From Haloarchaeobius iranensis (GTDB taxonomy: Archaea > Halobacteriota > Halobacteria > Halobacteriales > Natrialbaceae), in NCBI RefSeq assembly GCF_900103505.1, contig NZ_FNIA01000014.1:1-64000 (forward strand): DNA of 64,000 bases. The letters are read 5' to 3'. The notes beneath the pieces were generated by a model. It saw nothing but the letters and a program-made list of their open reading frames with translations. It did no database searches and was not told the DNA's origin. The translations under genes were made by a program, and so were the position numbers. Positions 1 through 64,000 of this stretch are shown here, in pieces; position 1 is the stretch's first letter, and every line of letters starts with the position of its first letter.

Positions 1-34
1 TCGTCGCCTCGACGAGCGCGAGTCGTCGTCGACG

Positions 35-57
35 AACCGGAAGGGGGGCTTCCGGTT
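35..57. repeat. Inverted repeat, 9-bp arms
   Basis: AACCGGAAG (35-43) and CTTCCGGTT (49-57) are perfect inverted arms around a GGGGG spacer. It lies just before GC falls and could be a terminator hairpin of a gene reading in from the left, or a structure at the element boundary. Positions 1-79 are open in one frame up to a TAA at 77-79, but too short to call as a truncated gene. Confidence 0.5.
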
Positions 58-213
58 TGTCATTAGGATGTGTGGCTAAGGCGCACCTGTTGAAAATACA
101 CAGCCACCCGTGGCGAAAGCCCACGGGAAACGCACCCCTGTGGTGCGCGCAATTGGGGTATCCTTCAAAATAGCCACTTTCTTTCCAAGGACCTCTCTAA
201 TCAACCGGATTTC

Positions 214-1095
214 CTATGGCAGCACGAGTACTTCAACTTGGAATTCGTCTCCATCTATTGTTCGTGGTCCTGTGAGTTCCCTTTCGAAGTTCGGCACATC
301 TTCAATCTCTGAATCGCCATCCCATACGACGCAGTACATTTGCTTACAATCACTATGAGCGTGGTAGCTCTCGATATCTACCTTTAACTCATCTGGAATT
401 TCTTTTGCGTGACCACTATCACGAACATACTTAGCCTCAATCACCGTCGAAATCCCAGGAATTACGAAATCAATGCGCTTAGACTTAGTTGCGTGCTTGG
501 GTGTATATTCTTCTGGCCTTGCATCTGGGAAAATTGGTTTCATTATCGCATATAGCAGGTCCTGAAAGTCTGTTTCACACTCGATTTCGAAATCAGGACG
601 GTCTTCGTCTCTATCTTGTAATATAGAAAATGAATTTGAGAACCCTTCAAATATTTCTGTCAATAAGAACCTACGGTCTCCTGTATAGGTTTCCTGGAGG
701 AACTCATATCTATCGGTCATATGCCCGCTCACAAGAGCCTCAAGATGGTCAAGTAAGAAGGCAGCCAGACAATAAGGGTTCGCGTTATCTTGGTCTTTAG
801 CCCACTCAGCATATTCCTGGGCCTCCCGCTTGACCTTCTCGTTCGAGATCATCTGTAAGGCTTCTTGATTTGACTTTCCATCTCTTACATACCCTAAGAA
901 TTCGTCATATCCATGGATAGAATCGACGTACTTCACAATCTCCCCCGGTTCAAATTGAATCCTGCAAAATGCGAATTTCTCACGGTCTTCACGCCAGAAT
1001 TGCGTATAGATACAACCCTTATTTTCAAGGCCTCGTAGGTCTTGTTTGTGCGCTTGCCCAATGTGATTAAATTCCCTACCGAAGAATTGCGCCAT
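214..1095 (-). CDS. Protein with C-terminal PD-(D/E)XK nuclease-like domain
   Basis: The last third (about residues 205-265) contains the core RIDFVIPGISTVIEAKY followed by a helix and 'DCKQMYCVVWD'. This is the D...ExK catalytic pattern of a small restriction-type nuclease domain often attached to diverse defence proteins. The N-terminal ~190 residues match nothing I recognise. The ATG at 1095 is preferred over the in-frame GTG at 1101, because a minus-strand TATA (CACTATAC, about 1119-1126) sits about 25 nt upstream, implying a leaderless transcript. Base composition is much more AT-rich than the chromosome, suggesting transfer. Role inferred: defence effector or accessory nuclease in the provirus cargo. 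Alternative: a modification-related DNA-binding protein that has lost activity, although the catalytic residues look intact. Confidence 0.7.
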   Translation of the reverse strand: MAQFFGREFNHIGQAHKQDLRGLENKGCIYTQFWREDREKFAFCRIQFEPGEIVKYVDSIHGYDEFLGYVRDGKSNQEALQMISNEKVKREAQEYAEWAKDQDNANPYCLAAFLLDHLEALVSGHMTDRYEFLQETYTGDRRFLLTEIFEGFSNSFSILQDRDEDRPDFEIECETDFQDLLYAIMKPIFPDARPEEYTPKHATKSKRIDFVIPGISTVIEAKYVRDSGHAKEIPDELKVDIESYHAHSDCKQMYCVVWDGDSEIEDVPNFERELTGPRTIDGDEFQVEVLVLP

Positions 1096-1388
1096 GAACA
1101 CCTATGGCCGCTACCACAGTATAGTGTTTTTGGCAATTTCACCGCCCTCAATTTCCCGGCACCCACAGCTCCCCAAACTCTCCCCCCTGGGGTCACACGT
1201 CGAGAAATCCGGTTCCCCGAATATGCACACGAAGTAGAGATTGCCGTGTGTACATAGGCCCGCCCATCGTCGTCTCAACCCGCCCTTTCGTTCGCCAGCT
1301 CGACAGAAGTCGGGCGATTCACCCCGAAATGGGGGTCCCAGTCACTCGAAAAAACTAGGATTCTGGGGGTCGTGTGTACGAGACGACC
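1096..1388. promoter_or_regulatory. Divergent promoter region
   Basis: No gene seen in this stretch of about 290 bases. It holds the minus-strand TATA near 1119-1126 for the nuclease-like gene and an A-rich TATA-like stretch near 1348-1358 for the plus-strand gene starting at 1389. Confidence 0.4.
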
Positions 1389-1643
1389 ATGCGAATCCGA
1401 ACCGACGGCGACAAAGCATATCGACGAGACGCCATCGAGAAAGCCAGCCGGTTCTACGACTGCAACAAGACGACGGCCGTCGTCTCTGCCTGCGAGGACG
1501 TGCCCCAGCTCGTCCGCGCGGCCGAGGCCGTACTCGAACGCGATGACCTGACCATGCAGCAGAAGCGAGAGATAGCCGCTACACTCTCAACGAGAGCTGT
1601 AACGTTCGAAGTAACCGAAATCGTCGACGCGACTCGTGAGTAA
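1389..1643 (+). CDS. Small haloarchaeal element protein (DUF7692-like)
   Basis: Eighty-four residues beginning MRIRTDGDKAYRRDAI, charged and largely helical. Proteins of this kind (DUF7692-like by my recollection) recur on haloarchaeal plasmids and proviruses; their function is unknown. The N-terminal half could form a ribbon-helix or helix-turn-helix dimer, which would fit a small DNA-binding regulator, but no clear motif is seen. An upstream in-frame GTG (1374) is possible. The ATG at 1389 is preferred because an A-rich TATA-like stretch lies about 30 nt before it. It is transcribed away from the nuclease-like gene, and GC is intermediate. Confidence 0.6.
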   Translation: MRIRTDGDKAYRRDAIEKASRFYDCNKTTAVVSACEDVPQLVRAAEAVLERDDLTMQQKREIAATLSTRAVTFEVTEIVDATRE

Positions 1644-1711
1644 GACGGTGGAATTGTCGAGGTAAGGCTGTCGAGAGGACAGCCCCCAGTACCGAAAAGC
1701 CGTGTTGAAAC

Positions 1712-1927
1712 TTACTCCCCAATGCGACTCATACCGAAAGCCTCCGGGTCTGGTTCTATTCGATACTCGTAGTTCGCGTGCGCCTGGTCGAGTGCCTCGG
1801 GCTCTACCTCTTTCACACACTCAGAGCAAACCGCTTCACTCCTTTCTACAGCACCAACGCCATCGTCTGAAAGATACTGCTCGTAGACCCAGAACTCAAC
1901 GTCAGCGGAACAATGTTCACACTGCAT
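1712..1927 (-). CDS. Small zinc-ribbon protein
   Basis: Seventy-one residues starting MQCEHCSADVEF, with CxxC near the N-terminus and a second pair (VCSECV) about 30 residues later, forming a plausible four-Cys zinc ribbon, followed by an acidic tail. The ATG at 1927 is chosen over the longer reading (1969) because a strong TATA (TTTAAAAC on the minus strand, about 1950-1957) lies 25 nt upstream. Such short zinc proteins are common on haloarchaeal viruses and plasmids. Role inferred: nucleic-acid or protein contact. No more specific function can be supported. Confidence 0.65.
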   Translation of the reverse strand: MQCEHCSADVEFWVYEQYLSDDGVGAVERSEAVCSECVKEVEPEALDQAHANYEYRIEPDPEAFGMSRIGE

Positions 1928-1979
1928 GTGAACCCGGTTGGGTCGATGGGTTTTAAACCTCAGTACCAATGCAGAGTGA

Positions 1980-2273
1980 CTATTCCTCGTTCATCGTCCA
2001 GACGAACGAACCACCTACATCAGCCTTCTCAATTTTCCCGTCTTCAGCCAACGAGTTCAGACGACGATACGCTAAATCGTACGAGCAACCGACCTTATCG
2101 GCAACCTTCGAGGTCGTCGCCATGCTGAGTTCTCCGACGGCAGTCACGAATTCCTCTGTCGGATATTGCTCACGGAACTGCCCTGATTCGTGGTCGCGCT
2201 CGTTCGGCACTATCCAACGGTCCAGACTCCACTCTATTAGTGTTGAACGGTAGTAAGACCCTTCAAGATACAT
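1980..2273 (-). CDS. Winged-helix regulator divergent from the methylase
   Basis: Ninety-seven residues. Residues ~40-90 (VTAVGELSMATTSKVADKVG... LAYRRLNSLAEDGKIEKADV) form a winged helix-turn-helix of the kind used by many haloarchaeal plasmid and provirus regulators. The start at 2273 overlaps one copy of a TTGAACGGTA direct repeat, and the gene is divergent from the adenine methylase, 47 nt away. Inference: it may control the methylase promoter, as controller proteins do in restriction-modification systems. An alternative start at 2318 would run through the shared TATA and is unlikely. Confidence 0.7.
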   Translation of the reverse strand: MYLEGSYYRSTLIEWSLDRWIVPNERDHESGQFREQYPTEEFVTAVGELSMATTSKVADKVGCSYDLAYRRLNSLAEDGKIEKADVGGSFVWTMNEE

Positions 2274-2293
2274 TGAACGGTAATCTTTAAAAA
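2243..2293 (+). promoter_or_regulatory. Shared promoter with 30-bp-spaced direct repeats
   Basis: TTGAACGGTA occurs at 2243-2252 and again at 2273-2282, exactly 30 bp apart, or about three helical turns. The second copy overlaps the regulator's start codon and abuts the TATA (CTTTAAAAA, about 2285-2293) that serves the methylase starting at 2321. This layout suits binding of a dimeric regulator on one DNA face. Confidence 0.5.
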
Positions 2294-2320
2294 CGAAGCC
2301 GCAACAAAGCAGTATCACGA

Positions 2321-3241
2321 ATGGTCAACCCAGTTCTAAAGTGGGCCGGCGGCAAGCGGCAACTACTCGACGAGCTGTATGCACGCTTCCCTACGGAGTT
2401 CAATCACTATCACGAACCGATGTTCGGCGGTGGCGCACTGTTCTTTGACCTGGAGCCGGCGGACGGGAGTATCAACGACACGAACCCGCGCCTCGTCAAC
2501 TTCTACAAGCAGGTTCGTGACCGGCCCGAGGAACTGATAGACCGGCTCAAGTCGTTCGAGGACCCAGAAAACGAGCCGAACGAAGACCGGGAGTACCACG
2601 ATACGAACCGTAAAGGGAAGGAAATCAAGAACTACTACTACCAGCAGCGGGAGCTGTTCAATCGGCGTCCACACGACGAGCCGTTTGACGAGCTGGAAGA
2701 AGCGGCGTTACTCCTCTACCTCAATCGGACCTGCTACAACGGCCTCTATCGAGAGAATCAAAGCGGTGGTTTCAACGTCCCAATCGGCCGGTATTCGAAC
2801 CCAGACTGGGTACGGTCAGAAGAAATCAGAGCTGTGAGCGAAGTACTCGAAAAGACCGAGATTCACAATCGGGACTTCGAGTACGTACGTGAAGTCGCTG
2901 AGGAGGGAGATTTGGTGTACTTTGACCCACCGTATGAGCCGATGAGTCCGACAGCGTACTTCACTGACTACAGCGCAGAAGGGTTCGGGAAGGAAGACCA
3001 GGAGCGTCTGTTAGAGCTGGCTCAGGAACTCGATGAGAACGGTGTACACGTCATCCTGAGCAACAGCGGAGTAATGTTCGAGATGTACGACGAGGCAGGG
3101 TTCCACGTCGAAACAGAGGGTGCGACACGGGCTATCAATAGCGACGCCGACAACCGCGACGAGGTAGACGAGATTATCGCGACAAACGTCGCTCCGGAGG
3201 AACGTGGGGACATAGGGCAGCTAAAGCTCCAGAATTATTGA
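2321..3241 (+). CDS. D12-class N6-adenine DNA methyltransferase (Dam-type)
   Basis: A 306-residue protein with the D12/Dam order of motifs: KWAGGKRQLL (residues ~6-15, SAM binding), FGGGALFFD (~33-41), and the catalytic DPPY within 'VYFDPPYEPM' (~200). It transfers a methyl group from SAM to adenine N6 in DNA. Length is normal for the family and no frameshift is seen. The recognition sequence cannot be read from the sequence. The start is leaderless, about 28 nt after a TATA. Context: divergent winged-helix regulator, with PD-(D/E)XK proteins on both sides. It may be the modification half of a restriction-modification system, or an orphan methylase protecting the element. Confidence 0.92.
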   Translation: MVNPVLKWAGGKRQLLDELYARFPTEFNHYHEPMFGGGALFFDLEPADGSINDTNPRLVNFYKQVRDRPEELIDRLKSFEDPENEPNEDREYHDTNRKGKEIKNYYYQQRELFNRRPHDEPFDELEEAALLLYLNRTCYNGLYRENQSGGFNVPIGRYSNPDWVRSEEIRAVSEVLEKTEIHNRDFEYVREVAEEGDLVYFDPPYEPMSPTAYFTDYSAEGFGKEDQERLLELAQELDENGVHVILSNSGVMFEMYDEAGFHVETEGATRAINSDADNRDEVDEIIATNVAPEERGDIGQLKLQNY

Positions 3242-3331
3242 CCCAACCCATATTTTTCTATAATTTCCTAAACCGAGGTACCTCCACTCGCATTACTGTT
3301 TGAGGTTAAGTAGCCGGCTTATTCACAGTAG

Positions 3332-4282
3332 CTATATCGAGTGTATATCGGATTGAAGCTCTGGGTTGGGCACTAATTTCCCTTCGTGATTTTTTACGTC
3401 ACTCATTATTCTATGGTATCGGTTATACTCGTTTGAGTCATTGGGACCCCCATAGTAGTCCGTATCTCTCCCGAAATTGGATGAAGACGACTCCAATATT
3501 TTCTCTACAGGATTATACGTATACTCCCGTCCATCGTATTCGGGTCGCGGGTAGTTGAAATCCTCTTGCAGGAAAATCCAGTAGGTCGAATATAGCAGGG
3601 CCGCCGGAGTTCTCCCGACAGATAGATCATCTAAATCCTGTCTATTATTTAATATTTTATCTGGGCTCTCCCCGCAATACAATTCAGCCATCGCCTGTCT
3701 CCACTCGTTAAGTAATCTCGATGGATTGTCAGATGAATATATCTCTTTCATCTTCCACCACAAATCGCTGAACAAGTCATTATGAACAGGCATTGTTTTC
3801 TTATCTCCAATCCCGTCGTATCCTTCTAGAAAAACCTGGAAGTCAAAGGGATGGTCGAAGTAACTATCCCAGAATGCCTTGTCACCGGGATAGTGTAGAT
3901 ACAAGGTTTTCCCGTTCGGAAGATTCGCGACATTGAACCGTATTTTTCTGCCATTTTCTCTTAGCTGGGACTTTGGTGGGAGACCAACTTTCTCCCGTTG
4001 CTGGATAAACGTACTAACAGTTCCTACAATTTGGGCTGCAGTACGTTCATCAGGGCTTGCTGGCTCCGTTTGTGTTTCAGTTTCGCAGTCTGTTCTAGCT
4101 GTATGTATTAATTTCCTCAATACTTCTTTCTCTATCTTATCGAGCCCAGAAGATGTGAAGCGGGACTCAATCTGTTCATCAAGGTCTGACGAAGCGAGTT
4201 TCTCTCGATTAAGGAACTCGCTAACTGGGTCAGGGAATGAATTAATTCCCAGCTCGCTGGTTGTGTGAATTATATCAACCAT
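3332..4282 (-). CDS. Uncharacterised cargo protein
   Basis: A 316-residue soluble protein with no signal peptide or membrane segment. I recognise no family. Visible features: an N-terminal helical third rich in Glu/Lys/Asp; an aromatic-rich middle ('LYLHYPGDKAFWDSYFDHPFD') and 'DLWWKMKEIY'; a C-terminal Tyr/Asn-rich stretch. Strongly AT-rich codon use marks it as recently acquired. An AT-rich TATA-like segment lies about 30 nt upstream of the ATG (4311-4320), so it is probably leaderless and has its own promoter. It sits tail-to-tail with the methylase and is followed, upstream, by a PD-(D/E)XK protein. A role in the same defence module is only inferred from position. Confidence 0.6.
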   Translation of the reverse strand: MVDIIHTTSELGINSFPDPVSEFLNREKLASSDLDEQIESRFTSSGLDKIEKEVLRKLIHTARTDCETETQTEPASPDERTAAQIVGTVSTFIQQREKVGLPPKSQLRENGRKIRFNVANLPNGKTLYLHYPGDKAFWDSYFDHPFDFQVFLEGYDGIGDKKTMPVHNDLFSDLWWKMKEIYSSDNPSRLLNEWRQAMAELYCGESPDKILNNRQDLDDLSVGRTPAALLYSTYWIFLQEDFNYPRPEYDGREYTYNPVEKILESSSSNFGRDTDYYGGPNDSNEYNRYHRIMSDVKNHEGKLVPNPELQSDIHSI

Positions 4283-4333
4283 CTATACACTCGACAGTTT
4301 AACATGGAACCAATTAAATTCCATCTCGGATAG

Positions 4334-5425
4334 TTACTCTCCGAGCGTCGTCTGTCGGTCACCGCTGAAATCCACTTTCTGAATCTGGTCCGTGAATTCT
4401 TCCGGGATATAGCCGTTGAACGTACCGGTGAACGATGGCGCGTACAAGTACACCTCAATCTGTTCTGCTTCGGGACCGAGACGCTTGTGGAGCCATTTCA
4501 GGTACCGGACGACCTGAGTCGCTGCACCTTTCCCAGCCCGCTTGTTCTTGAGCTCGATAACCGTGTTCGGAATCGTACCGTCCTGAATACGGTCCTCAGT
4601 GAAATAGCACACGTCAGCCTCGTCCATATCACGGGGCTTGAACGGTGAAATCGGGACCTGTCGACAGATAGCTGCGTCGTCGGGACGTAGGAACTCGGGA
4701 AGAAGCGACGGATTCGCCGTCACACCTGCTTCGAGATGGGATTCAGGATTTGCATCTTCGGAATCGTCAACACCGTACTCGGGCGAATACGGAACGGGCT
4801 CTCCCTGAAGCTCAATGTCTTCGTCGCTCTCGGGTTCGATGTGGCCCTCTGGTTCGTTCTCCATCAGTTCGAGCATCGTCTGCGTCTCACCTGGAGTTAG
4901 CGTACAGAATCCCATCCCGGAAATCGTGTTCGAGGGAAGCGGATACGGGTACTCACCGAGCTCGAAGTACAGCTGGTCGGACTGGATGTACGTCCCGGCG
5001 AGGTCACGGTCATCCTCGAAGCGTAGCAGGAAGGGCTGACACACCGCGTCGTCTTCCTCGTCTTCATCGTTTACCGTGAACAGACCCGGCTCTACCCTGT
5101 CATACCGGTCACGGTCGGACTCGTCCCAGACGAGCGGAGCATCGGCGTCTCTCCCGAGTGGACTCCGCTGACCGTTGATGAAGAACGCGCCGTGTTCGTC
5201 GGACCCGACGAGTTGCCCCCCGTAGTAGATTTCTCGGTCACGGAAGAAGAACACGTGATTCCCTTCACGGCCACAAGCATAGTCCGCGAGCGTCGGATAG
5301 TGATTGCTATACGACGACGGCTCACTCTCCTCGGGAGACATGTGCTGGCCGTAGATGCCTCGGTCGAGGTACAGTCGAAGAGTCTCCTCGTCGTAGAGTG
5401 TGATGAATAGACCGCCTTGGACCAT
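4334..5425 (-). CDS. PD-(D/E)XK endonuclease-like protein (possible restriction enzyme)
   Basis: The C-terminal ~100 residues carry a nuclease core: Asp in 'EADVCYF' (~271), then VIELKNKRAG (ELK at ~291-293) followed by a helix containing Gln and 'RYLKWL'. This resembles the catalytic layout of NucS-type and other PD-(D/E)XK nucleases. The N-terminal ~250 residues are acidic, beta-rich and unrecognised, perhaps a DNA- or target-binding domain. I start at ATG 5425 because a minus-strand TATA (CTATATCA, about 5447-5454) fits a leaderless start there; a longer TTG start at 5509 is possible. It could be the cognate endonuclease of the nearby methylase or an independent defence nuclease. Confidence 0.7.
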   Translation of the reverse strand: MVQGGLFITLYDEETLRLYLDRGIYGQHMSPEESEPSSYSNHYPTLADYACGREGNHVFFFRDREIYYGGQLVGSDEHGAFFINGQRSPLGRDADAPLVWDESDRDRYDRVEPGLFTVNDEDEEDDAVCQPFLLRFEDDRDLAGTYIQSDQLYFELGEYPYPLPSNTISGMGFCTLTPGETQTMLELMENEPEGHIEPESDEDIELQGEPVPYSPEYGVDDSEDANPESHLEAGVTANPSLLPEFLRPDDAAICRQVPISPFKPRDMDEADVCYFTEDRIQDGTIPNTVIELKNKRAGKGAATQVVRYLKWLHKRLGPEAEQIEVYLYAPSFTGTFNGYIPEEFTDQIQKVDFSGDRQTTLGE

Positions 5426-5612
5426 GGCGGCACTGTTGTTACCGAATTGATATAGCAGGCGTTTAAACGAGTATTGAATGGGTACTGCCTGCAAACCAGT
5501 GGCACCCAAGACACCATTAGAATATAATGAAGGTTGTTCAAAATTATTTTAATATACTTAGAACAATTGACTCAACTTACTGCCAAAGAGATAATTACTC
5601 TGCACTCAGAAC

Positions 5613-6173
5613 TTATGAAATTGTATAGAGCTCGCTCTCGACCCCATCTATTTTTTCAGGAAGCTGTCTTTCCAGCTTATTTTTTATGCCATCATTTTGG
5701 GTGATAGCCCTATCAAACTCCTCAAAATCCATCGGTTGGTCATATTCCGTCTCCTCAAACAGCCAGCTGTCTTTACTAAATTGAGCCAGTTCTTCCGTCG
5801 ACTCCCTATTCACTTTATCACAGATTGCGGAAATAATTCTCTGGAGACCATCAGAGACAAAATTGTCCTTTGAATCCAGACTGTAAGCTGTCGTCCGGTT
5901 ATTATTTACAATTCTATTTTTCTCTGTTATATCGTCCATCACGTTGAGTGCGTAGCGGACGTCTCGGGAGAATGCCCCATACATGTATGGCCGATACTCT
6001 GCTTTGGTCATCCTACGCGAATAGTGAACAACGCAATAGACCTCGCCGTAGAATATTAATTTCTGTATCCGGGTCTCGAACAGCTCATCACGCTGGGACT
6101 GGACCAGAAATTCCTTAATAACTAACTTTACTCTGTCTAACTCTTCTTCGCTGAGCCCCGTCTGTTTCAGCAT
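5613..6173 (-). CDS. Panacea (SocA/DUF4065)-domain antitoxin-like protein
   Basis: A 186-residue protein. The segment around residues 36-80 (IQKLIFYGEVYCVVHYSRRM... YRPYMYGAFSRDV) has the pattern of the Panacea/SocA/DUF4065 domain: 'KL(L/I)Y' helix, a linker, then a 'YGP/YGA' turn. Known: Panacea domains act as antitoxins that neutralise varied partner toxins encoded beside them. The rest is helical and acidic. AT-rich codon use matches the neighbouring cargo. The likely partner is the membrane protein immediately upstream (6269-7198) or the unrecognised protein at 3332-4282. Family call moderately sure; partner is inference. Confidence 0.6.
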   Translation of the reverse strand: MLKQTGLSEEELDRVKLVIKEFLVQSQRDELFETRIQKLIFYGEVYCVVHYSRRMTKAEYRPYMYGAFSRDVRYALNVMDDITEKNRIVNNNRTTAYSLDSKDNFVSDGLQRIISAICDKVNRESTEELAQFSKDSWLFEETEYDQPMDFEEFDRAITQNDGIKNKLERQLPEKIDGVESELYTIS

Positions 6174-6268
6174 CTTTCTGGTCCCTTAGTATCCCTTAGT
6201 ATGATTCGTAGTTGTATCTGGCACAATCAGTCTCTCTTTGACCAATCTCAATCGAAGTAGTTTACACG

Positions 6269-7198
6269 TTATTTGTCCTGGTTCATATTTTCTGGGGTAG
6301 CACCGGCCACAACGCAAAAGTCGCTGATTAGGTATTCGATATAGTGTCGTTTATAATCTCCAGAGGCATCCATGAATACAAGTGCGACGAATAACATTGC
6401 CCACATCAATAATCCCAGTTCGTACTTTGTGAGAATCTGAAGAAGAACTGGGCGATAATCCAAGGCATGCGGTGTGAGAGGGACAAACAACACAGCCAGA
6501 TAAAGTGATAGCAGTAAGAGTAGCGTTACCCACATCCCGCGGCAAAAAGAGTAACGAGCTTGAAAACCTTCAGCACGTCCAGCATCTGTTTGAGATAGTT
6601 TTGCTGTGACCATGGGGTACAGTTGGCGGAATTCAGGATATCCATTCAATTCAATTCCCTCGCTCGATTCCTGCTCAAATTTCCCGATGTCAATGCCGAA
6701 CTCTGATTCACAACAATCTCGGAATCGGTCGTAAATAAGATTAGAACCACCTAACCCTCTTCTCTCCTTCGAGAGATCAAAATACCAACCCAGCTGGTTC
6801 TCAAAGAGCCTCCGATGACTCTTGAATATATCATGAATACCCCAATATCGACGTTTCAACCAGTTCTTAACGCTTTCTCGATTTTCCCAGTGCTTCTCAT
6901 TTAGAAGAGGAGCACGAACATAGTATTTGTCTGCTACCCATCTTCCAAGGCGATAGAGTGCTTTCTCCGTATTATCAGCGAGTGTGTGGACTGCTTGGCC
7001 CAAGACCAGTCCCGAAAATACTAGTGTCAAAGAGACAGCGGTCAACACCGCTAGATTCACCGTCCCGTTTGGCCCTGCAAGCGATTCAATTGGGAGCCCA
7101 GGAAGTAGAGCACTGGTCCCGATTAGAGCAACGATACCGGGAATTGACTTCCCAAAAAAGTCGTACGATTCCAGTACACTCGCAACCCTGTTCGCCAT
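6269..7198 (-). CDS. Membrane protein with large cytoplasmic domain
   Basis: A 309-residue protein with two N-terminal membrane segments (about residues 20-37 and 49-70), a basic soluble domain of roughly 150 residues rich in Trp/Arg/Glu ('WLKRRYWGIHDIFKSHRRLF'), then two C-terminal membrane segments (~222-245 and ~262-280). I recognise no family. The ATG at 7198 is preferred over TTG 7204, as a minus-strand TATA (ATTAATAC, about 7221-7228) is correctly spaced. Very AT-rich. The Panacea protein follows 95 nt downstream on the same strand, so the two may be cotranscribed as a toxin-antitoxin or membrane-acting abortive defence pair; this is inference from position. Confidence 0.65.
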   Translation of the reverse strand: MANRVASVLESYDFFGKSIPGIVALIGTSALLPGLPIESLAGPNGTVNLAVLTAVSLTLVFSGLVLGQAVHTLADNTEKALYRLGRWVADKYYVRAPLLNEKHWENRESVKNWLKRRYWGIHDIFKSHRRLFENQLGWYFDLSKERRGLGGSNLIYDRFRDCCESEFGIDIGKFEQESSEGIELNGYPEFRQLYPMVTAKLSQTDAGRAEGFQARYSFCRGMWVTLLLLLSLYLAVLFVPLTPHALDYRPVLLQILTKYELGLLMWAMLFVALVFMDASGDYKRHYIEYLISDFCVVAGATPENMNQDK

Positions 7199-7259
7199 CA
7201 GCAAATCCCATCCATTCTATCAGTATTAATCTATTGACTAGATGTATGATAGTTGGAAT

Positions 7260-7628
7260 TCACTCTAGCACTGCCTCAACCCTAACTTTCGTTTTCCGGG
7301 ACCCTCTGTGACCACCTGTCCCCGACCACTTCATCAGCGGCATCTTCGACGACCGACGCATCCTCACCGTCACGATTCGTGCGCTTGACCCGGAGCGTCG
7401 GTACGGAGCGAAGGCATACCAGCCACCAGCTCGCCGGAGCTTCCGGTGGGCTTCCTCGTAAATCTGGAAGTAGCCGGTCGAGTCCACGTCGCAGGCCTTG
7501 ATTTCGACGGGCGTCCCGTTCTGGAATTTCGCATCGTGCCAGTAGCAGCGCGCGGGTTCGAGATTCCGCTGCTCGATGACGTAGTGTTCTGCTGCCGTGC
7601 CGTACTGGTTGGCTTTCTTCGAGGGCAT
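7260..7628 (-). CDS. Hjc-like PD-(D/E)XK nuclease of the provirus
   Basis: A 122-residue protein with a compact nuclease core at the N-terminus: Glu14 in 'GTAAEHYVIEQ', Asp32 in 'YWHDAKF' and EIK at 42-44, a spacing like archaeal Holliday-junction resolvases and related small nucleases, then 'FQIYEEAHRKL'. The C-terminal tail is basic. GC content matches the viral block rather than the cargo to its left. The start is leaderless: a TATATATC palindrome at 7650-7660 lies about 25 nt upstream. It is last in the viral gene series, downstream of the ATPase. A role in processing viral DNA is inferred. Confidence 0.7.
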   Translation of the reverse strand: MPSKKANQYGTAAEHYVIEQRNLEPARCYWHDAKFQNGTPVEIKACDVDSTGYFQIYEEAHRKLRRAGGWYAFAPYRRSGSSARIVTVRMRRSSKMPLMKWSGTGGHRGSRKTKVRVEAVLE

Positions 7629-7649
7629 GGCTACGCGCCTCGCGCGCTG

Positions 7650-7660
7650 ATATATATCGA
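7650..7660. promoter_or_regulatory. Symmetric TATA box
   Basis: GATATATATC is its own reverse complement. It sits about 25 nt before the minus-strand nuclease start (7628) and about 28 nt before a plus-strand ATG at 7688, so it could drive both directions. Confidence 0.55.
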
Positions 7661-7687
7661 CTCCTCTCGTCTGAGCGCGGCGCGGTC

Positions 7688-7849
7688 ATGGGCGAGGTCG
7701 CGCCGGTCGAAGACCGGGGCGACCGGCGTATGACCTACGAGTACGGGACGGGGTGTTGCAACTGCAACACGCTCGCGCGCCCGTGCAGTCATGCGATTAC
7801 CTCCGCGACCTGTTGCACCTCGTCGCGGTACTTCCCGTCGTCCGTGTAG
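7688..7849 (+). CDS. Possible small Cys-rich protein
   Basis: A 53-codon frame starting ATG at the right distance from the symmetric TATA. It encodes a short peptide with clustered cysteines and histidine (CCNCN, PCSH, TCC), which could bind zinc. Its 3' end overlaps the end of the ATPase gene on the other strand by about 60 nt, so the Cys content may partly be a by-product. Low confidence. Confidence 0.3.
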   Translation: MGEVAPVEDRGDRRMTYEYGTGCCNCNTLARPCSHAITSATCCTSSRYFPSSV

Positions 7850-8988
7850 CGGTCGTACCGGCGTTTACAGGTAGAGTGGTCCCACGGGGTCGCTCCCGCC
7901 AGTTTTCGCCATGCAACAGGCTCCTCGCTGTCCCACTTCTCAGGCTCCTCCCGGGCGGTGACGATGTTGTACATCGCGACCGCCTCCATCGTGTCCTCGA
8001 AGTCTGCCGACGAGTCGATGTCGTCGGCCCTCGAATCCTCCCAGGACCACTTCGTCGGTTCCTTGTCGTTGTACGTGAGGTCCGTCGGTGGAATCCCTTG
8101 AATCGGGTCTCCGAGTGGGTTACGCGCGGAGCCGTTCTTGATGGAGTCGAATACCTGCGCTTCCTTCACGTCGATTTTCTTCACGATGGTCCCCAGCTCC
8201 CGAACCAGGGGCGCGACGCTGTTCGGGTCGTGTCCGATGACGATAATCGAGCCGCCGTACTTCCGGATTTTGAACAGCAGCGGTCCCATCTTCGTCCGCA
8301 TCGTGTAACCCTGCTCACCGACGCCGGAGCCAGCCGAAGATACCTCGTCCCAGACGAACAGCTTCGGGCGTGGGTTCCCCGCGAGCACGTCACCATCCTG
8401 CTTCAGCCACTCGGTCAGCTCACCGTAGCTTCCGAGCCAGCCGTCCCGAACCCGGCCCTTGTCATCGACCCACTCGTCCGTCTCTTCGAGTGTCTTGATG
8501 TTCGACGCCAGCAGCGAGTCGTCGGGCTGTCGCTCCTGCCACAGCTGGGCGAGCAGTAGCGCGAAGTTCGTCTTTCCGGCCCCCGGCGGGGCGAAGATGT
8601 AGATGATGGGTGCGGGACCGCGCATCAGCCCGCGAAGCCGGTCCATCTCCTTGATACCCGAGACGTCCGCTTTCTGGCTCGGGTCGCCAGGGAAGCTTTT
8701 GAGCGTGCTCATGTCCCCGTGCTCGAACGCCTCGGTGAACCGTTCGGTCCCAGCGACTCGGAGCAGCTGCCGATGTTCGTCGAGGTCTTTCGCCTGCCCC
8801 GGCGCGAGGTCCGGACGATTCCACTCTTCGGGCTCGTACATCTCGGTGCGAATCGAGAGCGCACGGGCAATCCGGTCGTCCTGGACGTGGGGCGCGTGGT
8901 GATGTACCCGGTCGTTCTGGCGGCGAGTGTTGCCGTCGCGCCACTCGATTGCCCCACCTGCGGTGAACAGCTCTTGCTGGTCGGTCAT
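7789..8988 (-). CDS. VP8-like viral P-loop ATPase
   Basis: A 399-residue protein with Walker A 'FAPPGAGKTNFA' (~132-143) and Walker B-like 'KLFVWDEVSS' (~209-218), followed by 'SIIVIGHD', typical of a RecA/AAA-fold NTPase. Known: pleolipoviruses encode one ATPase downstream of the spike and ORF6/ORF7 genes, often called VP8; its role may be in assembly or genome handling. The C-terminal ~80 residues include a conserved-looking 'DHSTCKRRYDRY' that might be a DNA-binding helix. The start overlaps the preceding gene by 4 nt, consistent with translational coupling. Confidence 0.82.
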   Translation of the reverse strand: MTDQQELFTAGGAIEWRDGNTRRQNDRVHHHAPHVQDDRIARALSIRTEMYEPEEWNRPDLAPGQAKDLDEHRQLLRVAGTERFTEAFEHGDMSTLKSFPGDPSQKADVSGIKEMDRLRGLMRGPAPIIYIFAPPGAGKTNFALLLAQLWQERQPDDSLLASNIKTLEETDEWVDDKGRVRDGWLGSYGELTEWLKQDGDVLAGNPRPKLFVWDEVSSAGSGVGEQGYTMRTKMGPLLFKIRKYGGSIIVIGHDPNSVAPLVRELGTIVKKIDVKEAQVFDSIKNGSARNPLGDPIQGIPPTDLTYNDKEPTKWSWEDSRADDIDSSADFEDTMEAVAMYNIVTAREEPEKWDSEEPVAWRKLAGATPWDHSTCKRRYDRYTDDGKYRDEVQQVAEVIA

Positions 8989-9791
8989 GGGTCATCGCCC
9001 TCCTGCATCTCGGGCGGTCGTTTCGGCCCGATACGCTCGGCGTTCGGGTTGCGTTTGGGGTCGTAGCCGGTGCTGTAGTCCTCGATTTCGTCGATTTCGA
9101 GCCGGTCGTCCGAGTCGTGAACGCGGTCGATGGTGTCGTCCCACTGCTCGCGCACCGTGTCGGGCGCGAGCATCAGCCCGCGCTCTGTCGCCTCGGCGTT
9201 CCGGTTGATGACTTCCTGTTGGTTCTCCAGCGCGCGGCGCGTCTCGGTCCCGCGCAGCTCGTTGCGTTCGAGCCAGGCATACACGAATCGGTCGTGGAGG
9301 TCGTACACCAGCGACTTGAACGTCACCAGCGCCGAATCCTGCATCTGGCTCATGTAGCAGCCCGTCACGACGACTTCCCCGGTGTCCTCGTGGTACTCGA
9401 ACTCCCGCACCTCCCACGCGGTGTTATCGTTCACCTGGTACGGCGCGGGACCCTCGACGGTCTTCTCTTCCCACACCTCCGGCTTCACGTACAGCTTCCG
9501 GCGCACGTCCTCGGCGGCGTTGATGTGGTACACCTCTTCGTGGGTCAGCTTCCAGAACAGCTTGATGATGGTGACGAACAGCCCCGTCAGCGGCGGGCCG
9601 AACAGCAGCACGGTGGCGAACACACCGCCGGTCCACGGCGGGAGCGACGGGAGCGCGGGTCGCCACAGCCACAGGAGCACGCCGAGAGAGACGAGCAGGC
9701 CCGCCACGAGTGCCTGCGCGTTACTCAGGATGTACGTCAGGCGGTCGGCCCACCCGTCGAACGTGGCGCTGGTCTTGCCGGTCATGGTCAT
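8985..9791 (-). CDS. Pleolipovirus ORF7-like membrane protein
   Basis: A 268-residue protein with two closely spaced membrane segments near the N-terminus (~24-45 and ~57-80) and a long charged cytoplasmic-type domain. It occupies the slot between the ORF6-like protein and the ATPase, matching the conserved pleolipovirus membrane protein often called ORF7. Function in the family is not established; membrane anchoring of the assembly ATPase is plausible. Start and stop overlap both neighbours by 4 nt. No conserved catalytic motif is visible. Confidence 0.7.
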   Translation of the reverse strand: MTMTGKTSATFDGWADRLTYILSNAQALVAGLLVSLGVLLWLWRPALPSLPPWTGGVFATVLLFGPPLTGLFVTIIKLFWKLTHEEVYHINAAEDVRRKLYVKPEVWEEKTVEGPAPYQVNDNTAWEVREFEYHEDTGEVVVTGCYMSQMQDSALVTFKSLVYDLHDRFVYAWLERNELRGTETRRALENQQEVINRNAEATERGLMLAPDTVREQWDDTIDRVHDSDDRLEIDEIEDYSTGYDPKRNPNAERIGPKRPPEMQEGDDP

Positions 9792-10372
9792 GCCTCAATC
9801 ACCTCCCCGCGCTCCTTCCGGAGAATCAAACCGGTGGCGGTGAGGGCCGCGAGCACCGAGGTCCCGACGCCAGCGAACACGCCTTGCGTGCCGCCGAAGG
9901 CTTCCAGCGGGTTGCTCGATGGAAGTTCCTTCGAGATGACGAACTCCTTCTCGGTGGTCCATACGGAGACCGTCGACGTGCCCCGCCAGGTCTCGACGTC
10001 GAGCACGACGCGATTCGTCCCCTGGTCCAGCCACACCTCGTGCTGGTACCCCGCCATGTCGACGGCGGAGAGCCCGCTGTTGGACGAACGACGATTGGCT
10101 TCCTTCATCGCACCCATGCTGTCCTGCCACATCAACAGGGTCCCAGACAAGTCGGCCTCGACGATGAGCACGATACGGCCCGGCGAGTACTCCATGTCGA
10201 CGAGCGTGACGCCGGAACCGAGGTCGGCCTGGATGGTTGAGGCGTTCCCGTCGTCGGGCATCGTGGTGGTCGCCTCGGTCGTGTTGTCCCCGTCTTGTGC
10301 AGAGGTTACCCCAGGGACGACACCCGCCGAGACCAGCACCAGCGCGATGACCATGACCGCGGCCCGTCTCAC
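9788..10372 (-). CDS. Pleolipovirus ORF6-like secreted, anchored protein
   Basis: A 194-residue protein with an N-terminal signal peptide (MRRAAVMVIALVLVSAGVV, cleavage likely after the TSAQ region), a Thr/Asn-rich linker, a beta-rich extracellular domain of about 120 residues, and a C-terminal hydrophobic anchor (~163-183) followed by a basic end. Topology and position between spike and ORF7-like gene fit ORF6 of pleolipoviruses, probably a minor envelope component. It overlaps both neighbours by 4 nt. Confidence 0.7.
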   Translation of the reverse strand: MRRAAVMVIALVLVSAGVVPGVTSAQDGDNTTEATTTMPDDGNASTIQADLGSGVTLVDMEYSPGRIVLIVEADLSGTLLMWQDSMGAMKEANRRSSNSGLSAVDMAGYQHEVWLDQGTNRVVLDVETWRGTSTVSVWTTEKEFVISKELPSSNPLEAFGGTQGVFAGVGTSVLAALTATGLILRKERGEVIEA

Positions 10373-11943
10373 GGCGTCATCACCTCGATGTAGAGTTTAA
10401 CGCCTACACCGACCAGCACGGCCGCGAACACCAACATGACGACACCGCCACCGAGGGCGAACCCGGCTCCGGTTCCGAGGTCCGGCCACCCGATGTTTCC
10501 AGTCCCACCGCTGTTGTTCGCGGCTTCCTCGATACGCTGCTGCTCGATGCGACGCAGCTCGATGAGCCGGTCCAGCTTCTCCCCGAGTTCGCTGTAGTTG
10601 TTCGTCCGGTAGTTGTACGTCTGGGGTTCAACGACGGAGATTTCCTGACCCTCGTGGTTCTCGGCACCGACGACGGTGAACTTCTCGGTCAGCTCCACCG
10701 AGCGGTTCTCGCCGGACACGAGGAACTGCAGACTCTGGTTCCCAAACTCCGGGTAGTACGTCGTCCCGACGGTCCAGTTCTCGTATCCCGGCGGGTCCCC
10801 GACGAACAGCCCGGTCAGCTCCTCCGTAGAATTGTTGGGGGTGAACTCGGCAGTCTCGATGGTGATAGACCCGGTCTCGGAAAGGTTCGGGACAGTCGCG
10901 CCCGCCGAGGCAAGAGCGTGCGCGGAGTAGAACATCCACCCCGCTCCGCGGAGGTCCTGACTGGAGTCCATCGCTGCCGCCTGCGTGCTCTGGTACTCGT
11001 CAATGTCGAGCTCACCGCGGACGTACGAGCCGTACAGCCCGTTCACGGTACTGTTGAGGTTGTCCAGCATCTGCTGGTTTTGGCTCTCAATGCGGTCGAT
11101 GGTGGTCCACCAGCGCGTGCTGTTGTACACCATCACCGTGTCGTTCTCGAACGTAGAGAGCACGTGAATGTACTCGACGTCCTCGGGGCCGTAGTCGTCC
11201 GAGTTCGGCCACGTCGCACCCTGCACGAGCGGGCCGGAGTGACTGCCGATGCCGCCCCCACCGACGTGCGAGCCCGATGCGTAGCCGTGCATCGCCTGGA
11301 ACTGGACGGTGCTCCCGTTCGGGAGCGTGTAGTTCATCACGTCGGTCAGGTTGTACTCACCGAGCCCGTGGTTCAGCCGGTCGTCGTAGGTGGCGTAATC
11401 GATCTCGAAGGTGGACTGATTCAGCTCCTCCATCTCGACGGTCCGCGCGAGGTACATGAAGTCCTCCCACTTCGCGTTCCGGTCCGCCGCCAAGTTCGTC
11501 AGCAGCACGCTGTAGTACTCCTCAACAGCGGCGATAGCGGCCTGCCTCGTTTCGGCCTGCGTGCTGTTGTTTTCCAGCGCGTTCAGCGCGGCCACCTCTG
11601 CTTTCGTCCAGGCGACGGTGCGGGCGTGTTCGAGGCTGTTGGCGTGCCCGTCGAGGAAGCTATCGGAGTACACAGCAAGCGTCTCCGCCCGGCTGTGGAT
11701 GTCCTGCATCTCCTGCTGCTTGTTCCCCTGGCGAATCTCCTCGATGCGGCACTCGGTCGACTTGTCGAGGTTCAGCTGGAGCACGTCGATGGCGATGCCG
11801 ATAGCGTCCCGCCCGCACGGGTCGCCCGCGAAGCCGTCGCCGTCGTCATCGTCGTCTGGAGCTGCGGCAGCAGCGGGAGCGACGAGGGTGGTCGAGACGA
11901 GCAACGCGGCCATGACCATGACCGCGAACTGTCTGGCCTTCAT
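10369..11943 (-). CDS. Pleolipovirus VP4-like spike (envelope) protein
   Basis: A 524-residue precursor: signal peptide (residues 1-28, ending in AAAAAP), an acidic start to the mature protein, a long ectodomain with many N-glycosylation-type NxS/T sites, a helical heptad-like region near the C-terminus ('KLDRLIELRRIEQQRIEEA'), a Gly-rich hinge and a single C-terminal membrane anchor (~497-518). This is the topology of betapleolipovirus spikes, which mediate receptor binding and membrane fusion. 'DVLQLNLDKSTECRIEEIR' near the N-terminus looks like the conserved envelope-protein N-terminal domain. The start overlaps the stop of a 30-residue membrane peptide (ATGA). Confidence 0.82.
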   Translation of the reverse strand: MKARQFAVMVMAALLVSTTLVAPAAAAAPDDDDDGDGFAGDPCGRDAIGIAIDVLQLNLDKSTECRIEEIRQGNKQQEMQDIHSRAETLAVYSDSFLDGHANSLEHARTVAWTKAEVAALNALENNSTQAETRQAAIAAVEEYYSVLLTNLAADRNAKWEDFMYLARTVEMEELNQSTFEIDYATYDDRLNHGLGEYNLTDVMNYTLPNGSTVQFQAMHGYASGSHVGGGGIGSHSGPLVQGATWPNSDDYGPEDVEYIHVLSTFENDTVMVYNSTRWWTTIDRIESQNQQMLDNLNSTVNGLYGSYVRGELDIDEYQSTQAAAMDSSQDLRGAGWMFYSAHALASAGATVPNLSETGSITIETAEFTPNNSTEELTGLFVGDPPGYENWTVGTTYYPEFGNQSLQFLVSGENRSVELTEKFTVVGAENHEGQEISVVEPQTYNYRTNNYSELGEKLDRLIELRRIEQQRIEEAANNSGGTGNIGWPDLGTGAGFALGGGVVMLVFAAVLVGVGVKLYIEVMTP

Positions 11944-12032
11944 GCGAGGCTCACCCCGAACCAGACGAGCGAGCCGACGAGCACGACCAGGAGGAACGCG
12001 AAGCCGACGAGCCGCGCGGTCGGATCACTCAC
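11940..12032 (-). CDS. Thirty-residue single-pass membrane peptide
   Basis: A GTG-initiated frame (VSDPTARLVGFAFLL...) encoding 30 residues, with one hydrophobic segment covering about residues 9-29. Its start overlaps the end of the upstream 46-residue gene by 8 nt, and its TGA overlaps the spike ATG, so it is neatly embedded in a translationally coupled series. The coupling and a clean membrane helix argue that it is real. Function unknown; it could be a minor envelope peptide or a leader whose translation opens the spike start site. Confidence 0.5.
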   Translation of the reverse strand: MSDPTARLVGFAFLLVVLVGSLVWFGVSLA

Positions 12033-12165
12033 GATTCTCACCCCGGTCGATGACGCGCTGGCGGATGCCCGCCTTGGCGATGATTCTCCGAAGCCGTTCG
12101 GTGGTTTCCGGGTCGAAGCCTCGGAGCACGATTCTCCCGGGTTCTGCGGATTGGTGGGTACTCAT
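12025..12165 (-). CDS. Small basic protein between VP3- and VP4-like genes
   Basis: A 46-residue charged protein containing 'VLRGFDPETTERLRRIIAKAGIRQRV', probably one or two helices, resembling a minimal ribbon-helix or helix-turn DNA-binding element. It lies 22 nt downstream of the VP3-like gene and overlaps the next small frame. No family recognised. Confidence 0.5.
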   Translation of the reverse strand: MSTHQSAEPGRIVLRGFDPETTERLRRIIAKAGIRQRVIDRGENRE

Positions 12166-12187
12166 GAATGGGATGGGGAAAGCGGGG

Positions 12188-12613
12188 TTACTCGTACGCG
12201 AGCAGGTAGAAGCCGGCTCCGTTCACACCGACCATCAGCAGACCGAAGCCCCAGAACGAGGCGATAAGGTCCGCGAACGCCGGAACGAGCACGTAGAACA
12301 GGTTGGCGACGATGAACACCGGCCCAACCCACTCCAGCGGGCTCTCCGGTTCCAGAATGTCCGGCTGGTTCGTCGCCCACGCGATACCAATCGCCAGCAG
12401 CGTGACGACCGCACCAACCGTGATGGTCGGCCCGTTCGAGACCGTGTACAGCACGTCTCCCATGTACACCGTCACCGGAGCGTCGACACCGACCGTGGCG
12501 ATGCCCGCCATGGCGAACGTCGCCGCCACGAAAAACGGCGCGAGAAAGCTGTCGATGAAGTCGATTCCACTCGGGTTGTGGAGCCAGTTCGGCCCCTTCG
12601 TCGTAGTTGCCAT
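12188..12613 (-). CDS. VP3-like four-helix envelope protein
   Basis: A 141-residue protein with four membrane segments (about 25-45, 64-82, 92-112, 116-138) and a short polar N-terminus. Pleolipovirus VP3 is a small internal membrane protein with the same topology and is encoded immediately before the spike, as here. First gene of the minus-strand structural operon; its upstream region carries clustered CTAGA motifs. No signal peptide, as expected for an inside-facing N-terminus. Confidence 0.75.
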   Translation of the reverse strand: MATTTKGPNWLHNPSGIDFIDSFLAPFFVAATFAMAGIATVGVDAPVTVYMGDVLYTVSNGPTITVGAVVTLLAIGIAWATNQPDILEPESPLEWVGPVFIVANLFYVLVPAFADLIASFWGFGLLMVGVNGAGFYLLAYE

Positions 12614-12636
12614 ACTACACCCGAGTGTTCGAGAAT

Positions 12637-12737
12637 CTAGACTTAACTGTCAGCCAGAACTAGATGAGAACCAGTACCATCAGTTTCACTCACACACGGG
12701 AGTTATCAAATCGGACTAGATACAGTATGGGTCTAGA
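12637..12737. promoter_or_regulatory. Cluster of four CTAGA motifs upstream of the structural operon
   Basis: CTAGA occurs at 12637-12641, 12660-12664, 12716-12720 and 12733-12737, all on the same strand, in the gene-free region between the VP3-like gene and the plus-strand gene at 12832. CTAG is usually rare in haloarchaeal DNA, so four copies in 100 bp suggest a regulator-binding array controlling structural-gene expression. Confidence 0.4.
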
Positions 12738-12831
12738 AATCAGGCAGTAGAGCCGATTAGTGGATTACTTTCACTTTCACCCCGCTCAAGGATTCGGACT
12801 TTTACCATACACCCCATCGGTTGCAAACGAG

Positions 12832-13083
12832 ATGAAAGTCGAGGTCAATGTCGATGATAAGATGCATCGTTGGCGCTGGACGTGTCCGAATGGACACCGG
12901 ACGTGGGAACCGACGAATCACCACTTCTGGTGTGCCTGCTGCGCGCGTGCTCCTGAGGAAGAGGGGAGTTTCGATGAGCTGCACGACAAGCGACGCGGTG
13001 AGACCTTCGAGCGTGACGAGATTGTTCTGAAAACCGACGCAGGGGCGTACACCGACGTGTACGGCGAGGAGGGTCGCCCGTGA
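12832..13083 (+). CDS. Small zinc-ribbon protein of the provirus
   Basis: Eighty-three residues starting MKVEVNVDDKMHRWRW, with a cysteine and histidine in 'TCPNGHRTW', then 'HHFWCACCARA', giving a probable zinc ribbon with CxxC/CxC ligands. The C-terminal half is acidic. An upstream in-frame ATG at 12760 would place part of the protein in the promoter region, so the later start is preferred. Proteins of this type are frequent on haloarchaeal proviruses. Function unknown; nucleic-acid binding is plausible. Confidence 0.6.
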   Translation: MKVEVNVDDKMHRWRWTCPNGHRTWEPTNHHFWCACCARAPEEEGSFDELHDKRRGETFERDEIVLKTDAGAYTDVYGEEGRP

Positions 13084-13089
13084 GGGGGA

Positions 13090-13374
13090 TTACTGCTCGT
13101 CGACGAGCCGGTCAAGGTCAAGACGGTCGAGGAGGTCGTCCGCGTCGCCTTCGACCTTCTGTGCGGTCTCGTCGTCCATCATGCCCCGGTCGAGATACGA
13201 TTTCCGTAGATGGTCGTATTCGGCGGCGTGCTCGCCACACAGCGGCACCTGCCACTGGATACCCGGCGGTGAAAGGTCACGCTCGTCTCGGAGGTACTCT
13301 TCCCAGTCGACGGGGAGGCTTTCGGGCTGTGCATCGTCGGACCCGCACAGGGCGCATTGGTAGGCCACGGTCAC
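13090..13374 (-). CDS. Small protein with N-terminal CxxC motif
   Basis: A 94-residue protein beginning at GTG 13374, with a CxxC (CALCGSD) near the N-terminus and 'PLCGEHA' about 40 residues later, a likely zinc-bound knuckle, then an acidic helical tail. The start overlaps the end of the winged-helix gene by 4 nt (GTGA), so the two are probably cotranslated. No family recognised. Could be a partner of the regulator. Confidence 0.6.
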   Translation of the reverse strand: MTVAYQCALCGSDDAQPESLPVDWEEYLRDERDLSPPGIQWQVPLCGEHAAEYDHLRKSYLDRGMMDDETAQKVEGDADDLLDRLDLDRLVDEQ

Positions 13375-13625
13375 TCGCCGTTTTCACTAGCGTTCTTGAT
13401 AAATTCACGCCCTTCGTCGGTGAGCCACCATATCTTTCCACGGCCCGCTCTCTTCACGGCAAGAAGCCCATTTGCTTCGAGACTGTCGAGACGCTTGCGG
13501 GTACCGTTGAGAGAGAAGTCCAACACATCCGCCACTTCCGACGTGGTGAGAACAGGGTCGTCCGTCTCCACGAAGAGACTAAGAATTTCGTCGTCGGAGA
13601 CTGTTTCCTTCCTACCTCCGGCCAT
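13371..13625 (-). CDS. Winged-helix regulator of the provirus
   Basis: An 84-residue MarR/ArsR-like winged helix: 'DDEILSLFVETDDPVLTTSEVADVL' then 'TRKRLDSLEANGLLAVKRAG' (recognition helix and wing) and 'WWLTDEGREF'. The ATG at 13625 (MAGGRKE) is used; the longer reading from 13661 is unlikely. It is divergent from the integrase pair at 13949-15501 with about 320 bp between, the usual position for a lysogeny or excision switch in a temperate element. That role is inferred. Confidence 0.7.
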   Translation of the reverse strand: MAGGRKETVSDDEILSLFVETDDPVLTTSEVADVLDFSLNGTRKRLDSLEANGLLAVKRAGRGKIWWLTDEGREFIKNASENGE

Positions 13626-13948
13626 TATCGTCGTTCTCCGCCCGGAGGGGCAAAGTATCATTGGTTGTTAAGGTTTAGCTCCGTAGCTAGCTCTTTTGGG
13701 AGAGTTAGTTCGTCCATTAGAACTATGTCCCCTGAGTTAGAACGAGTGGCTAACGGAAGCTCTTCGCGGACCCTTCGCTCGGCGTTGGGTCCATCGCAGA
13801 AATGCGGACCCGGTGTAAGGGCACCGGTCCGCGTGGGCTTCCGTAAACCTAGCACGAAACCCATGTACGCAAACGTTGGCGCGGGGCTTAAATCCCCGTC
13901 AGATAGCACCGCAACCCCGACTATCGCGGCCGTCACGGGGGTCCGAGC
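13626..13948. promoter_or_regulatory. Control region between regulator and integrase operon
   Basis: No convincing gene in about 320 bp. It holds repeated half-sites such as TTAGTTC, ATTAGAAC and GTTAGAAC between about 13705 and 13742, and a TTAAAT box flanked by GGGG/CCCC near 13883-13897 that may be the plus-strand promoter. The repeats suggest operators for the neighbouring regulator. Confidence 0.35.
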
Positions 13949-14479
13949 ATGAGCCGGGACCCGATGCCCTACCGGGTCGGTGCGACGTTGATTTTCCCCG
14001 GTTACGACGGATGGGAGCAGTTCGCTTCGGAGGTCGACGACGAACGGACCACCGAATTCGAGTTCGGTGGGACGTCGCACCTCTCGCACCCCTGGAAGGG
14101 GACCGTCGAACCACACGAGTACCCGTTCCGACTGCCGGAGGAACCCACTCGGTCCCTCTCGAAGTTCACGGCGGAACTCCACCAGCTGACGTACCGTCAC
14201 GCCGAGTTCTCGGTTCAGCCCTACCCATCGACGTTGCTCGACAGTTCGGGCGAGGCGTTCGGGGAACTCCACGACGGCGAGCCCGCGACTCGGGTCAGTA
14301 TCGAGACCTACCGGACCCCGCCGAAGTGTACCCTCGGCCTCCTTCGCGCCGCTACGAGCGCGTTTCTCGGCCACAGCCACGGGTTCGACGACGACCCACT
14401 CGGTTCGTCGACGGTCGACACGTACCAGGTAATCGAGACCGTTGACGACGGACTCTCGATTGACGAGGTGACCCGATGA
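13949..14479 (+). CDS. Uncharacterised protein coupled to the integrase
   Basis: A 176-residue soluble protein with no signal or membrane segment; beta-rich N-terminal half ('YRVGATLIFPGYDGWEQF') and a helical segment near the C-terminus. I recognise no family. Its TGA overlaps the integrase ATG (ATGA), so the two are translationally coupled. Known: the SNJ2 integrase is helped by small proteins encoded in the same operon. By analogy this may be an accessory or directionality factor; that is inference only, since no similarity is visible. Confidence 0.6.
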   Translation: MSRDPMPYRVGATLIFPGYDGWEQFASEVDDERTTEFEFGGTSHLSHPWKGTVEPHEYPFRLPEEPTRSLSKFTAELHQLTYRHAEFSVQPYPSTLLDSSGEAFGELHDGEPATRVSIETYRTPPKCTLGLLRAATSAFLGHSHGFDDDPLGSSTVDTYQVIETVDDGLSIDEVTR

Positions 14480-15501
14480 GCGACGGCCTCGAACCGCTGT
14501 CGCCGGGCGAGGGCGTTCAGATGTATCTCGACCACCGTCGAGGCGAACTCTCCGAGCGAACGCTACAGACGCACTACTACCGGCTCAAGCAGTTCCGGGA
14601 GTGGTTGGAACAAGAGGAGGGTATCGACAACCTGAACGACCTGACCGGGCGCACGTTCCACCGCTACAAGGTCCACCGTCGCGACGAGCGCGACCTTGCA
14701 CCGTCGACGGTTCACGGCGATTTCGACACGCTCTCGCTGTTCGTCGAGGTGCTGGAAGTGTTCGACGCGGTAGAGCCGGGCCTGAAAGAGAAGGTGCTCG
14801 TGCCGACGGTCTCGAAGCCGGACACGATTAGCGAGGAGGAGCTGGACGCCGACCGGGCGGAGACGATTCTGGATTACCTCTCGCAGTTCCACTACGCGAG
14901 CCGGGACCACGCGCTGCTGCTGCTCATCTGGCACGTCGGGATGCGAACCGGCGGCGCGCGAGCCATCGACCTGTCCGATTGCCACCTGGACGACGACGCG
15001 CCGGGTATCTCGATTCGCCACCGGCCCGACCAGGATACCCCGCTCAAGAACGGCGAAGCGGGGGAGCGCGACGTGAACATCTCGACGGAGGTCGCGCGAG
15101 TCCTTCAGGATTACATCGACAATCGGCGTATCGACTCGACCGACGACTACGGTCGGGAACCGCTATTCACGACGCAGTACGGCCGACTGAGCCGGGGCGC
15201 GTTGCAGGTGTCGGTCTACCGGTGGACTCGACCGTGTGAACTCGGTGGCTGTCCCCATGACCGTGACCCAGAGACGTGCGAGGCGACGAAGCAGAAGGCG
15301 GCCAGTCAGTGCCCGTCGACGAAGGCACCCCACGCGGTTCGGACGGGGAGCATCACCCACCAACGGAACTGTGGTGTCCCGGCAGAAGTCGTCTCCGAGC
15401 GTGTGAACGCCACCGAGGACACGATTGAGCGACACTACGATATGCGGACCCACCGCGACAAGATGGAATCTCGGCGGCAACACCTGGAGGGGTTAGAATG
15501 A
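14476..15501 (+). CDS. Tyrosine recombinase (SNJ2-type integrase)
   Basis: A 341-residue site-specific recombinase. Residues ~10-110 form the SAM-like core-binding domain. The catalytic domain shows Arg in 'HVGMRTGGARAIDL' (~157), the HxxR box 'HAVRTG' (~291-296), and the nucleophile Tyr in 'IERHYD' (~326). A Cys-rich insert (CELGGC... ETC... QCP, ~253-281) looks like a zinc-binding knuckle found in haloarchaeal integrases. It should integrate and excise the provirus. Complete, with no frameshift; it lies at the element's right edge, where integrases usually neighbour the att site. Confidence 0.9.
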   Translation: MSDGLEPLSPGEGVQMYLDHRRGELSERTLQTHYYRLKQFREWLEQEEGIDNLNDLTGRTFHRYKVHRRDERDLAPSTVHGDFDTLSLFVEVLEVFDAVEPGLKEKVLVPTVSKPDTISEEELDADRAETILDYLSQFHYASRDHALLLLIWHVGMRTGGARAIDLSDCHLDDDAPGISIRHRPDQDTPLKNGEAGERDVNISTEVARVLQDYIDNRRIDSTDDYGREPLFTTQYGRLSRGALQVSVYRWTRPCELGGCPHDRDPETCEATKQKAASQCPSTKAPHAVRTGSITHQRNCGVPAEVVSERVNATEDTIERHYDMRTHRDKMESRRQHLEGLE

Positions 15502-15659
15502 CGCTCTCGCGGTCTATTTCCCGTCCACACGTTTGTTACTGTGCGCGGGGAGGGCGGACTTCCTTCGCAGTCGACCCACCCTCGAGAGTCGTGGCTCCGT
15601 AGCCCCACGTTGGCAGACGTAAACGGAGGGGGTAGCGAGTCCGAGAGCCCGTGGCCCGT
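15502..15659. other. Right edge of the element, no gene seen
   Basis: The stretch after the integrase stop has chromosomal GC and no tRNA-like or coding signal. An att site is expected here but no direct repeat with the left side was found by eye. Confidence 0.3.
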
Positions 15660-15861
15660 CTAGACGAGCCGCGCGACCGCGACGCCGAGGCCGGCGACGA
15701 GTGCCGCCATCGACGTCTGGAGTGCGACGCCGAGCGGGGGGGGCACCACCGATCAGCGAGAGTGTCGCGGCGGTCGCGAACACCAGTGCGACGGCGAGAT
15801 GGAACGCAAGCGTCAGTGTGGGAACGTTCCAGCCGACCTCGATGCCGAGCGACTCTTCCAT
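15660..15861 (-). pseudogene. Small two-TM membrane protein, frameshifted at a run of eight G
   Basis: Read from ATG 15861, the frame gives MEESLGIEVGWNVPTLTLAF and a clean membrane helix up to 'LIGGAPP'. There a run of eight G on the plus strand (15736-15743) throws it out of frame. Removing one base restores 'LGVALQTSMAALVAGLGVAV' (second helix) and a TAG at 15660. The natural product would be 66 residues with two membrane segments. This is either a sequencing error in the homopolymer, a decayed gene, or a slippage-controlled gene. It is convergent with the integrase, possibly near the integration scar. Confidence 0.6.
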
Positions 15862-15943
15862 GGGCACGTGTAGGGGTCGCGAGGACAAAAACAGGCGCCT
15901 CGCGCCCACAGGAGTTACGCGGGTGGCAATCCACGGCGGTGGT

Positions 15944-16360
15944 ATGACGACGGAACTCACGGACGTCGAGACGGTCCACGAGGAGCGGTCGTGGCTGTTC
16001 ACCGCGCGGGACCCCTACGGCGAGCCGGAGGAGGTCATCCTGGTCCCCTGCGAGGAGGGGGTGGAGGCGTGGGTGAACCGATGTACACACGAGGCACAGA
16101 AGCTCGACCGCGGGATGGGCGCGGCGATGCGGGACGGGCAGATCATCTGCCCGAAGCACGGGTCGATGTTCGACAGCTGCTCGGGCTACTGCGACAACGG
16201 CGAGGCGGCGGAGACGACGCTCGTCGCGGTGGACGTGACCGTCGAGGACGGGACGGTGTACCTCGACGACTCGACCTACGAGTTCGGCCACGAGGGTGGC
16301 GCGGACGACGACGACGATGACGACGGCATGCCGAGTTCGACCTCCCACATCGGGCTGTAA
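15944..16360 (+). CDS. Rieske-type [2Fe-2S] ferredoxin-like protein
   Basis: A 138-residue soluble protein with a Rieske cluster-binding pair: CTHEAQKL (~48) and CPKHGSMF (~69), i.e. CxH...CxxH, followed by an extra 'SCSGYC'. The C-terminal tail is a run of Asp then 'MPSSTSHIGL'. It lacks membrane segments, so it is an electron carrier rather than a bc1-type subunit; the partner oxygenase or reductase is not evident nearby. ATG 15944 is chosen because translation upstream has no protein-like character. Confidence 0.85.
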   Translation: MTTELTDVETVHEERSWLFTARDPYGEPEEVILVPCEEGVEAWVNRCTHEAQKLDRGMGAAMRDGQIICPKHGSMFDSCSGYCDNGEAAETTLVAVDVTVEDGTVYLDDSTYEFGHEGGADDDDDDDGMPSSTSHIGL

Positions 16361-16424
16361 GACGCCCCTCGGGAGGACCGGCGGGACCGCGTCGTTCAAG
16401 TAGACTTGGGCTAGTCTCAGGGTA

Positions 16425-17054
16425 GTGGCAGTCTCGTTCGACCTGTTCGGGACGCTCGTCGAGCGCGTCGATTCCGGGGGCGACGACCCGGCGGCGCGCG
16501 TCGCGGCCGAGCTGGCGGCCCGCGACGTTGCCGTCCCGGACGACTGGGCCGACGCCTATCGCGAGAGACACATCGACCCGCCGGAGGGCGCGGAGGTTCC
16601 GCTCCCGGCGCACGCCTCCGCGGCGTTGTCGAGCCGCGGCGTCGAGACGCCGAACAACGCGGCTCGCCGGGCGGTCGTCGCCGCGTTCGACCCCGAGGTA
16701 CGGACCCGCGACGGCGCGGTCGAGGCGGTCGCGGCCGCCCGCGAGGTCGGTCCGGTCGCACTCTGTTCGAACTGTTCGGTGCCGGAGCTCGTCGGCCGGA
16801 CGCTCGTCCGCTCCGAACTCTCGCGGGACGACTTCGACGCCGTCGTGAGCAGCGTCGGCTGCGGGTGGCGCAAGCCCGCCGCCGAGATGTTCGAGACGAC
16901 GGCGACCCGACTCGGCGTCGACCCCGCCGCCCTGGTCCACGTCGGGGACGACCCGCGGACCGACGGCGGTATCGAAGCGCTGGGCGGGCGGTTCGTCGAC
17001 GTCGACGACGTGCCCCTGCCCGAACTCCCCGACGAACTGGGGTGGACCGGATGA
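16425..17054 (+). CDS. HAD-superfamily hydrolase at the head of the cobalamin operon
   Basis: A 209-residue HAD hydrolase starting at GTG 16425: motif I 'SFDLFGTLV' (~4-12), motif II Ser in 'ALCSNCS', motif III Lys in 'GWRKPAAE' and motif IV 'HVGDDPRTD' (~175). It is a phosphatase of small metabolites. It is directly upstream of cbiB; the next genes all belong to late cobalamin synthesis. Inference: it may dephosphorylate a corrinoid or alpha-ribazole intermediate, a step for which no CobC/CobZ gene is seen here. Alternative: an unrelated phosphoglycolate-type phosphatase. Confidence 0.8.
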   Translation: MAVSFDLFGTLVERVDSGGDDPAARVAAELAARDVAVPDDWADAYRERHIDPPEGAEVPLPAHASAALSSRGVETPNNAARRAVVAAFDPEVRTRDGAVEAVAAAREVGPVALCSNCSVPELVGRTLVRSELSRDDFDAVVSSVGCGWRKPAAEMFETTATRLGVDPAALVHVGDDPRTDGGIEALGGRFVDVDDVPLPELPDELGWTG

Positions 17055-17100
17055 CGATGACGGGGTGCCGACGGACGCCGCCGGGGTGGTCGACGTGCCG

Positions 17101-17997
17101 ATGACGGCAGCCGCGGCGGTCGCCCTCGCGGTCGGCCTTGACCTCCTCGTCGGCGAACCGCCGAACCGGCTCCACCCGGTCGCGTGGTTCGGGCGGCTGG
17201 TCGCGCCCGTCGACAGGGCCTGGAACCGTCCTCGGCTCGCCGGCGTCCTCGCGGCGCTCGCGCTCCCGTTGCTCGCCGCGGGGACCGTCGCCGCCGTCGT
17301 CCGGCTCGCGTCGCGGGTCGACCCCTGGGCGGGCGCGGTCGTCGCCGGACTCGCACTGGCGGCCACGACGAGCCTCCGGATGCTCGTCGCCGAGGCGCTG
17401 CGTGTGGTCCGACTCTCGACCGAGGACATCGCGGCCGCGCGGGAGGCGCTGCGCTCGCTCGCGGGACGGGACGCCGGCGAACTCTCGCCGGGACTGCTCC
17501 GGAGCGCCGCGGTCGAGAGCGCCGCGGAGAACCTCGCCGACGGCTTCGTCGCGCCGCTCGCCGCGTTCGCCGTTCTCGCGCCGTTCTCGCTGACACTGGC
17601 GGCAGCGGGGGCGGCCTGGGTCAAGGCGGTGAACACGCTGGACTCGATGCTCGGCTATCACTCGAAACCGGTCGGCTGGGCGAGCGCGCGCCTGGACGAC
17701 CTCGTGATGTGGCTCCCGGCACGGCTCAGCGCACTGTTGCTCGCGCAGGTCGCCGGCCGGCCGCGCGCGCTGTGGCGTGCGCGGCAGTGGCTCCCGGAGG
17801 TCCCGTCGCCGAACTCGGGCTGGCCGATGGGGACACTCGCCGCTGCTCTGGAGGTCAGACTCGAGAAGCCGGGGGTGTACGTGCTCAACGCCGGCGCGTC
17901 GCACCCGTCGCCGCGGACGGCCCAGCGGGGCGTCCTGCAGGTCGCCTCGTCGGGGGTCGTCGCGACGATCCTCGCGGGGGTGGTCGCGTGGCTCTGA
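17101..17997 (+). CDS. cbiB: Adenosylcobinamide-phosphate synthase CbiB
   Basis: A membrane enzyme that joins aminopropanol phosphate to adenosylcobyric acid. About 298 residues, 4-5 hydrophobic segments, with the family signatures 'LDLLVGEPPNRLHPVAWFG' near the N-terminus and 'VNTLDSMLGYHS' in the middle. I start at ATG 17101, which puts the 'DLLVGEPPN' signature at the usual place; a GTG at 17065 would add 12 residues. The 3' end overlaps cobS by 10 nt. Part of a tight plus-strand operon from 16425 to 21048. Confidence 0.92.
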   Translation: MTAAAAVALAVGLDLLVGEPPNRLHPVAWFGRLVAPVDRAWNRPRLAGVLAALALPLLAAGTVAAVVRLASRVDPWAGAVVAGLALAATTSLRMLVAEALRVVRLSTEDIAAAREALRSLAGRDAGELSPGLLRSAAVESAAENLADGFVAPLAAFAVLAPFSLTLAAAGAAWVKAVNTLDSMLGYHSKPVGWASARLDDLVMWLPARLSALLLAQVAGRPRALWRARQWLPEVPSPNSGWPMGTLAAALEVRLEKPGVYVLNAGASHPSPRTAQRGVLQVASSGVVATILAGVVAWL

Positions 17998-18773
17998 GCG
18001 CGCTCCGGGGCGCGGTCGGCTTCCTCACGCGGCTCCCGGTCGGGCACGACGAGCGTGCGTGGACCGCGTTCAGCGCGTCGCCCGTCGCGGCGGTCCCAGT
18101 CGGCTATCTCGTCGGCGCGTGCCTCGCACTGCCGTTCGTCGCCGCCGCGAGCGCACCCGTGGCCCTGCCGGCGACCGTCGTCGCCGTCGCGTATCTGGTC
18201 GCGACCTACGGCCTCACCGGCATCACCCACCTCGACGGCGTCGCGGACTGCGGCGACGCAGCCGTCGTCCACGGCGACGCCGAGCGCCGCCGCGAGGTGC
18301 TGAAGGACACCACGACGGGCGTCGGCGCGGTCGCGGCCGTCTCGCTCGTCGTCGCCGGCCTCGCGCTGGCTGCCGTCGCGGTGGCCGGGCTCGCCGTCGG
18401 GGAAGCCGTCGCCGTCGTCGTCGCCAGCGAGGTCGGCGCGAAGGCGGCGATGGCGTCGCTCGCGGCGGTCGCGGACCCGCCCCACGACGGCCTCGGGAGC
18501 GCGCTGGCCGACGGCTCGGGCGTCGGCGGCGCCGTGTTCGCACTCGTCGTCGCGCTGCCGGTCGTGGGCCTCGGCTGGGTGGCCCGCGACGGCGTCATCG
18601 GACTCCTCGCTGCCGGCACGCCCGTCGTCACGGGGGTCCTCGTCGCCGCCGTCGCGGTGTCGTGGGCGCGGAGCCGGCTCGGCGGCGTCTCCGGCGACGT
18701 GTTCGGCGCGACGAACGAGCTCGCCCGCCTCGTCGGGCTCCACGTGGGGGTGATCGCGTGGACGCTCTCGTGA
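17988..18773 (+). CDS. cobS: Adenosylcobinamide-GDP ribazoletransferase CobS
   Basis: A 261-residue integral membrane protein that condenses adenosylcobinamide-GDP with alpha-ribazole (phosphate). Start is GTG 17988 inside the end of cbiB. Signatures: 'GAVGFLTRLPVG' at the N-terminus, 'GLTGITHLDGVADCGDA' (~78-94), 'KDTTTGVGAVAAVS', and 'GGVSGDVFGATNEL' near the C-terminus. Alanine/valine-rich membrane helices. Overlaps cobY by 16 nt, so translation is coupled. Confidence 0.92.
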   Translation: MALSALRGAVGFLTRLPVGHDERAWTAFSASPVAAVPVGYLVGACLALPFVAAASAPVALPATVVAVAYLVATYGLTGITHLDGVADCGDAAVVHGDAERRREVLKDTTTGVGAVAAVSLVVAGLALAAVAVAGLAVGEAVAVVVASEVGAKAAMASLAAVADPPHDGLGSALADGSGVGGAVFALVVALPVVGLGWVARDGVIGLLAAGTPVVTGVLVAAVAVSWARSRLGGVSGDVFGATNELARLVGLHVGVIAWTLS

Positions 18774-19351
18774 TGTGCGGCGGCGAGGGCACGCGGTTCG
18801 ACGGCGACGTGGAGAAGCCCCTGTTCCGGGTCGGCGGCGTCCCGATGGTCGACCGCGTGTGCGACGCGCTCGCGGCGAGCCAGGTCGAGGACCTGCACGC
18901 CGCCGTCTCTCCGAACGCACCCTGCACGCGAGACCACCTCGTGGACCGGTCCGGCGTGACGACCGTCGAGACGCCCGGAGAGGGCTACGTCGCGGACCTC
19001 GGCAGCGCTATCGAGGCGACCGGCGGCGAGCCAGTGCTGACAGTCGCCGCGGACCTGCCGCTGCTCGCGGCAGGACCGGTGGACCGCGCGCTCGACGCGG
19101 CGGTGTCGGCCGACGGCACGGTACGCAGCCTGAGCGTCGTCGTCCCCGTCGCGCTGAAGGAGCAACTCGGCGTCAGCGTCGACACCGCGATGGACGGGGT
19201 CGCACCCACGGGAGTCAACGTGGTCGGCCCCGAAACCGAGAGCGAGACACACGTGAGCTTCGACGCCAGACTGGCTGTGAACGCGAACACGGCCGCCGAC
19301 GCAGCCGTCGCAGCGCGGCTCGTCGGGGAGGTGGGAACCGATGGACCGTGA
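18758..19351 (+). CDS. cobY: Archaeal adenosylcobinamide-phosphate guanylyltransferase CobY
   Basis: A 197-residue nucleotidyltransferase that replaces bacterial CobU in archaea, making adenosylcobinamide-GDP from GTP. Start GTG 18758 gives VDALVMCGGEGTRFDG, the GTP-binding loop; 'EKPLFRVGGVPMVDRV' follows, and 'LTVAADLPLL' carries the metal-binding Asp. Overlaps cobS (upstream) and cobD (downstream, 11 nt). Length and motifs are normal. Confidence 0.9.
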   Translation: MDALVMCGGEGTRFDGDVEKPLFRVGGVPMVDRVCDALAASQVEDLHAAVSPNAPCTRDHLVDRSGVTTVETPGEGYVADLGSAIEATGGEPVLTVAADLPLLAAGPVDRALDAAVSADGTVRSLSVVVPVALKEQLGVSVDTAMDGVAPTGVNVVGPETESETHVSFDARLAVNANTAADAAVAARLVGEVGTDGP

Positions 19352-20363
19352 GTCCGTCCGGGACGCCGAGCGAGTGCCCCACGGGGGGACGACCGACCGG
19401 GACGTGCTCGACCTGAGCGCGAACACGAACCCGCGGTCGCCGCCCGGGACGACGGCCGCCTACGACGCCGCCCTCGGCGGGTCCCGGCGCTACCCGGACG
19501 ACGACTACCCCGAGTTCCGCGAGGCCGCAGCGGCTGTCGTCGACGTGGACCCGGCGCAGGTCGTCCCGACGCCCGGCGGCCTCGCGGCCATCCGGCTCGC
19601 GCTCGCGACCGCCGTCGACCCGGGCGACCGCGTCGCGGTACCCACCCCGAGCTTCGGTGAGTACGCCCGCGAGGTACGCCTACAGGGCGGCGAGCCCGCG
19701 TTCGTCCCGGTCGACGAGGTACTGGACGTCGACCCCGCCGAGTTCGCCGTCGTCGTCGTCTGTACGCCGAACAACCCGACCGGCTCGCTCCCCGACCGCC
19801 CCGACCTCGTCGCGCTCGCGGACCGGTGTGCCGACGCCGGCACGCGCCTGCTCGCCGACGAGGCGTTCCTGGGCTACACCGAGCAGGCGTCCCTCGCCGG
19901 TCACCGGGCCGTCGTCGTCGCCCGGTCGCTGACGAAGCTGTACGGACTGCCCGGTCTCCGAGCGGGCTACGCCGTCGCCACGGGCCCGGCGCGGGACGAC
20001 CTCGCGACGGCCCGCCGTGCGTGGACCCTCGGCGCGCCCGCCGCCGCCGTCGGGACACACTGCCTTCGCCAGCGCGGCTTCGTCCGCGACACCCGCGAGG
20101 CCGTCCGCCGGGAGCGCCGCCGGCTTCGGACCGGGCTCGAACCCGCGTTCGAGGTTCACCCCTCCGCGGCACCGTTCCTCCTGCTCGACTGCGGGGGCCG
20201 GGACGTGGACGGGTTGCTGACGGCGGCGCGCGAACAGGGTGTCGTCCTCCGTGACGCCCGGACGTTCCGGGGCCTCGACTCGCACGTCAGGATTGCGGTG
20301 AAGGACGCCCACGCGACCGACCGTACGCTGGAGGTGTTGGATGTTCGAGCCGACGACGCGTGA
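19341..20363 (+). CDS. cobD: L-threonine-O-3-phosphate decarboxylase CobD (PLP aminotransferase fold)
   Basis: A 340-residue class I/II aminotransferase-fold protein. PLP lysine in 'ARSLTKLYGLPGLRAGY' (~196), 'CTPNNPTGSLP' (~136) and 'DEAFLGY' (~174). CobD and HisC are close relatives; placement between cobY and cbiZ supports CobD, which makes aminopropanol phosphate for CbiB. HisC activity cannot be excluded from sequence. Its end overlaps cbiZ by 23 nt. Confidence 0.85.
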   Translation: MDRESVRDAERVPHGGTTDRDVLDLSANTNPRSPPGTTAAYDAALGGSRRYPDDDYPEFREAAAAVVDVDPAQVVPTPGGLAAIRLALATAVDPGDRVAVPTPSFGEYAREVRLQGGEPAFVPVDEVLDVDPAEFAVVVVCTPNNPTGSLPDRPDLVALADRCADAGTRLLADEAFLGYTEQASLAGHRAVVVARSLTKLYGLPGLRAGYAVATGPARDDLATARRAWTLGAPAAAVGTHCLRQRGFVRDTREAVRRERRRLRTGLEPAFEVHPSAAPFLLLDCGGRDVDGLLTAAREQGVVLRDARTFRGLDSHVRIAVKDAHATDRTLEVLDVRADDA

Positions 20364-21048
20364 TGGCGTGGTCCGCCTCGGCGCACCCGACACGACGTGG
20401 CTCTCGACGGGCTGGCGGGGCGGCCGCCGGGTCGCCGACGCGGCCTACAGCGTCACCGTGCCGGAGGACTGGCGCTGCGACGACGTGGCGGCGTTCGTCG
20501 CGGACCGGATCGGCGCGGCGGGCTTCGACGCCGCCGAGTTCCACGGCGGTGCACCCGTCCTCCTGACCGGGGTCGCTGCACGCCACGCCCGCGGTGCGCG
20601 TCTCGGCCCCGTGGTCGCCGTCGCCACGGCCGGCGTCTCGAACCCCGCCGAGCTGCCGATGGACCCGCCGGGCGGCGAGCTGCCGGACGGCGAACTCGTG
20701 CCCGGCACGGTCAACGTCGTCGTCGGGACGACCCGTGCACTGGAAGGCGGCGCGCTCGCGAACCTCGTCGCGGTCGCCGCCGAGGCGAAGGCCGCGACAC
20801 TCCTCGACGCGGTCGGCGTCCCGGGGACGACGAGCGACGCGGTCGTCGTCGCCAGCGACCCCGACGGCGAGCCGGCGACGTTCTCCGGGAGCGCGACGCG
20901 CGTCGGCGCGGCCGCCCGAGCGTCCGTGCGAGAGTCGGTATCGGCGGCGCTCGACGCGAGATACGGCGACGACGAACCGCCGACGGGCGTCGACGACGCG
21001 CGCTACGGCGTCAGCACCGACGCCCGCGCGGACACCTTCGAACTGTAG
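20341..21048 (+). CDS. cbiZ: Adenosylcobinamide amidohydrolase CbiZ
   Basis: A 235-residue protein of the CbiZ family, which removes the aminopropanol side chain of salvaged cobinamide to give cobyric acid, allowing archaeal corrinoid salvage. Typical features: 'LSTGWRGGRRVADAAYSVTVP', 'ATAGVSNPAE' and 'TVNVVVGTT... EAKAATL'. Last gene of the operon; its stop is immediately adjacent to the stop of the convergent gene at 21049. Together with cobY and cbiP (39348) this gives both salvage and late assembly functions. Confidence 0.88.
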   Translation: MFEPTTRDGVVRLGAPDTTWLSTGWRGGRRVADAAYSVTVPEDWRCDDVAAFVADRIGAAGFDAAEFHGGAPVLLTGVAARHARGARLGPVVAVATAGVSNPAELPMDPPGGELPDGELVPGTVNVVVGTTRALEGGALANLVAVAAEAKAATLLDAVGVPGTTSDAVVVASDPDGEPATFSGSATRVGAAARASVRESVSAALDARYGDDEPPTGVDDARYGVSTDARADTFEL

Positions 21049-21708
21049 TCAGGCCTGCTCCGTCGCCGGCTCGTCGTCGTCGCGCTCCTCGACGACGGTC
21101 ACGTCCATCGCGTCGGCGACGGCGGTCTCGGACAGCTCGTCGCCCCGGGTTCCGCCGGCAGCGTCGCGCTCCCGCGCGTCGGCATCGTCGAGCAGCTCGT
21201 CGAGCCGCGAGGGCATGCTCGACCGGTCGAGCGCCGCCTCCTCCCGGTGGAGCTGCTCGATCTTGCGTTCGAACGTCTCGCCGGATATCTTCCCCTCGAC
21301 GTAGTCCTCCTTGACCTGCGCCAGCTTCTCCTCGGCCGTCGGCGCCGGCGGCGCGAGCCAGTCCGACAGCTCGACCGCCCGCGCCGCCGGCACGTAGTAC
21401 TCGACCCCCGCGGCGAGCCGGGAGAGGCGCTCGCTCTCCAGCCGCGGCGACGGGATGGAGATGCGACTCGCCAGCGCGATGACGAGCCAGAGGAGGAGTC
21501 CGCCGGAGACGAGGATGAGGAGGACGGAGGCGAGCAGCCACGGCGCGACGGCTCCGAGCATCGCCGCCAGCACCGGCTGGCTCCCGGGTGCGAGCAACGC
21601 CAGGAGCCCCTGGAGCAGCCCCCAGACCGTCGTCCCGACGAGCGCGAACAGGCTCAGCACCAGGCCCACGGTGAGCGCCTTGACCTTGGTGCCGCCGAAG
21701 CGTCCCAT
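21049..21708 (-). CDS. Membrane protein with SHOCT-like C-terminal motif
   Basis: A 219-residue protein with two strongly hydrophobic segments (~10-45, possibly two helices, and ~57-80), then a soluble region containing 'EEKLAQVKEDYVEGKISGETFERKIEQL', a SHOCT-type short helical motif, and an acidic tail. SHOCT motifs are oligomerisation elements of unknown role. Convergent with cbiZ and not obviously related to it. Confidence 0.7.
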   Translation of the reverse strand: MGRFGGTKVKALTVGLVLSLFALVGTTVWGLLQGLLALLAPGSQPVLAAMLGAVAPWLLASVLLILVSGGLLLWLVIALASRISIPSPRLESERLSRLAAGVEYYVPAARAVELSDWLAPPAPTAEEKLAQVKEDYVEGKISGETFERKIEQLHREEAALDRSSMPSRLDELLDDADARERDAAGGTRGDELSETAVADAMDVTVVEERDDDEPATEQA

Positions 21709-21758
21709 TGGAGAGGCGTATGCCGTCGTGACACTTCAACGGGACGGTGCCGGCGTGG

Positions 21759-21989
21759 TCAGTCGTCGCCCTCGTACTCGCGTTTCAGCTCGCGGAGGTC
21801 GGCCGCCAGTGCGTCGAGCTCGTCCTCCGCAGGGTCCAGTGCGTACTCGTTCAGCACGTCGTGGACGTCGATTGCCGCGCCGAGCGAGTCGAGGTCTCGA
21901 ATGAGGTCGTCGACCTCGGTGCTGTAGACGTCTCGCCCGTGGGTCACGATGTCGGTGTAGGGGCTGTCGCCCGGTTTACCGTTCGGCAT
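21759..21989 (-). CDS. Small haloarchaeal acidic protein
   Basis: A 76-residue protein from ATG 21989 (MPNGKPGDSPYTDIVTHG), helical and acidic, with no membrane segment or Cys. It looks like a conserved haloarchaeal hypothetical protein; I recognise no function. The upstream ATG at 22019 would overlap the divergent promoter region, so the shorter form is preferred. Confidence 0.65.
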   Translation of the reverse strand: MPNGKPGDSPYTDIVTHGRDVYSTEVDDLIRDLDSLGAAIDVHDVLNEYALDPAEDELDALAADLRELKREYEGDD

Positions 21990-22050
21990 GGTGTTCGCCC
22001 TGACTCGTGGGACGGGCAAAGCACTTACCCTTGGACATCGGGCTTCCGGT

Positions 22051-22971
22051 ATGCGACGTCGCGCCCTCCTCGTCGCCCTGGCGGTCGGCCTCGCCGGCTG
22101 TTCCGGCCGGGACGAGCCCGCCGAGTCGACGACGAACCGAGTGACGACGACTCACGGGACGACGGTCCAGACGACCGCCAGCGACACCCCGACGAGGACA
22201 CGGACCGAACAGCCCGAACCGCCGACGGAGACGACGGACGAACCGACCGAGACCGTGGTCGTCGAGCCTGGAGACGGGATGGAACTGAATCAGGGACCCA
22301 TCACGCTCGGAGAGTTCGTCGGCCCCCAGGCGAACTTCGGCACGTGGCGTCGATACGGTGGACGTGTCCTGGGCGGTGACAACCGGATATACGCCGTCTT
22401 CGACGCGGACCTGTCGGACTACGACAGCAGGAACATCATCGCTGGCAGCCAGTGCGAGGTGACCGTGAACGGTGACCCGATACCGCTCGAGTACGCCGAA
22501 CTCGGAGTGGATTTCAGCGAGCACCTCGACGGACGTGGTGCCCGACTGGGTGCCCCCCTGCCGGTCGGCGAGGTGCCCGAGACTGCCGCGCTCCTGTTCT
22601 ACGGCTCGGACCGGCGGTACCGACTCCCGATCCCCGAGCACGTCCGGACCGCGATGGCACAGACGCCGGACCTCTCTGTCACGGCCTCTATCCCAGAGAC
22701 CATCGCGACCGCGGACGACTCGGCCGAGGTCGATATCGAGTTCCTCATGACGAACGACGGTGACCGGTCGTGGACACTCGACTATCGGGTCGACCACGAC
22801 AGAATTGTAGACGGCGGGTGGTCCGCACAGCGGACAGTGCCGCCGGGTGAGCAACGGCGTCCGTCACTGACCGTGTGGGTCCCGGTCAGGGAGGCTCAAG
22901 AGGTGACCATCGACGCTTCCTGGGGTTTCGGCAATATAGAGCGAACGGTCCCAATCGAGCGGGAGAGCTGA
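22051..22971 (+). CDS. Secreted lipoprotein, function unknown
   Basis: A 306-residue protein starting MRRRALLVALAVGLAGCSGR: basic n-region, hydrophobic core and lipobox 'LAGC', so it is lipid-anchored outside the cell. A Thr/Glu-rich linker (~30-70) precedes a beta-rich domain; the C-terminal ~110 residues ('DLSVTASIPETI... VDIEFLMTNDGDRSWTLDY') resemble an Ig-like/CARDB-type fold. The start at 22051 is chosen over 21988 because the signal peptide begins there. Confidence 0.8.
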   Translation: MRRRALLVALAVGLAGCSGRDEPAESTTNRVTTTHGTTVQTTASDTPTRTRTEQPEPPTETTDEPTETVVVEPGDGMELNQGPITLGEFVGPQANFGTWRRYGGRVLGGDNRIYAVFDADLSDYDSRNIIAGSQCEVTVNGDPIPLEYAELGVDFSEHLDGRGARLGAPLPVGEVPETAALLFYGSDRRYRLPIPEHVRTAMAQTPDLSVTASIPETIATADDSAEVDIEFLMTNDGDRSWTLDYRVDHDRIVDGGWSAQRTVPPGEQRRPSLTVWVPVREAQEVTIDASWGFGNIERTVPIERES

Positions 22972-22989
22972 GGACAGACCCTCGGTCGT

Positions 22990-23119
22990 GCCGGAAAGCG
23001 CGTGAGACTCGTTCTGCTCGTCTCACTGCGTTCCGGCAGTCCTTCGCTAGCGCTCAGTCATGCCTAAAGCATCGTGCCAGCAGAGCTGTCTCGAGTTTCA
23101 GACACCCACTCGCTGGAGC
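22990..23119. repeat. Gene-free repeat stretch with a copy of the purH 3' end
   Basis: No gene. A 17-nt segment at 23058-23074 matches the end of the purH reading frame at 23124-23140 in 14 of 17 positions, and in the purH direction also reads Arg-Cys-Phe-Arg-His-Asp-stop. The flanking text ('CGCTAGCG', 'GTGAGACGAG' type) is like intergenic repeats common in haloarchaea. Confidence 0.5.
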
Positions 23120-24748
23120 TCAATCGTGTCTAAAGCACCGCTGGCCGGTCATGACCATCGTCATCCCGAGCTCGTCGGCGGCCTCGATGACCTTGTCGTC
23201 GTTCTTCGAGCCACCGGGCTGGATGACCGCCTCGACGCCCGCCTCGGCGGCCTTCTCGACGGCGTCCGGGAACGGGAAGAACGCGTCGGAGCCCATCACG
23301 GCACCGTCGGCGGACTTGCCCTCGGCGTCGCGTTCGGCCTTCATGGCGGCGATCTCGACGGCGTCGACCCGGGAGACCTGGCCGACGCCGAGGCCGACCG
23401 TTTCGGTATCCTTCGCGAACACGATGCCGTTGGACTTCACGTGCTTCTGGACCTTCCACGCGAACAGCATCGACTCCAGCTCCTCCTCGGTGGGCTCGCG
23501 CTCGGTGACGACCTCGAGGTCCCGACGGGTCACGGGTTCGAGGTCGCGCTCCTGGACGAGCGTGCCGCCGACGAGGTCCTTGCTGGTCATCGGCTCCGAA
23601 CGGTCACGGAGGTCGGCCGGTTCGCAGCCGAGGTCGAGCACGCGGAGGTTCTTCTTCTCGGTGAGGGTCGCGAGCGCGTCGTCGGTGTATCCGGGGGCGA
23701 CGACGACCTCCTTGAACGAGTCGATGACGAGTTCGGCGGTCTCGGCGTCGCACTCGCGGTTGAGCGCGACGATGCCGCCGAAGGCGGACTTCGCGTCGGT
23801 CGCGAGCGCGTCGGCGTAGGCGTCGGCGAGCGCGTCGGCGGTGGCACAGCCGGCGGGGTTGGTGTGCTTGATGACCGCCGCGGCGGGCTGGTCGAACTCC
23901 TTGATGAGGTTCAGCGCGCCGTCGGCGTCGTTGTAGTTGTTGTACGACAGCGCCTTCGCGCCCTCGTTCAGCTGGTCGGCGTGGACGACGCTGGGCTCCT
24001 CGGCGGTGTAGTCGGCGTAGAGCGCGGCGTCCTGGTGGGGGTTCTCGCCGTAGCGCAGGTCCGCGTGGCGGTCCTCGCCGACGACCCGACGGACCGGGAG
24101 CGGGCCGCCATCGTCGCCGTCGAGGGCGACGTCGTTCGACTCGACGTCGACCGTGGCGCGACCCTCGGCGAACCACTTCACGGCGCGCGGATAGGCTTTG
24201 AACTCGCCCTCGTACAGCACGCGCTCCTTCAGGCTGTCGCGGTCGTCGCCCTCGTAGACCGGGACGGGCTCCTGCGTGACGATGGGGCCGCCGTCGACCT
24301 CGCTCTCGACGACCTCGCCGTCGTCGTCGGTGGCGTCGGTGACGACGTGGACGGTGCAGCCGACGGTCTTCACGCCGGCGTCGAGCGCGTCGCCCCAGGC
24401 ATCCATGCCGGGGAACGAGGGGAGGAGGCTCGGATGGACGTTCAGCGTCGTCGGCACCTCGTCGAGGAACGTGTCCGAGAGAATGCGCATGTAGCCGTCG
24501 AGGCAGACGAGGTCGAACTCGTGGCCGTCGAGCGCGTCTAGCACCCGTCGCTCGTGGTCGCGACGGGACTCGTCGTTCGCGAGCGGGACGACCTCGGTTG
24601 GGATGTCGCGCTCCGCTGCGGCGTCGAGCACCGGGGCGTCGGGGTCGGTCACGAGCACGACGGCGAGCTCGGCGCCGCCCGGTTCGAGGTCGTCGATGTG
24701 CAGGAGGTTCCGGCCGCGGTTACCGGCGAGGCCAGCGATGCGTGTCAT
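23120..24748 (-). CDS. purH: PurN-PurH fusion: GAR and AICAR formyltransferases
   Basis: A 542-residue bifunctional enzyme. Residues 1 to ~205 are a PurN-type formyltransferase (GNRGRN near the start, 'NVHPSLLPSFPG', 'DGGPIVTQEPVPV'). From ~225 to the end is the AICAR transformylase half of PurH ('GENPHQDAALY', 'KHTNPAGCA', 'FFPFPDAVE', 'IQPGGSKND'). The IMP cyclohydrolase domain is absent, as usual in haloarchaea, which use PurO. The start at 24748 gives MTRIAGLAGNRGRN; the longer 24808 reading crosses the promoter. Divergent from purB, fitting shared purine control. Confidence 0.92.
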   Translation of the reverse strand: MTRIAGLAGNRGRNLLHIDDLEPGGAELAVVLVTDPDAPVLDAAAERDIPTEVVPLANDESRRDHERRVLDALDGHEFDLVCLDGYMRILSDTFLDEVPTTLNVHPSLLPSFPGMDAWGDALDAGVKTVGCTVHVVTDATDDDGEVVESEVDGGPIVTQEPVPVYEGDDRDSLKERVLYEGEFKAYPRAVKWFAEGRATVDVESNDVALDGDDGGPLPVRRVVGEDRHADLRYGENPHQDAALYADYTAEEPSVVHADQLNEGAKALSYNNYNDADGALNLIKEFDQPAAAVIKHTNPAGCATADALADAYADALATDAKSAFGGIVALNRECDAETAELVIDSFKEVVVAPGYTDDALATLTEKKNLRVLDLGCEPADLRDRSEPMTSKDLVGGTLVQERDLEPVTRRDLEVVTEREPTEEELESMLFAWKVQKHVKSNGIVFAKDTETVGLGVGQVSRVDAVEIAAMKAERDAEGKSADGAVMGSDAFFPFPDAVEKAAEAGVEAVIQPGGSKNDDKVIEAADELGMTMVMTGQRCFRHD

Positions 24749-24925
24749 ACTCGAAGTGGGTCCGTCGCGGGGCAAAGTAGTTGCGGTCCGAACCGAGATT
24801 CTATGCATCTACCGACATACTCGGTGGCCCGAGGGGACGACAATATACACATTCTTGCATAAAACGGCGGCTCGACGGGGAACACATCCGACACGCTTTT
24901 TCCGGGTCGGAGAGCAGTGACGCGT

Positions 24926-26305
24926 ATGCCCGACCCCCTCGACGCCGTCTCGCCGCTCGACGGTCGCTACGCCGGTCGCACCCGTCCGCTCGCGCCGTAC
25001 GCCAGCGAGTCCGCGCTCCTGCGCGCTCGCGTCCACGTCGAAGTCGAGTACCTGCTCGCGCTCGCCGACCTCGACGCCACGCCGCTGTCAATCGACGACG
25101 ACCAGCGCGCCGCGCTCCGCTCGCTCTACGAGGACTGGGACGGCGAGGACGCCCAGCTCGTCAAGACCATCGAGACGGAGGGGTACGAGGACCTCTCCGC
25201 GACGAACCACGACGTGAAGGCCGTCGAGTACTTCGTCCGGCTCAACCTGCCCGACGGCCTCGACGCCGCGCAGTGGATCCACTTCGGCCTGACAAGCGAG
25301 GACGTGAACAACCTCGCGCACCGGCTGCTCGTCCGCGACGCCGTCGAAGACGTGCTCCTCCCCGAACTCGAGTCCGTCCGCGAGACGCTGACCGGGATGG
25401 CCCGGGAGTACCGCGATGTGCCGATACTCGCGCACACGCACGGCCAGCCCGCCACCCCGACCACCTTCGGGAAGGAGTTCGCCGTCTACGCCGCCCGGCT
25501 GGGTCGCGCCGAGGCCCGCCTCCGGGCCGCCGCCGAAGAGATCACCGGCAAGCTCGGCGGGGCCTCCGGCACGCTCGCGGCTCACGTCGCCGCCTACCCC
25601 GACGTGGACTGGCGCGCGTTCAGCCGCGAGTTCGTCACGGACCTCGGCTTCGAGCACGAGCCCCTGACGACGCAGGTCAACCCCTGCGACGACCTCGCCG
25701 CCGTCTTCGACGCCGTGCGGGGAGCGAACAACGTCCTGCTCGACCTCGACCGCGACGCCTGGCTCTACGTCTCCAAGCGGTATCTCGGCCAGGAGGCCGC
25801 GGCGGGTGAGACCGGCTCGTCGACGATGCCCCACAAGGTCAACCCCATCGACTTCGAGAACAGCGAGGGCAACCTCTCGAAGGCCAACTCCGACCTGACG
25901 TTCCTGGCGGACTACGTCACGACCTCCCGGCTCCAGCGCGACCTCTCGGACTCGACGGTCAAGCGCAACATCGGCGCGGCGTTCGCCCACTGCCTCGTCG
26001 CCTACAGCAAGACCCAGAGCGGGCTCGCGAAGGTCGTCCCCAACGCACAGGTCGCCCGCGACGACCTCGAATCCACGCCCGAGGTCATCGGCGAGGCCGT
26101 CCAGACCATCCTGCGGCGCGAGGGCGACACCGCGGCCTACGAGCGCGTCAAGGAGCTCACCCGGGGGAAGCGCGTCACCATCGAGGACTTCCACGACCTG
26201 TTCGACGACCTCGACGTGGACGAGGAGGTCCGCGCGGAACTCAAGGCGCTCACGCCGGCCGGCTACGTCGGCGTCGGCAGCGAGCTGGTCGACGAGCTGG
26301 AGTAG
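24926..26305 (+). CDS. purB: Adenylosuccinate lyase PurB
   Basis: A 459-residue fumarase/aspartase-superfamily lyase that splits SAICAR and adenylosuccinate in purine synthesis. N-terminal 'PLDAVSPLDGRYAGRT', middle 'HTHGQPATPTTFGKEF' and the signature loop 'GSSTMPHKVNPIDFEN' (~290) are all present. A GTG at 24917 in frame would add three residues. Divergent from purH over a 177-bp region. Full length and unbroken. Confidence 0.95.
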   Translation: MPDPLDAVSPLDGRYAGRTRPLAPYASESALLRARVHVEVEYLLALADLDATPLSIDDDQRAALRSLYEDWDGEDAQLVKTIETEGYEDLSATNHDVKAVEYFVRLNLPDGLDAAQWIHFGLTSEDVNNLAHRLLVRDAVEDVLLPELESVRETLTGMAREYRDVPILAHTHGQPATPTTFGKEFAVYAARLGRAEARLRAAAEEITGKLGGASGTLAAHVAAYPDVDWRAFSREFVTDLGFEHEPLTTQVNPCDDLAAVFDAVRGANNVLLDLDRDAWLYVSKRYLGQEAAAGETGSSTMPHKVNPIDFENSEGNLSKANSDLTFLADYVTTSRLQRDLSDSTVKRNIGAAFAHCLVAYSKTQSGLAKVVPNAQVARDDLESTPEVIGEAVQTILRREGDTAAYERVKELTRGKRVTIEDFHDLFDDLDVDEEVRAELKALTPAGYVGVGSELVDELE

Positions 26306-26309
26306 CCAG

Positions 26310-26909
26310 CTACGCCGTCAGCCCCCTCGCGACCGCCCGGATGACCAGGTCCCGGGTCTCCCGGTACCGGTCCCGGCCGATGTCGTCCCGGTGCAGCGTC
26401 AGGAACGACACCGAACGGATGGCGTTGGCGACGACCTCCGGGCTCGGACCGTCGACCTCCCCCGCCTCGTACCACGCCTCGACGTACGGCAGGAAGTACG
26501 CGAGGCTCTCCTCACGCTCCTCGCGCAGTTCCGCCTCGGTGTGCTGGTCGCGGAGGCGGTCCAGCTCGTCGGCGTCCATCACCAGCTGGTGCAACAGCGG
26601 GTTCGTCTCGATCTCGTCCATCAGGCCCGTGAGGAAGCCGACGATGGCGGTCTCGGGGTCGTCGTACTCCTCGAACGGTCCGAGCAGCTCCGGCAGCAGT
26701 CGCTCGCCCTCGCGGTCCAGAATCTCCAGGTAGAGCTCCTCCTTGGAGTCGAAGAACTGGTAGAACGTGCTCGTGGCGATGCCGACCGGCTCTGTGAGGT
26801 CGGCGAGGGTCGTCTTCGACAGACCGTAGCGGCTGAACAGCTCGCGCCCCTCGACGACGAGCTGCTCGCGGATGCGCTCACGTTCGGCGTCGCTGAACCC
26901 GCCGCTCAT
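26310..26909 (-). CDS. TetR-family regulator of the ABC exporter
   Basis: A 199-residue TetR repressor: N-terminal HTH ~12-55 ('GLSKTTLADLTEPVGIATSTFYQFFDSKEELY'), followed by an all-helical ligand-binding domain. The start ATG (26909) overlaps the permease end by 4 nt, so it is the last gene of the exporter operon. A 23-bp inverted repeat over the operon's TATA (28664-28686) is a candidate binding site, implying autoregulation and drug- or metabolite-induced export. Confidence 0.88.
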   Translation of the reverse strand: MSGGFSDAERERIREQLVVEGRELFSRYGLSKTTLADLTEPVGIATSTFYQFFDSKEELYLEILDREGERLLPELLGPFEEYDDPETAIVGFLTGLMDEIETNPLLHQLVMDADELDRLRDQHTEAELREEREESLAYFLPYVEAWYEAGEVDGPSPEVVANAIRSVSFLTLHRDDIGRDRYRETRDLVIRAVARGLTA

Positions 26910-27694
26910 GCGATGTCCTTCCGGCGGAACAGTTCGCGACTGGCCAGCACGAGCACGAGCGTCGTACCGAGCAGGACCGCGGCCCCCTGGAGGTCCCACT
27001 GGCCGCGGACCAGGATGGCCGTCGGGTCGTAGTATCGCGTCGGCGAGACCGCCCCGAGCCACGAGAACTCGGTCCCCGAGGTGACCGAGTCGACGAGGAA
27101 CAGCCCGAAGACGACGCCCACCGCGGCGCGCTGGGCGATGCTCGCCCGGTCGACCGCGACCGACGCGAGGAGCCCGACCGCCGCCGACGCGAGCAGGTAC
27201 GGGACGGACAGCAGGTGCACCATCACGAGGTCACCGACCGCGATGGACTCGCCGATGGCGAGCACACCCGCGTAGACGACCACGGGCATGAGCAGGTTCA
27301 CGAGCAGGATCGGCACGAGCATCGACGCGAACTTCTCGACCAGCACCCGCGAACGAGTGACCGGCAGCGAGAGCGTCATGTCCATCCTGTCGTGCTCGAC
27401 GTCGTCGGCGACGAGCGATGCTGCGCTGTACGCGACGTACAGCCCGAGCAGGAGGACCCACCCGAATGCGTAGAGCTCGCTCGCGAGGAACCCCTCGATG
27501 GTGCTCAGCGACTCCACGCCGAACGCCTGCCGGAGCGCGGGCGGCCACGCCTCGACGTACTCGTCGAGGTTCACCTCGGCCGTGATGGTCGGGAACATCC
27601 AGACGTAGAGCGCGGTCAGGAGCCCGAGTCCGACGGTCAGCGCGCCCGCACCCTTGATGCGACGGCGGCCGTGGTACCACGCGAACTCGAACAT
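26906..27694 (-). CDS. ABC-2 type exporter permease
   Basis: A 262-residue integral membrane protein with about six hydrophobic segments (starting ~20-38, 78-100, 125-150, 158-180, 188-205, 232-252) and no signal peptide, typical of ABC-2 permeases paired with DRR/CcmA-type ATPases. Starts one base before the stop of the ATPase gene (27694). With the neighbouring ATPase and TetR regulator it forms a drug- or lipid-type exporter; the substrate is not evident. Confidence 0.82.
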   Translation of the reverse strand: MFEFAWYHGRRRIKGAGALTVGLGLLTALYVWMFPTITAEVNLDEYVEAWPPALRQAFGVESLSTIEGFLASELYAFGWVLLLGLYVAYSAASLVADDVEHDRMDMTLSLPVTRSRVLVEKFASMLVPILLVNLLMPVVVYAGVLAIGESIAVGDLVMVHLLSVPYLLASAAVGLLASVAVDRASIAQRAAVGVVFGLFLVDSVTSGTEFSWLGAVSPTRYYDPTAILVRGQWDLQGAAVLLGTTLVLVLASRELFRRKDIA

Positions 27695-28644
27695 CAGACC
27701 GCCACCCCCTCGTCGTCGTAGAAGCGCATGAATATCTCCTCCAGCGGTGCCTCCTCGATGTCCAGTTCGAGCACGTCGAAGTCGTCCACGAAGTCGACCA
27801 GCGTGTTGAGGTCACCGGTGAAGGTGAACGTGAGTTCGGTCGCGGTCGACGCGACGGCACCACTCCCACCGGCCGCCGCGCCCGCCGCGACGGCATCGAC
27901 CGGCTTGACAGAGACGTCGTGGGCCCCGTCCAGTGAGACCTCGCCCGCGTCCACGTGGTTCGCGACGCGGAGCCGGACGAACTTCCCGCTCCGGTCGAGC
28001 AGCGCCCCGACGCGTTCGACGGTGACGATGCGCCCATCGCGGATGATCCCCACCCTGTCGCAGACCCGTCGTACCTCGCTGAGGACGTGCGAGGAGAGGA
28101 ACACGGTCACTCCCTGCCTCGTCTCCTCGCGGATGAACTCGTTGAACCGCTGCTGGACGAGCGGGTCCAGCCCGGCCGTCGGTTCGTCCATCACGACGAG
28201 GTCGGGGTCGTGCATGAACGCCTGGACGAGCCCGAGCTTCTGCTTCTGGCCGGTCGAGTAGCCACGAATTTTCCGCCCGACGGGGACGTCGAACAGGTCG
28301 AGCAGTTCCGCGCGGCGCGAGTCCCCCTTCACCGACGCGTGCAGGTCGAGTATCTCGGTCCCGGTCGCCGTCTCGTCGAAGCCGGGGTTTGACGGCAGGT
28401 AGCCGACCCGCTCTTTCGCCTCGACGAGTGCGGCCTCGTCGCGCACGTCCGCACCGAGGACCGTCGCCGTCCCGGATGTCGGCGACTGGAAACCCATGAT
28501 GGTCCGGATGGTCGTCGTCTTACCGGCCCCGTTCGGACCCAGGTAGCCGAACGTCTCGCCCACCTCGACCTCGAACGACACCGCGTCGTTGGCGAGCACG
28601 TCCCCGTACTCCTTCGTCAGCCCGTTCACCGTTATCGCGCTCAT
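27694..28644 (-). CDS. ABC exporter ATP-binding protein
   Basis: A 316-residue ATPase: Walker A 'GPNGAGKTTTI' (~38-48), Q-loop region, signature-like 'YSTGQKQKLGL' (~134), Walker B 'LVVMDEPTAGLDPL' (~155) and switch His in 'LSSHVL'. The last ~100 residues form a C-terminal extension that includes a Gly/Ala-rich insert near 252-267, common in CcmA/NodI-type exporters. First gene of the operon; leaderless, about 28 nt from a TATA embedded in an inverted repeat. Confidence 0.9.
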   Translation of the reverse strand: MSAITVNGLTKEYGDVLANDAVSFEVEVGETFGYLGPNGAGKTTTIRTIMGFQSPTSGTATVLGADVRDEAALVEAKERVGYLPSNPGFDETATGTEILDLHASVKGDSRRAELLDLFDVPVGRKIRGYSTGQKQKLGLVQAFMHDPDLVVMDEPTAGLDPLVQQRFNEFIREETRQGVTVFLSSHVLSEVRRVCDRVGIIRDGRIVTVERVGALLDRSGKFVRLRVANHVDAGEVSLDGAHDVSVKPVDAVAAGAAAGGSGAVASTATELTFTFTGDLNTLVDFVDDFDVLELDIEEAPLEEIFMRFYDDEGVAV

Positions 28645-28663
28645 TACTCGGGACTTCGATAGG

Positions 28664-28686
28664 TGAACTGATAAATATTCTGTTCA
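28664..28686 (-). promoter_or_regulatory. Candidate TetR operator over the exporter promoter
   Basis: TGAACTGA (28664-28671) and TCTGTTCA (28679-28686) are inverted arms matching at 7 of 8 positions around TAAATAT, which is the TATA element for the gene starting at 28644. Binding here would block transcription initiation. Confidence 0.55.
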
Positions 28687-28943
28687 GATATTTTTGAAGC
28701 TCTCAATGTGTTCCTGGGGCGTATTTAGAGTGCTTCTTCGTCGAAGATTATCTGGCAGAATAAGTATACCCCACCACTCGGCAAGCGTTGGGTGGACGAG
28801 GGTTCAAATGCCAGCAGGCGACCAGACGCGGCGTGGTCTGAACACCACCGTTCCGTGGCCTGGGCGGGAGCGTGGCACACCCGGGACGGAGACGCTCGTG
28901 CCGCCTGTTCGCCACTCGAAACGGCGAGCGACGGCGCCGCCGT
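28687..28943. other. Gene-free stretch between exporter and lysine operons
   Basis: No gene recognised. The text contains a T-loop-like GGTTCAAATG at 28801-28810 but no surrounding tRNA cloverleaf. It probably includes the 3' end of the lysine operon transcript and the exporter promoter flank. Confidence 0.3.
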
Positions 28944-30059
28944 TCAACCGACGAGCGCGTCGACCGCAGCCGTCACCACCGCCGCCGCCTGCTCGACGGC
29001 CTCGACGGTGACGTACTCCCGCGGGGCGTGTGCGACCGCACCCCCCTCGTCGGCCAGCACCCCCGGGCCGAAGACGACCGTCGGCGCGTGCTCGGCGAAG
29101 TAAGATGCCTCCGTCGCCGCGGTGAACGGTCGGACCTCGCCAGCGCCGGCCTCCCGCATCGCCCGCACGACGGCAGCGTCCTCGTCGGTCGCCCACGGTC
29201 CGAGGAACGGCGTCTCACGGTCGGTGAAGGCGAAGTCGACACCGACATCGTCGGGCACCGCCGCGCGGAGGTGCGCCAGCAGCGCCGCCTGGAAGCCGTC
29301 GGCGGTCTCGGGTGGGACCGACCGGCGGTCCACCACCAGTCGTGCCCCAGCTGGCACCTGATTCGTCGCCGTTCCGCCCTCGACGGTCGTCGGCGTGAGC
29401 GTCGCCTCGCCGAGCTGTGGGTGCTGACCAGGCGCCTTCTCGCGCTCGTCGAACGTCGCCAGCGCGTCGAGCACCGGTGCGAGTGCGCCCACGGCGTTCA
29501 CGCCAGCGGCAGGCTCTGCAGCGTGGGCGTTCTCGCCCGAGAGCGTCACCGTCCCCTGGAACCGGCCCTTGGCAGCGGTACAGACGTCGAGGGCGGTCGG
29601 CTCGCCGACGACGACGGCGTCCGCGTCGGCGATTGCGGGGACTGGCCCACCGTCGTCCCCCGTGACGAGGTGGTGCGCGCCGGTCGACAGTACCTCCTCG
29701 TCGGGAGTCACCGCCAGCGTCACCCGCCCGTCGCCGGGCTCCGTTGCCAGAAAGGCCGCGAGCAGCGCCGCAAGCGGCCCCTTCGCGTCGCAGGAGCCGC
29801 GCCCCCGAATCACGCGAGCCTCGGCGTCGTACTCGTAGGGAATGTGCGGCTGGACGGTGTCGATGTGCGTGTTCAGAACGACGTGCGGCTGCCCCGAGCC
29901 GCGTGTCGCGAGCACGTTGCCCGCGTCGTCGACCGTCGCGTCGACACCGTGCGTCTCGATCTCGTCCGCGAGGAGCGTCCGCATCTCGGAGACGTCCTCG
30001 TGTGAGGCGACCGGTACCGCCCGGTGCAGGAACTCGACGGGGTCGAACGCCTCGCCCAT
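28944..30059 (-). CDS. dapE: M20 family succinyl-diaminopimelate desuccinylase (DapE-type)
   Basis: A 371-residue zinc-dependent amidohydrolase. Metal ligands are visible in 'NTHIDTV' (~65), 'GRGSCDAKG' (~86-94) and 'TPDEEVLS' (~117). M20 enzymes also include ArgE and LysK; the position as last gene of a lysine operon after dapF supports removal of the succinyl group from N-succinyl-LL-DAP. Its ATG overlaps the dapF stop by one base. Confidence 0.85.
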   Translation of the reverse strand: MGEAFDPVEFLHRAVPVASHEDVSEMRTLLADEIETHGVDATVDDAGNVLATRGSGQPHVVLNTHIDTVQPHIPYEYDAEARVIRGRGSCDAKGPLAALLAAFLATEPGDGRVTLAVTPDEEVLSTGAHHLVTGDDGGPVPAIADADAVVVGEPTALDVCTAAKGRFQGTVTLSGENAHAAEPAAGVNAVGALAPVLDALATFDEREKAPGQHPQLGEATLTPTTVEGGTATNQVPAGARLVVDRRSVPPETADGFQAALLAHLRAAVPDDVGVDFAFTDRETPFLGPWATDEDAAVVRAMREAGAGEVRPFTAATEASYFAEHAPTVVFGPGVLADEGGAVAHAPREYVTVEAVEQAAAVVTAAVDALVG

Positions 30060-30937
30060 CAGTCGGCCGCCGGCGGCGTCACAGGCACCTCGCCGTCGAA
30101 CTCGTGCGCGACGGGACCGTAGAGGACGGCCGGGCCGTCGTCCGGCACCTCCACGCGGAGGTCCCCGCCCGGGGGCGAGACGGTGACGACGTCGTCCTCG
30201 CAGCGTCCGAGGTGGGCTGCGACGGCGGCGATAGCCACCGCACCGGTGCCACAGGAGAGCGTCTCACCCTCGACGCCACGCTCGAACGTGCGCTGGTCGT
30301 AGCCGCCGTCGTCGCGTGGCGCGGCAAACGTGACGTTCGCACCCTCGGGAAAGACGTCGTGGTGGCGGATCGGCGGCGCGTCGGACTCGAGGTCGACCGC
30401 GTCGACGTCGTCGACGAAGACGACCGCGTGCGGCACGCCCGTGTTGATACCGGTGACGGCGTAGCCCTCGAGCTGGCCCTCGACGAGCGGCTCGTCGCGG
30501 TCCAGCGGAACGACCTCCGGTGCGAAGGAGGGCTCGCCCATCTCGATGGCGACGAGGTCGTCGCCGTCGGCGACGGGGACCCGGCGTGCGTGCCGGGTGC
30601 CCGCCTGGGTGTCGATCATGACCTCGCTCGCGCCGGTGCGGGCCATCGCCCACTCGGCCGCGACGCGGGCGCCGTTGCCGCACATCTCGGCGGTCGAGCC
30701 GTCGGGCTGGACGAGCGTCATGACGACGCGGGGTGGGCTGTACTTCTCCTCGAGCGCGAGGAAGAGCACGCCGTCCGCGCCGCGTCGCTCGTCGCCGTCG
30801 ATGCCGTCGGTACGGTCGCAGTGGTGTGCCGCGAACGCACCCCGGTTTGGGACGTACTCGTCCGCGTCGACGACGATGAAGTCGTTGCCGGTGCCGTGGT
30901 ACTTGCCGTATCGTACGTGTCGTTGTGAGATGCTCAT
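30059..30937 (-). CDS. dapF: Diaminopimelate epimerase DapF
   Basis: A 292-residue epimerase converting LL-DAP to meso-DAP. The two catalytic cysteines are in 'EMCGNGARVAA' (~85) and 'LSCGTGAVAIA' (~231), with 'KYHGTGNDFIVVDA' at the N-terminus. Start ATG 30937, overlapping lysA by 4 nt. A much longer frame in the same register is an artefact of high GC. Complete. Confidence 0.93.
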   Translation of the reverse strand: MSISQRHVRYGKYHGTGNDFIVVDADEYVPNRGAFAAHHCDRTDGIDGDERRGADGVLFLALEEKYSPPRVVMTLVQPDGSTAEMCGNGARVAAEWAMARTGASEVMIDTQAGTRHARRVPVADGDDLVAIEMGEPSFAPEVVPLDRDEPLVEGQLEGYAVTGINTGVPHAVVFVDDVDAVDLESDAPPIRHHDVFPEGANVTFAAPRDDGGYDQRTFERGVEGETLSCGTGAVAIAAVAAHLGRCEDDVVTVSPPGGDLRVEVPDDGPAVLYGPVAHEFDGEVPVTPPAAD

Positions 30938-32250
30938 TCTGGTACCTCCGGTCTCGTGACGTCGGCGAGCGTCTCGCGCCGTCGCGAGAGCGTCGCCCTC
31001 CCTGCCGCGATAGAGACCGTGGCTGGTCGCGGGCGGGAGTTGTAGTGGCTCGCCATCTCGTAGCCGTACGCGCCGGCGTTGCCGACGGCGAGCGTATCGC
31101 CGCGCTCCGGGGCAGGGAGCGGGCGGTCCGTACAGAACGTGTCCGAACTCTCGCATATGGGGCCGGCGACGGTCTGGGCGACCGTCTCGCGGCCGTCCGC
31201 GGAGCAGTTCCGAATCGCGTGGTACGCGCCGTACATCGCGGGGCGCGCGAGCGTCGTCATGCCGGCGTCGACGCCGGTGACGACGGTGTCGGGCGCCTCC
31301 TTGACCGTGTTGACCGTGGTCAGGAGCACGCCCGCGTCGGCCACCATGTAGCGGCCGGGCTCGACCCGGAGCGTCGCGTCCACGTCGCCGAGGGCGTCGC
31401 GGGTGGCCGCGGCGACGGCGTCGAGGTCGAGGGGGTCGTCGTCCTGGTGGTAGGGGACGCCGAAACCCCCGCCCACGTCGACGAACTCCAGGTCGAACGG
31501 AGCCTCGCGAGCGAGGTCGCCCATCCGACCGACGAGCTCGCGGTGGGCCGCGAGGTCCTCGGCGTCGCTGATGCCCGAGCCTGCGTGTGCGTGGACGCCG
31601 ACCACGTCGAAGTCGTACCCGTCGGCGGCGTCGAGTGCATCGAGTGCCCGGTCGTAGGGTACGCCGAAGGTTGCGTCGCCGCCGGTGCGGACCTTCTCGT
31701 GGTGGCCCGCCCCGACGCCGGGCGTGACCCGCAGGCAGCACCGGCCGTCGTAGCCGCGGTCTGCGAGTCGGTCGAGCGTGTCGAGCGCGCCGACCGTAAC
31801 CGTCAGCTCGGGGTGCTCGCGCCAGCGGTCGACGACGAGGTCGAGGTCGCGTGCCGGCGGGTTGACCGCCGTGTACTGGATGCTCTCGGCGGGAACGCCG
31901 GCGTCGAGCGCCCGGAGCACCTCGCCGGCGCTCGCGCACTCGACGCCTGCTCCCTCGTCGGCGAGCGCGGCGAGCGCCCGGGGGAGCGCGTTGGCCTTCG
32001 CGGCGTAGTAGACGTCCGCGTCGGGGAACGCCGCCGCGAGCCTGCGGTAGTTCTCCCGGACGCGGTCGAGGTCGAGGACGTACAGCGGGCCACCGAAGTC
32101 GGTGACGAGGTCGCACAGAACGTCGGCGTCCCAGTCGTCGAGCCGACGGATGTCCGGGCCACCGTCGGCGGCGGGGCCGTCGTCGAACGGCGCGCCGGTG
32201 GACGGGTCGTCACCGGCTTCCCGGTCGTTCCGCGCGACCTCGCCGTTCAT
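30934..32250 (-). CDS. lysA: Diaminopimelate decarboxylase LysA
   Basis: A 438-residue PLP enzyme (alanine-racemase fold type III) making lysine from meso-DAP. The PLP lysine is in 'VYYAAKANALPRALAAL' (~85), followed by 'VDVGGGFGVPY', 'VEPGRYMVADAGVL', 'ICESSDTF' and 'GAYGYEMASHYNSRPRP'. The N-terminal ~40 residues are an acidic haloarchaeal extension. It overlaps dapD (upstream) and dapF (downstream) by 4 nt each. Confidence 0.93.
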   Translation of the reverse strand: MNGEVARNDREAGDDPSTGAPFDDGPAADGGPDIRRLDDWDADVLCDLVTDFGGPLYVLDLDRVRENYRRLAAAFPDADVYYAAKANALPRALAALADEGAGVECASAGEVLRALDAGVPAESIQYTAVNPPARDLDLVVDRWREHPELTVTVGALDTLDRLADRGYDGRCCLRVTPGVGAGHHEKVRTGGDATFGVPYDRALDALDAADGYDFDVVGVHAHAGSGISDAEDLAAHRELVGRMGDLAREAPFDLEFVDVGGGFGVPYHQDDDPLDLDAVAAATRDALGDVDATLRVEPGRYMVADAGVLLTTVNTVKEAPDTVVTGVDAGMTTLARPAMYGAYHAIRNCSADGRETVAQTVAGPICESSDTFCTDRPLPAPERGDTLAVGNAGAYGYEMASHYNSRPRPATVSIAAGRATLSRRRETLADVTRPEVPE

Positions 32251-33074
32251 TCGCGCAGCACCTCCTCGCGCTGGGTTGCTTCCAAGGTCTCAGCCTCCAG
32301 TCCGGTGGCGACGACGGCGGGCTTGTACGCGCCGCCGTCGATGAGGTCGTGCTCGCCGAGCGAGGACTCGACGAACCGCTGGAACGCCCGGCGCTCGGGC
32401 GGCAGCTCGCCGTACAGGACCGCCTCCTCGACGAGGTCGTAGACGGGGATTCTGGGCGTGAGCAGCGTGTTCTCGCCGACGACGGAGCCTTCGCCGACGA
32501 CGAAGCCCGAGGTGACCCGACAGCCAGCGCCGAGCGAGACGCCGTCCTCGACGACGACCGGTGCGCCCTCGACGGGTTCGAGGACGCCGCCGACGAGCGT
32601 GTTCGCACCGAGCTTCACCTCAGCACCGATCTGGGCGCAGGAGCCGACGGTGTCACAGGAATCGACGAGCGTACCGTCGCCGACGTGCGCGCCGATGTTG
32701 ACGAAGCTCGGGCTCATCAGGATGCAGTCCGTGCCGACGTGTGCGCCAGCCCGGACGACGGTGCCGTCGGGCGTGTTCCGGCTGCCACGCGCGCCGAGGT
32801 CGCTCGTGTCCTGCAGCGGGAGCACGTCGTTGTACGTGACGCCGCCGTAATCGTACGTCGAGATGTCGTGGCAGACGAAGTTCAGCAGCACGCCCTGCTT
32901 CACCCACTCGTTCGCTTCCCAGGACCCGTCACGCTTCTCGGCGGCGCGGGCCTCGCCGGCTTCGAGGGCCCCGAGCAACGCGTGGAGCACGTCGTGGGTC
33001 TCGGGGGCGTCGGTGTCGAGTTCGCCCGCCTCGTGGCGCGCCCAGAGGTCCCGGACGTCGGCTTCGAGGCTCAT
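32247..33074 (-). CDS. dapD: Tetrahydrodipicolinate N-succinyltransferase DapD
   Basis: A 275-residue acyltransferase with a left-handed beta-helix visible as hexapeptide-type repeats from ~110 to 215 ('VRAGAHVGTDCILMSPSFVNIGA', 'GAEVKLGANTLVGG'). It succinylates tetrahydrodipicolinate; an acetylating DapH-like activity is less likely given DapD-type features such as 'GTLVDSCDTVGSCAQIG'. Start ATG 33074 overlaps dapB by 4 nt; the upstream in-frame ATG (33134) lies inside dapB. Confidence 0.88.
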   Translation of the reverse strand: MSLEADVRDLWARHEAGELDTDAPETHDVLHALLGALEAGEARAAEKRDGSWEANEWVKQGVLLNFVCHDISTYDYGGVTYNDVLPLQDTSDLGARGSRNTPDGTVVRAGAHVGTDCILMSPSFVNIGAHVGDGTLVDSCDTVGSCAQIGAEVKLGANTLVGGVLEPVEGAPVVVEDGVSLGAGCRVTSGFVVGEGSVVGENTLLTPRIPVYDLVEEAVLYGELPPERRAFQRFVESSLGEHDLIDGGAYKPAVVATGLEAETLEATQREEVLRE

Positions 33075-33847
33075 GCGTCCACCTCCAGCACCGCTTCGAA
33101 CTCGTACTGTCCGGCGTCGCGCCCGGCCAGCCACGCGGCCGCGTCGAGCGCCCCCTCGGCGAACACCCGGCGCGACTCGGCGCGGTGGGTGAGCCGGAGT
33201 TCCTCGCGGCCGCCGGCGAGCCAGACCTCGTGCACGCCGGTCACGTCGCCCGCGCGGACGGCGTGGACGCCGACCTCATCCTCGGCGCGCGGTGCCTCGC
33301 CCTCGCGACCGTGGACCCGCGGCGACTCGCCGCGGACGTCGTCGACCGCGTCGAGCAGCGACAGCGCCGTGCCGGAGGGCGCGTCGGTCTTGCCGTCGTG
33401 GTGGGCCTCGACGAGCTCGACGTCGTAGTCCGCGAGCGCGCCGGCGGCCTCACCCACGAGCCGGGTGAGGACGGCGACACCCTTCGAGAAGTTCGGCGCG
33501 TGGAGCACCGGGACGGCGTCGGCCGCGTCGGCCAGTGCGCCCCGGTGGTCGTCGGTCAGTCCGGTGGTGCCCGTCACGAGCGCGACGCCCGCGTCGGCGC
33601 AGGCGGCGGCGTAGTCCACGAGTGCGCTCGGCGCGGTGAAGTCGACGAGGACGTCGACCTCGTGTGCCGCGAGCGCGTCGGCGAGGTCGGCATCGGGGAC
33701 GATTTCGGTGTCCGCGTCGACGGCAGTCGGGCCGACAGCGTCGGGCTCGGACGAGACGGCCAGCACCACGCGCTCCGCGCGGTCGGCCGCGGCGGCGAGT
33801 ACCTCGCCACCCATCCGTCCGGACGCGCCCGTGACGGCCAGTCGCAT
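33071..33847 (-). CDS. dapB: Dihydrodipicolinate reductase DapB
   Basis: A 258-residue NAD(P)H-dependent reductase. N-terminal Rossmann loop 'VTGASGRMGGEVL' (~5-17) and substrate-binding 'EAHHDGKTDAPSGTAL' (~146-161), with the conserved His-His and Lys. Length and motifs normal. Adjacent, with one-base overlap, to dapA. Confidence 0.93.
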   Translation of the reverse strand: MRLAVTGASGRMGGEVLAAAADRAERVVLAVSSEPDAVGPTAVDADTEIVPDADLADALAAHEVDVLVDFTAPSALVDYAAACADAGVALVTGTTGLTDDHRGALADAADAVPVLHAPNFSKGVAVLTRLVGEAAGALADYDVELVEAHHDGKTDAPSGTALSLLDAVDDVRGESPRVHGREGEAPRAEDEVGVHAVRAGDVTGVHEVWLAGGREELRLTHRAESRRVFAEGALDAAAWLAGRDAGQYEFEAVLEVDA

Positions 33848-34767
33848 CAGTTGCTCACCTCCGCGAGGTGGTCGTCGGTCCCGCTGTCTTCGAGGTCCGC
33901 CAGCAGGTCGGCCAGCGGCTCGACGTGCTCCTCGGAGAGGCGCGTGAGGGGCAGCCGCAGGTGCGGCGGCGCGTGGCCCCGGATGTGCAGCGCCTCCTTC
34001 ACCGGGATGGGATTGGTCTCGACGAACAGTTCGCGGGTGAGCGGCGCGAGCTCGTGGTGAAGCTCGCGTGCACGCTCGTAGTCGTCGTCGAGGGCAGCCT
34101 GGACGAGTGCGCAGGTCCGCTCGGGCTCGACGTTGGCGACCACCGAGATGGTGCCGACGCCGCCGACCGAGCAGACGGGGAGCGTGAGGCCGTCGTCGCC
34201 GGAGAGCACCGCGAACGCCTCGTCACGGGTGCGCTCGCAGACCTCGCTGATGGCCCCGAGGTCGCCGTTGGCGGCCTTGAAGCCCGCGACGTTCTCGTGG
34301 GCCGCGAGTTCGACGACGGTGTCGGGCGAGAGTCCCTGGCCCGTACGCGAGGGCACGTCGTAGACGATCTGTGGGACATCGACCTCGTCGGCGATGGTAC
34401 GGTAGTGCTCGACCAGACCGTCCTGCTCGGGCTTGTTGTAGTACGGCGAGATGAGCAGGAGCGCGTCGGCACCGGCCGCGACGGACCGGCGCGAGAGCGA
34501 CAGCGCCTCGGCGGTGTTGTTGCTGCCGGAGCCGGCGATGACTGGCACGTCGTCGACAGCGTCGGCGACGGCCGCGACCACGTCGACGTGTTCGTCGTGG
34601 CTGAGGGTCGCGGACTCGCCGGTCGAGCCGACGGGGACGATGCCGTCGACGCCTGCAGTCTCCAGGCGCTCGACGTTCGCGCGGAGTGTGTCGTAGTCGA
34701 TGCTGCCGTCGTCGTGAAACGGTGTCGTGATGGCGGGGTAGACGCCACTGAGTTCGATTGTCGTCAT
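33847..34767 (-). CDS. dapA: Dihydrodipicolinate synthase DapA
   Basis: A 306-residue aldolase-type TIM barrel condensing pyruvate with aspartate semialdehyde. Schiff-base Lys in 'VAGFKAANGDLG' (~166), Tyr in 'IVYDVPSRTG' (~137) and 'GSTGESATLS' (~48). The start at ATG 34767 (MTTIELSGVYPAITTPF) is the family N-terminus; the longer reading from 34851 is rejected. First gene of the six-gene lysine operon. Confidence 0.94.
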   Translation of the reverse strand: MTTIELSGVYPAITTPFHDDGSIDYDTLRANVERLETAGVDGIVPVGSTGESATLSHDEHVDVVAAVADAVDDVPVIAGSGSNNTAEALSLSRRSVAAGADALLLISPYYNKPEQDGLVEHYRTIADEVDVPQIVYDVPSRTGQGLSPDTVVELAAHENVAGFKAANGDLGAISEVCERTRDEAFAVLSGDDGLTLPVCSVGGVGTISVVANVEPERTCALVQAALDDDYERARELHHELAPLTRELFVETNPIPVKEALHIRGHAPPHLRLPLTRLSEEHVEPLADLLADLEDSGTDDHLAEVSN

Positions 34768-35119
34768 TTCGTTCGGGTTTCGTCGGGAGTCGTCGGTCGT
34801 CACACGGTTCAGAAGTCGAGTGCACCCGGAACGGGGTCGCCACGCCCGCACCGAGCACTTACCGTGTGTAGAATTTCCCTGTAAAGCCGAAACCGAACGC
34901 GCCGCTCTGCTCGGGTCGAACCCGGCTGGGAGCGGCGTCTATCATCACATGGTTCACGGAGCGCGACCGGTATAACGCTTGTGCTGACCGGCAGAAGCTG
35001 TCGCGGGTCGAGGTGAGTGACATGGGTTGCAGTGACGTGGTCGCACCCCCACGCCGGTGCGAACCCGTTGCACCTTTGGACGGCGTTTAAGTTGCACGCG
35101 CCGCAACGGCCGTCTACAT
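34768..35119. promoter_or_regulatory. Divergent promoter region between dapA and htpX
   Basis: No gene in about 350 bp. For htpX a TATA (GTTTAAGT, about 35085-35092) lies about 28 nt before ATG 35120, giving a leaderless start. For dapA an AT-richer patch at about 34865-34885 is the best promoter candidate, giving a leader of roughly 70-90 nt. No riboswitch fold was recognised. Confidence 0.45.
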
Positions 35120-35950
35120 ATGCAACACACGGGTCTCAAGCTCAGGATGGCGTTCGTCGGCACCATCCTGTTCGGCTTCTACTCCGGGCTGGCGCTCGTC
35201 GCGCTCAGCGTGTTCGGCACCGGCGTCTGGCCGTTCGTCGCCGTCGGGACGCTGCTGTTCGTCGGCGTCCAGTACAAGATCGGCAAGTGGGCCGCGCTCC
35301 GCAGCGTCGGCGCACAGGACATGCCCGAGGACGAGTTCCGCGAGATACACCGCATGGTCGAGGACCTCTCCGAGGAGATGGAGATCGAGAAGCCCGAGCT
35401 CAAGCTCGCCCGTATGGGCGTCCCCAACGCCTTCGCCACCGGGCGCAAGGGTGCGGGCGTCGTCGTCGTCTCCACCGAGCTCCTGCAGGTGCTCGAACCC
35501 GACGAGGTCGAGGCAGTGCTCGCCCACGAGCTCGCGCACATCAAGAACCGCGACGTGGTGACGATGGTCGTCGGGCAGTCCATCGCCGCCATGATCGGCA
35601 TCGCCGTCCAGTGGGTCGTCATCCTTGCCGGCGACAACGCCATCGTCGACTGGGTCCTCGGTTGGATCGCCGGCATGGTCGCCCAGATGCTCGTCATGGT
35701 GTTCGTGCTCGCTATCTCCCGGTACCGCGAGTACGTCGCCGACGCCGACGCCCGCCAGTACGTCGGCAGCGGCGACCCCCTCGCCCGCGCGCTCCAGAAG
35801 ATCCAGGTCACCAGCGAGAGCGCCGGCGAGACGCGCATCGACAGCAGCACCGCCGCGCTCTGCATCTTCGACAGCGACAGGAGCTTCCTCCGGCGGGTTC
35901 TCGCGACCCACCCGCCGGTCGAGAAGCGCATCGAGCGGCTGCAGTCCTGA
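35120..35950 (+). CDS. htpX: HtpX-type M48 membrane metalloprotease
   Basis: A 276-residue protease: two N-terminal membrane helices (~10-30 and ~37-52), zinc motif 'LAHELAHIKNRD' (HExxH form HELAH, ~137), two further helices (~152-172, ~182-205) and the third ligand Glu in 'YREYVADADA' (~212). It degrades misfolded membrane proteins. The start MQHTGLKLRM fits a leaderless promoter. The segment 'VPNAFATGRKG' upstream of the active site is typical. Full length. Confidence 0.92.
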   Translation: MQHTGLKLRMAFVGTILFGFYSGLALVALSVFGTGVWPFVAVGTLLFVGVQYKIGKWAALRSVGAQDMPEDEFREIHRMVEDLSEEMEIEKPELKLARMGVPNAFATGRKGAGVVVVSTELLQVLEPDEVEAVLAHELAHIKNRDVVTMVVGQSIAAMIGIAVQWVVILAGDNAIVDWVLGWIAGMVAQMLVMVFVLAISRYREYVADADARQYVGSGDPLARALQKIQVTSESAGETRIDSSTAALCIFDSDRSFLRRVLATHPPVEKRIERLQS

Positions 35951-36014
35951 GCGCCGATTTTTCGGCTGTTTTCGCTGTCCGAGCAGTCCGCGGTAGCGCG
36001 CTCGAACCCCTCGG

Positions 36015-36035
36015 AGTTTACATATATTGTAAACT
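36015..36035. promoter_or_regulatory. AT-rich 21-bp inverted repeat
   Basis: AGTTTACA (36015-36022) and TGTAAACT (36028-36035) are perfect arms around TATAT, in otherwise GC-rich DNA downstream of htpX. It could be an operator-plus-TATA; no reading frame starts at a suitable distance, so its target is unknown. Confidence 0.4.
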
Positions 36036-36039
36036 TTCC

Positions 36040-36680
36040 ACCACCGGCGCGCGCTGACGAGCGTGCCGAGCGGTGCGCGGTTCGGAGTGAGCGCTAGCGG
36101 GCGAGAACCGCGACTGCGAACGGGGAGCTTGCGACCCGTGAGCCCCCGCGAGGCCGCGAGTCGCCAGCGTGCGAGGGATGAGCGAGGGAGCCTGCGACCG
36201 AGCGAAGAGGCTGGGGAGGCGTGAGGTGCGGTGCGGTTTGCTGTCGGGCGGGAATGAAAGGGGCGAGCTTTTCGACGAACCCGGCCGAAGCAAGCGACGC
36301 GAGAGCGGAGCTCTCGCTAGTCTGAGCGCGTACGCTCAGGCACCGGAACGGAGTGAGGAGCGGTCACGAGACGCTCGCGTCTCGTGAGCATCTCGCAGAA
36401 GCGAAGCTTCTGCGGACTCGTCGGAAACCTCCGGTTTCCGAGACACCGGAAATCGGAGATTTCCGGGGACGCAGCGAGGTCTCCGCGAGCGTGCGAGCGG
36501 CGGGCAGCGAGACGACAGAGGAGTCTCGCCAGGCCCGGGAGTCGAAACGCTCGGGGCTTTCTGGTTCTTCGCGGTGGAGTCTATTCACACAGTCCACGGG
36601 GTTATCTGGCTGTTCGCAGGGGCAGTGAGTTGCACGAGTGCTGGCGAACAGTCGCCCAGAGAACTCCGAACTGCAAACAG
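36040..36680. repeat. Gene-free haloarchaeal intergenic repeat region
   Basis: About 640 bp without a credible gene. It contains low-complexity GC-rich text of the type found between genes in many haloarchaea (for example 'GAATGAAAGGGGCGAGC' near 36249-36265) and an array of hairpins at 36364-36466. Frames open here read as Arg/Ser/Glu-rich nonsense. Confidence 0.6.
36364..36466. repeat. Array of four short hairpins
   Basis: Four consecutive perfect inverted repeats: 36364-36387 (arms TCACGAGACGC/GCGTCTCGTGA), 36394-36414 (CGCAGAAGC/GCTTCTGCG), 36422-36440 (CGGAAACC/GGTTTCCG) and 36446-36466 (CCGGAAATC/GATTTCCGG). Arms are 8-11 bp with loops of 2-3 nt and spacing 24-30 bp. Arms differ between units, so it is not a CRISPR. 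Confidence 0.8.
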
Positions 36681-37403
36681 CTACTCGTGCCGCGCGAACG
36701 TCAGGTACCCGGTGTGGCCGACGCCGCGCGTCGACGGCCGGGAGCCGCGGTCGTCGAACTGCATCTGCCGCTGAATGGTCTCGTAGGTGGTCACACCGGA
36801 GAGGCCCGCCTCGCGGGCGGCCTCGGCGGCGGCCCGGGTCTGTTCGACGAACGGGGAGTAGACGGCGACGAAGCCCCCGCTCTCCAGCAGCCCGGGGGCA
36901 CGGGCCACCACGTCGGCGGCGTCGCCGGTGTCGAGCGTGATGACGTCGAAGTTGCCGAGGTCGTCGAGGTGGGGGCGGACGTCGCCGCTGCGGACGTCGA
37001 CGCGGTCGTCGACGCCGGCGAGGCGCATGTTCTCGCGGGCGACGTCGGCGAACTCGGGGTCCTGTTCGAACGTGGTGACGGTCGCGCCGGCGCGAGCGAG
37101 GTACGCGGAGAGGACGCCGGTACCGGTGCCGGCGTCGAGGACGCGGTCGCCCTGGCCGACGCCGGTCTCACCCATGACGAGGCCGATGTCGCGGGGCATC
37201 ATCGGGGCACCGGTGCGCTCGAAGTGGCTGAACAGGTCGGGGCCGCGGAGCGCGCGGACGGTGAACGGCTCGCCGAGATGCGTCTCGAGGACGGTGCCGG
37301 GCTCGGGGTCCTCGGGGACCTCCAGCACGCCGAGGTCGGTCTGGAGTTCGTCGCCGGGGGCAACGAGGTACTCCCGGTCGTCGTGGACGAGGACGACGCT
37401 CAC
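36681..37403 (-). CDS. trmI: tRNA (adenine-N1)-methyltransferase TrmI
   Basis: A 240-residue SAM methyltransferase that methylates A57/A58 in the tRNA T-loop. An N-terminal beta domain (~1-65) precedes the Rossmann core: '[15 protein letters not shown]', SAM motif I '[16 protein letters not shown]' (~88) and motif IV '[10 protein letters not shown]' (~153). C-terminal '[15 protein letters not shown]'. The start overlaps nac by 4 nt; the trmI-nac pairing is common in haloarchaea. Confidence 0.9.
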
Positions 37404-37792
37404 TCTAGCTGGCTGACGGCCGCGGCGAGGTCGCCGTCGTTGGCCTCCAGTGCGGCGCGGGCGTCGTCCTCGCTGGCACCGGTGCGGGCGACGACGAGGT
37501 CGATGTCGTCCTGCGGGATGCCCTCGTCGGTGTCGTCCGCGTCGTCGGCGTCAGCGCCGGCGTCAGCGGACGCCAGCTCGCCGTGGGCCTGCTCCGTGGG
37601 CTCGCCGACGATCTGGTAGGTCTCCTGTCCACGGGCGTCCATCTTCGTAACCTCGGCGTCGTCGAAGACGAGGTCGTGGTCCTCGGTACGGATGATGACC
37701 TCCTCGGCCTCGATCTCGGTCACGTCGATCCCCATCTGCTTCATCATCTGCTTCATCTTGCGGGGGTTAAGCCCGCCGCCTCCTCCGAACAT
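37400..37792 (-). CDS. nac: Nascent polypeptide-associated complex protein (archaeal NAC)
   Basis: A 130-residue ribosome-associated chaperone. The N-terminus '[24 protein letters not shown]' is typical of archaeal aNAC. The NAC beta domain covers ~25-75 ('[32 protein letters not shown]', residues listed in part), then an acidic linker and a C-terminal UBA domain (~90-130: '[20 protein letters not shown]'). The start at 37792 is chosen because of the family N-terminus. Confidence 0.93.
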
Positions 37793-37885
37793 ACCCGGAA
37801 CGACTGCCCGTATCGGCAAAAACATGACGAACTGCAGGGAAGCGCGGGGGGTGCCGTCGCCGTCGGCTGGTACCGTTCCGGCCGG

Positions 37886-38359
37886 TCAGTCGCTCGCGCC
37901 GGTGCGGACGAAGACGGCCATGCCGCTGTCGAAGTCCCGCATCGAGCCGGCGTCGAGTTCGGCGCGCCCGACCGCGAGCAGGTGGCCGTCGTGGTGGACG
38001 ACGCACACCTCGTCGCCGGGCCGGACCGCGGGGTCGACATCGCGGACGAACTTCGCGAACACGTTCTTGCCCTCGCGGACGAACGGCTCGCTGTCGTCAC
38101 CGACGACGACCCGTGCGGTGGGGTAATCGAGCGCGTCGTGCAGCCGGTGGCCGCCGGCGAGCCCGAGCGTGAACCGGCCGTCGACGCCGTGGCTGACCAG
38201 CCGACCCTCGTCGGCGATGACCTGCTCGGGCCGGCCGGAGCTGGTCCGGCGGACCTCCAGGTCGTCGCTGGCGGGGAACAGCGCCGCGCCGGCACCGGCC
38301 CCGAACTGGTAGTCCGCGAGCGTCCGTAGGTCGGGGACGTCGTGGTCCTCGTCGCTCAT
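37886..38359 (-). CDS. PUA-domain RNA-binding protein
   Basis: A 157-residue protein (MSDEDHDVPDLRTLADYQFG). The C-terminal ~75 residues form a PUA domain ('FVREGKNVFAKFVRDVDPAVRPGDEVCVV... LLAVGRAEL'), an RNA-binding fold used by tRNA- and rRNA-modifying proteins. The N-terminal part resembles the C-terminal region of archaeal tRNA-guanine transglycosylases. No catalytic domain is present, so it is probably an RNA-binding accessory. Start taken at 38359. Confidence 0.75.
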   Translation of the reverse strand: MSDEDHDVPDLRTLADYQFGAGAGAALFPASDDLEVRRTSSGRPEQVIADEGRLVSHGVDGRFTLGLAGGHRLHDALDYPTARVVVGDDSEPFVREGKNVFAKFVRDVDPAVRPGDEVCVVHHDGHLLAVGRAELDAGSMRDFDSGMAVFVRTGASD

Positions 38360-38533
38360 ACCCCGGCGTTTCGCGGCCGTGGATAAACGCGTGTCGGACC
38401 GGGGACGCGACGGGCCGCGGGAGCCACTACCCCGGAGCGATATGGCACCTCGAACCATGGGCACTGGTACCGTTCTCCGAAGCTGAGACGGAGAGAAACA
38501 TATATGCAGTCGCTCTCCCAGTCACAACACGAA

Positions 38534-38710
38534 ATGAACACGACCAAGATCGCGCTCGGGGCGGTGCTGCTGTTCCTGAGCTCGGCCATCCTGCTCATGA
38601 TGGGGACACCCGGAACATCCATCCCGGTGCTCGCTGGCGGTGCTGCCTCGCTCGCGATGGCGGCCGGCGCGCTGCTCGTCGGCACGTCCGAGGGCGGCCG
38701 GCCCGTCTGA
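38534..38710 (+). CDS. Small two-TM membrane protein
   Basis: A 58-residue protein (MNTTKIALGAVLLFLSSAIL...) with two hydrophobic helices (~5-24 and ~30-50) and a short polar tail. An in-frame ATG at 38504 exists, but a TATA (CATATATG, about 38499-38506) overlaps it and lies about 28 nt before 38534, so the later ATG is the leaderless start. Function unknown. Confidence 0.6.
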   Translation: MNTTKIALGAVLLFLSSAILLMMGTPGTSIPVLAGGAASLAMAAGALLVGTSEGGRPV

Positions 38711-38738
38711 ACGGGCGGCACTTCTCCGGTCCGCGGAC

Positions 38739-39236
38739 TCAGAGTAGAAACGTCTCCGGCCGCTCGGAGAGGTCGATAAACCGGTCGGTCGCCTCGACGA
38801 GCTCGTCGGCCGTCGAGCTCTCGAAGCCCATCACCTCGACGCGGACCCCCTCGTGACGCAGGTGCGAGCAGAGCCGCGAGAAGTCGCCGTCGCCGGTACA
38901 GAGGATCATCGTGTCGACCTTCTTCGCGAGCGTGACGGCGTCGAGGCTCAGCCCCACGTCCCAGTCGGCCTTCTTCGAACCGTCGGAGAACGTCTTGATG
39001 TCCTTTATCTTCGGCTCGAAGCCGATGTCCTCCAGTGCCTCGAAGAAGCTCTCCTCCTCGGGCGAATCCGCACGGATGACGTAGGCGATAGCCCGGGTGA
39101 GTTCGCGGTCCTGCACCCCCTTCTCCAGCAGGGCGGAGTAGTCGATGTTGCGCGTGTAGATGCTCTGTGCCGTGTGGTAGAGGTTCTGCGCGTCCACGAG
39201 CATGGCGACGCGCTGGCCGGGATGTATCTCGGTCAT
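38739..39236 (-). CDS. NYN-domain (LabA/DUF88) protein
   Basis: A 165-residue PIN-like nuclease-fold protein: 'VAMLVDAQNLYHTA' (~10) with the first acidic residue and Asn, 'KADWDVGLSLDAVTLA' (~91) and 'TMILCTGDGDFSRLCSHLR' (~110), the conserved acidic cluster of NYN domains. Such proteins probably cleave or process RNA. Common in archaea; partner unknown. Divergent from cbiP. Confidence 0.88.
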   Translation of the reverse strand: MTEIHPGQRVAMLVDAQNLYHTAQSIYTRNIDYSALLEKGVQDRELTRAIAYVIRADSPEEESFFEALEDIGFEPKIKDIKTFSDGSKKADWDVGLSLDAVTLAKKVDTMILCTGDGDFSRLCSHLRHEGVRVEVMGFESSTADELVEATDRFIDLSERPETFLL

Positions 39237-39347
39237 GGGTGAGTCTCGTGTCCACTCCCTGAAAGCCCTTTATCTCGGTTCCCCCGACCGAGGCGACCGA
39301 AGGGCGCGAGGGCAACCGCTTTGACGACCCCGCCCGACAGCCAACCC

Positions 39348-40892
39348 GTGTCCTCGACGATACTGGTCGCCGGCACCGCCAGCCACGTCGGCAAGTCCAC
39401 CGTCGCGGCGGGGCTCTGTCGGCTGCTCGCCGACCGCGGCGCGAGCGTGGCCCCGTTCAAGGCCCAGAACATGTCGAACAACGCACGGGCGGTCCCGGCA
39501 CCGCACGCCAACGAGCCGTGGGGCGAGATCGGCGTCTCGCAGTACGTACAGGCCCGGGCTGCCGGAGTCCAGCCGACGACGGACCACAACCCGGTGCTCC
39601 TGAAGCCGAGCGGCGACGGGGCCTCCCAGCTCGTCGTCGACGGCCGCGCCGTGGGGACCTACGAGGCTGGCTCGTACTACGACGAGCACTGGGAGACAGC
39701 CCGTACGGCGGCCGAGCGCGCACACGAGCGACTCGCCGCCGAGCACGATGTGGTCGTCGCCGAGGGTGCTGGCAGCATCGCCGAGATCAACCTCCACGAC
39801 CGCGACTTGGCGAACGTCGAGACCGCGCGCTTCGCCGACGCGAGCGTCGTGCTCGTCGCGGACATCGAGCGGGGCGGCGTGTTCGCGTCGCTCGTCGGGA
39901 CGCTCGAACTGGTGCCGGACGACGTTCGCGAGCGGGTCGTCGGGGCGGTGGTGACGAAGTTCCGGGGCGACGCGACCATCCTCGAACCGGGGCTCCGGGA
40001 GTTCGAGGACCGGACCGGGGTGCCGGTACTCGGCGTCGTCCCCCACGACGACCCCGGGCTCCCCGAGGAGGACAGCGTCGCACTGCCGGCCGTCGGCGAG
40101 CGCCGCGTCGTGGGCCGGGACGGCCACGACGACCCGGTCCGCATCGGGGTCGTCCGGCTCCCCCGCGCCTCGAACGTCACCGACGTCGAGCCGCTCGCCG
40201 GCGAGCCGGGCGTCCGGGTGGTGTACGTCCCGCCGTCCGCTGCCCTCGGGGAGTTCGACGCCGTCGTCCTTCCGGGGACGAAGAACACCGTCGACGACCT
40301 GCGGGCGTGTCGCGAGGCCGGCCTCGGCGACGCACTCGCCGCCTTCGACGGCCCCGTCGTCGGCCTCTGCGGCGGCTACCAGCTCCTCGGCGAGCGGATC
40401 GAGAACGCGAGCGTCGAGGGACGGGGCGAGTCGGTGGGCACGGGCGCTGACGACGGGGTTCCGGGCTTCGGCCTGCTCCCGGTCGTCACGCGCTTCGACC
40501 ACGAGAAGGCCGTCCGGCAGGCGACGTACGAGCTCGACGGCGTCGGCCCGCTCGGGGGGGCGACCGGGACCGTCTCGGGCTACGAGATACACATGGGTGA
40601 GACGCGGGCCGTCGGCCCGCTGGAGACGCCGTTCGCGGCCGACGGCGAGGCGAGCGCGGCGGTCGGCGCGGTCGCGGGGACCGTCTGTGGCACCTACCTC
40701 CACGGCCTGTTCGGGAACTCGGTCGCCCGACGCGGACTGCTGGCCGCGGCCGCCGACGGTGACCGGGTGGCGGCGACGGCCGCGGACCGGGAATCACACG
40801 CGTCGTCGTACGACCGCGCGGCGGCGCTCCTCGGCGAGGCGGTCGACGTCGACGCGCTGTTGGCAGCCGCTGGACAGCGTGTTAATTTCTAA
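39348..40892 (+). CDS. cbiP: Cobyric acid synthase CbiP
   Basis: A 514-residue glutamine-dependent amidotransferase that amidates four side chains of adenosylcobyrinic diamide. N-terminal ATPase domain: '[20 protein letters not shown]' and '[12 protein letters not shown]'. C-terminal glutaminase domain: Cys in '[10 protein letters not shown]' (~337) and His in 'YLHGLFGNS'. GTG 39348 is chosen as start, giving the usual short lead into the P-loop; TTG 39321 is an alternative. A TATA-like CTTTATCT at about 39269-39276 lies upstream. It acts just before CbiB, encoded in the 16.4-21.0 kb operon. Confidence 0.92.
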
Positions 40893-40896
40893 CACG
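40878..40896. repeat. Inverted repeat at the cbiP stop codon
   Basis: CGTGTTA (40878-40884) and TAACACG (40890-40896) flank ATTTC and include the cbiP TAA. Possible terminator or operator. The 12-mer ACAGCGTGTTAA found here (40874-40885) recurs at 43084-43095. Confidence 0.4.
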
Positions 40897-41069
40897 TCGG
40901 CCACAACAGTTACTAGCGGGGGTCCTCTCGTACCAGATGGTTGGGGCACCCCTGGCCAGTCACACGCTCGACGTGGATGGCGATTTCTCCCCCCACCGAT
41001 TCCCCCATCGCTTTCTTTCACCGGACAGAGACGCGAAACACCTTTGTACGGTCGGGCGGCAGTTCCGGC

Positions 41070-41843
41070 ATGGTCGAAGCCGTCGCCGTCGCCAGTGGGA
41101 AAGGAGGCACCGGCAAGACGACGGCGACGCTCGCTCTCGGGATGGCGCTCGCGGAGCGCTACGACGTGACCGTCGTCGACGCCGACACCGGCATGGCGAA
41201 CCTGCTGTTCCACGCCGGCCTCGCCGACGCCCCCGTCACCCTCCACGACCTGCTGCTCGACGACGCCGACGTCGCCGTCGACGACGCCGTCTATCACCGG
41301 TTCGGGATGGACGTCGTGCCCTGTGGAACCTCCCTGGACGCCTTCCGCGAGGCCGACCCGACCCGACTGCGCGACGTGGTCGCCGAGCTCGCGCGCGACA
41401 CCGACGTCCTGCTGCTCGACTCCCCGGCCGCGCTCGGCAGCGTCAGCGCAGTCCTGCCGGTCGTCCTCGCCGACCGGGTCGTCGTCGTCCTCCAGCCGAC
41501 GGTGCCCGCGCTCTCGGACGGCCTGAAGGTCCAGGAGTACGCCCGGTCCTACGGCACCGACGGCGCTGGCGTCCTCTTCAACAAGGTCCACGACGGGGAC
41601 AGCGTCGAACGCATCGCCGACCGGACCGAACGCTACTTCGACGGACCGGTGCTCGCGAGCGTCCCCGACGCAGACGCCGCCCGCGAGGCCCGGGACGCCG
41701 GCGAGCCGCTGCTCGCGTACGCCCCGGCGTCCGCCGCCGCCGAGGCGTTCCGCGAGGCCGCCGCCGGCATCGAGATCCGCGACGAGCCCGCCGAGGACGT
41801 GGCCGCGCGCTTCCGGAGCGCGGTCGTCCCCGAGCAGCCATGA
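41070..41843 (+). CDS. MinD/ParA-like P-loop ATPase
   Basis: A 257-residue deviant-Walker ATPase: 'VASGKGGTGKTTATLALGMALA' region (Walker A with signature Lys, ~8-16), 'VVDADTGMANLLF' (~36) and 'DVLLLDSPAAL' (~113). MinD family members position proteins or cell structures at membranes; several MinD paralogs occur in haloarchaea. No clear amphipathic membrane-targeting helix is seen at the C-terminus. Start ATG 41070. Its end overlaps the next gene by 4 nt, suggesting a functional pair. Confidence 0.85.
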   Translation: MVEAVAVASGKGGTGKTTATLALGMALAERYDVTVVDADTGMANLLFHAGLADAPVTLHDLLLDDADVAVDDAVYHRFGMDVVPCGTSLDAFREADPTRLRDVVAELARDTDVLLLDSPAALGSVSAVLPVVLADRVVVVLQPTVPALSDGLKVQEYARSYGTDGAGVLFNKVHDGDSVERIADRTERYFDGPVLASVPDADAAREARDAGEPLLAYAPASAAAEAFREAAAGIEIRDEPAEDVAARFRSAVVPEQP

Positions 41844-42394
41844 GGCTCCCGCGCGGCGACCTCGTGCGCTCGCGCACCGCGACGGCCCCCGGCGACGCGC
41901 TCGCGTGGGCGCTCGACGCCGACCACACGGGCTACCTCGTGCTCGAACCGGCCGACGCGGTGCTCGGCGACGGCGACGACGCATGCGTGCTCACCATCGC
42001 CGACGGCGTCCCCCGACTCGCGTACCACACCGGCACCGAGCGCGGTGGTGCACCCGCGCTCGCCGACGTGGCGGGCGCTGGACCGTACAGCGTCGACTGC
42101 TACGCGGTCGACCGAAGTGCACTCGCGGACGTCACGGACACCGACGAGCTGACCGTCTCGCCCGGCGCGCCGGCGGAACGGCTCGCCGCCGATTCGGCGC
42201 TCGCGGAACGGACGCGGGTGGCCGCCCCCGACGAGTGGACCGCGGAACCAGCGTCGCCCGCCGACCCGGTGGAGGCGTTCCTCGCCGACGAGGAGCGCCT
42301 GGACGCCATCCGCGACCGGGCGCGCGAGGAGGCCCGCCGGAAGGCGCGGGAGTGGGACCTCACGGACGCGCTCGTCGACGGCGACGAAAACTGA
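41840..42394 (+). CDS. Uncharacterised partner of the MinD-like ATPase
   Basis: A 184-residue soluble acidic protein with no recognised domain. The N-terminal ~90 residues are beta-rich ('GYLVLEPADAVL', 'CVLTIADGVPRLAYHTG'); the C-terminus is a long charged helix (~133-175, 'EERLDAIRDRAREEARRKAREW') that could form a coiled coil. The ATGA overlap with the ATPase gene implies coupled expression. It may be an effector or regulator of the ATPase. Confidence 0.65.
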   Translation: MRLPRGDLVRSRTATAPGDALAWALDADHTGYLVLEPADAVLGDGDDACVLTIADGVPRLAYHTGTERGGAPALADVAGAGPYSVDCYAVDRSALADVTDTDELTVSPGAPAERLAADSALAERTRVAAPDEWTAEPASPADPVEAFLADEERLDAIRDRAREEARRKAREWDLTDALVDGDEN

Positions 42395-42414
42395 GTGGTT
42401 CTGAGCCGGCGACG

Positions 42415-42984
42415 TCAGAGCCGCCGGCGGCGCGTGTACACGGTGTGTGCGAGCGCGACGACGAGGAACAGCCCGGCAGCGACCGCGGCCGTGGCGAAGC
42501 CGTTGCCGGTGAAGAAGGGCACGACACCCATCGCCGCCGCGAACACGAACGCCACGTTGACAGCGGCGACGCCCACCGTGAAGTCGCTCCACGGTATCTC
42601 GTTCCCCTCGAGCACCTCCAGGTAGACGTCGAGCTCGCCCACCGCCTCGGTCCGCTCGATGGTCCCGCGGTTACAGTCGTACTCTACCACGTCGAGCTCG
42701 TGTAGCTTCGGTAGGTGTGACTGGTACAGCGAGGTGTACACCCGCTTTCGCTGCTTGTACGTTACCTCCTCGATCGGGATGTCGTTCTCCCAGGCCGCGA
42801 TCTGCTCCGCGAGGTCGCGGAGCTCGACACAGTCGTCGGTCGCCTGCTGGTTCAGGTACTTGATCGCGAACCGTCGACGCGCGTTCGACAGAACGGTGAA
42901 GACGCAGTCCTGCGACAGTGTCGCGTCTCGGTTCGCCGGTTCGGTTCCGGTCGTGGTAGATAGTTCGGGCTGATTGAGTTGCAA
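42415..42984 (-). CDS. DUF7344-type winged-helix regulator with membrane anchor
   Basis: A 189-residue protein: N-terminal winged-helix domain (~25-110; 'VFTVLSNARRRFAIKYL', 'KRVYTSLYQSHLPKLHELDVVEYD'), then two membrane helices (~137-155, ~160-180) and a basic end. Haloarchaea have many such membrane-tethered HTH proteins; several sit beside cell-surface gene clusters. The paralog at 43305-43835 has the same layout. Both lie just upstream of the SipW-dependent locus, suggesting they control it. Effector unknown. Confidence 0.75.
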   Translation of the reverse strand: MQLNQPELSTTTGTEPANRDATLSQDCVFTVLSNARRRFAIKYLNQQATDDCVELRDLAEQIAAWENDIPIEEVTYKQRKRVYTSLYQSHLPKLHELDVVEYDCNRGTIERTEAVGELDVYLEVLEGNEIPWSDFTVGVAAVNVAFVFAAAMGVVPFFTGNGFATAAVAAGLFLVVALAHTVYTRRRRL

Positions 42985-43304
42985 GCTAGTTCCCCCCCAA
43001 ACCTCTCCCCGACGTACGGTACAATAAAGGGGGCCAACCGTTCACTCGGTCCGACTGTTCACGGCCGCGAGAGGGCCGACCTAACAGCGTGTTAACTCGT
43101 GTTGACATCCGGGGAGGGCGGGCGGGCCGCGACGAAAATAGAAACGTTCAGCCGCCGGAAACGCCGTATCGACGCGGGACCCGTCAGTCACTCACTACCG
43201 GCTCGACCGGAAGTGTAGATACGAGAACACGAAATAGTTCGTGGGGGAGTATATACTGGTGTTCTGGACCGACGGCACGACGGGCGGCGGCGCGGCCGGC
43301 TGGC
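42985..43304. other. Gene-free stretch between the two DUF7344 genes
   Basis: About 320 bp without a gene. It contains ACAGCGTGTTAACTCGTGTT at 43084-43103 (half of which repeats the cbiP-end motif) and AT-rich TATA-like text (GTATATAC) near 43249-43257. Confidence 0.35.
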
Positions 43305-43835
43305 TCACCCCTGCAGGCTCTGACGGATGTACCAGCGGTTCGACCAGAGCTGGTAGGTGACGAGCAGGGCGAAAACTGCGAGCGACCCGCTGGTCCACAG
43401 CATCGGGTCGACCGCGGAGACGACCGGGAAGTCGACGAGCGACCAGAGCACCAGGGTCAGCGATGCGACGCCGAGGCTCCGGTACACCTCGCTCCAGGTG
43501 ACCCCGTGGCTCGTCACGACCTCCATGTACTTGTCCACGTCCCGAGCGTGGTCGCTCGGGTTGACCTCCCGCGCATCGCGGTCGTAGTCCACGACGCCCA
43601 GTTCCTCCAACTTCGGCAGGTGCGTCTGGTGCAGCGAGTTGTAGACGCTCTCGCGGGCGGGACGGGGCGGCGGCGACTCCCCCGTCTCCCGTGCCGCGAT
43701 CTCCTGCGAGAGCTCGTGCAGTGTCATCGCCTCGCCGGTCGACTCGACCGTGAGGTGTCTGATGGTCTCCCGTCGCCTACTGTTCGCCAGAATCTCGTAT
43801 ATCGTCTCCTCCGATAGTGTATCTGTGTTGAACAT
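43305..43835 (-). CDS. DUF7344-type winged-helix regulator with membrane anchor (paralog)
   Basis: A 176-residue paralog of the 42415-42984 protein: winged helix in the first ~95 residues ('IYEILANSRRRETIRHL', 'SVYNSLHQTHLPKLEELGVVDYD'), then two membrane helices (~121-138, ~145-163) and a short polar tail. First regulator upstream of the SipW locus and divergent from it across a 414-bp region. Probably senses membrane or surface state and acts on nearby promoters; inference from position. Confidence 0.75.
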   Translation of the reverse strand: MFNTDTLSEETIYEILANSRRRETIRHLTVESTGEAMTLHELSQEIAARETGESPPPRPARESVYNSLHQTHLPKLEELGVVDYDRDAREVNPSDHARDVDKYMEVVTSHGVTWSEVYRSLGVASLTLVLWSLVDFPVVSAVDPMLWTSGSLAVFALLVTYQLWSNRWYIRQSLQG

Positions 43836-44249
43836 CTCTCCCCCCTCCCCAGGGTCTGCTATTCGCAGAAAGGGTGGGGAGGACCGTCACCATGAGGAGC
43901 ATACGGGACCGGTATGCGACACCTGTACTGCTGGAGGTTCTGCGAACGGCACTACTTGTGACTCGTTACCACCTGCTTCGGGAGGATAGGACACACAGGT
44001 GCAGTCGGTCGATATTGGGCATATACTCTCCGACGAGTCGACCCAGTGACAGGCGGTCGTCACGAGTCCCAGGGGGGCGATGCTCGTCGACCGAGCTCTC
44101 GACCAGCCGTATCGAGCCGTTCGAGGCCACGTTCGAGGCTCAATTCCCGGATTGAACGGTGACGTGGCGACGGATAACTACCCACGTGCACGAGAGACAT
44201 ACTTTCCGTCCGAGCGACCCGTCCACTGACGGCGTTCGGGAGGAAAACC
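43836..44249. promoter_or_regulatory. Divergent control region of the SipW locus
   Basis: About 414 bp without a convincing gene. It carries the promoters of the DUF7344 regulator (minus) and of the first SipW-dependent gene (plus), including the conserved element at 44159-44181 and a GGGAGG ribosome-binding site at about 44239-44244. Confidence 0.5.
44159..44181 (+). promoter_or_regulatory. Conserved upstream element, copy 1
   Basis: The 23 bases here are identical to 46182-46204, and both copies end exactly 68 bases before the start codon of a SipW-dependent gene. Core text: GTGACGTGGCGACGGATAAC. The GATAAC part may act as the TATA; the rest may be an activator site. Confidence 0.65.
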
Positions 44250-46025
44250 ATGACAGACGACGACTTCACGGGTCTGTCCCGGCGACGCATCCTCGGTGGC
44301 CTCGGTGCCATCGGGGCCGCGTCGGTCGGGGCCGGACTCGGCACGAGCGCGTACTTCAGCGACACGGAATCGTTCGAGAACAGCGTCCTCACGGCGGGAC
44401 AGCTCAACCTGCTCGTCGACTACTACTCCTGGTGGGACCAGGGGATAGCGGGGTCGGGACAGGTGACCGGCACCGCGGACGGCCCGTCGGTCAGCGCGGA
44501 GCTGACCGACGTGAAGCCCGGCGACAACGGGTTGCTCGCGTTCTGTCCGCAGAGCGACGACAACCCGGCATACCTCTGGCTGTGTGGCGACCTCGTCGCG
44601 GACGACGAGAACACCATCACCGAACCGGAGGGCGAGGTCGACAGCACGCCCAACGACGGTGAACTCGCCGAGGCCATCGAGCTGACAGTCAGCTACTGCC
44701 AGCTCGACGACGATATCGAGGACGCCGACGACGACGACCCGAGCAACGACGGCTTCGAGCCGAGCGACATCGAGAGTTCGACCGAGGTCTGGACCGGCAC
44801 GCTGGCCGACTTCCTCACGACTATCGGCGGGGGCGTCCCGCTCGACGGCGAAGGCGAAGAGCCGGCCGAAGGTGGCTTCTTCGCGCCCGGCGACCAGAAC
44901 TGCTACGCCGGCACCGGCTCGGAGGAGACGAACCCCTGTCTCTGCATCGACTGGGAGGTGCCGACCGAGGTCGGCAACGAGATCCAGACCGACTCCGTCG
45001 AGTTCGACCTCACGTTCCACGCCCAGCAGTGCCGGCACACCGACGGGACCACGAACCCGTGCGCGGGCGACGTGGAGTGCGAACCCTGCGACCTGCCGAC
45101 CGACCCGTCCGGGTCCGACCTCATCAGCGTCAACAGCGTCGACGCCTCGGCCTTCCCGGACGTCTCGGCGTTCCTCAACGTCGATACGACGGCGGGGAAC
45201 AACGGCGAGCTGGTCGACGACATCACTGTCTGTGAGAACGGGCTGGCACAGGACGAGACGGTCAACTTCACCGAGGACTCGGAGGCCGACATCGTGTTCG
45301 TCTTCGACGACACCGGGAGCATGGGCGGCGAGATTAGCGGCGTCCAGAGCGCGCTCGGCGACTTCATCGACAACCTCGTCACTGACGCCGGAATCGACGC
45401 CCGTTTCGCGCTTATCTCGTTCAAAGACACCGTCGAGCTCGACCAGGACTGGACGTCTGACCAGACAACTATCCAGAACGCGGTCAACGGACTTTCGGCC
45501 AGCGGTGGGAACGATTCTCGGGAAGACGACTTCGACGGCATCGGCGTTGCAACCCGGGACATCGCCGCTGACTCCGGGGGCTCACTCTCCAGTTACCGGT
45601 CAGGAGCACAGAAGGTTATCATCGACATCACCGACGCACCGGCACAGACTGACGACGAAACCGCAGAGTTTAATGACCCGACCAGGACCGACTACGATAT
45701 ATCGGACGTCGGAGACTTGCTCTCGGGGTACACCTACATCGCTGTGTCGCCCGGCGACCTTGATGGTATCTTCGGGTTCGACACGAGCGACGGGGACAAG
45801 CAGGTGCTGGCGACCAACGTCGGCGGCACCCACATCGACATCAACAGCGACGAGATATCTACCATCCTGACCGACGAGATCAGTGGCCAGCTCGCGACGA
45901 CCTACTCCGTGAGCTACACTAGCTGCGACGACGACTCTGACCCGAGCGACCGGACGATCCTCTTCGAGGTCGTGGACCCGGAGGAAGGCACGCTGTACAA
46001 GACGGCGACGTTCACCGTTCCCTAA
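44250..46025 (+). CDS. SipW-dependent TasA-like protein with C-terminal vWA domain
   Basis: A 591-residue exported protein. Residues 1-45 combine a twin-arginine motif (LSRRRILGG), a hydrophobic core and the SipW-type cleavage context 'GTSAYFSDTESF'. A TasA/camelysin-like beta domain follows (~45-270), marked by 'DVKPGDNG', 'DNPAYLWLCG' and 'CLCIDWEVP... QTDSVEFDLTF'. After a Cys-rich linker comes a von Willebrand A domain (~345-520) with metal site DDTGS in 'FVFDDTGSMGG'. No C-terminal anchor. vWA suggests metal-dependent adhesion or protein binding at the cell surface. Preceded by a GGGAGG ribosome-binding site. Sequence is unbroken. Confidence 0.85.
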   Translation: MTDDDFTGLSRRRILGGLGAIGAASVGAGLGTSAYFSDTESFENSVLTAGQLNLLVDYYSWWDQGIAGSGQVTGTADGPSVSAELTDVKPGDNGLLAFCPQSDDNPAYLWLCGDLVADDENTITEPEGEVDSTPNDGELAEAIELTVSYCQLDDDIEDADDDDPSNDGFEPSDIESSTEVWTGTLADFLTTIGGGVPLDGEGEEPAEGGFFAPGDQNCYAGTGSEETNPCLCIDWEVPTEVGNEIQTDSVEFDLTFHAQQCRHTDGTTNPCAGDVECEPCDLPTDPSGSDLISVNSVDASAFPDVSAFLNVDTTAGNNGELVDDITVCENGLAQDETVNFTEDSEADIVFVFDDTGSMGGEISGVQSALGDFIDNLVTDAGIDARFALISFKDTVELDQDWTSDQTTIQNAVNGLSASGGNDSREDDFDGIGVATRDIAADSGGSLSSYRSGAQKVIIDITDAPAQTDDETAEFNDPTRTDYDISDVGDLLSGYTYIAVSPGDLDGIFGFDTSDGDKQVLATNVGGTHIDINSDEISTILTDEISGQLATTYSVSYTSCDDDSDPSDRTILFEVVDPEEGTLYKTATFTVP

Positions 46026-46181
46026 TCGGGGAGCCACCGACACCCCTCCCGGTTCTCGGTGCGTCACGGTGGCCACTCTCACAATTCCGTAGGCAGTTGG
46101 TATCGTCGGAACAACCACCGCTTTCGCATCAGTATCCAGATGTTCGACATCGCATCGGACCCTCAATTCCGGCGTTGAAGC

Positions 46182-46204
46182 GTGACGTGGCGACGGATAA
46201 CTAC
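46182..46204 (+). promoter_or_regulatory. Conserved upstream element, copy 2
   Basis: Identical over 23 bases to 44159-44181 and at the same distance from the start codon of the next paralog (46273). The bases just upstream are also similar (CAATTCC... TTGAA), while those downstream are not, pointing to selection on this element. Confidence 0.65.
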
Positions 46205-46272
46205 GGGGCTACCCCGGGATGTACTCGACAACCGGACGCCCCGTATGACGCGGGGGTTCGGGGGGACTCAGT

Positions 46273-47118
46273 ATGTCAGACAAGAATACACTCGGACTGT
46301 CGCGGCGGCGCGTACTCGGTGGACTCGGCGCAATCGGCGTCGCGTCCGCCGGTGCCGGGCTCGGCACCAGCGCCTACTTCAGCGACTCGGAATCGTTCGT
46401 GAACAACATCCTCGAAGCCGGCGAGCTGAACCTCATCGTCGACTGGGCGACCGAGGCCCACCAGGGGAGCTACGGGTACAGCTTCGCGGAGGGTGAAGTC
46501 GACGGCGGCGGGGACGGCGAGACGGACTACTCTTACGAAATCAGCGACGTCAAGCCCGGTGACAGCGGCACCATCGTCCTCTGCCCGAAGGTCGTCGACA
46601 ACCCGGCCTGGCTCTGGGTCGGCAGTGCTGACGGTGCGACCGATTACGAGAACGGGCTTACGGAGCCCGAGAGCGATGTCGACGGCTCCGGCGGCGACCC
46701 CGGAGCAGGCAACGGTGAACTCTCCGAGAACATCCAGGTCACCGTCTCGTACGCCTCCGGGTACAGCACGGAGGACGAAGACGAGGACGGCGAGCCGGAC
46801 AATATCGTCTGCGAGGACAAGGAAGAGCTCGACAATCCTGACGACTACACGCTCGCGGACCTGATGAGCGAGCTCGAGATGGGCTGGCTCATCGACGCCG
46901 ACCGGAGCACGCCCGAGATCGACCCGTATCCGGCGTCGGAAGATGCCGAAACGCAGGAGGGGCCCTGCCTCTGTATCGAGTGGGAGGTGCCGACGGACGT
47001 CGGTAACGTGATTCAGACCGACTCCGTCGAGTTCGCCTTCAGCTTCGAGGCGATGCAGCAGCGGCACAACCCCGACCCGTCGAACCCGTTCAACGACACG
47101 ACGACCAACAGCTCGTAG
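46273..47118 (+). CDS. SipW-dependent TasA-like protein, single domain
   Basis: A 281-residue paralog made of the shared parts only: Tat motif LSRRRVLGG, hydrophobic core, 'GTSAYFSDSESF' and the TasA-like domain with 'DVKPGDSG', 'DNPAWLWVG', 'PCLCIEWEVPTDVGN' and 'QTDSVEFAFSFEAMQQRHN'. No extra module and no anchor. By analogy to bacterial TasA and the archaeal AbpA pilins, this is the best candidate for the major fibre subunit; analogy only. It has its own copy of the upstream element. Confidence 0.85.
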   Translation: MSDKNTLGLSRRRVLGGLGAIGVASAGAGLGTSAYFSDSESFVNNILEAGELNLIVDWATEAHQGSYGYSFAEGEVDGGGDGETDYSYEISDVKPGDSGTIVLCPKVVDNPAWLWVGSADGATDYENGLTEPESDVDGSGGDPGAGNGELSENIQVTVSYASGYSTEDEDEDGEPDNIVCEDKEELDNPDDYTLADLMSELEMGWLIDADRSTPEIDPYPASEDAETQEGPCLCIEWEVPTDVGNVIQTDSVEFAFSFEAMQQRHNPDPSNPFNDTTTNSS

Positions 47119-47175
47119 AGCAACGAGCACTCAGCGACGGCCCACACAGGTTTGCGGCCCCGAATCGGCCGCTTT

Positions 47176-47196
47176 CCGACGGTTCGACTCCGTCGG
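47176..47196 (+). ncRNA. Leader hairpin upstream of the third SipW-dependent gene
   Basis: CCGACGG (47176-47182) pairs with CCGTCGG (47190-47196) around loop TTCGACT. A second small hairpin (CCCC-GGA-GGGG, about 47206-47216) covers the ribosome-binding site. The same two-hairpin layout with compensating changes is found before the next gene. Confidence 0.6.
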
Positions 47197-47222
47197 TGGG
47201 TCTTCCCCGGAGGGGGAGCACA

Positions 47223-49133
47223 ATGAACCAGGATATCGAACTAACGCGGCGGAAGATACTGGCCGGTATCGGCGCGGCGGGGGTCGCCAGCGTCGGGGCC
47301 GGGCTCGGCACCAGCGCGTACTTCAGCGACACGGAATCGTTCGGCGCGAACACCATCGCGGCGGGGGAGCTCGACCTCAAGGTCGACTGGGAGGAGCACT
47401 ACAACTACCCGCAGCTCCTCGGCTTCGACGACCCGACGACCGGCCTCGAGTACGAGCCGGTGACGGACCTCGCGGACATCCCGGAGGGGACCGACGAGTC
47501 CGCGTGGAAGCCGTTCCCGCCGGGGACGAGCGACGCGGACGACACGCCCGAACCACTAATCTACGTCTACGACGGCAACGACGCCGAGTCGACTGACGTG
47601 GACCTCTACATGGACAACACGGCCATCGAGGCGTTCCCGGACGACGACAACGACGGGACCGGGGAGTTCCCGATCGACGCGATGCTGCCCGATCTCAGCC
47701 CGTGCGAGGTGCTCGCCGATGTCGGCGGCGAGGAGGGCGGCGACCTCGGGAAGTACACGACAGCCGAGGGCGGCGAGGTGCTCGGCCGGACCGACAACGA
47801 CGACACCCGGCTCGACGACGAGAGCCCGGCACCGCTCATCAACATGGAGGACGTGAAGCCCGGCGACTTCGGCGAGGTCACCTTCAGCACCCACCTCTGT
47901 GACAACCCGGGCTACCTCTGGATGCAGATGCCCGGCGGGCTGACCCTCGACGAGGGCGGCGTGACGGACCCCGAGAGCGAGAGCGACGAGGAGGAGGACG
48001 GAACCGTCGAGCTCCCGGACGAAGTCCAGACCGCCATCTGGTACGACAACAACTGCGACAACCTCGTCACGAGAGACGAGAAGCTCGACATCATGGCGGT
48101 CGCCGACACGTCGGACAGCATCGAGGGCAGCCTCTCCGAGGAGGGCTCCGAACTCGACACGCTCCGTGACGCGGCGAACGTCTTCGTGGACTTCCTGCCG
48201 GAGGACCAGGTCGGCGGCGAGGACCGGGTCAGAGCCGGCCTCATGACGATGAACGGTCCCGGCGACTCGGGCGGCGAGGGTGTCAGGGACCAGCCCGCGC
48301 TCCGGGCCGGTATCGGTTCGCTATCGCAGTTCGACACCGACGGGGACGGGAACGCGGACATCGGGGACTTTCTCCCCGAGGCGGGGCAGGGAGGCACGCC
48401 GGTTCCCTACGCGCTCGACCTCGCCCGGAAGGTCCTCCAGGACCAGGGCCGGAGCGACGCCCGCCAGGTAATCCTGCTCGTCACCGACGGACTGCCGGAC
48501 TACGTCGGTACCGGGGACTCGATACTCCCCTACGTCGTCGAGGACCCTGACACCGGTGCGACCTACACGGCGGACGAGTACGACGGCAGTATCAACGGCA
48601 GCACCACCTGTACCGAGCTCGACGAGACCGGCGACGTCGCGAACGACATCAAGGGAGAGGGTATCGACATCCTCGGCGTCGGTATCGCGCTCGGCGACAC
48701 CGACTGTGACGAGGGCAGTGGGAACATCGCCGGTGACACCTTCTTGATGAACCGGGTCGTCGGACTCGAACCCAGCCCGGGTACCGCCGAACCGAACCAG
48801 TTCTTCGACGTGGAGAACTACGACGACCTGGAGGCCGTCGCCGAGGACGTCGGCGCCCAGCTCGTCGGCGGCGAGGGCACCGGCGACCAGCTCATCTTCC
48901 AGGGCACCCTCAGAGAGGCCGAAAGCGTGCTCACTGCTGGCGACGGCGTCGCGCTCGACGCGGACCGCGACGCGGAGGGACGGCAGTGCTTCCAGCCGTC
49001 GAACACGCACTGCTTCGGCTTCTCGTGGTGGCTCCCGCCGGATGTCGGGAACCACGTCCAGACCGACTCCGCGGCGTTCGACATCGCGTTCTACAGCGAA
49101 CAGTGCCGCCACAACGACGGCGAGACGGCCTGA
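47223..49133 (+). CDS. SipW-dependent TasA-like protein with nested vWA domain
   Basis: A 636-residue paralog: Tat motif LTRRKILAG, 'GTSAYFSDTESF' and TasA-like N-terminal strands with 'DVKPGDFG' (~220) and 'DNPGYLWMQMPGG'. Then a vWA-like domain (~290-540) with canonical metal site DTSDS in 'MAVADTSDSIEGS' and 'VILLVTDGLPDY'. The conserved closing segment of the TasA-like domain ('WWLPPDVGN... QTDSAAFDIAFYSEQCRHN') comes at the very C-terminus, after the vWA. So the vWA is inserted inside the domain, unlike the first paralog where it is appended. Start ATG 47223, behind a purine-rich ribosome-binding site. Confidence 0.82.
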   Translation: MNQDIELTRRKILAGIGAAGVASVGAGLGTSAYFSDTESFGANTIAAGELDLKVDWEEHYNYPQLLGFDDPTTGLEYEPVTDLADIPEGTDESAWKPFPPGTSDADDTPEPLIYVYDGNDAESTDVDLYMDNTAIEAFPDDDNDGTGEFPIDAMLPDLSPCEVLADVGGEEGGDLGKYTTAEGGEVLGRTDNDDTRLDDESPAPLINMEDVKPGDFGEVTFSTHLCDNPGYLWMQMPGGLTLDEGGVTDPESESDEEEDGTVELPDEVQTAIWYDNNCDNLVTRDEKLDIMAVADTSDSIEGSLSEEGSELDTLRDAANVFVDFLPEDQVGGEDRVRAGLMTMNGPGDSGGEGVRDQPALRAGIGSLSQFDTDGDGNADIGDFLPEAGQGGTPVPYALDLARKVLQDQGRSDARQVILLVTDGLPDYVGTGDSILPYVVEDPDTGATYTADEYDGSINGSTTCTELDETGDVANDIKGEGIDILGVGIALGDTDCDEGSGNIAGDTFLMNRVVGLEPSPGTAEPNQFFDVENYDDLEAVAEDVGAQLVGGEGTGDQLIFQGTLREAESVLTAGDGVALDADRDAEGRQCFQPSNTHCFGFSWWLPPDVGNHVQTDSAAFDIAFYSEQCRHNDGETA

Positions 49134-49183
49134 GCGCCGACTTTCCTCCTCACCCACGTCGGTCAGGACCCCCAGTCGGGGGT

Positions 49184-49204
49184 TCGTCGGTTCGACTCCG
49201 ACGG
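49184..49204 (+). ncRNA. Leader hairpin upstream of the fourth SipW-dependent gene
   Basis: TCGTCGG (49184-49190) pairs with CCGACGG (49198-49204), one G-U pair included, around the same loop TTCGACT. Relative to 47176-47196 the third stem pair is flipped from A-T to T-A, so pairing is kept. A second hairpin (CCTC-GAGA-GAGG, about 49213-49224) again overlaps the ribosome-binding site. Confidence 0.6.
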
Positions 49205-49232
49205 TGGGCGTTCCTCGAGAGAGGTGTCTCAG

Positions 49233-51086
49233 ATGAAGAAAAACGGTATCGAACTATCGCGGCGGACGATACTGGTCGGTGCCGCCACTGTCGGGGTGGC
49301 GGGTGCCGGCGCTGGTATCGGGACGAGCGCACTGTTCTCGGACAACGAGGGGTTCGTGGGGAACGAGCTCCTCGCCGGACAGCTGGACCTCGTGGTCGAC
49401 TACTTCACCGACCACGACCAGGGCTCGTTCGACGCGGGAGCCGGCCAGGGCGAGGTGAACGGCGACGGCGAAGCCGAGTACACGTACGCCGCCGAGGACG
49501 TCAAACCGGGCGACAGCGGGACGCTGGTCTTCTGCCCGAAGCTCGTCGACAACGACGGCTGGCTCTGGGTCGGCAGTGACGGCGTCGTCGACTACGAGAA
49601 CGGCCGGACCGAGCCCGAGGCCGACGTGGACCCGTCGGGCGGTGGGAGCGCTGGCGACCCGAACGATGGTGCCGGCGCCGGCGAGCTGAGCGACGTGGTC
49701 GAGGTCGACCTCGCGTACTGCGCGGACGTCAGCATCGACGGTGACGCGGTCCAGATCGGCACCGTCGTCCGCGAGTTCGACAACCCGGACGGCTACAGCC
49801 TCGCCGACCTGGCGAAGGACATGGAAAGCGGGGTCCTGCTGGACGGCGACGGCACCGGCTCGACGGCGGACCCCTACCCGGGCTCGCCTGACGGCGACAC
49901 CCAGACCGGGCCCTGTCTCTGCGTCGAGTGGACCGTCCCGACGGACGTCGGAAACGAGATACAGACCGATGCGGTCGCGTTCGATTTCACCTTCGCGGCG
50001 GTCCAGGCCAGACACAACGGCGAGCCGGCGAACCCGTTCGTCGACATCATGGTCGGCGACGGCTTCGACTACGGAACCATCCAGGCCGCCGTAGACGCTG
50101 CGAGCGCCGGCGACGTCGTCGGCGTCGCGGATGGGAGCTACAGCGAATCGGTCACCGTCGGCACCGAGGGCCTCACCCTGACGTCGGCACGGGGCGCGAT
50201 GCCCACCATCGAGGGACCGGGCACGGGTTCGTCGGCGACCGTCACCGTCACGGCCGACGGCGTCACCGTCGACGGGTTCGAGGTGACCAACCCCGGCGGG
50301 CTGCTCGGCGTGAAGGTCGGCGATGGAATCGACGACGCGACGGTCTGCAACAACCTCATCAGGGACGTCGGGCCGACGGGCAGCCTCGGCGTGACGGGCA
50401 TCATCGTCGGCCAGGGCGACCACCGGAACGTCAGCATCGTCGGGAACACCGTCGAGGACCTGTTCCAGGACGACGACGGGAGCTTCGCGACCCTGAACGG
50501 GATACTGTTCGACGCGGACAACAGCAGCCCGGGCACAATTACCGACGTCCGGGTCGAGCGCAACGTGCTCCAGGACCTCGAGAGCACGACCGCGCCACTT
50601 GGTATCGTCGTCCAGCACGACGTGGCGTCGATGGACATCGCGGACAACGTCATCTCCGGGCTGACCGCCGACAACTCGCTCGGCCCCGGCAGCTACACCA
50701 CGTTCGCACAGGGCCTCAGCGTCGACTCGACCGCCATCACTGGCATGCGGTTCGTCGGCAACTTCGTCGAGGACGTCGTCAGCGAGGACGGTTTCTTCGG
50801 CGAGGCCATCAAGCTGGAGCCCGGCGCCGCGGTCGACGGCATCACCGTCGCCGGGAACGATCTGCTGTCGGCTATCGGGCTCAACAACGCCAACGGTGGC
50901 AACCCGACCGTCACTGCCGGGAACAACTACTGGGGCGACGCGGGCGGCCCGCTGGTCATCGTGAACAACGACGACGACGGCGACGTCCCCACCAGCGGTG
51001 CCGGGAACGTCGACCTCGGGACCGTGACCGAGAGTGCTGTGACCGAGAACGTCGACTTCGACCCGTCGTCCGGACCGACCGCGTAG
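49233..51086 (+). CDS. SipW-dependent TasA-like protein with C-terminal beta-helix
   Basis: A 617-residue paralog: Tat motif LSRRTILVG, 'GTSALFSDNEGF' and the TasA-like domain (~40-270) with 'DVKPGDSG', 'WLWVG' and 'CLCVEWTVPTDVGN... QTDAVAFDFTF'. From ~275 to ~610 it is a right-handed parallel beta-helix of the pectate-lyase/NosD kind: 'DYGTIQAAVDAASAGDVVGVADGSY' and regular 'VTVDGFEVTN', 'VSIVGNTV', 'MDIADNVI' and 'ITVAGNDL' rungs. Such helices bind or cleave polysaccharides. A fibre-linked polysaccharide-binding or degrading protein is inferred. GTG 49224 is an alternative start. Confidence 0.83.
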   Translation: MKKNGIELSRRTILVGAATVGVAGAGAGIGTSALFSDNEGFVGNELLAGQLDLVVDYFTDHDQGSFDAGAGQGEVNGDGEAEYTYAAEDVKPGDSGTLVFCPKLVDNDGWLWVGSDGVVDYENGRTEPEADVDPSGGGSAGDPNDGAGAGELSDVVEVDLAYCADVSIDGDAVQIGTVVREFDNPDGYSLADLAKDMESGVLLDGDGTGSTADPYPGSPDGDTQTGPCLCVEWTVPTDVGNEIQTDAVAFDFTFAAVQARHNGEPANPFVDIMVGDGFDYGTIQAAVDAASAGDVVGVADGSYSESVTVGTEGLTLTSARGAMPTIEGPGTGSSATVTVTADGVTVDGFEVTNPGGLLGVKVGDGIDDATVCNNLIRDVGPTGSLGVTGIIVGQGDHRNVSIVGNTVEDLFQDDDGSFATLNGILFDADNSSPGTITDVRVERNVLQDLESTTAPLGIVVQHDVASMDIADNVISGLTADNSLGPGSYTTFAQGLSVDSTAITGMRFVGNFVEDVVSEDGFFGEAIKLEPGAAVDGITVAGNDLLSAIGLNNANGGNPTVTAGNNYWGDAGGPLVIVNNDDDGDVPTSGAGNVDLGTVTESAVTENVDFDPSSGPTA

Positions 51087-51117
51087 CCGTCCTCCCCCGA
51101 CGACTACCCCCTTCTCC

Positions 51118-51765
51118 TCAGTCGGACGCGACGGTCGTCGCGGTCCGGTGCTCCTGCAGAATGCGCTCGAAGTACGGCGTCATGACCTGCTGGGCCTGCT
51201 CCCACTCCCTGGTGTCGTGCAGCTCGACGCCGAGCAGGTACCGTGCGGGCTCGGGCCCGTAGCCGGACTGCCCGTAGCGAGGCTTGTCGGGGTAGTCCGG
51301 TTCCTGGAGCGCGGCACGGTACTCGTGGAGCTGTGCGCGCTTCATCGGCGTCCAGTAATCGCCGCCTACCTTGTGCCGCCGCCACGCGACGGTGCTCTGC
51401 TCGGCGTACCGGGCGTCCATGTCGACCAGCGACGCCCGACGGGCGAACGCCGCCCGCACGTCGCTCCAGTCGGCCCTGGCGAGGGTCGCGTCGTCGATCT
51501 CGCCGTCCACCATACAGGCACGCTCCACCTCGTCCTTGGCCCAGAGCGCATCGACGTACGCGACGGCCGCCCGTCGCGCGGTCTCCTCCGAGACGTGCTG
51601 GAACTGTACCGTGTCGACCGCGGCGAAGGCCTCGACCGCTTGCTCGCGTTCGCGGTCGTCGTGGTGCTTGAAGCCGAGACAGAGCTGCCTCGCCAGCCGT
51701 CGTGCGTTCGTCCGGACCTCGTTCGGTTCTACTCCGTCGTCCGCTCGCTCGTGGGGGGTCGCCAT
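51118..51765 (-). CDS. Uncharacterised cytoplasmic protein inside the SipW locus
   Basis: A 215-residue soluble, largely helical protein on the opposite strand to the locus, with no signal or membrane segment. Features: 'RLARQLCLGFKHHDDREREQAVEAF' near the N-terminus and an aromatic patch 'KPRYGQSGYGPEPARYLLG' near the C-terminus. No family recognised. Its own AT-rich promoter lies at about 51790-51810 (TTAAGTATTTTAATC on the minus strand). It may be unrelated to the secretion genes or a regulator of them. Confidence 0.65.
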   Translation of the reverse strand: MATPHERADDGVEPNEVRTNARRLARQLCLGFKHHDDREREQAVEAFAAVDTVQFQHVSEETARRAAVAYVDALWAKDEVERACMVDGEIDDATLARADWSDVRAAFARRASLVDMDARYAEQSTVAWRRHKVGGDYWTPMKRAQLHEYRAALQEPDYPDKPRYGQSGYGPEPARYLLGVELHDTREWEQAQQVMTPYFERILQEHRTATTVASD

Positions 51766-52284
51766 CCGTCGGCCGAGATATGGCCGTATGATTAAAATAC
51801 TTAATTTTAGCTTCCCAATCGGTCCGTCACGATATAATCCGTCGTTAGATGCTCTTGGGCCGGATTACCACGGTTTCGCGTCGTGCGTTTTCTCGCCCCG
51901 CAATCAGACCAGTCGAGGCGCGACGACGACGGTCGACGGGTCCGGGCCAGCGAGTAGTCCGGGGTGGTTTGGTGAAGCGTACCCGCCCGTCGACGGGGAC
52001 ACCCGACCCTGAGCGTGACGGCGTCGTGTCGCATGGCAACGAACACGGAGCGAGACGAGAAACGTCCGGTTAGCGCGACACAGGAGCCTGGTACTGGATT
52101 CGTATGCGCTCGTTGCTCCCCGGTACGTCGCTCATTCATATCCCCCTACATCTGGTACCTGATAACACGAATGAGCCCGTCCGGTGGGGACCGAACGGGC
52201 AGGGGGGACACCTGTGAATCCAGGTATATCAGACGACGAAAGTCGCACGCGCTGGACAGCACACCTCGCGGAGGGTGAGACGCC
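51766..52284. promoter_or_regulatory. Gene-free control region before the fifth paralog
   Basis: About 520 bp without a credible gene. It contains the minus-strand promoter for 51765, a hairpin at 52175-52200, a TATA (GGTATATC, about 52223-52230) for the plus-strand operon and a ribosome-binding site (GGAGGGTGA) just before GTG 52285. Confidence 0.5.
52175..52200. repeat. Near-perfect hairpin with GGGG loop
   Basis: GCCCGTCCGGT (52175-52185) and ACCGAACGGGC (52190-52200) pair over 11 positions with one mismatch around GGGG. It lies about 23 bp before the TATA of the sipW operon, so it is more likely an operator or an upstream terminator than part of the leader. Confidence 0.5.
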
Positions 52285-53457
52285 GTGAGCCGCGACCGAG
52301 CCTCGTTGAGCCGGCGGCGGCTCCTCGGGAGCGTCGGCACTGTCGGTGCGCTGAGCGGTGTCGCTGGCGTCGGGACGTGGGCACTCTTCGAGGACGGCGA
52401 GACGTTCGCCGCTTCGGTGGATGCCGGCGAGGTCGGCGTGAGCATCGGCTGCGACAGCTGTCCGACCGAGGGCGATAGCGTATCGTTCGGCCTCGACGGG
52501 CTCGAACCCGGCGATGAGAGAATCGACGAAAGTGCCGAGACGTTCACCGTGACTGCCGACGCGAACCCGGTTCGGGTGTGGCTCCGGACGAACTGTCCGG
52601 ACCCGGTCGATCCGCTCGGCGATGCCGTCGAGGTACGGCTGTCCCGAGACCCCGACTGCGATGGAAGCGGGACCACACAGATGTATCCGTCCGAGGACGG
52701 CTCGTGGAGAACACTGAACGAGTTCCGGTCTGACCTCCGTGGCGGACTGCGACTCGACAATCTCGGCGGCGAGCCGTGTCTCGACGGCACGCTCTGCTTG
52801 GACCTCGAGTACAGGCTGCCCGAGGACGCGACGTGGGCCAATGACCTCTCGACCGAGCTGACGTTCGAGGTCGCCGCGGAGCAGTGCCGCCACGTCCCCG
52901 AAGACAGCGTCACGTCGCCGCCGTTTCCGCCCTCCGACTGCCGGGAACTGGACTGCCCCTACTGCGTCGAACTCGGCAAACTCGAGGTCGGCGAGGACGA
53001 CCTGCTCCCCCCGGGTGTCTACGACTTCACCGAGCTCTGTCCGCAGTTCGCCGACGACGGGACGGCTTACAAGCTGGAAGTCCTCGAAGCGACCAACAAG
53101 GAGGACGACGACGGCAGCCAGGAGACGGTCTGTGCCAGAGTCCGGCTGCTGGCCGGGGAGGACGAGGACGCGCTCGAGGAGGCAAACGCACCACCGATCT
53201 GTTCGGTCGCGGTCAAGGGCAGCCAGACAACCGAAACTTACGATGTCGACCCGGCGTCGACCCGCACCCGAGGAGACGTCTGCACGGGGAAACTGGACGA
53301 GGGAACCGAAGCCGGCGGCCTTTCGGCGATCAGCAACATCGTCGTGTCAGTTTGTTCTGAGAACGACACCGGCGACTGTTTCGGGCCACCAGACAGTCCG
53401 GGTGGGTCACCTCGCCAGGACGAAACGAGTGAGCAGCGCGTCGGGGTGAGCGACTGA
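52285..53457 (+). CDS. SipW-dependent protein with Cys-rich C-terminal region
   Basis: A 390-residue paralog starting at GTG 52285: Tat motif LSRRRLLGS, hydrophobic core, diverged cleavage context 'GTWALFEDGETF'. The TasA-like domain is shorter (~40-205) and ends with 'CLDLEYRLPEDATW... ELTFEVAAEQCRHVP'. The C-terminal ~180 residues form a separate Cys-containing domain (~10 Cys, e.g. 'CRELDCPYC', 'PPGVYDFTELCPQF'), perhaps disulfide-stabilised. Directly coupled to sipW (TGATG), so it is probably the most tightly linked substrate, possibly a fibre cap or assembly factor like bacterial TapA. That comparison is inference. Confidence 0.8.
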   Translation: MSRDRASLSRRRLLGSVGTVGALSGVAGVGTWALFEDGETFAASVDAGEVGVSIGCDSCPTEGDSVSFGLDGLEPGDERIDESAETFTVTADANPVRVWLRTNCPDPVDPLGDAVEVRLSRDPDCDGSGTTQMYPSEDGSWRTLNEFRSDLRGGLRLDNLGGEPCLDGTLCLDLEYRLPEDATWANDLSTELTFEVAAEQCRHVPEDSVTSPPFPPSDCRELDCPYCVELGKLEVGEDDLLPPGVYDFTELCPQFADDGTAYKLEVLEATNKEDDDGSQETVCARVRLLAGEDEDALEEANAPPICSVAVKGSQTTETYDVDPASTRTRGDVCTGKLDEGTEAGGLSAISNIVVSVCSENDTGDCFGPPDSPGGSPRQDETSEQRVGVSD

Positions 53458-54614
53458 TGGTGGACAAACGCCGCATCGCACACGCCATCGGGCTACTCGC
53501 GCTGGTCGTGGTCGTCGTTCCGTTCGTCGTCTACGCGTTCCCGTCGGCGGTCGGCGCGGACCACAGCTTCGTCGTGCTCTCGGGCAGCATGGAGCCCGAT
53601 ATCGCCCCCGGCGACGTCGTCATCGTCGACGAAGGGTCGACCGAGGCCATCGAGGAGGGCGACATCATCACGTTCGTCCGCAGCGAGGGTGACAAGCCGG
53701 TGACCCACCGGGTCGTCGGGGTCGAGGAGCGCGGTGACACCACGGTGTTCACGACCAAGGGCGACGCCAACGAGGACGTCGACAGCCAACCGGTGCCCGC
53801 CGGGAACGTCATCGGCGAAGTGAGCGTCACCATCCCGTACATCGGACACGTCATCCAGTTCGCCCAGCGGCCGGTCGGCTTCGTCGCCCTCGTGCTCCTC
53901 CCGCTCGGGCTCCTCGGGCTCTCGGAGGTCTGGACCATCGTCCGGAAGCAGCGCGGCGACGGAGGAGCTGACGGCGCGGGTGACGGGACCGTCGCGACGG
54001 CAGCGACCGCCACCAGCGACCCGACGGTGGCCGATACCAGCACGGACGACGACGGCGAAATCACGCTCACGGCGACGGACCTCACGCTCGCGACGGGTAT
54101 CCTCCTGCTGGTGGCACCGTACACCGTGTGGGTCGCCCTCCAGCTCCGGAACCCCGTGACGTTCACCGCCGCCTTCGCCGCCATCTTCTCGTTCGTCGGC
54201 GTCGCCGGGCTCTGGCTCACCGCGCGGGGCGGCGACGCGGACCAGTCGAGCGGCGCGCCGGACGACGACGACGGCTGGGAAGACGGCGACGTCCTGGAGG
54301 ACAGCGCCGACGCGTTCGACGACGACTGGGCGCTCGATGAGTCCGACGGGACCTTCACGTTCGACGACACGGGCGGTGACGGCTTCGCCGAGGAGTTCGA
54401 CGGTGCGTTCGGTGACGGTACCGAGGCGACAGCCGACGCGGTCGGCGCGCCCACCGACGGGAGCGGACCGACTGCCGGCGTGACCGCGGACGACGCCGGC
54501 GAGGGTGACGCGCCCGGTGACGACGGGTTCTTCGACGACCCGACGCCCGAGAGCGGGTCGACGGGTGCCGACGTGTTCGACGACACGGCCGGCAGTACGG
54601 AGGAGGTGGACTGA
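53457..54614 (+). CDS. sipW: SipW-type signal peptidase I with long acidic tail
   Basis: A 385-residue membrane serine protease. N-terminal helix (~8-28), catalytic Ser in 'VLSGSMEPDI' (~42), His in 'PVTHRVVG' (~82) and Asp region 'GDANEDVD': the Ser-His-(Asp) type of archaeal, ER and SipW peptidases, with no catalytic Lys. Further membrane helices at ~138-158, ~205-222 and ~232-252. The last ~130 residues are an Asp/Gly-rich cytoplasmic or surface tail unusual for the family. It should cleave the SipW-type signals of the surrounding proteins. It is encoded between two substrates. Confidence 0.9.
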   Translation: MVDKRRIAHAIGLLALVVVVVPFVVYAFPSAVGADHSFVVLSGSMEPDIAPGDVVIVDEGSTEAIEEGDIITFVRSEGDKPVTHRVVGVEERGDTTVFTTKGDANEDVDSQPVPAGNVIGEVSVTIPYIGHVIQFAQRPVGFVALVLLPLGLLGLSEVWTIVRKQRGDGGADGAGDGTVATAATATSDPTVADTSTDDDGEITLTATDLTLATGILLLVAPYTVWVALQLRNPVTFTAAFAAIFSFVGVAGLWLTARGGDADQSSGAPDDDDGWEDGDVLEDSADAFDDDWALDESDGTFTFDDTGGDGFAEEFDGAFGDGTEATADAVGAPTDGSGPTAGVTADDAGEGDAPGDDGFFDDPTPESGSTGADVFDDTAGSTEEVD

Positions 54615-54986
54615 ATGGACCGAAACGTTCTCTTCGCACTCGCCTGCACCGCGCTGCTGATCTCGGCCGCGTACCTCGCCGGCTTCGGGACCGTCGCGAC
54701 GTTCACCGACTCGGCGACCGTCAGCGGCAACGTCGCGAGCGCGGAGAACTTCGACGGCTCGTTGACGGTCGTCGACGCCGTGGCGAACGAGCAGTCGACC
54801 GGCGGCGAGGACGACTGCACAGCCGAGCAGGACGCGGGCGGGAACACGAACGACGGCGGTGCCGCGAACGCGCAGGACGGCGGCGGCCTCACGGACTGCG
54901 GCGGCACCGGCGGCAACGGCGGCACCGACGGCGGTCGCTACGTCGCACCCGCGGCCCGGCCACTCACGGTGGGAGGACGGGGATGA
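54615..54986 (+). CDS. Small SipW-type exported protein
   Basis: A 123-residue protein starting right after the sipW stop. The signal is not twin-arginine: 'MDRNVLFALACTALLISAAY' then 'GFGTVATFTDSATVSGN', a SipW-type cleavage context, so it may go through Sec. The mature part is short, Gly/Asn/Asp-rich with two or three Cys ('DDCTAEQDAGG', 'LTDCGGTGGNGG') and low in complexity. No TasA-like core is visible. Possibly an accessory fibre protein. The stop overlaps the next start (ATGA). Confidence 0.75.
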   Translation: MDRNVLFALACTALLISAAYLAGFGTVATFTDSATVSGNVASAENFDGSLTVVDAVANEQSTGGEDDCTAEQDAGGNTNDGGAANAQDGGGLTDCGGTGGNGGTDGGRYVAPAARPLTVGGRG

Positions 54987-55162
54987 ACCCACCGTCCCGA
55001 CGGTCTGACCCCCCACCCAACGACGAGGACGAGACGCAGCGGGGGAGCGTCCCCGTCGTACTGCTCGGGTTGTTGCTCCAGATCGACAAACGAATCGTGG
55101 TGATACTGCTGTGGCTGTTGCTCATCGCCGCGGTGCTGTACGGGCTCCTCGTCGGCGCGTGA
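54983..55162 (+). CDS. Small C-terminally anchored protein ending the locus
   Basis: A 59-residue protein: a polar, Pro/Asp/Glu-rich first half ('NPPSRRSDPPPNDEDETQ') and a hydrophobic second half with one or two helices ('IVVILLWLLLIAAVLYGLL'). The ATGA overlap with the preceding gene supports it as real. It ends one base before the end of the convergent sensor gene. Function unknown; perhaps a membrane partner of the signal peptidase or fibre. Confidence 0.6.
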   Translation: MNPPSRRSDPPPNDEDETQRGSVPVVLLGLLLQIDKRIVVILLWLLLIAAVLYGLLVGA

Positions 55163-55163
55163 C

Positions 55164-57290
55164 TCAGTCGTCGGGGGCGTCGCCGTTGCGGTTCACGTGT
55201 GCCGAGACGACCTTCGAGAGCGACTTCCGGAGGTGACTGTGGAACGTCGAGGAGGCGATCTCCATGGCGTCGGCGATCTCCTCGGCCGTGCTCTCGCGCG
55301 GCCAGTCGAAGTAGCCGGCGTTGTGCGCGGCGACGACGGCCTCCCGCTGCCGGTCGGTCAACTCCTCGATCGGGGCGGTCCGTCCCTCGTCCTCCGCCGC
55401 CGGTGGACGCTCGCGTTTCGACTGCAGGCTCACCGGCCCGACGACGTCATCGAGCGCCTCCGTCAGCTCCCGAACGGCGTTCCCGGTCGCGGTCTCGGCG
55501 ACGAACGTGAGCCGCCCGTCGTGTGCGGTGGCCTCACCGAGGCGTGCGCCCCGGGCGGTCACGACACCGAGTGCGGACGGCCCACGGAGGCGCACTTCGA
55601 CGGTGCCGCGGTTGGGAACCTGTCGAACCCGCTCGACCTCGTCGGCGTCGGCGAACGTGTCGGCGACCGCCTCGAGGTCGTCGCAGTCCTCGACGTCGAC
55701 GTAACACAGCAGTCCGGAGTCCTCGACCGGCACGGTCCCTTCGACGGTGAGCGTACAGTCGTGGGCGTCGCTGACCCGGGCGAGGGGTGACCCCTCGGCC
55801 GGCACCTGGTAGGTGAGTGCGACGAGGCTGTCAGACAGCAGTGTCTCGCGTGTCTCGATGGCGTGCAGCGCCATGCCGACGCTGGCACAGAGCTCCTCGA
55901 GGACTGTCAGCTCGTGGTCGTCGAACGCCTCCTCGCGGTCGCTCTCGACGACGAGCGCACCGTAACCGACGGACGCGAAGTCGATGGGGACCGTCGCGCG
56001 CATCCGGCCGCCGTCCGTCGCCTCGACGGTCGTCTCCGGCACGCTCTCGTCACGGATGGTCGGATGCACGTACCACGGCGTGGTCGCGAGCCGGTTCGTG
56101 ACCCCGTCGAGGAGTTCGGGTCGGGACTGCGCGCGGACGATGCTCGTGAGCACGCTCCGGATGGACTGGTTGATGGCGTCCAGCTCGCGGAGCTCGGTGC
56201 GCTGGCGCTCGAGTTCGTCCTGCCTGCGCTCCAGTTCGGCGAGCCGTCGTTCGCGCTCGGTCACGTCGTGGAGCAGGTACGCGGTGCCGACGGAGCGGCC
56301 GCGACCGTCCTCGACGGGCGAGGCCGAGACCTCGAACTGGCGGTCGTCGACGGTGATGAGCGCGGGCTCGCCACCCGGTTGGGGGCGTTCCGGCAGCAGC
56401 GCCTCGATGGTGACCCCGACGAGGCCGCTCCCGCGGTCCGTCTCGGGCGTCGAGGGCACCGAGAGCACGTCGCGGGCGACCTGGTTGTCGGTGACGATGG
56501 TCCCGTCCCTGTCGGTGATGAGGACGGGGTCGTTGAGCGTCCCCAGCGCGGAGGTGCGGCCGAGCTGGAGGATGGAGGGTGGCCGCTCGAACAGGTCGTG
56601 CTCGAAGACGGCGATGGCGAACGCGAGCCCGGTGATGCTGAACGCGTAGGGCGTCATGTCCAGCCCCTCGTAGATCGCGTAGCCGAGTACCGAGAGCAGG
56701 TTCGCGACGGTGGGCGTCCCGATACCGACGATGAGCACCGCACTCGCCGCGGAGAACGACTGCTCGGAGCGACGGACGGTGTACAGCAACAGGGAGACGC
56801 TGCCGCCGAGCAGCAGGTAGGTGTAGAGCAGGTTGATGCGGTACCACGGCCCCTGCTGCTGGGTGGCGACGTTCACGCCGTCGACGACGCGGAAGCTCCA
56901 GTCCCGCCAGATGAGGGGATGGTACTGGCTCGTCCAGACGAGCACCAGCGTCACCACCGGGACGATGCACAAGCCCGCGACGACGGCGGGGCGCTGGAGC
57001 TCCTCGAACCCGGTGTACTCGGCGAAGAAGAGCAGGACGAACACGGGTGCGAGGACGATACCGAACCACTGGAGCTGCTCGAAGAACAGTCGAAGACCGT
57101 ACTGGTCGGCGGGTGTCAACAACGCGGCGGCGTAGCCGGCGCTCCAGACGCTCGCGACGGCCATCATCCCGGTGAACGGTGTCGCACCGGGGCGGCCACG
57201 GTTTCGCCAGCCCACGACCGCGAGCCACGTCGTCAGGAGCGCGGAGAGTCCGAGCAACGAGACGTGGAACGCCGCAGCCACACCCACCAT
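55164..57290 (-). CDS. Membrane sensor-regulator: 7TM, PAS, GAF and Bat-type HTH
   Basis: A 708-residue one-component regulator. The N-terminal ~230 residues hold seven membrane helices of the histidine-kinase N-terminal 7TM type. A PAS domain (~245-345; 'DPVLITDRDGTIVTDNQ') is followed by a coiled coil (~348-372), a GAF-like domain (~380-490), a Bat-type intermediate domain and a C-terminal HTH ('LTDRQREAVVAAHNAGYFDWPRESTAEEIADAM... STFHSHLRKSL') as in bacterio-opsin activators. There is no kinase domain. Convergent with the SipW operon and ending one base from it; probably regulates that locus or nearby genes. Inference from position. Confidence 0.85.
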   Translation of the reverse strand: MVGVAAAFHVSLLGLSALLTTWLAVVGWRNRGRPGATPFTGMMAVASVWSAGYAAALLTPADQYGLRLFFEQLQWFGIVLAPVFVLLFFAEYTGFEELQRPAVVAGLCIVPVVTLVLVWTSQYHPLIWRDWSFRVVDGVNVATQQQGPWYRINLLYTYLLLGGSVSLLLYTVRRSEQSFSAASAVLIVGIGTPTVANLLSVLGYAIYEGLDMTPYAFSITGLAFAIAVFEHDLFERPPSILQLGRTSALGTLNDPVLITDRDGTIVTDNQVARDVLSVPSTPETDRGSGLVGVTIEALLPERPQPGGEPALITVDDRQFEVSASPVEDGRGRSVGTAYLLHDVTERERRLAELERRQDELERQRTELRELDAINQSIRSVLTSIVRAQSRPELLDGVTNRLATTPWYVHPTIRDESVPETTVEATDGGRMRATVPIDFASVGYGALVVESDREEAFDDHELTVLEELCASVGMALHAIETRETLLSDSLVALTYQVPAEGSPLARVSDAHDCTLTVEGTVPVEDSGLLCYVDVEDCDDLEAVADTFADADEVERVRQVPNRGTVEVRLRGPSALGVVTARGARLGEATAHDGRLTFVAETATGNAVRELTEALDDVVGPVSLQSKRERPPAAEDEGRTAPIEELTDRQREAVVAAHNAGYFDWPRESTAEEIADAMEIASSTFHSHLRKSLSKVVSAHVNRNGDAPDD

Positions 57291-57429
57291 CTATCGTCTA
57301 AACCGTATACCACGCCCAAGTGATAGGGTTTGTGATACGTGCGGTCTCGAAAATAACGCCGGCCGTACAAGAAGACACGTTAACATATCAACCGCCGGCT
57401 ATACCGTGGTTCGCCGTGCAGTCGCTCCC

Positions 57430-58284
57430 ATGACGGCAACCGACGGGAGCGTCGAACCGCCGACGCTGACAGGCGACGACGTCCTGCGAATCGACGACGC
57501 CGACTTCGACGCCGACCGCGTCGCACTCGTGACTGGGGCGGCATCGGGCATCGGCCGCGCCACGTCGCTGGTGCTGGCTGCGAACGGACTGACGGTGGTC
57601 GCGACGGACGTCGACGAGGAGGGCCTCGTGGGCACCCGCGAGCGCGGCACCGAACTCGGCTTCCCGGGCGAGATACACCCCGAGCCCGCCGACATCACCG
57701 ACGACGACCACCTCGAGGGCGTCGTCGAAGCGGCCGCCGGCTACGGCGACCTCGCGTATCTCGCGAACATCGCCGGGATGCAGCACATCTCGCCGCTGGA
57801 CGAGTTCCCGATGGACGTGTACGACACCATGCACGAGGTGATGCTCCGCGCGCCCGTCTACCTCTCGAAACTCGTCCTCCCACACCTCCGCGAGAGCGGC
57901 GGCTGCGTCGGCAACATGGCGTCGGTCCACGGGCACTACGTCACCGCCGACAAGGTCGCCTACAACGTCGCCAAGTTCGGGCTCCGGGGGCTCACGCAGT
58001 CCATCGCCGCCGAGGGCGCGGGGACGGTCCGGTCGTTCTCGGTCAGCACCGGCTACGTGAAGACGCCGCTCGTCACCGACCAGATTCCGGATACGGCGGA
58101 GCAGCGCGGCATCTCAGTGCAGGAGGTCGTCGAGGACGTGATGCTCGGCCAGTCGCGGACGAAGGAGATGATGGAACCCGTCGACGTCGGCAACCTGTTC
58201 GCGTTCGGCTTCTCGAAGCACGCCCACCACCTCAACGGCGGTGACCTGCTGTTCGACGGCGGGATGACGCTGACGTACGAGTAG
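57430..58284 (+). CDS. Short-chain dehydrogenase, 3-hydroxybutyrate dehydrogenase-like
   Basis: A 284-residue SDR. Coenzyme loop 'ALVTGAASGIGRATS' (~37-51), NAG-like 'NIAGMQ', catalytic Ser in 'NMASVHGHYV', and Tyr-Lys shown as 'KVAYNVAKFGLRGLT' (YxxxK). C-terminal 'GYVKTPLV... QI' is like 3-hydroxybutyrate dehydrogenases. An N-terminal extension of ~30 acidic residues precedes the fold. Specificity is not certain from sequence. Start ATG 57430; upstream text is promoter. Confidence 0.85.
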   Translation: MTATDGSVEPPTLTGDDVLRIDDADFDADRVALVTGAASGIGRATSLVLAANGLTVVATDVDEEGLVGTRERGTELGFPGEIHPEPADITDDDHLEGVVEAAAGYGDLAYLANIAGMQHISPLDEFPMDVYDTMHEVMLRAPVYLSKLVLPHLRESGGCVGNMASVHGHYVTADKVAYNVAKFGLRGLTQSIAAEGAGTVRSFSVSTGYVKTPLVTDQIPDTAEQRGISVQEVVEDVMLGQSRTKEMMEPVDVGNLFAFGFSKHAHHLNGGDLLFDGGMTLTYE

Positions 58285-58297
58285 TGGGGACTCGCGG

Positions 58298-58501
58298 TCA
58301 GTTCCGGCGGACCAGGACGAGGGCGTACGCGAGCAGGGCGACGCCGCCACCCAGGTAGACCAGCGGCGGCAGCGTCCACGCGATGGTGTCCGTCAGGTTG
58401 CCGACCCCGAGAACGAGCAACCCGACTCCCAGCCCGAACTGGAGGGCGACCCGAACTCGATGGCGGCGTCCTCCACTCGTTCCAGCTTCGGAGCCCGTCA
58501 T
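58298..58501 (-). CDS. Small two-TM membrane protein
   Basis: A 67-residue protein with a basic N-terminus (MTGSEAGTSGGRRHRVRV), two hydrophobic helices (~18-36 and ~44-63) and a basic end. Convergent with the SDR gene. No family recognised. Confidence 0.6.
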   Translation of the reverse strand: MTGSEAGTSGGRRHRVRVALQFGLGVGLLVLGVGNLTDTIAWTLPPLVYLGGGVALLAYALVLVRRN

Positions 58502-58606
58502 ACCTCGTGTATCGTCGCTGACCCGTATAAATCACTGCCGTCGAGCGATAGCCGAGGAGAAAGTACTTGCCTGGCGACTGTATCAGATATCAGATACAGA
58601 TTCGTC

Positions 58607-58957
58607 ATGGTCGACATAGACGCCGTCCTGACGGTGCTCGCAGTGGTCCTCCTCTCGGCCGCCGCGCTCGTCGGCGGACTGTTCGTCTTCGCGACGGTCG
58701 ACCCCGGCCCGTCGCCGGCCGACGACCCGGGCGTACAGCACGTCCTGGTCAACGAGGTGGAGTCGCCCGAGAACCGCAGCGTCCTCCAGTTCGAGACCCT
58801 CTCGGCCGAACAGCAGCGCGAGTTCCGGCGCGTGCTGAACGCCTCCGACCGGGCCCTCGCGTTGCCGAAACCGGTCGAGCTCGAATCCATCGACAGCCAC
58901 CGCTTCTACATCGAGTACGAGGGGACGCTGTACGACATCTCGTTCCCGACGCCGTAG
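58607..58957 (+). CDS. Small membrane-anchored protein
   Basis: A 116-residue protein: one N-terminal hydrophobic segment (~7-30, no lipobox), then a soluble, acidic extracellular or cytoplasmic domain ('ADDPGVQHVLVNEVESPENRS', 'DSHRFYIEYEGTLYDISF'). Looks like a conserved haloarchaeal protein; function unknown. Start ATG 58607. Confidence 0.65.
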   Translation: MVDIDAVLTVLAVVLLSAAALVGGLFVFATVDPGPSPADDPGVQHVLVNEVESPENRSVLQFETLSAEQQREFRRVLNASDRALALPKPVELESIDSHRFYIEYEGTLYDISFPTP

Positions 58958-59130
58958 CCGGCGATAGTCCCGAAAGATAACTTTCCTGATTTTTCTCCCG
59001 AGATTCGCTCTCGGGTTTCAGGCCGTACACACCAACCGAGACCGGTCTGAATCACACAAACAGGAGACTCATATAACATGAACGATGTATGTACTCGAGA
59101 GATGCGTCGGTCGCGTCTCGGTGACTCTCA

Positions 59131-59793
59131 ATGGACCTCGACGAATTCAAGACACGGAACGCACCGAAAGAGGGCGGGGACGTCTTCCAGCTGGAGAACT
59201 CGAAGCTGCTCGACGTGAACGTCGACGGCACCGTCATGGCGAAGGCGGGGGCGATGGTCGCCTACGAGGGCGACATCTCCTTCGAGCAGAAGTCCAGCGG
59301 CGGCCTGACCGGCATGATAAAGAAGAAGGCGACGGGCGAGGGCTCGACGATGATGAAGGCCAGCGGCAACGGCCAGCTCTACCTCGCGGACGACGGCAAG
59401 AACGTCCAGATAATCGAACTCGACCCCGGCGAGGAGATCAGCGTCAACGGCAACGACGTGCTCGCGTTCGAGGAGCGCGTCGGCTGGGACATCAAGACCA
59501 TCAGCAGCATCAGCGGCGCGAGCGCCGGCGGGATGTTCAACCTCTTCCTCGAGGGCCCGGGCTTCGTGGCGATCACGACCCACGGCGACCCGCTCCTGCT
59601 GGAGACGCCCGTCCGGACCGATCCGGCTGCGACGGTCGCCTGGAGCGGCAACGTCTCGCCCGGCTCGCACCGCGACGTGAACCTCAAGTCGTTCATCGGG
59701 AAGTCCTCCGGCGAGACGTTCCAGCTCGACTTCACCCAGCCCGGCGGCTGGGTCATCGTCCAGCCCTACGAGGAAGTCGGGCCGGAGCAGTAG
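59131..59793 (+). CDS. AIM24-family protein
   Basis: A 220-residue protein of the AIM24/TRAP-like beta-roll family. Typical text: 'QLENSKLLDVNVDGTVMAKAGAMVAYEGDISFE', 'GNGQLYLADDGKNVQIIELDPGEEISVNGNDVLAFE' and 'FLEGPGFVAITTHGDPL' (quoted in part as landmarks). The family occurs in all domains, is named for a mitochondrial protein and has no settled biochemical role. No signal peptide. A TATA-like CATATAAC lies near 59069-59076. Confidence 0.85.
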   Translation: MDLDEFKTRNAPKEGGDVFQLENSKLLDVNVDGTVMAKAGAMVAYEGDISFEQKSSGGLTGMIKKKATGEGSTMMKASGNGQLYLADDGKNVQIIELDPGEEISVNGNDVLAFEERVGWDIKTISSISGASAGGMFNLFLEGPGFVAITTHGDPLLLETPVRTDPAATVAWSGNVSPGSHRDVNLKSFIGKSSGETFQLDFTQPGGWVIVQPYEEVGPEQ

Positions 59794-59842
59794 CTCACAG
59801 TCGTCGCTTCGCTTTTCGAACGGCCGTCTGGCGAGCCGGGGG

Positions 59843-60850
59843 TCAGTCCCGCCCGTCGCCGCCGTCGGCCTCGACCGGCCGGTCGCCGCCCGTCCGCGTC
59901 GGCAGCACGGTGACCGTCGACCGGAGCGTCCGCGCGGTGCCCACCGCCGCGTAGACGGCGATGGCGACGAGGATGATGGCACCTCCGGCCGCCACGTCGT
60001 AGACGTACGAGAGCGTCGCCCCGGTGACGGTGGCGACCAGTCCGGCGGCGACGGCCGCGACGACGGCCCGCCGGAACCCCCGCATCCAGCCGGCCGTCGC
60101 GACCGGAATCACGAGCATACCGGCGACGAGTATCACGCCCAGTATCTGCATCGCAGCGACGACGACGACCGCCGTCAGGACGACGAGCAGCAGGTTGTAC
60201 CGGCCGACGTTCAGCCCCGCCGCCCGGGCCCCGACCTCGTCGAACGTCGCGTAGAGCAGCGGTCGGTAGGCGACCGTCACGACCACCGTCACCAGTAACG
60301 TCATCGCCAGCAGGACACCGAGGCTGCGGCGGGTGACCGTCGCCAGCGAACCGAACAGGTAGCTGTTGATGCCGACGGCGATGCCGCCGTCGGTCGCCGT
60401 CACCAGCACGCTCCCGACCGCGAACGAGCCGGTCAGCACGACCGCCATCGAGGTGTCCGAGTACGTGCCGATGCGGTCGACGAGCAGCTGGACGAGCACC
60501 GCCGCGACGGCGGCGACGAGCAGCGCGGTCAGCAGCGGCGGCACCGACAGCGCGTACGTCGCGTTGACGAACAGGCCGACGGCGACGCCGGCGAACGCCG
60601 AGTGCGCGAGCGTGTCGCCGATCATCGCCATCTCCCGGTGGACCAGGAAGCTCCCGACGAGCGGGGCGATGACGGCGAGACAGACCGCCGCGAGGTACGC
60701 GCGCTGCATGAACGGGTAGCCGAGCATCTCGACGCCGGTGAGGGCCGCGAGCACGTCGAGGGCGGTCCCCCACACGTCGTCGAGGACCCAGTCGAGCAGT
60801 CCGCTCAGCAGGAGCGGCGGCATGGCCGCGAGCATCGGCACCCCAGTCAT
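59843..60850 (-). CDS. ZnuB-type metal ABC transporter permease
   Basis: A 335-residue ABC-3 family permease with about nine hydrophobic segments. Features of the family: 'YPFMQRAYLAAVCLAVIAPLVGSFLV' at the first membrane region, 'EMAMIGDTLAHSAFAGVAVG' and 'QILGVILVAGMLVIPVATA'. It imports zinc or manganese with its ATPase and binding protein. Overlaps the ATPase gene by 4 nt. Last gene of the operon. Confidence 0.88.
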   Translation of the reverse strand: MTGVPMLAAMPPLLLSGLLDWVLDDVWGTALDVLAALTGVEMLGYPFMQRAYLAAVCLAVIAPLVGSFLVHREMAMIGDTLAHSAFAGVAVGLFVNATYALSVPPLLTALLVAAVAAVLVQLLVDRIGTYSDTSMAVVLTGSFAVGSVLVTATDGGIAVGINSYLFGSLATVTRRSLGVLLAMTLLVTVVVTVAYRPLLYATFDEVGARAAGLNVGRYNLLLVVLTAVVVVAAMQILGVILVAGMLVIPVATAGWMRGFRRAVVAAVAAGLVATVTGATLSYVYDVAAGGAIILVAIAVYAAVGTARTLRSTVTVLPTRTGGDRPVEADGGDGRD

Positions 60851-61587
60851 GGGTGGTCGTGCGCGAGCACGTGCTGGTCGCCGCCGTAGGCGTCGGCGAG
60901 CGCGTCGGTCTCGACGAACGTGTCGGGGTCGCCGTGGAAGAACAGCCGGCGGTTCAGGCAGGCGATCTCGGTGGCGTGGGTCGTCACGACGCCGATGTCG
61001 TGCTCGACGAGGATGACAGTGAGCCCGGACGCGTTCAGCTCGGCCAGCAGCTCGTAGAACGCCTCCCGGGACTCGGCGTCGACGCCGACCGTCGGCTCGT
61101 CGAGCGCGAGGAGGTCGGCTTCGGCCGCGAGCGTTCGCGCGATGGCGACCCGCTGTTGCTGCCCTCCGGAGAGCCGGTCGACGCGACGGTCGGCCAGGTC
61201 GCGGACCCCGACGCGGTCGAGCGCCGACTCGACGGCCCGCCGGTCGTCCGCGGAGAACCGGCCGAACGGGCGGTGCGGGTACCGACCCATGCGGACGGCT
61301 TCTCGCACCGTCACCGGCATCCGTCCGCCCGCGTGGGTCGCGTCCTGTGCGACGTAGCCGACGCGCTCGCCGTCGGCGAACGCGTGCGCCGGCTCCCCGA
61401 ACAGGGAGACGCTGCCGGCGTCGGGGCGGTGCAGCCCGACCAGCAGCTCCAGCAGCGTCGTCTTCCCGGAGCCGTTGGGGCCGACCAGCCCGAGGAACGC
61501 CCCGGGTTCGACGGCGAGCGAGACGTCCTCGACGACGGGCGTGTCGCCGTAGGCGAACGTCACGCCGTCGGCCTCGACGACCGCCAT
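60847..61587 (-). CDS. ZnuC-type metal ABC transporter ATPase
   Basis: A 246-residue ATPase: Walker A 'GPNGSGKTTLL' (~36-46), signature 'LSGGQQQRVAIAR' (~138), Walker B 'LLALDEPTVGVD' (~158) and switch His in 'ILVEHDIG'. Middle gene of the importer operon; it shares one base with the binding-protein gene and overlaps the permease by 4 nt. Drives import of zinc or a related divalent metal. Confidence 0.92.
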   Translation of the reverse strand: MAVVEADGVTFAYGDTPVVEDVSLAVEPGAFLGLVGPNGSGKTTLLELLVGLHRPDAGSVSLFGEPAHAFADGERVGYVAQDATHAGGRMPVTVREAVRMGRYPHRPFGRFSADDRRAVESALDRVGVRDLADRRVDRLSGGQQQRVAIARTLAAEADLLALDEPTVGVDAESREAFYELLAELNASGLTVILVEHDIGVVTTHATEIACLNRRLFFHGDPDTFVETDALADAYGGDQHVLAHDHP

Positions 61588-62591
61588 CAGCCCTCCAACG
61601 CCCGTTCGAGCGTCGGGCGGTTCACGTTCTCGACGACGTCGAGGTAGCTCCAGTCCCGGTCGGCCCAGTCGTCGTGGAGGCCGGGGAGCGCGGTCAGCGG
61701 CAGGACCTCGGTCGCGTCGGTCTCCTGGACGAGCTGTTCGGCGGCGCGCTGGGACTCGAGCGGGTCCGCACAGATGTACCGCAGGTCGTGCGTCTCGATG
61801 ACCTCCTGTGCCCGCTGGATGTCCCGTGCCGTCGGCCGGGAGTCGGGGGAGATGCCGGTGAGCGCCTCGATCTGGAGGCCGTACCGGTCGCCGAGATACT
61901 GGAACGCGTCGTGGCCGGCGACGAGGAGCATCCCCTTCGAGCTGTCGGCGACAGTCGCCTCGAGGTCGGCGTGGAGTTCGTCGAGCCGCTCCCGATACGC
62001 CGTCGCGTTCGCGTCGTAGGTGTCGGTGTTCCCCGGGTCGACCTCGACCAGCGCCTCGCGGACCGTGTCGACGGCCGTCCGGACCCGGAGCGGGTCGAGC
62101 CAGAAGTGCGGGTCGAACTCGCCGCCGTGGCCGTCGTGGTGTTCCTCGTCGTCGTGGTGTTCGGTCTCCGTGTGCTCCTCCCCGTCACCGTGGTCGTGAC
62201 CCTCGCCGAGCGGGAGCAGGTCGACGTCCGCGCTCGCGTCGACGGTCGCCACCGTGGCGCCGTCGGCGCGCAGGTCGGTCCTGATGTCGTCGACCCAGGG
62301 CTGGAACCCCCGCATGCCGTGGACCAGCAGCGACGCGTCGCGGATGGACTCCCGGACGCGCGGCCCGGGCTCCCAGCCGTGGCCGTGCTGGCCGACCGGC
62401 ACGAGCACGTCGGCGTCCGTCGCGTCGCCGGCGACGGCGGCCGCGACCGCGCCGAAGACGAAGAAGGACGACTGGACACCCTGGTTCTCGGTGTCGCCGC
62501 CGGTGTTCAGTCCGTCGAGACAGCCAGCGACGGTGCTGAGCCCCGCCAGACCGGTTCCTGCCAGCACTCGCCGTCGGGTGAGTTCCCGCAT
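61587..62591 (-). CDS. ZnuA-type metal-binding lipoprotein
   Basis: A 334-residue cluster A-I (ZnuA/TroA) substrate-binding protein. The signal combines a Tat-like 'LTRRRVLAG' with a lipobox ('TVAGC'), so it is exported folded and lipid-anchored. A His/Asp/Glu-rich loop of about 25 residues (around 133-160; 'HDHGDGEEHTETEHHDD') is the hallmark of zinc-specific members. Metal ligands likely include His in 'VHGMRGFQPW', 'DPHFWLDP' and 'GHDAFQYL'. First gene of the operon; leaderless, with TATA (TTAAATAC) at about 62611-62618. Confidence 0.92.
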   Translation of the reverse strand: MRELTRRRVLAGTGLAGLSTVAGCLDGLNTGGDTENQGVQSSFFVFGAVAAAVAGDATDADVLVPVGQHGHGWEPGPRVRESIRDASLLVHGMRGFQPWVDDIRTDLRADGATVATVDASADVDLLPLGEGHDHGDGEEHTETEHHDDEEHHDGHGGEFDPHFWLDPLRVRTAVDTVREALVEVDPGNTDTYDANATAYRERLDELHADLEATVADSSKGMLLVAGHDAFQYLGDRYGLQIEALTGISPDSRPTARDIQRAQEVIETHDLRYICADPLESQRAAEQLVQETDATEVLPLTALPGLHDDWADRDWSYLDVVENVNRPTLERALEG

Positions 62592-62714
62592 ATTGCTAAG
62601 AACAAAGTAGTATTTAATAAGAATTGTGTTTTCCTCTGTTAGAATTGTTAATCAGGGTCCCGGGTCGTGGGGTACCGTTTTGTCCCCGCCGGCGCAACGA
62701 CGGACCAGCACTCG
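62592..62714. promoter_or_regulatory. AT-rich divergent promoter of the metal importer
   Basis: Contains the znuA-side TATA (about 62611-62618) and the repeated words AATTCTTATT and AATTCTAAC on the minus strand, i.e. AGAATTGT at 62620-62627 and 62640-62647, 20 bp apart. These may be sites for a metal-responsive DtxR/Fur-like repressor. Confidence 0.45.
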
Positions 62715-63557
62715 ATGCACGACCCCCCACCGACGCCGGCGCTGTCCGACGCAGCCGCCGCCCTGCTCGATGGCGGCCACCTCTGGCTCCGCGAGCACGT
62801 CACCGGGAGCCCGTTCCGGTTCCAGCTCCAGCCGTCGGGCGTACTCGCCTTCGGCGACGGCGAGCGCGAGTTCGACGCCGACGACGTGCCACTCCCGTAC
62901 GCCCACGCGGTCCGGCACGTCCGCGAGCACTTCGACCGCGCAGCGTTCCGGGGCTCGGTCGACGACGTGGCGTCGGTGACCTTCGTCGGCGTCGCGGTCG
63001 ACGGCAGCGGCGTCGCCTACGACTGGTCGCGAACCCCGTCGTTCCTCGGCACCGAGGTGTACGACGGCGACCACGGGGCCGCCCTGCCGCCGGACTCGGT
63101 CCAGGCGATCTACGACGGGCTCGGGCTGGCAGCGGCGAACGCGCTCGAGAAGGAGGTTCGCGCGGTCGACTTCGACGCGGACGGGTACGCCTTCCCCGAA
63201 TCGGACTGGCGCGACGGACCGGTCGCCGGCGTCCTGCTCGCGGACAAGACGGGCCACCGCGCCGTCCTTCGGAACACGGCCGTCGGTGGTGGGGACGGAC
63301 CCGGAACGGAGGCCGCGACCCCGGCGGCGCTGGTCGAGCGCCACGCCACCGACCGCTGGCTCGACGGCGTGGTCGGCGGCCTCGGCGTGGCGGACGACGA
63401 ACTCGGCTTCGACCTGCTGTTCGAGCGGGCCGTCGAGGCGCTGGCTCGCGAACAGGTCCGGGCGTTCCGCGACGGCTCCGCCGACACCGACGAGTCCGCG
63501 GTCGGGAGCGCGATGGCCGACCGCGTCGAGGCGTATCTGGTCGACAGACGGGAGTAA
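62715..63557 (+). CDS. Possible RNA-ligase-fold protein
   Basis: A 280-residue protein starting MHDPPPTPALSDAAAALLDG. 'HLWLREHVTGSPFRFQLQPSG' resembles the nucleotidyltransferase motif I region of RNA ligases, although the usual KxDG lysine is not evident here; 'VTFVGVAVDGSGVAYDWSRTPSFLG' and 'LLADKTGHRAVLRN' look like later motifs. It could be a diverged, perhaps inactive, ligase-fold protein. Weak recognition; no neighbour supports a pathway. Start at 62715 preferred over 62667, which reads through the promoter. Confidence 0.55.
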   Translation: MHDPPPTPALSDAAAALLDGGHLWLREHVTGSPFRFQLQPSGVLAFGDGEREFDADDVPLPYAHAVRHVREHFDRAAFRGSVDDVASVTFVGVAVDGSGVAYDWSRTPSFLGTEVYDGDHGAALPPDSVQAIYDGLGLAAANALEKEVRAVDFDADGYAFPESDWRDGPVAGVLLADKTGHRAVLRNTAVGGGDGPGTEAATPAALVERHATDRWLDGVVGGLGVADDELGFDLLFERAVEALAREQVRAFRDGSADTDESAVGSAMADRVEAYLVDRRE

Positions 63558-64000
63558 CGCTTTTGCCGTCGGCGGCTCGATTACGGGCCGCATTGAACAC
63601 GTGCTCGCGGTCGACTCGGGCTCGCGTCGCGGTCTGACGCGAGGGTCGGCCGGCTCGCCGGCTGTGGGCACCGTGACGGGCCGACCGGAAGGGTCGCCGT
63701 CCCGCACGGGGTCACGCTGATCGGCACTCAGGTTCGCGCGCCCCGCCAGCGTTGCGTGGACTGTTCTCCCGGTCTCGAACTCGCTAGCGGAGCGCGTGGG
63801 ACGTTCCGCCCGCCGACCACCGCCGGTCACCATCCACGTCGATGCACGCTACACCCACGATTCGTCCGCAGTTCCGCCAGTCGCACCGCCCGCAGCTTCT
63901 CACGACAGCCGTCGCGCTCGCCGCTGGCCCCGAGGCACGGGCCGGAGGTGGCCGATGCCGCTGAGCCGCCACGAGCCGGCCCTCGCTCTCGGCTCCCGCG
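63558..64000. other. Right end of the window, no supported gene
   Basis: About 440 bp. A 40-codon frame at 63842-63964 overlaps an ATG at 63955 (MPLSRHEPALALG...) that stays open to the window edge and has a GGAGGTGG ribosome-binding site about 4 nt before it. The second may be the start of a gene that continues outside. Nothing else recognised. Confidence 0.3.

Follow-up and report, generated by a model that had tools for sequence, protein, structure and literature searches.

A probable TasA-like fibre or matrix locus with modular subunits and tRNA-like leader elements in Haloarchaeobius iranensis

Results

The window analysed here, a 64,000-nucleotide stretch of the Haloarchaeobius iranensis genome, carries five genes for exported proteins together with a SipW-like signal peptidase gene and two genes for small proteins, a set described in a first-pass annotation and confirmed here. 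The genes are neighbours, as that annotation had them, but they do not form one unbroken cluster: an unrelated minus-strand reading frame, for which a family search returned no match, breaks the set. The features are as follows.

44139..44182 (+): putative promoter/operator of P0001, palindrome TCAATTCCCGGATTGA plus GTGACGTGGCGACGGATAACTAC
44250..46025 (+): P0001, Tat/SipW signal, TasA-like domain (about residues 37-270), C-terminal vWA
46162..46205 (+): putative promoter/operator of P0002, same block as before P0001
46273..47118 (+): P0002, bare TasA-like subunit of 281 aa, candidate major subunit
47139..47202 (+): t-element 1; 5' strand 47139-47145 GGCCCAC, T-arm 47177-47195 with T-loop TTCGACT at 47183-47189, 3' strand 47196-47202 GTGGGTC
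47203..47218 (+): second hairpin before P0003, TTCCCC-GGAG-GGGGAG, next to the start codon
47223..49133 (+): P0003, likely start ATG 47223, Tat/SipW signal, TasA-like core, nested vWA (model residues about 283-552)
49151..49210 (+): t-element 2; 5' strand 49151-49157 CACCCAC, T-arm 49185-49203, 3' strand 49204-49210 GTGGGCG
49213..49224 (+): second hairpin before P0004, CCTC-GAGA-GAGG
49233..51086 (+): P0004, likely start ATG 49233, Tat/SipW-type signal, TasA-like domain, C-terminal beta-helix-like (NosD-like) module
51118..51765 (-): unrelated 215-aa reading frame between P0004 and P0008
52285..53457 (+): P0008, divergent Tat/SipW protein, Q..RH kept, Cys-rich C-terminal part
53457..54614 (+): P0009, SipW-like archaeal signal peptidase with SGSMEP, THRV and an acidic C-terminal tail
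54615..54986 (+): P0010, small secreted protein, SipW-like cleavage region by eye
54983..55162 (+): P0011, 59-aa membrane protein

By eye, P0010 looks like a further SipW-type substrate, of the Sec type; a family search with it gave no relevant match. A tRNA-Arg called by ARAGORN at 46344-46424 (-) was rejected as false because it falls within the conserved Tat-signal coding part of P0002.

The five exported proteins had been proposed to share a Tat plus SipW signal, and for its SipW part this holds, at the cut-off of the SipW-signal model TIGR04088 (19), for four of them: P0001, P0002 and P0003 exceed it by protein, P0008 does so only in the genome search (19.6, against 16.3 by protein), and P0004 stays below it at 16.7. 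In a core alignment of 20 sequences, five from the window and the remainder from five other genomes, neither the RR of the Tat motif nor the Q..RH of the core varies, and the shared signal and core are therefore not due to chance. The remaining marker motifs are less uniform than first described, with CLC reading CFG in P0003 and CLD in P0008, and with DVKPGD missing from P0008. Pfam Peptidase_M73 reaches its gathering score only in P0003 (25.1 against 22.5), where the match spans the signal region alone. The claim of differing modules was borne out: P0001 ends in a vWA, P0002 has no added module, P0003 has a nested vWA, P0004 a beta-helix-like module (NosD at 1.6e-9, below cut-off) and P0008 a Cys-rich C-terminus. 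A PDB sequence search with P0004 found no match. Many homologues carry very large modules.

Structure models were built for P0002 and P0003, of which P0002 was compared on its own; its model, built from 20 sequences, has a pLDDT of 77. In a blind fold comparison the TasA structures 5of1, 5of2 and 8aur took ranks 1 to 3 (Z 8.6, 8.5 and 8.1; rmsd 3.8 over 154 aligned positions for 5of1), with the next unrelated fold at Z 6.6, and Foldseek placed the TasA fibre at the top, at an E-value of only 5e-3. Absence of the fold, which the first-pass annotation had named as grounds for abandoning its proposal, was not what we found among the two proteins modelled. By sequence, TasA gave no significant match (profile E 0.12), and a PDB sequence search with P0002 alone returned chance matches only. 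The vWA of P0003 finds its best structural match in the pilus-tip adhesin SpaC (Z 20.2), with Mfa5 of type V pili at Z 18.9; the modular additions proposed in the first-pass annotation are supported and include this pilus-tip-like domain.

Four named genera have related loci. In three of the loci (L017, L019 and L020) the genes stay together with a SipW-like peptidase, so that loss of linkage to sipW, the other outcome set against the proposal, did not occur. P0008 lies immediately 5' of the peptidase gene P0009, an order repeated in L020, L021 and L022. Within the same genome we found a second full locus with its own SipW-like peptidase and a separate taf-like (Tat-fimbria; TafE-like) locus on C62, which is the nearest to the known haloarchaeal system. 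An orphan copy on C50 (L023) adjoins an integrase-type gene. The second full locus, the taf-like locus and the tRNA-like elements were absent from the first-pass annotation. That the locus studied here is itself another tafi (Tat-fimbria) locus is quite improbable and was already disfavoured: its Tat and SipW-type signals and its haloarchaeal host would suit such an assignment, as would the occurrence of the leader element at TafE-like genes elsewhere, but P0002 scores 14 bits against the TafA model (NF052520; cut-off 190) and the distinct locus on C62 has its own signal peptidase.

P0002-type proteins, which have the simplest core, stand first in the locus in several genera. This position, and a linked SipW peptidase as in the TasA arrangement, argue against a reading in which these are secreted proteins, of the matrix or associated with the S-layer, that have a TasA-like jelly roll without polymerising, their vWA and beta-helix modules being stand-alone adhesins or enzymes. 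We regard that reading as possible, if doubtful; likeness of fold shows no function, and the size of the modules in many homologues would fit it, as would L021 and L022, which have no bare subunit within the stretch read.

P0003 and P0004 are each preceded by a tRNA-like element, a T-arm with covarying acceptor stem and, after it, a hairpin adjoining the start codon. The T-arm has a 7-nt T-loop of the form TTCRANY, and an acceptor-like stem abuts it overall, some single elements being without one. Mostly, linkers of 8-44 nt occupy the place of the D and anticodon arms, and true tRNA genes are ruled out as the source of the elements on this account. The pre-5S rRNA leader of this genome has the same geometry (6-bp T-arm, seven bases, cut). 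In t-element 1, tRNase Z is predicted to cut after about 47202. In most copies the hairpin begins 0-2 nt past the predicted cut, and the 3' arm of the hairpin at 47203..47218 contains a Shine-Dalgarno-like G run. Folding energies of the leaders lie only mildly under those of shuffles (z -1.3 to -2.5), and Rfam gave no match at gathering score in seven loci and sub-threshold matches only in window positions 43500-55300.

The element stands upstream of 35 of 72 SipW-type genes and of 1 of 186 other reading frames, at 38-52 nt from the gene with a single outlier at 66. Most internal genes have one; it is missing from genes that open a locus and, overall, from about half of the SipW genes. At E<=1e-9 it occurs in 104 of 292 haloarchaeal genomes, and t-elements are found in 38 of 77 sampled genera; so far as the reading frames can be made out, the 60 outgroup matches that were read lie upstream of SipW/Tat-type, in-locus Tat or TafE-like genes. 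The search model, R1, comprises T-arm, second hairpin and start codon, and these features are therefore not independent evidence in its matches. No claim is made for matches under about 28 bits, many of which cover no more than the T-arm in a short, partial alignment (model positions 2-20 or 3-19). A match of 28.2 bits in genome G010 proved to be a 5S rRNA gene leader, and one in G035 was judged likely to be tRNA-derived.

The acceptor 5' strand, which R1 leaves out, pairs better with the 3' strand of the same element than with 3' strands taken from others (z 6.9 over 70 deduplicated elements; 0 of 20000 permutations), as in CCGGGTC/GACCCGG, CCAGGTC/GACTTGG and GCGGGAT/ATCCCGC. CCCAC is present in 37 of 56 GTGGG elements, where 12.5% would be expected, and the covariation score of T-stem plus hairpin was matched by none of 500 shuffles; about one third of elements lack a good acceptor 5' strand inside a 60-nt range. 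Integrases commonly target T-arms, and the elements might be imagined as DNA recombination sites for swapping modules between subunit genes, given a core that stays constant while modules vary and the integrase-type gene beside the orphan copy on C50. We reject this highly improbable reading because neighbouring copies differ in stem sequence through compensatory changes that keep the pairing; the copies read, moreover, are oriented with the coding strand and keep a near-fixed spacing to the start codon.

It is unlikely, if less so, that the leaders act as switches of translation, in the form of 5' UTR structures that bind a protein or ligand, with access to the ribosome site governed by the second hairpin or by a protein that binds the T-loop. 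The second hairpin does overlap the G run at the start codon, the distance to the start is fixed, and a leader hairpin beside the same start-codon-adjacent G run is found in promoter-driven first genes as well. What is conserved, however, is T-arm plus acceptor stem, a known form of tRNase Z substrate, and the hairpin follows closely on the predicted cut.

Discussion

Taken as a whole, we consider it fairly probable that the locus encodes a system of TasA-like fibres, or of matrix, whose minor subunits are modular and whose mRNA is cut at t-elements. The decorated fibre or matrix put forward in the first-pass annotation is supported in its TasA-like fold, its SipW linkage and its modules, from which we infer the fibre itself. 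The sugar-binding role that the annotation gave to some variants is hypothetical. A decorated fibre is likely on the modelled structures because of this fold, the tip-adhesin-like vWA, the second and taf-like loci with their own peptidases, and the related loci in four genera. In such a system the subunits would be transcribed from promoters ahead of P0001 and P0002, and the P0002-P0003-P0004 message would probably be cut at the mini-tRNAs (t-elements) by tRNase Z and RNase P, leaving each downstream gene with its own mRNA and a protective 5' hairpin beside the start codon. Folded subunits would be exported through Tat and relieved of their signal by P0009 (SipW). P0002 would then polymerise, most likely by the donor-strand mechanism of TasA, in which the N-terminal strand is donated; P0001, P0003, P0004 and P0008 may be incorporated as adhesive or capping subunits through their vWA, beta-helix and Cys-rich modules.

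More generally, we lean towards a model in which tRNA-processing enzymes punctuate the mRNAs of haloarchaeal surface fibres, a mini-tRNA cut ahead of each internal subunit gene yielding a separate hairpin-capped mRNA with its own dose, so that t-elements would define a regulon. Should the elements indeed be cut, tRNA processing would determine how much of each fibre subunit is made, a form of protein-gene operon control that we know of by analogy only, from tRNA punctuation in mitochondria. The processing of t-elements can be tested directly in haloarchaea by tools that already exist, and the element offers a simple marker in searches for fibre genes that depend on SipW. Our literature searches on haloarchaeal SipW/TasA returned nothing beyond a citation of tafi, and those on tRNA-like elements in archaeal mRNAs found none; in the literature found, t-elements stand only before 5S rRNA, and an earlier mention of mRNA t-elements is possible.

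To our knowledge, AbpA pili have neither vWA modules nor tRNA-like leaders. These bundling pili of Pyrobaculum (PDB 7ueg) are built of a TasA-like archaeal filament subunit, which compares with the P0002 model at only Z 4.8 (rmsd 5.1, 144 aligned). The tafi Tat-fimbriae are, as far as PMC12687288 conveys in citing Galeva et al. (2025, iScience 28:111793), thin Tat-exported haloarchaeal filaments; a taf-like locus is likewise present in this genome, but P0002 falls below the TafA cut-off, and the subunits and modules differ. With the tips of the SpaC (sortase) and Mfa5 (type V) pili (PDB 6m48, 6tnj) the locus shares the vWA domain that serves them as a tip module, the carrier domain here being TasA-like. 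The TasA-TapA-SipW system forms the biofilm fibres of Bacillus subtilis (PDB 5of1, 5of2, 8aur; PMC9674648): a SipW-type signal, a linked SipW peptidase and, by model comparison, a jelly-roll subunit fold are the same, whereas the haloarchaeal locus differs in its Tat-type signal, several paralogous subunits, nested or appended vWA and beta-helix modules and tRNA-like leaders, and in that its subunits are presumed to polymerise.

Work by Hoelzle in 2008 and 2012 is said to have described, in Haloferax volcanii, a t-element preceding 5S rRNA. In that archaeon the element ahead of 5S rRNA is a substrate of tRNase Z and RNase P (PMC4326828), and it is by likeness to it that we take these enzymes to be the probable processors here. 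Both are tRNA-like processing elements, with the layout also seen in this genome's pre-5S leader, but those described here are repeated within mRNAs before protein genes and are followed by a start-codon hairpin. The locus would thus represent a new combination of two known things, Tat/SipW TasA-like fibres with pilus-tip-like modules on the one hand and t-elements on the other.

Gene set and shared core

The first-pass annotation had proposed a set of five exported proteins with combined Tat and SipW-type signals, and in all five genes the encoded N-terminus does carry a Tat motif with a SipW-type segment after it:

44250-46025, plus strand: P0001, Tat motif, then SipW-type segment
46273-47118, plus strand: P0002, Tat motif, then SipW-type segment
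47223-49133, plus strand: P0003, Tat motif, then SipW-type segment
49233-51086, plus strand: P0004, Tat motif, then SipW-type segment
52285-53457, plus strand: P0008, Tat motif, then SipW-type segment

After these genes come those for P0009, a SipW-like peptidase; P0010, which is small and secreted; and P0011, a membrane protein of 59 aa. P0004 and P0008 are split by a minus-strand 215-aa ORF (51118-51765) that gave no match in family searches. For P0003 and P0004 the ORF finder chose GTG starts upstream of 47223 and 49233; the ATG codons at these two positions are the likely starts, because leader elements end just upstream of them and the Tat motif comes next. The minus strand immediately 3' of the locus (55164-57290) encodes a regulator of the Bat/HTH_10 type that has a 7TM sensor as well as PAS and GAF domains; after the related locus on contig C49, too, comes an apparent sensor kinase gene. 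An ARAGORN tRNA-Arg call at 46344-46424 (minus strand) sits in the Tat-signal coding region of P0002 and is probably false. Window positions 1-8000 have a G+C of ~0.50 versus about 0.59-0.76 elsewhere and are probably a foreign insert.

An alignment of 20 core proteins from the window and loci L017-L021 is invariant at the Tat arginines, the SipW-type G.GT.A.F.D.E block, AG and Q.RH. The view that this core carries differing modules held for vWA, found by Pfam and NCBIfam in P0001 and P0003 and nested in the latter; the proposed beta-helix of P0004 amounts to a weak NosD-type match in the same libraries. P0008 is divergent, yet keeps the frame of the core. The homologue at L019:11060-12685 shows a second site of insertion in the core: it has a non-vWA domain on the N-terminal side of DVKPGD. 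A similar-looking domain is C-terminal in L023.

Structural comparison

An AlphaFold2 model of P0002, the bare subunit, was built on the 20-protein alignment (pLDDT 76.7, residues 1-47 poor). Foldseek against the PDB gave the TasA fibre 8aur as best match (E 5e-3, prob 0.97) and no match under 1e-3, and VIA-align ranked TasA 5of1, 5of2 and 8aur first to third (Z 8.6, 8.5 and 8.1), the next chain scoring 6.6. The suggested TasA-like fold is therefore borne out for this model, with TasA structures first in both searches. The predicted link between P0002 and TasA is structural rather than sequence-level, because the profile of the alignment reaches TasA among PDB sequences only at E 0.12. In the P0003 model (pLDDT 63), the vWA domain (residues about 283-552) is nested inside the core.

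Related loci

Syntenic related loci occur in Halobellus, Halorubrum, Halapricum and Haloarchaeobius, and 16 of 41 sampled genomes have a P0002-type match. Homologous frames at G022:C3:524533-524817 and G034:C18:7648-8265, with one in-frame stop, are possibly decayed copies. The same genome holds a second such locus, L022 on C49, where a SipW-like peptidase of its own accompanies three core proteins and further related genes; two of the three core proteins contain a vWA nested at the corresponding position. At L023 (G000:C50:100000-112000) an orphan SipW-type protein adjoins an integrase-type gene and is possibly mobile.

Three signal peptidases in the genome pass the archaeal model, on C39 (the window locus), C49 and C62. 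TafE-like genes scoring 79 and 62 bits, under the cut-off of 155, are present on C62, and in the C62 locus L087 (G000:C62:21000-31000) a t-element, with no second hairpin evident, lies ~90 nt upstream of a CARDB/DUF1102-matching gene that precedes the third peptidase gene. Because of these TafE-like genes and this arrangement, the C62 locus is taf-like.

A tRNA-like leader element

A leader element precedes P0003, P0004 and most internal genes of related loci. Its first part, a 5-7 bp hairpin with loop TTCGACT (rarely TTCGATT, TTCGAAC or TTCAACT), is a tRNA T-arm; seven bases follow, often GTGGGTC, and then a small second hairpin with a CCCC-GGGG-like stem; the G run beside the ATG is in its 3' arm. 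R1, a covariance model from 15 leader copies, gave 38 matches at 38 bits or more in the 41-genome sample; by our own tally core-protein genes directly follow about 29-30 of them, another four or five fall elsewhere in core-protein loci, and the C62-type locus accounts for four. At E<=1e-9 it matched 104 of 292 class-level genomes (38 of 77 genera), and all 14 positive genomes of the phylum-level sample belong to the source organism's own order. When 60 outgroup matches were read by downstream frame, most frames encoded a SipW-type core protein, the remainder being core proteins whose signals differ slightly, Tat proteins within the loci and TafE-like proteins, of which five were scored (56-71 bits, cut-off 155); at L143 and L170 the ORF picker chose the frame wrongly.

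Since R1 itself includes the T-arm, second hairpin and start codon, evidence was sought outside it. In a model-free count, a T-arm lies within 95 nt upstream of 35/72 SipW-type genes versus 1/186 other ORFs of the same loci, same-genus orthologues being partly redundant and some loci having been fetched via R1 matches; T-arm to gene distances are 38-52 nt, with one at 66. Many T-arm-free SipW-type genes are first genes of loci. Common to first genes within the genus is a palindromic promoter-like block, (TCAATTCC..GGATTGA) then GTGACGTGGCGACGGATAACTAC, likely the operator of a shared regulator:

Window 44139-44182 and 46162-46205; L021, L023, L096, L097, L109, L112: palindrome plus GTGACGTGGCGACGGATAACTAC

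An acceptor stem results from pairing of the seven bases 3' of the T-arm with a segment located, in most cases, 8-44 nt upstream. Across 104 elements, the own best pairing averaged 6.04/7, compared with 5.35 when upstreams were shuffled and 5.54 when they were swapped; in the 20 elements lacking GTGGG it was 6.45 versus 5.20 with other-class upstreams, and with similar upstreams removed (70 elements left) the permutation z was 6.9 (0/20000). Compensated stems include CCGGGTC/GACCCGG, CCAGGTC/GACTTGG, GCGGGAT/ATCCCGC and GTGGGTT/AACCCAC. In the 15 copies, 9 cells changed on both sides versus 3.2 when shuffled, and 0/500 shuffles matched the covariation score; folding energies of the leaders alone were unremarkable (z -1.3 to -2.5).

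Discussion

The sequence and model evidence covers the genes, the similarity in fold, the nested vWA, synteny and a covarying leader; beyond these, a model is proposed in which cuts at t-elements would yield separate mRNAs, each with a 5' hairpin; folded subunits would be exported by Tat and then trimmed by SipW, P0002 could polymerise by donor strand, and the vWA, beta-helix and Cys-rich proteins may serve as adhesive or capping subunits. Compared with known fibres and pili, the P0002 model scores Z 4.8 against AbpA (7ueg, VIA-align), and the best match of the nested vWA of P0003 is SpaC, an adhesin of pilus tips (Z 20.2), with integrin I domains also among the best and Mfa5 of type V pili at Z 18.9, matches from which alone function is not inferable.

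The leader has its own counterpart. The 5S rRNA of Haloferax volcanii is immediately preceded by a tRNA-like t-element that tRNase Z cuts; RNase P and tRNase Z are both described as acting on t-elements (PMC4326828; PMC3296008). The pre-5S leader of the genome studied here has the same layout as the mRNA element, with a 6-bp T-arm, CAACGG(TTCGATT)CCGTTG, seven bases, GTCGGCG, and then the 5S sequence, and R1, though derived from mRNA leaders, also matches a 5S gene leader in another genome. Because its geometry matches that of the pre-5S t-element, the mRNA would be predicted to be cut directly 5' of the second hairpin.
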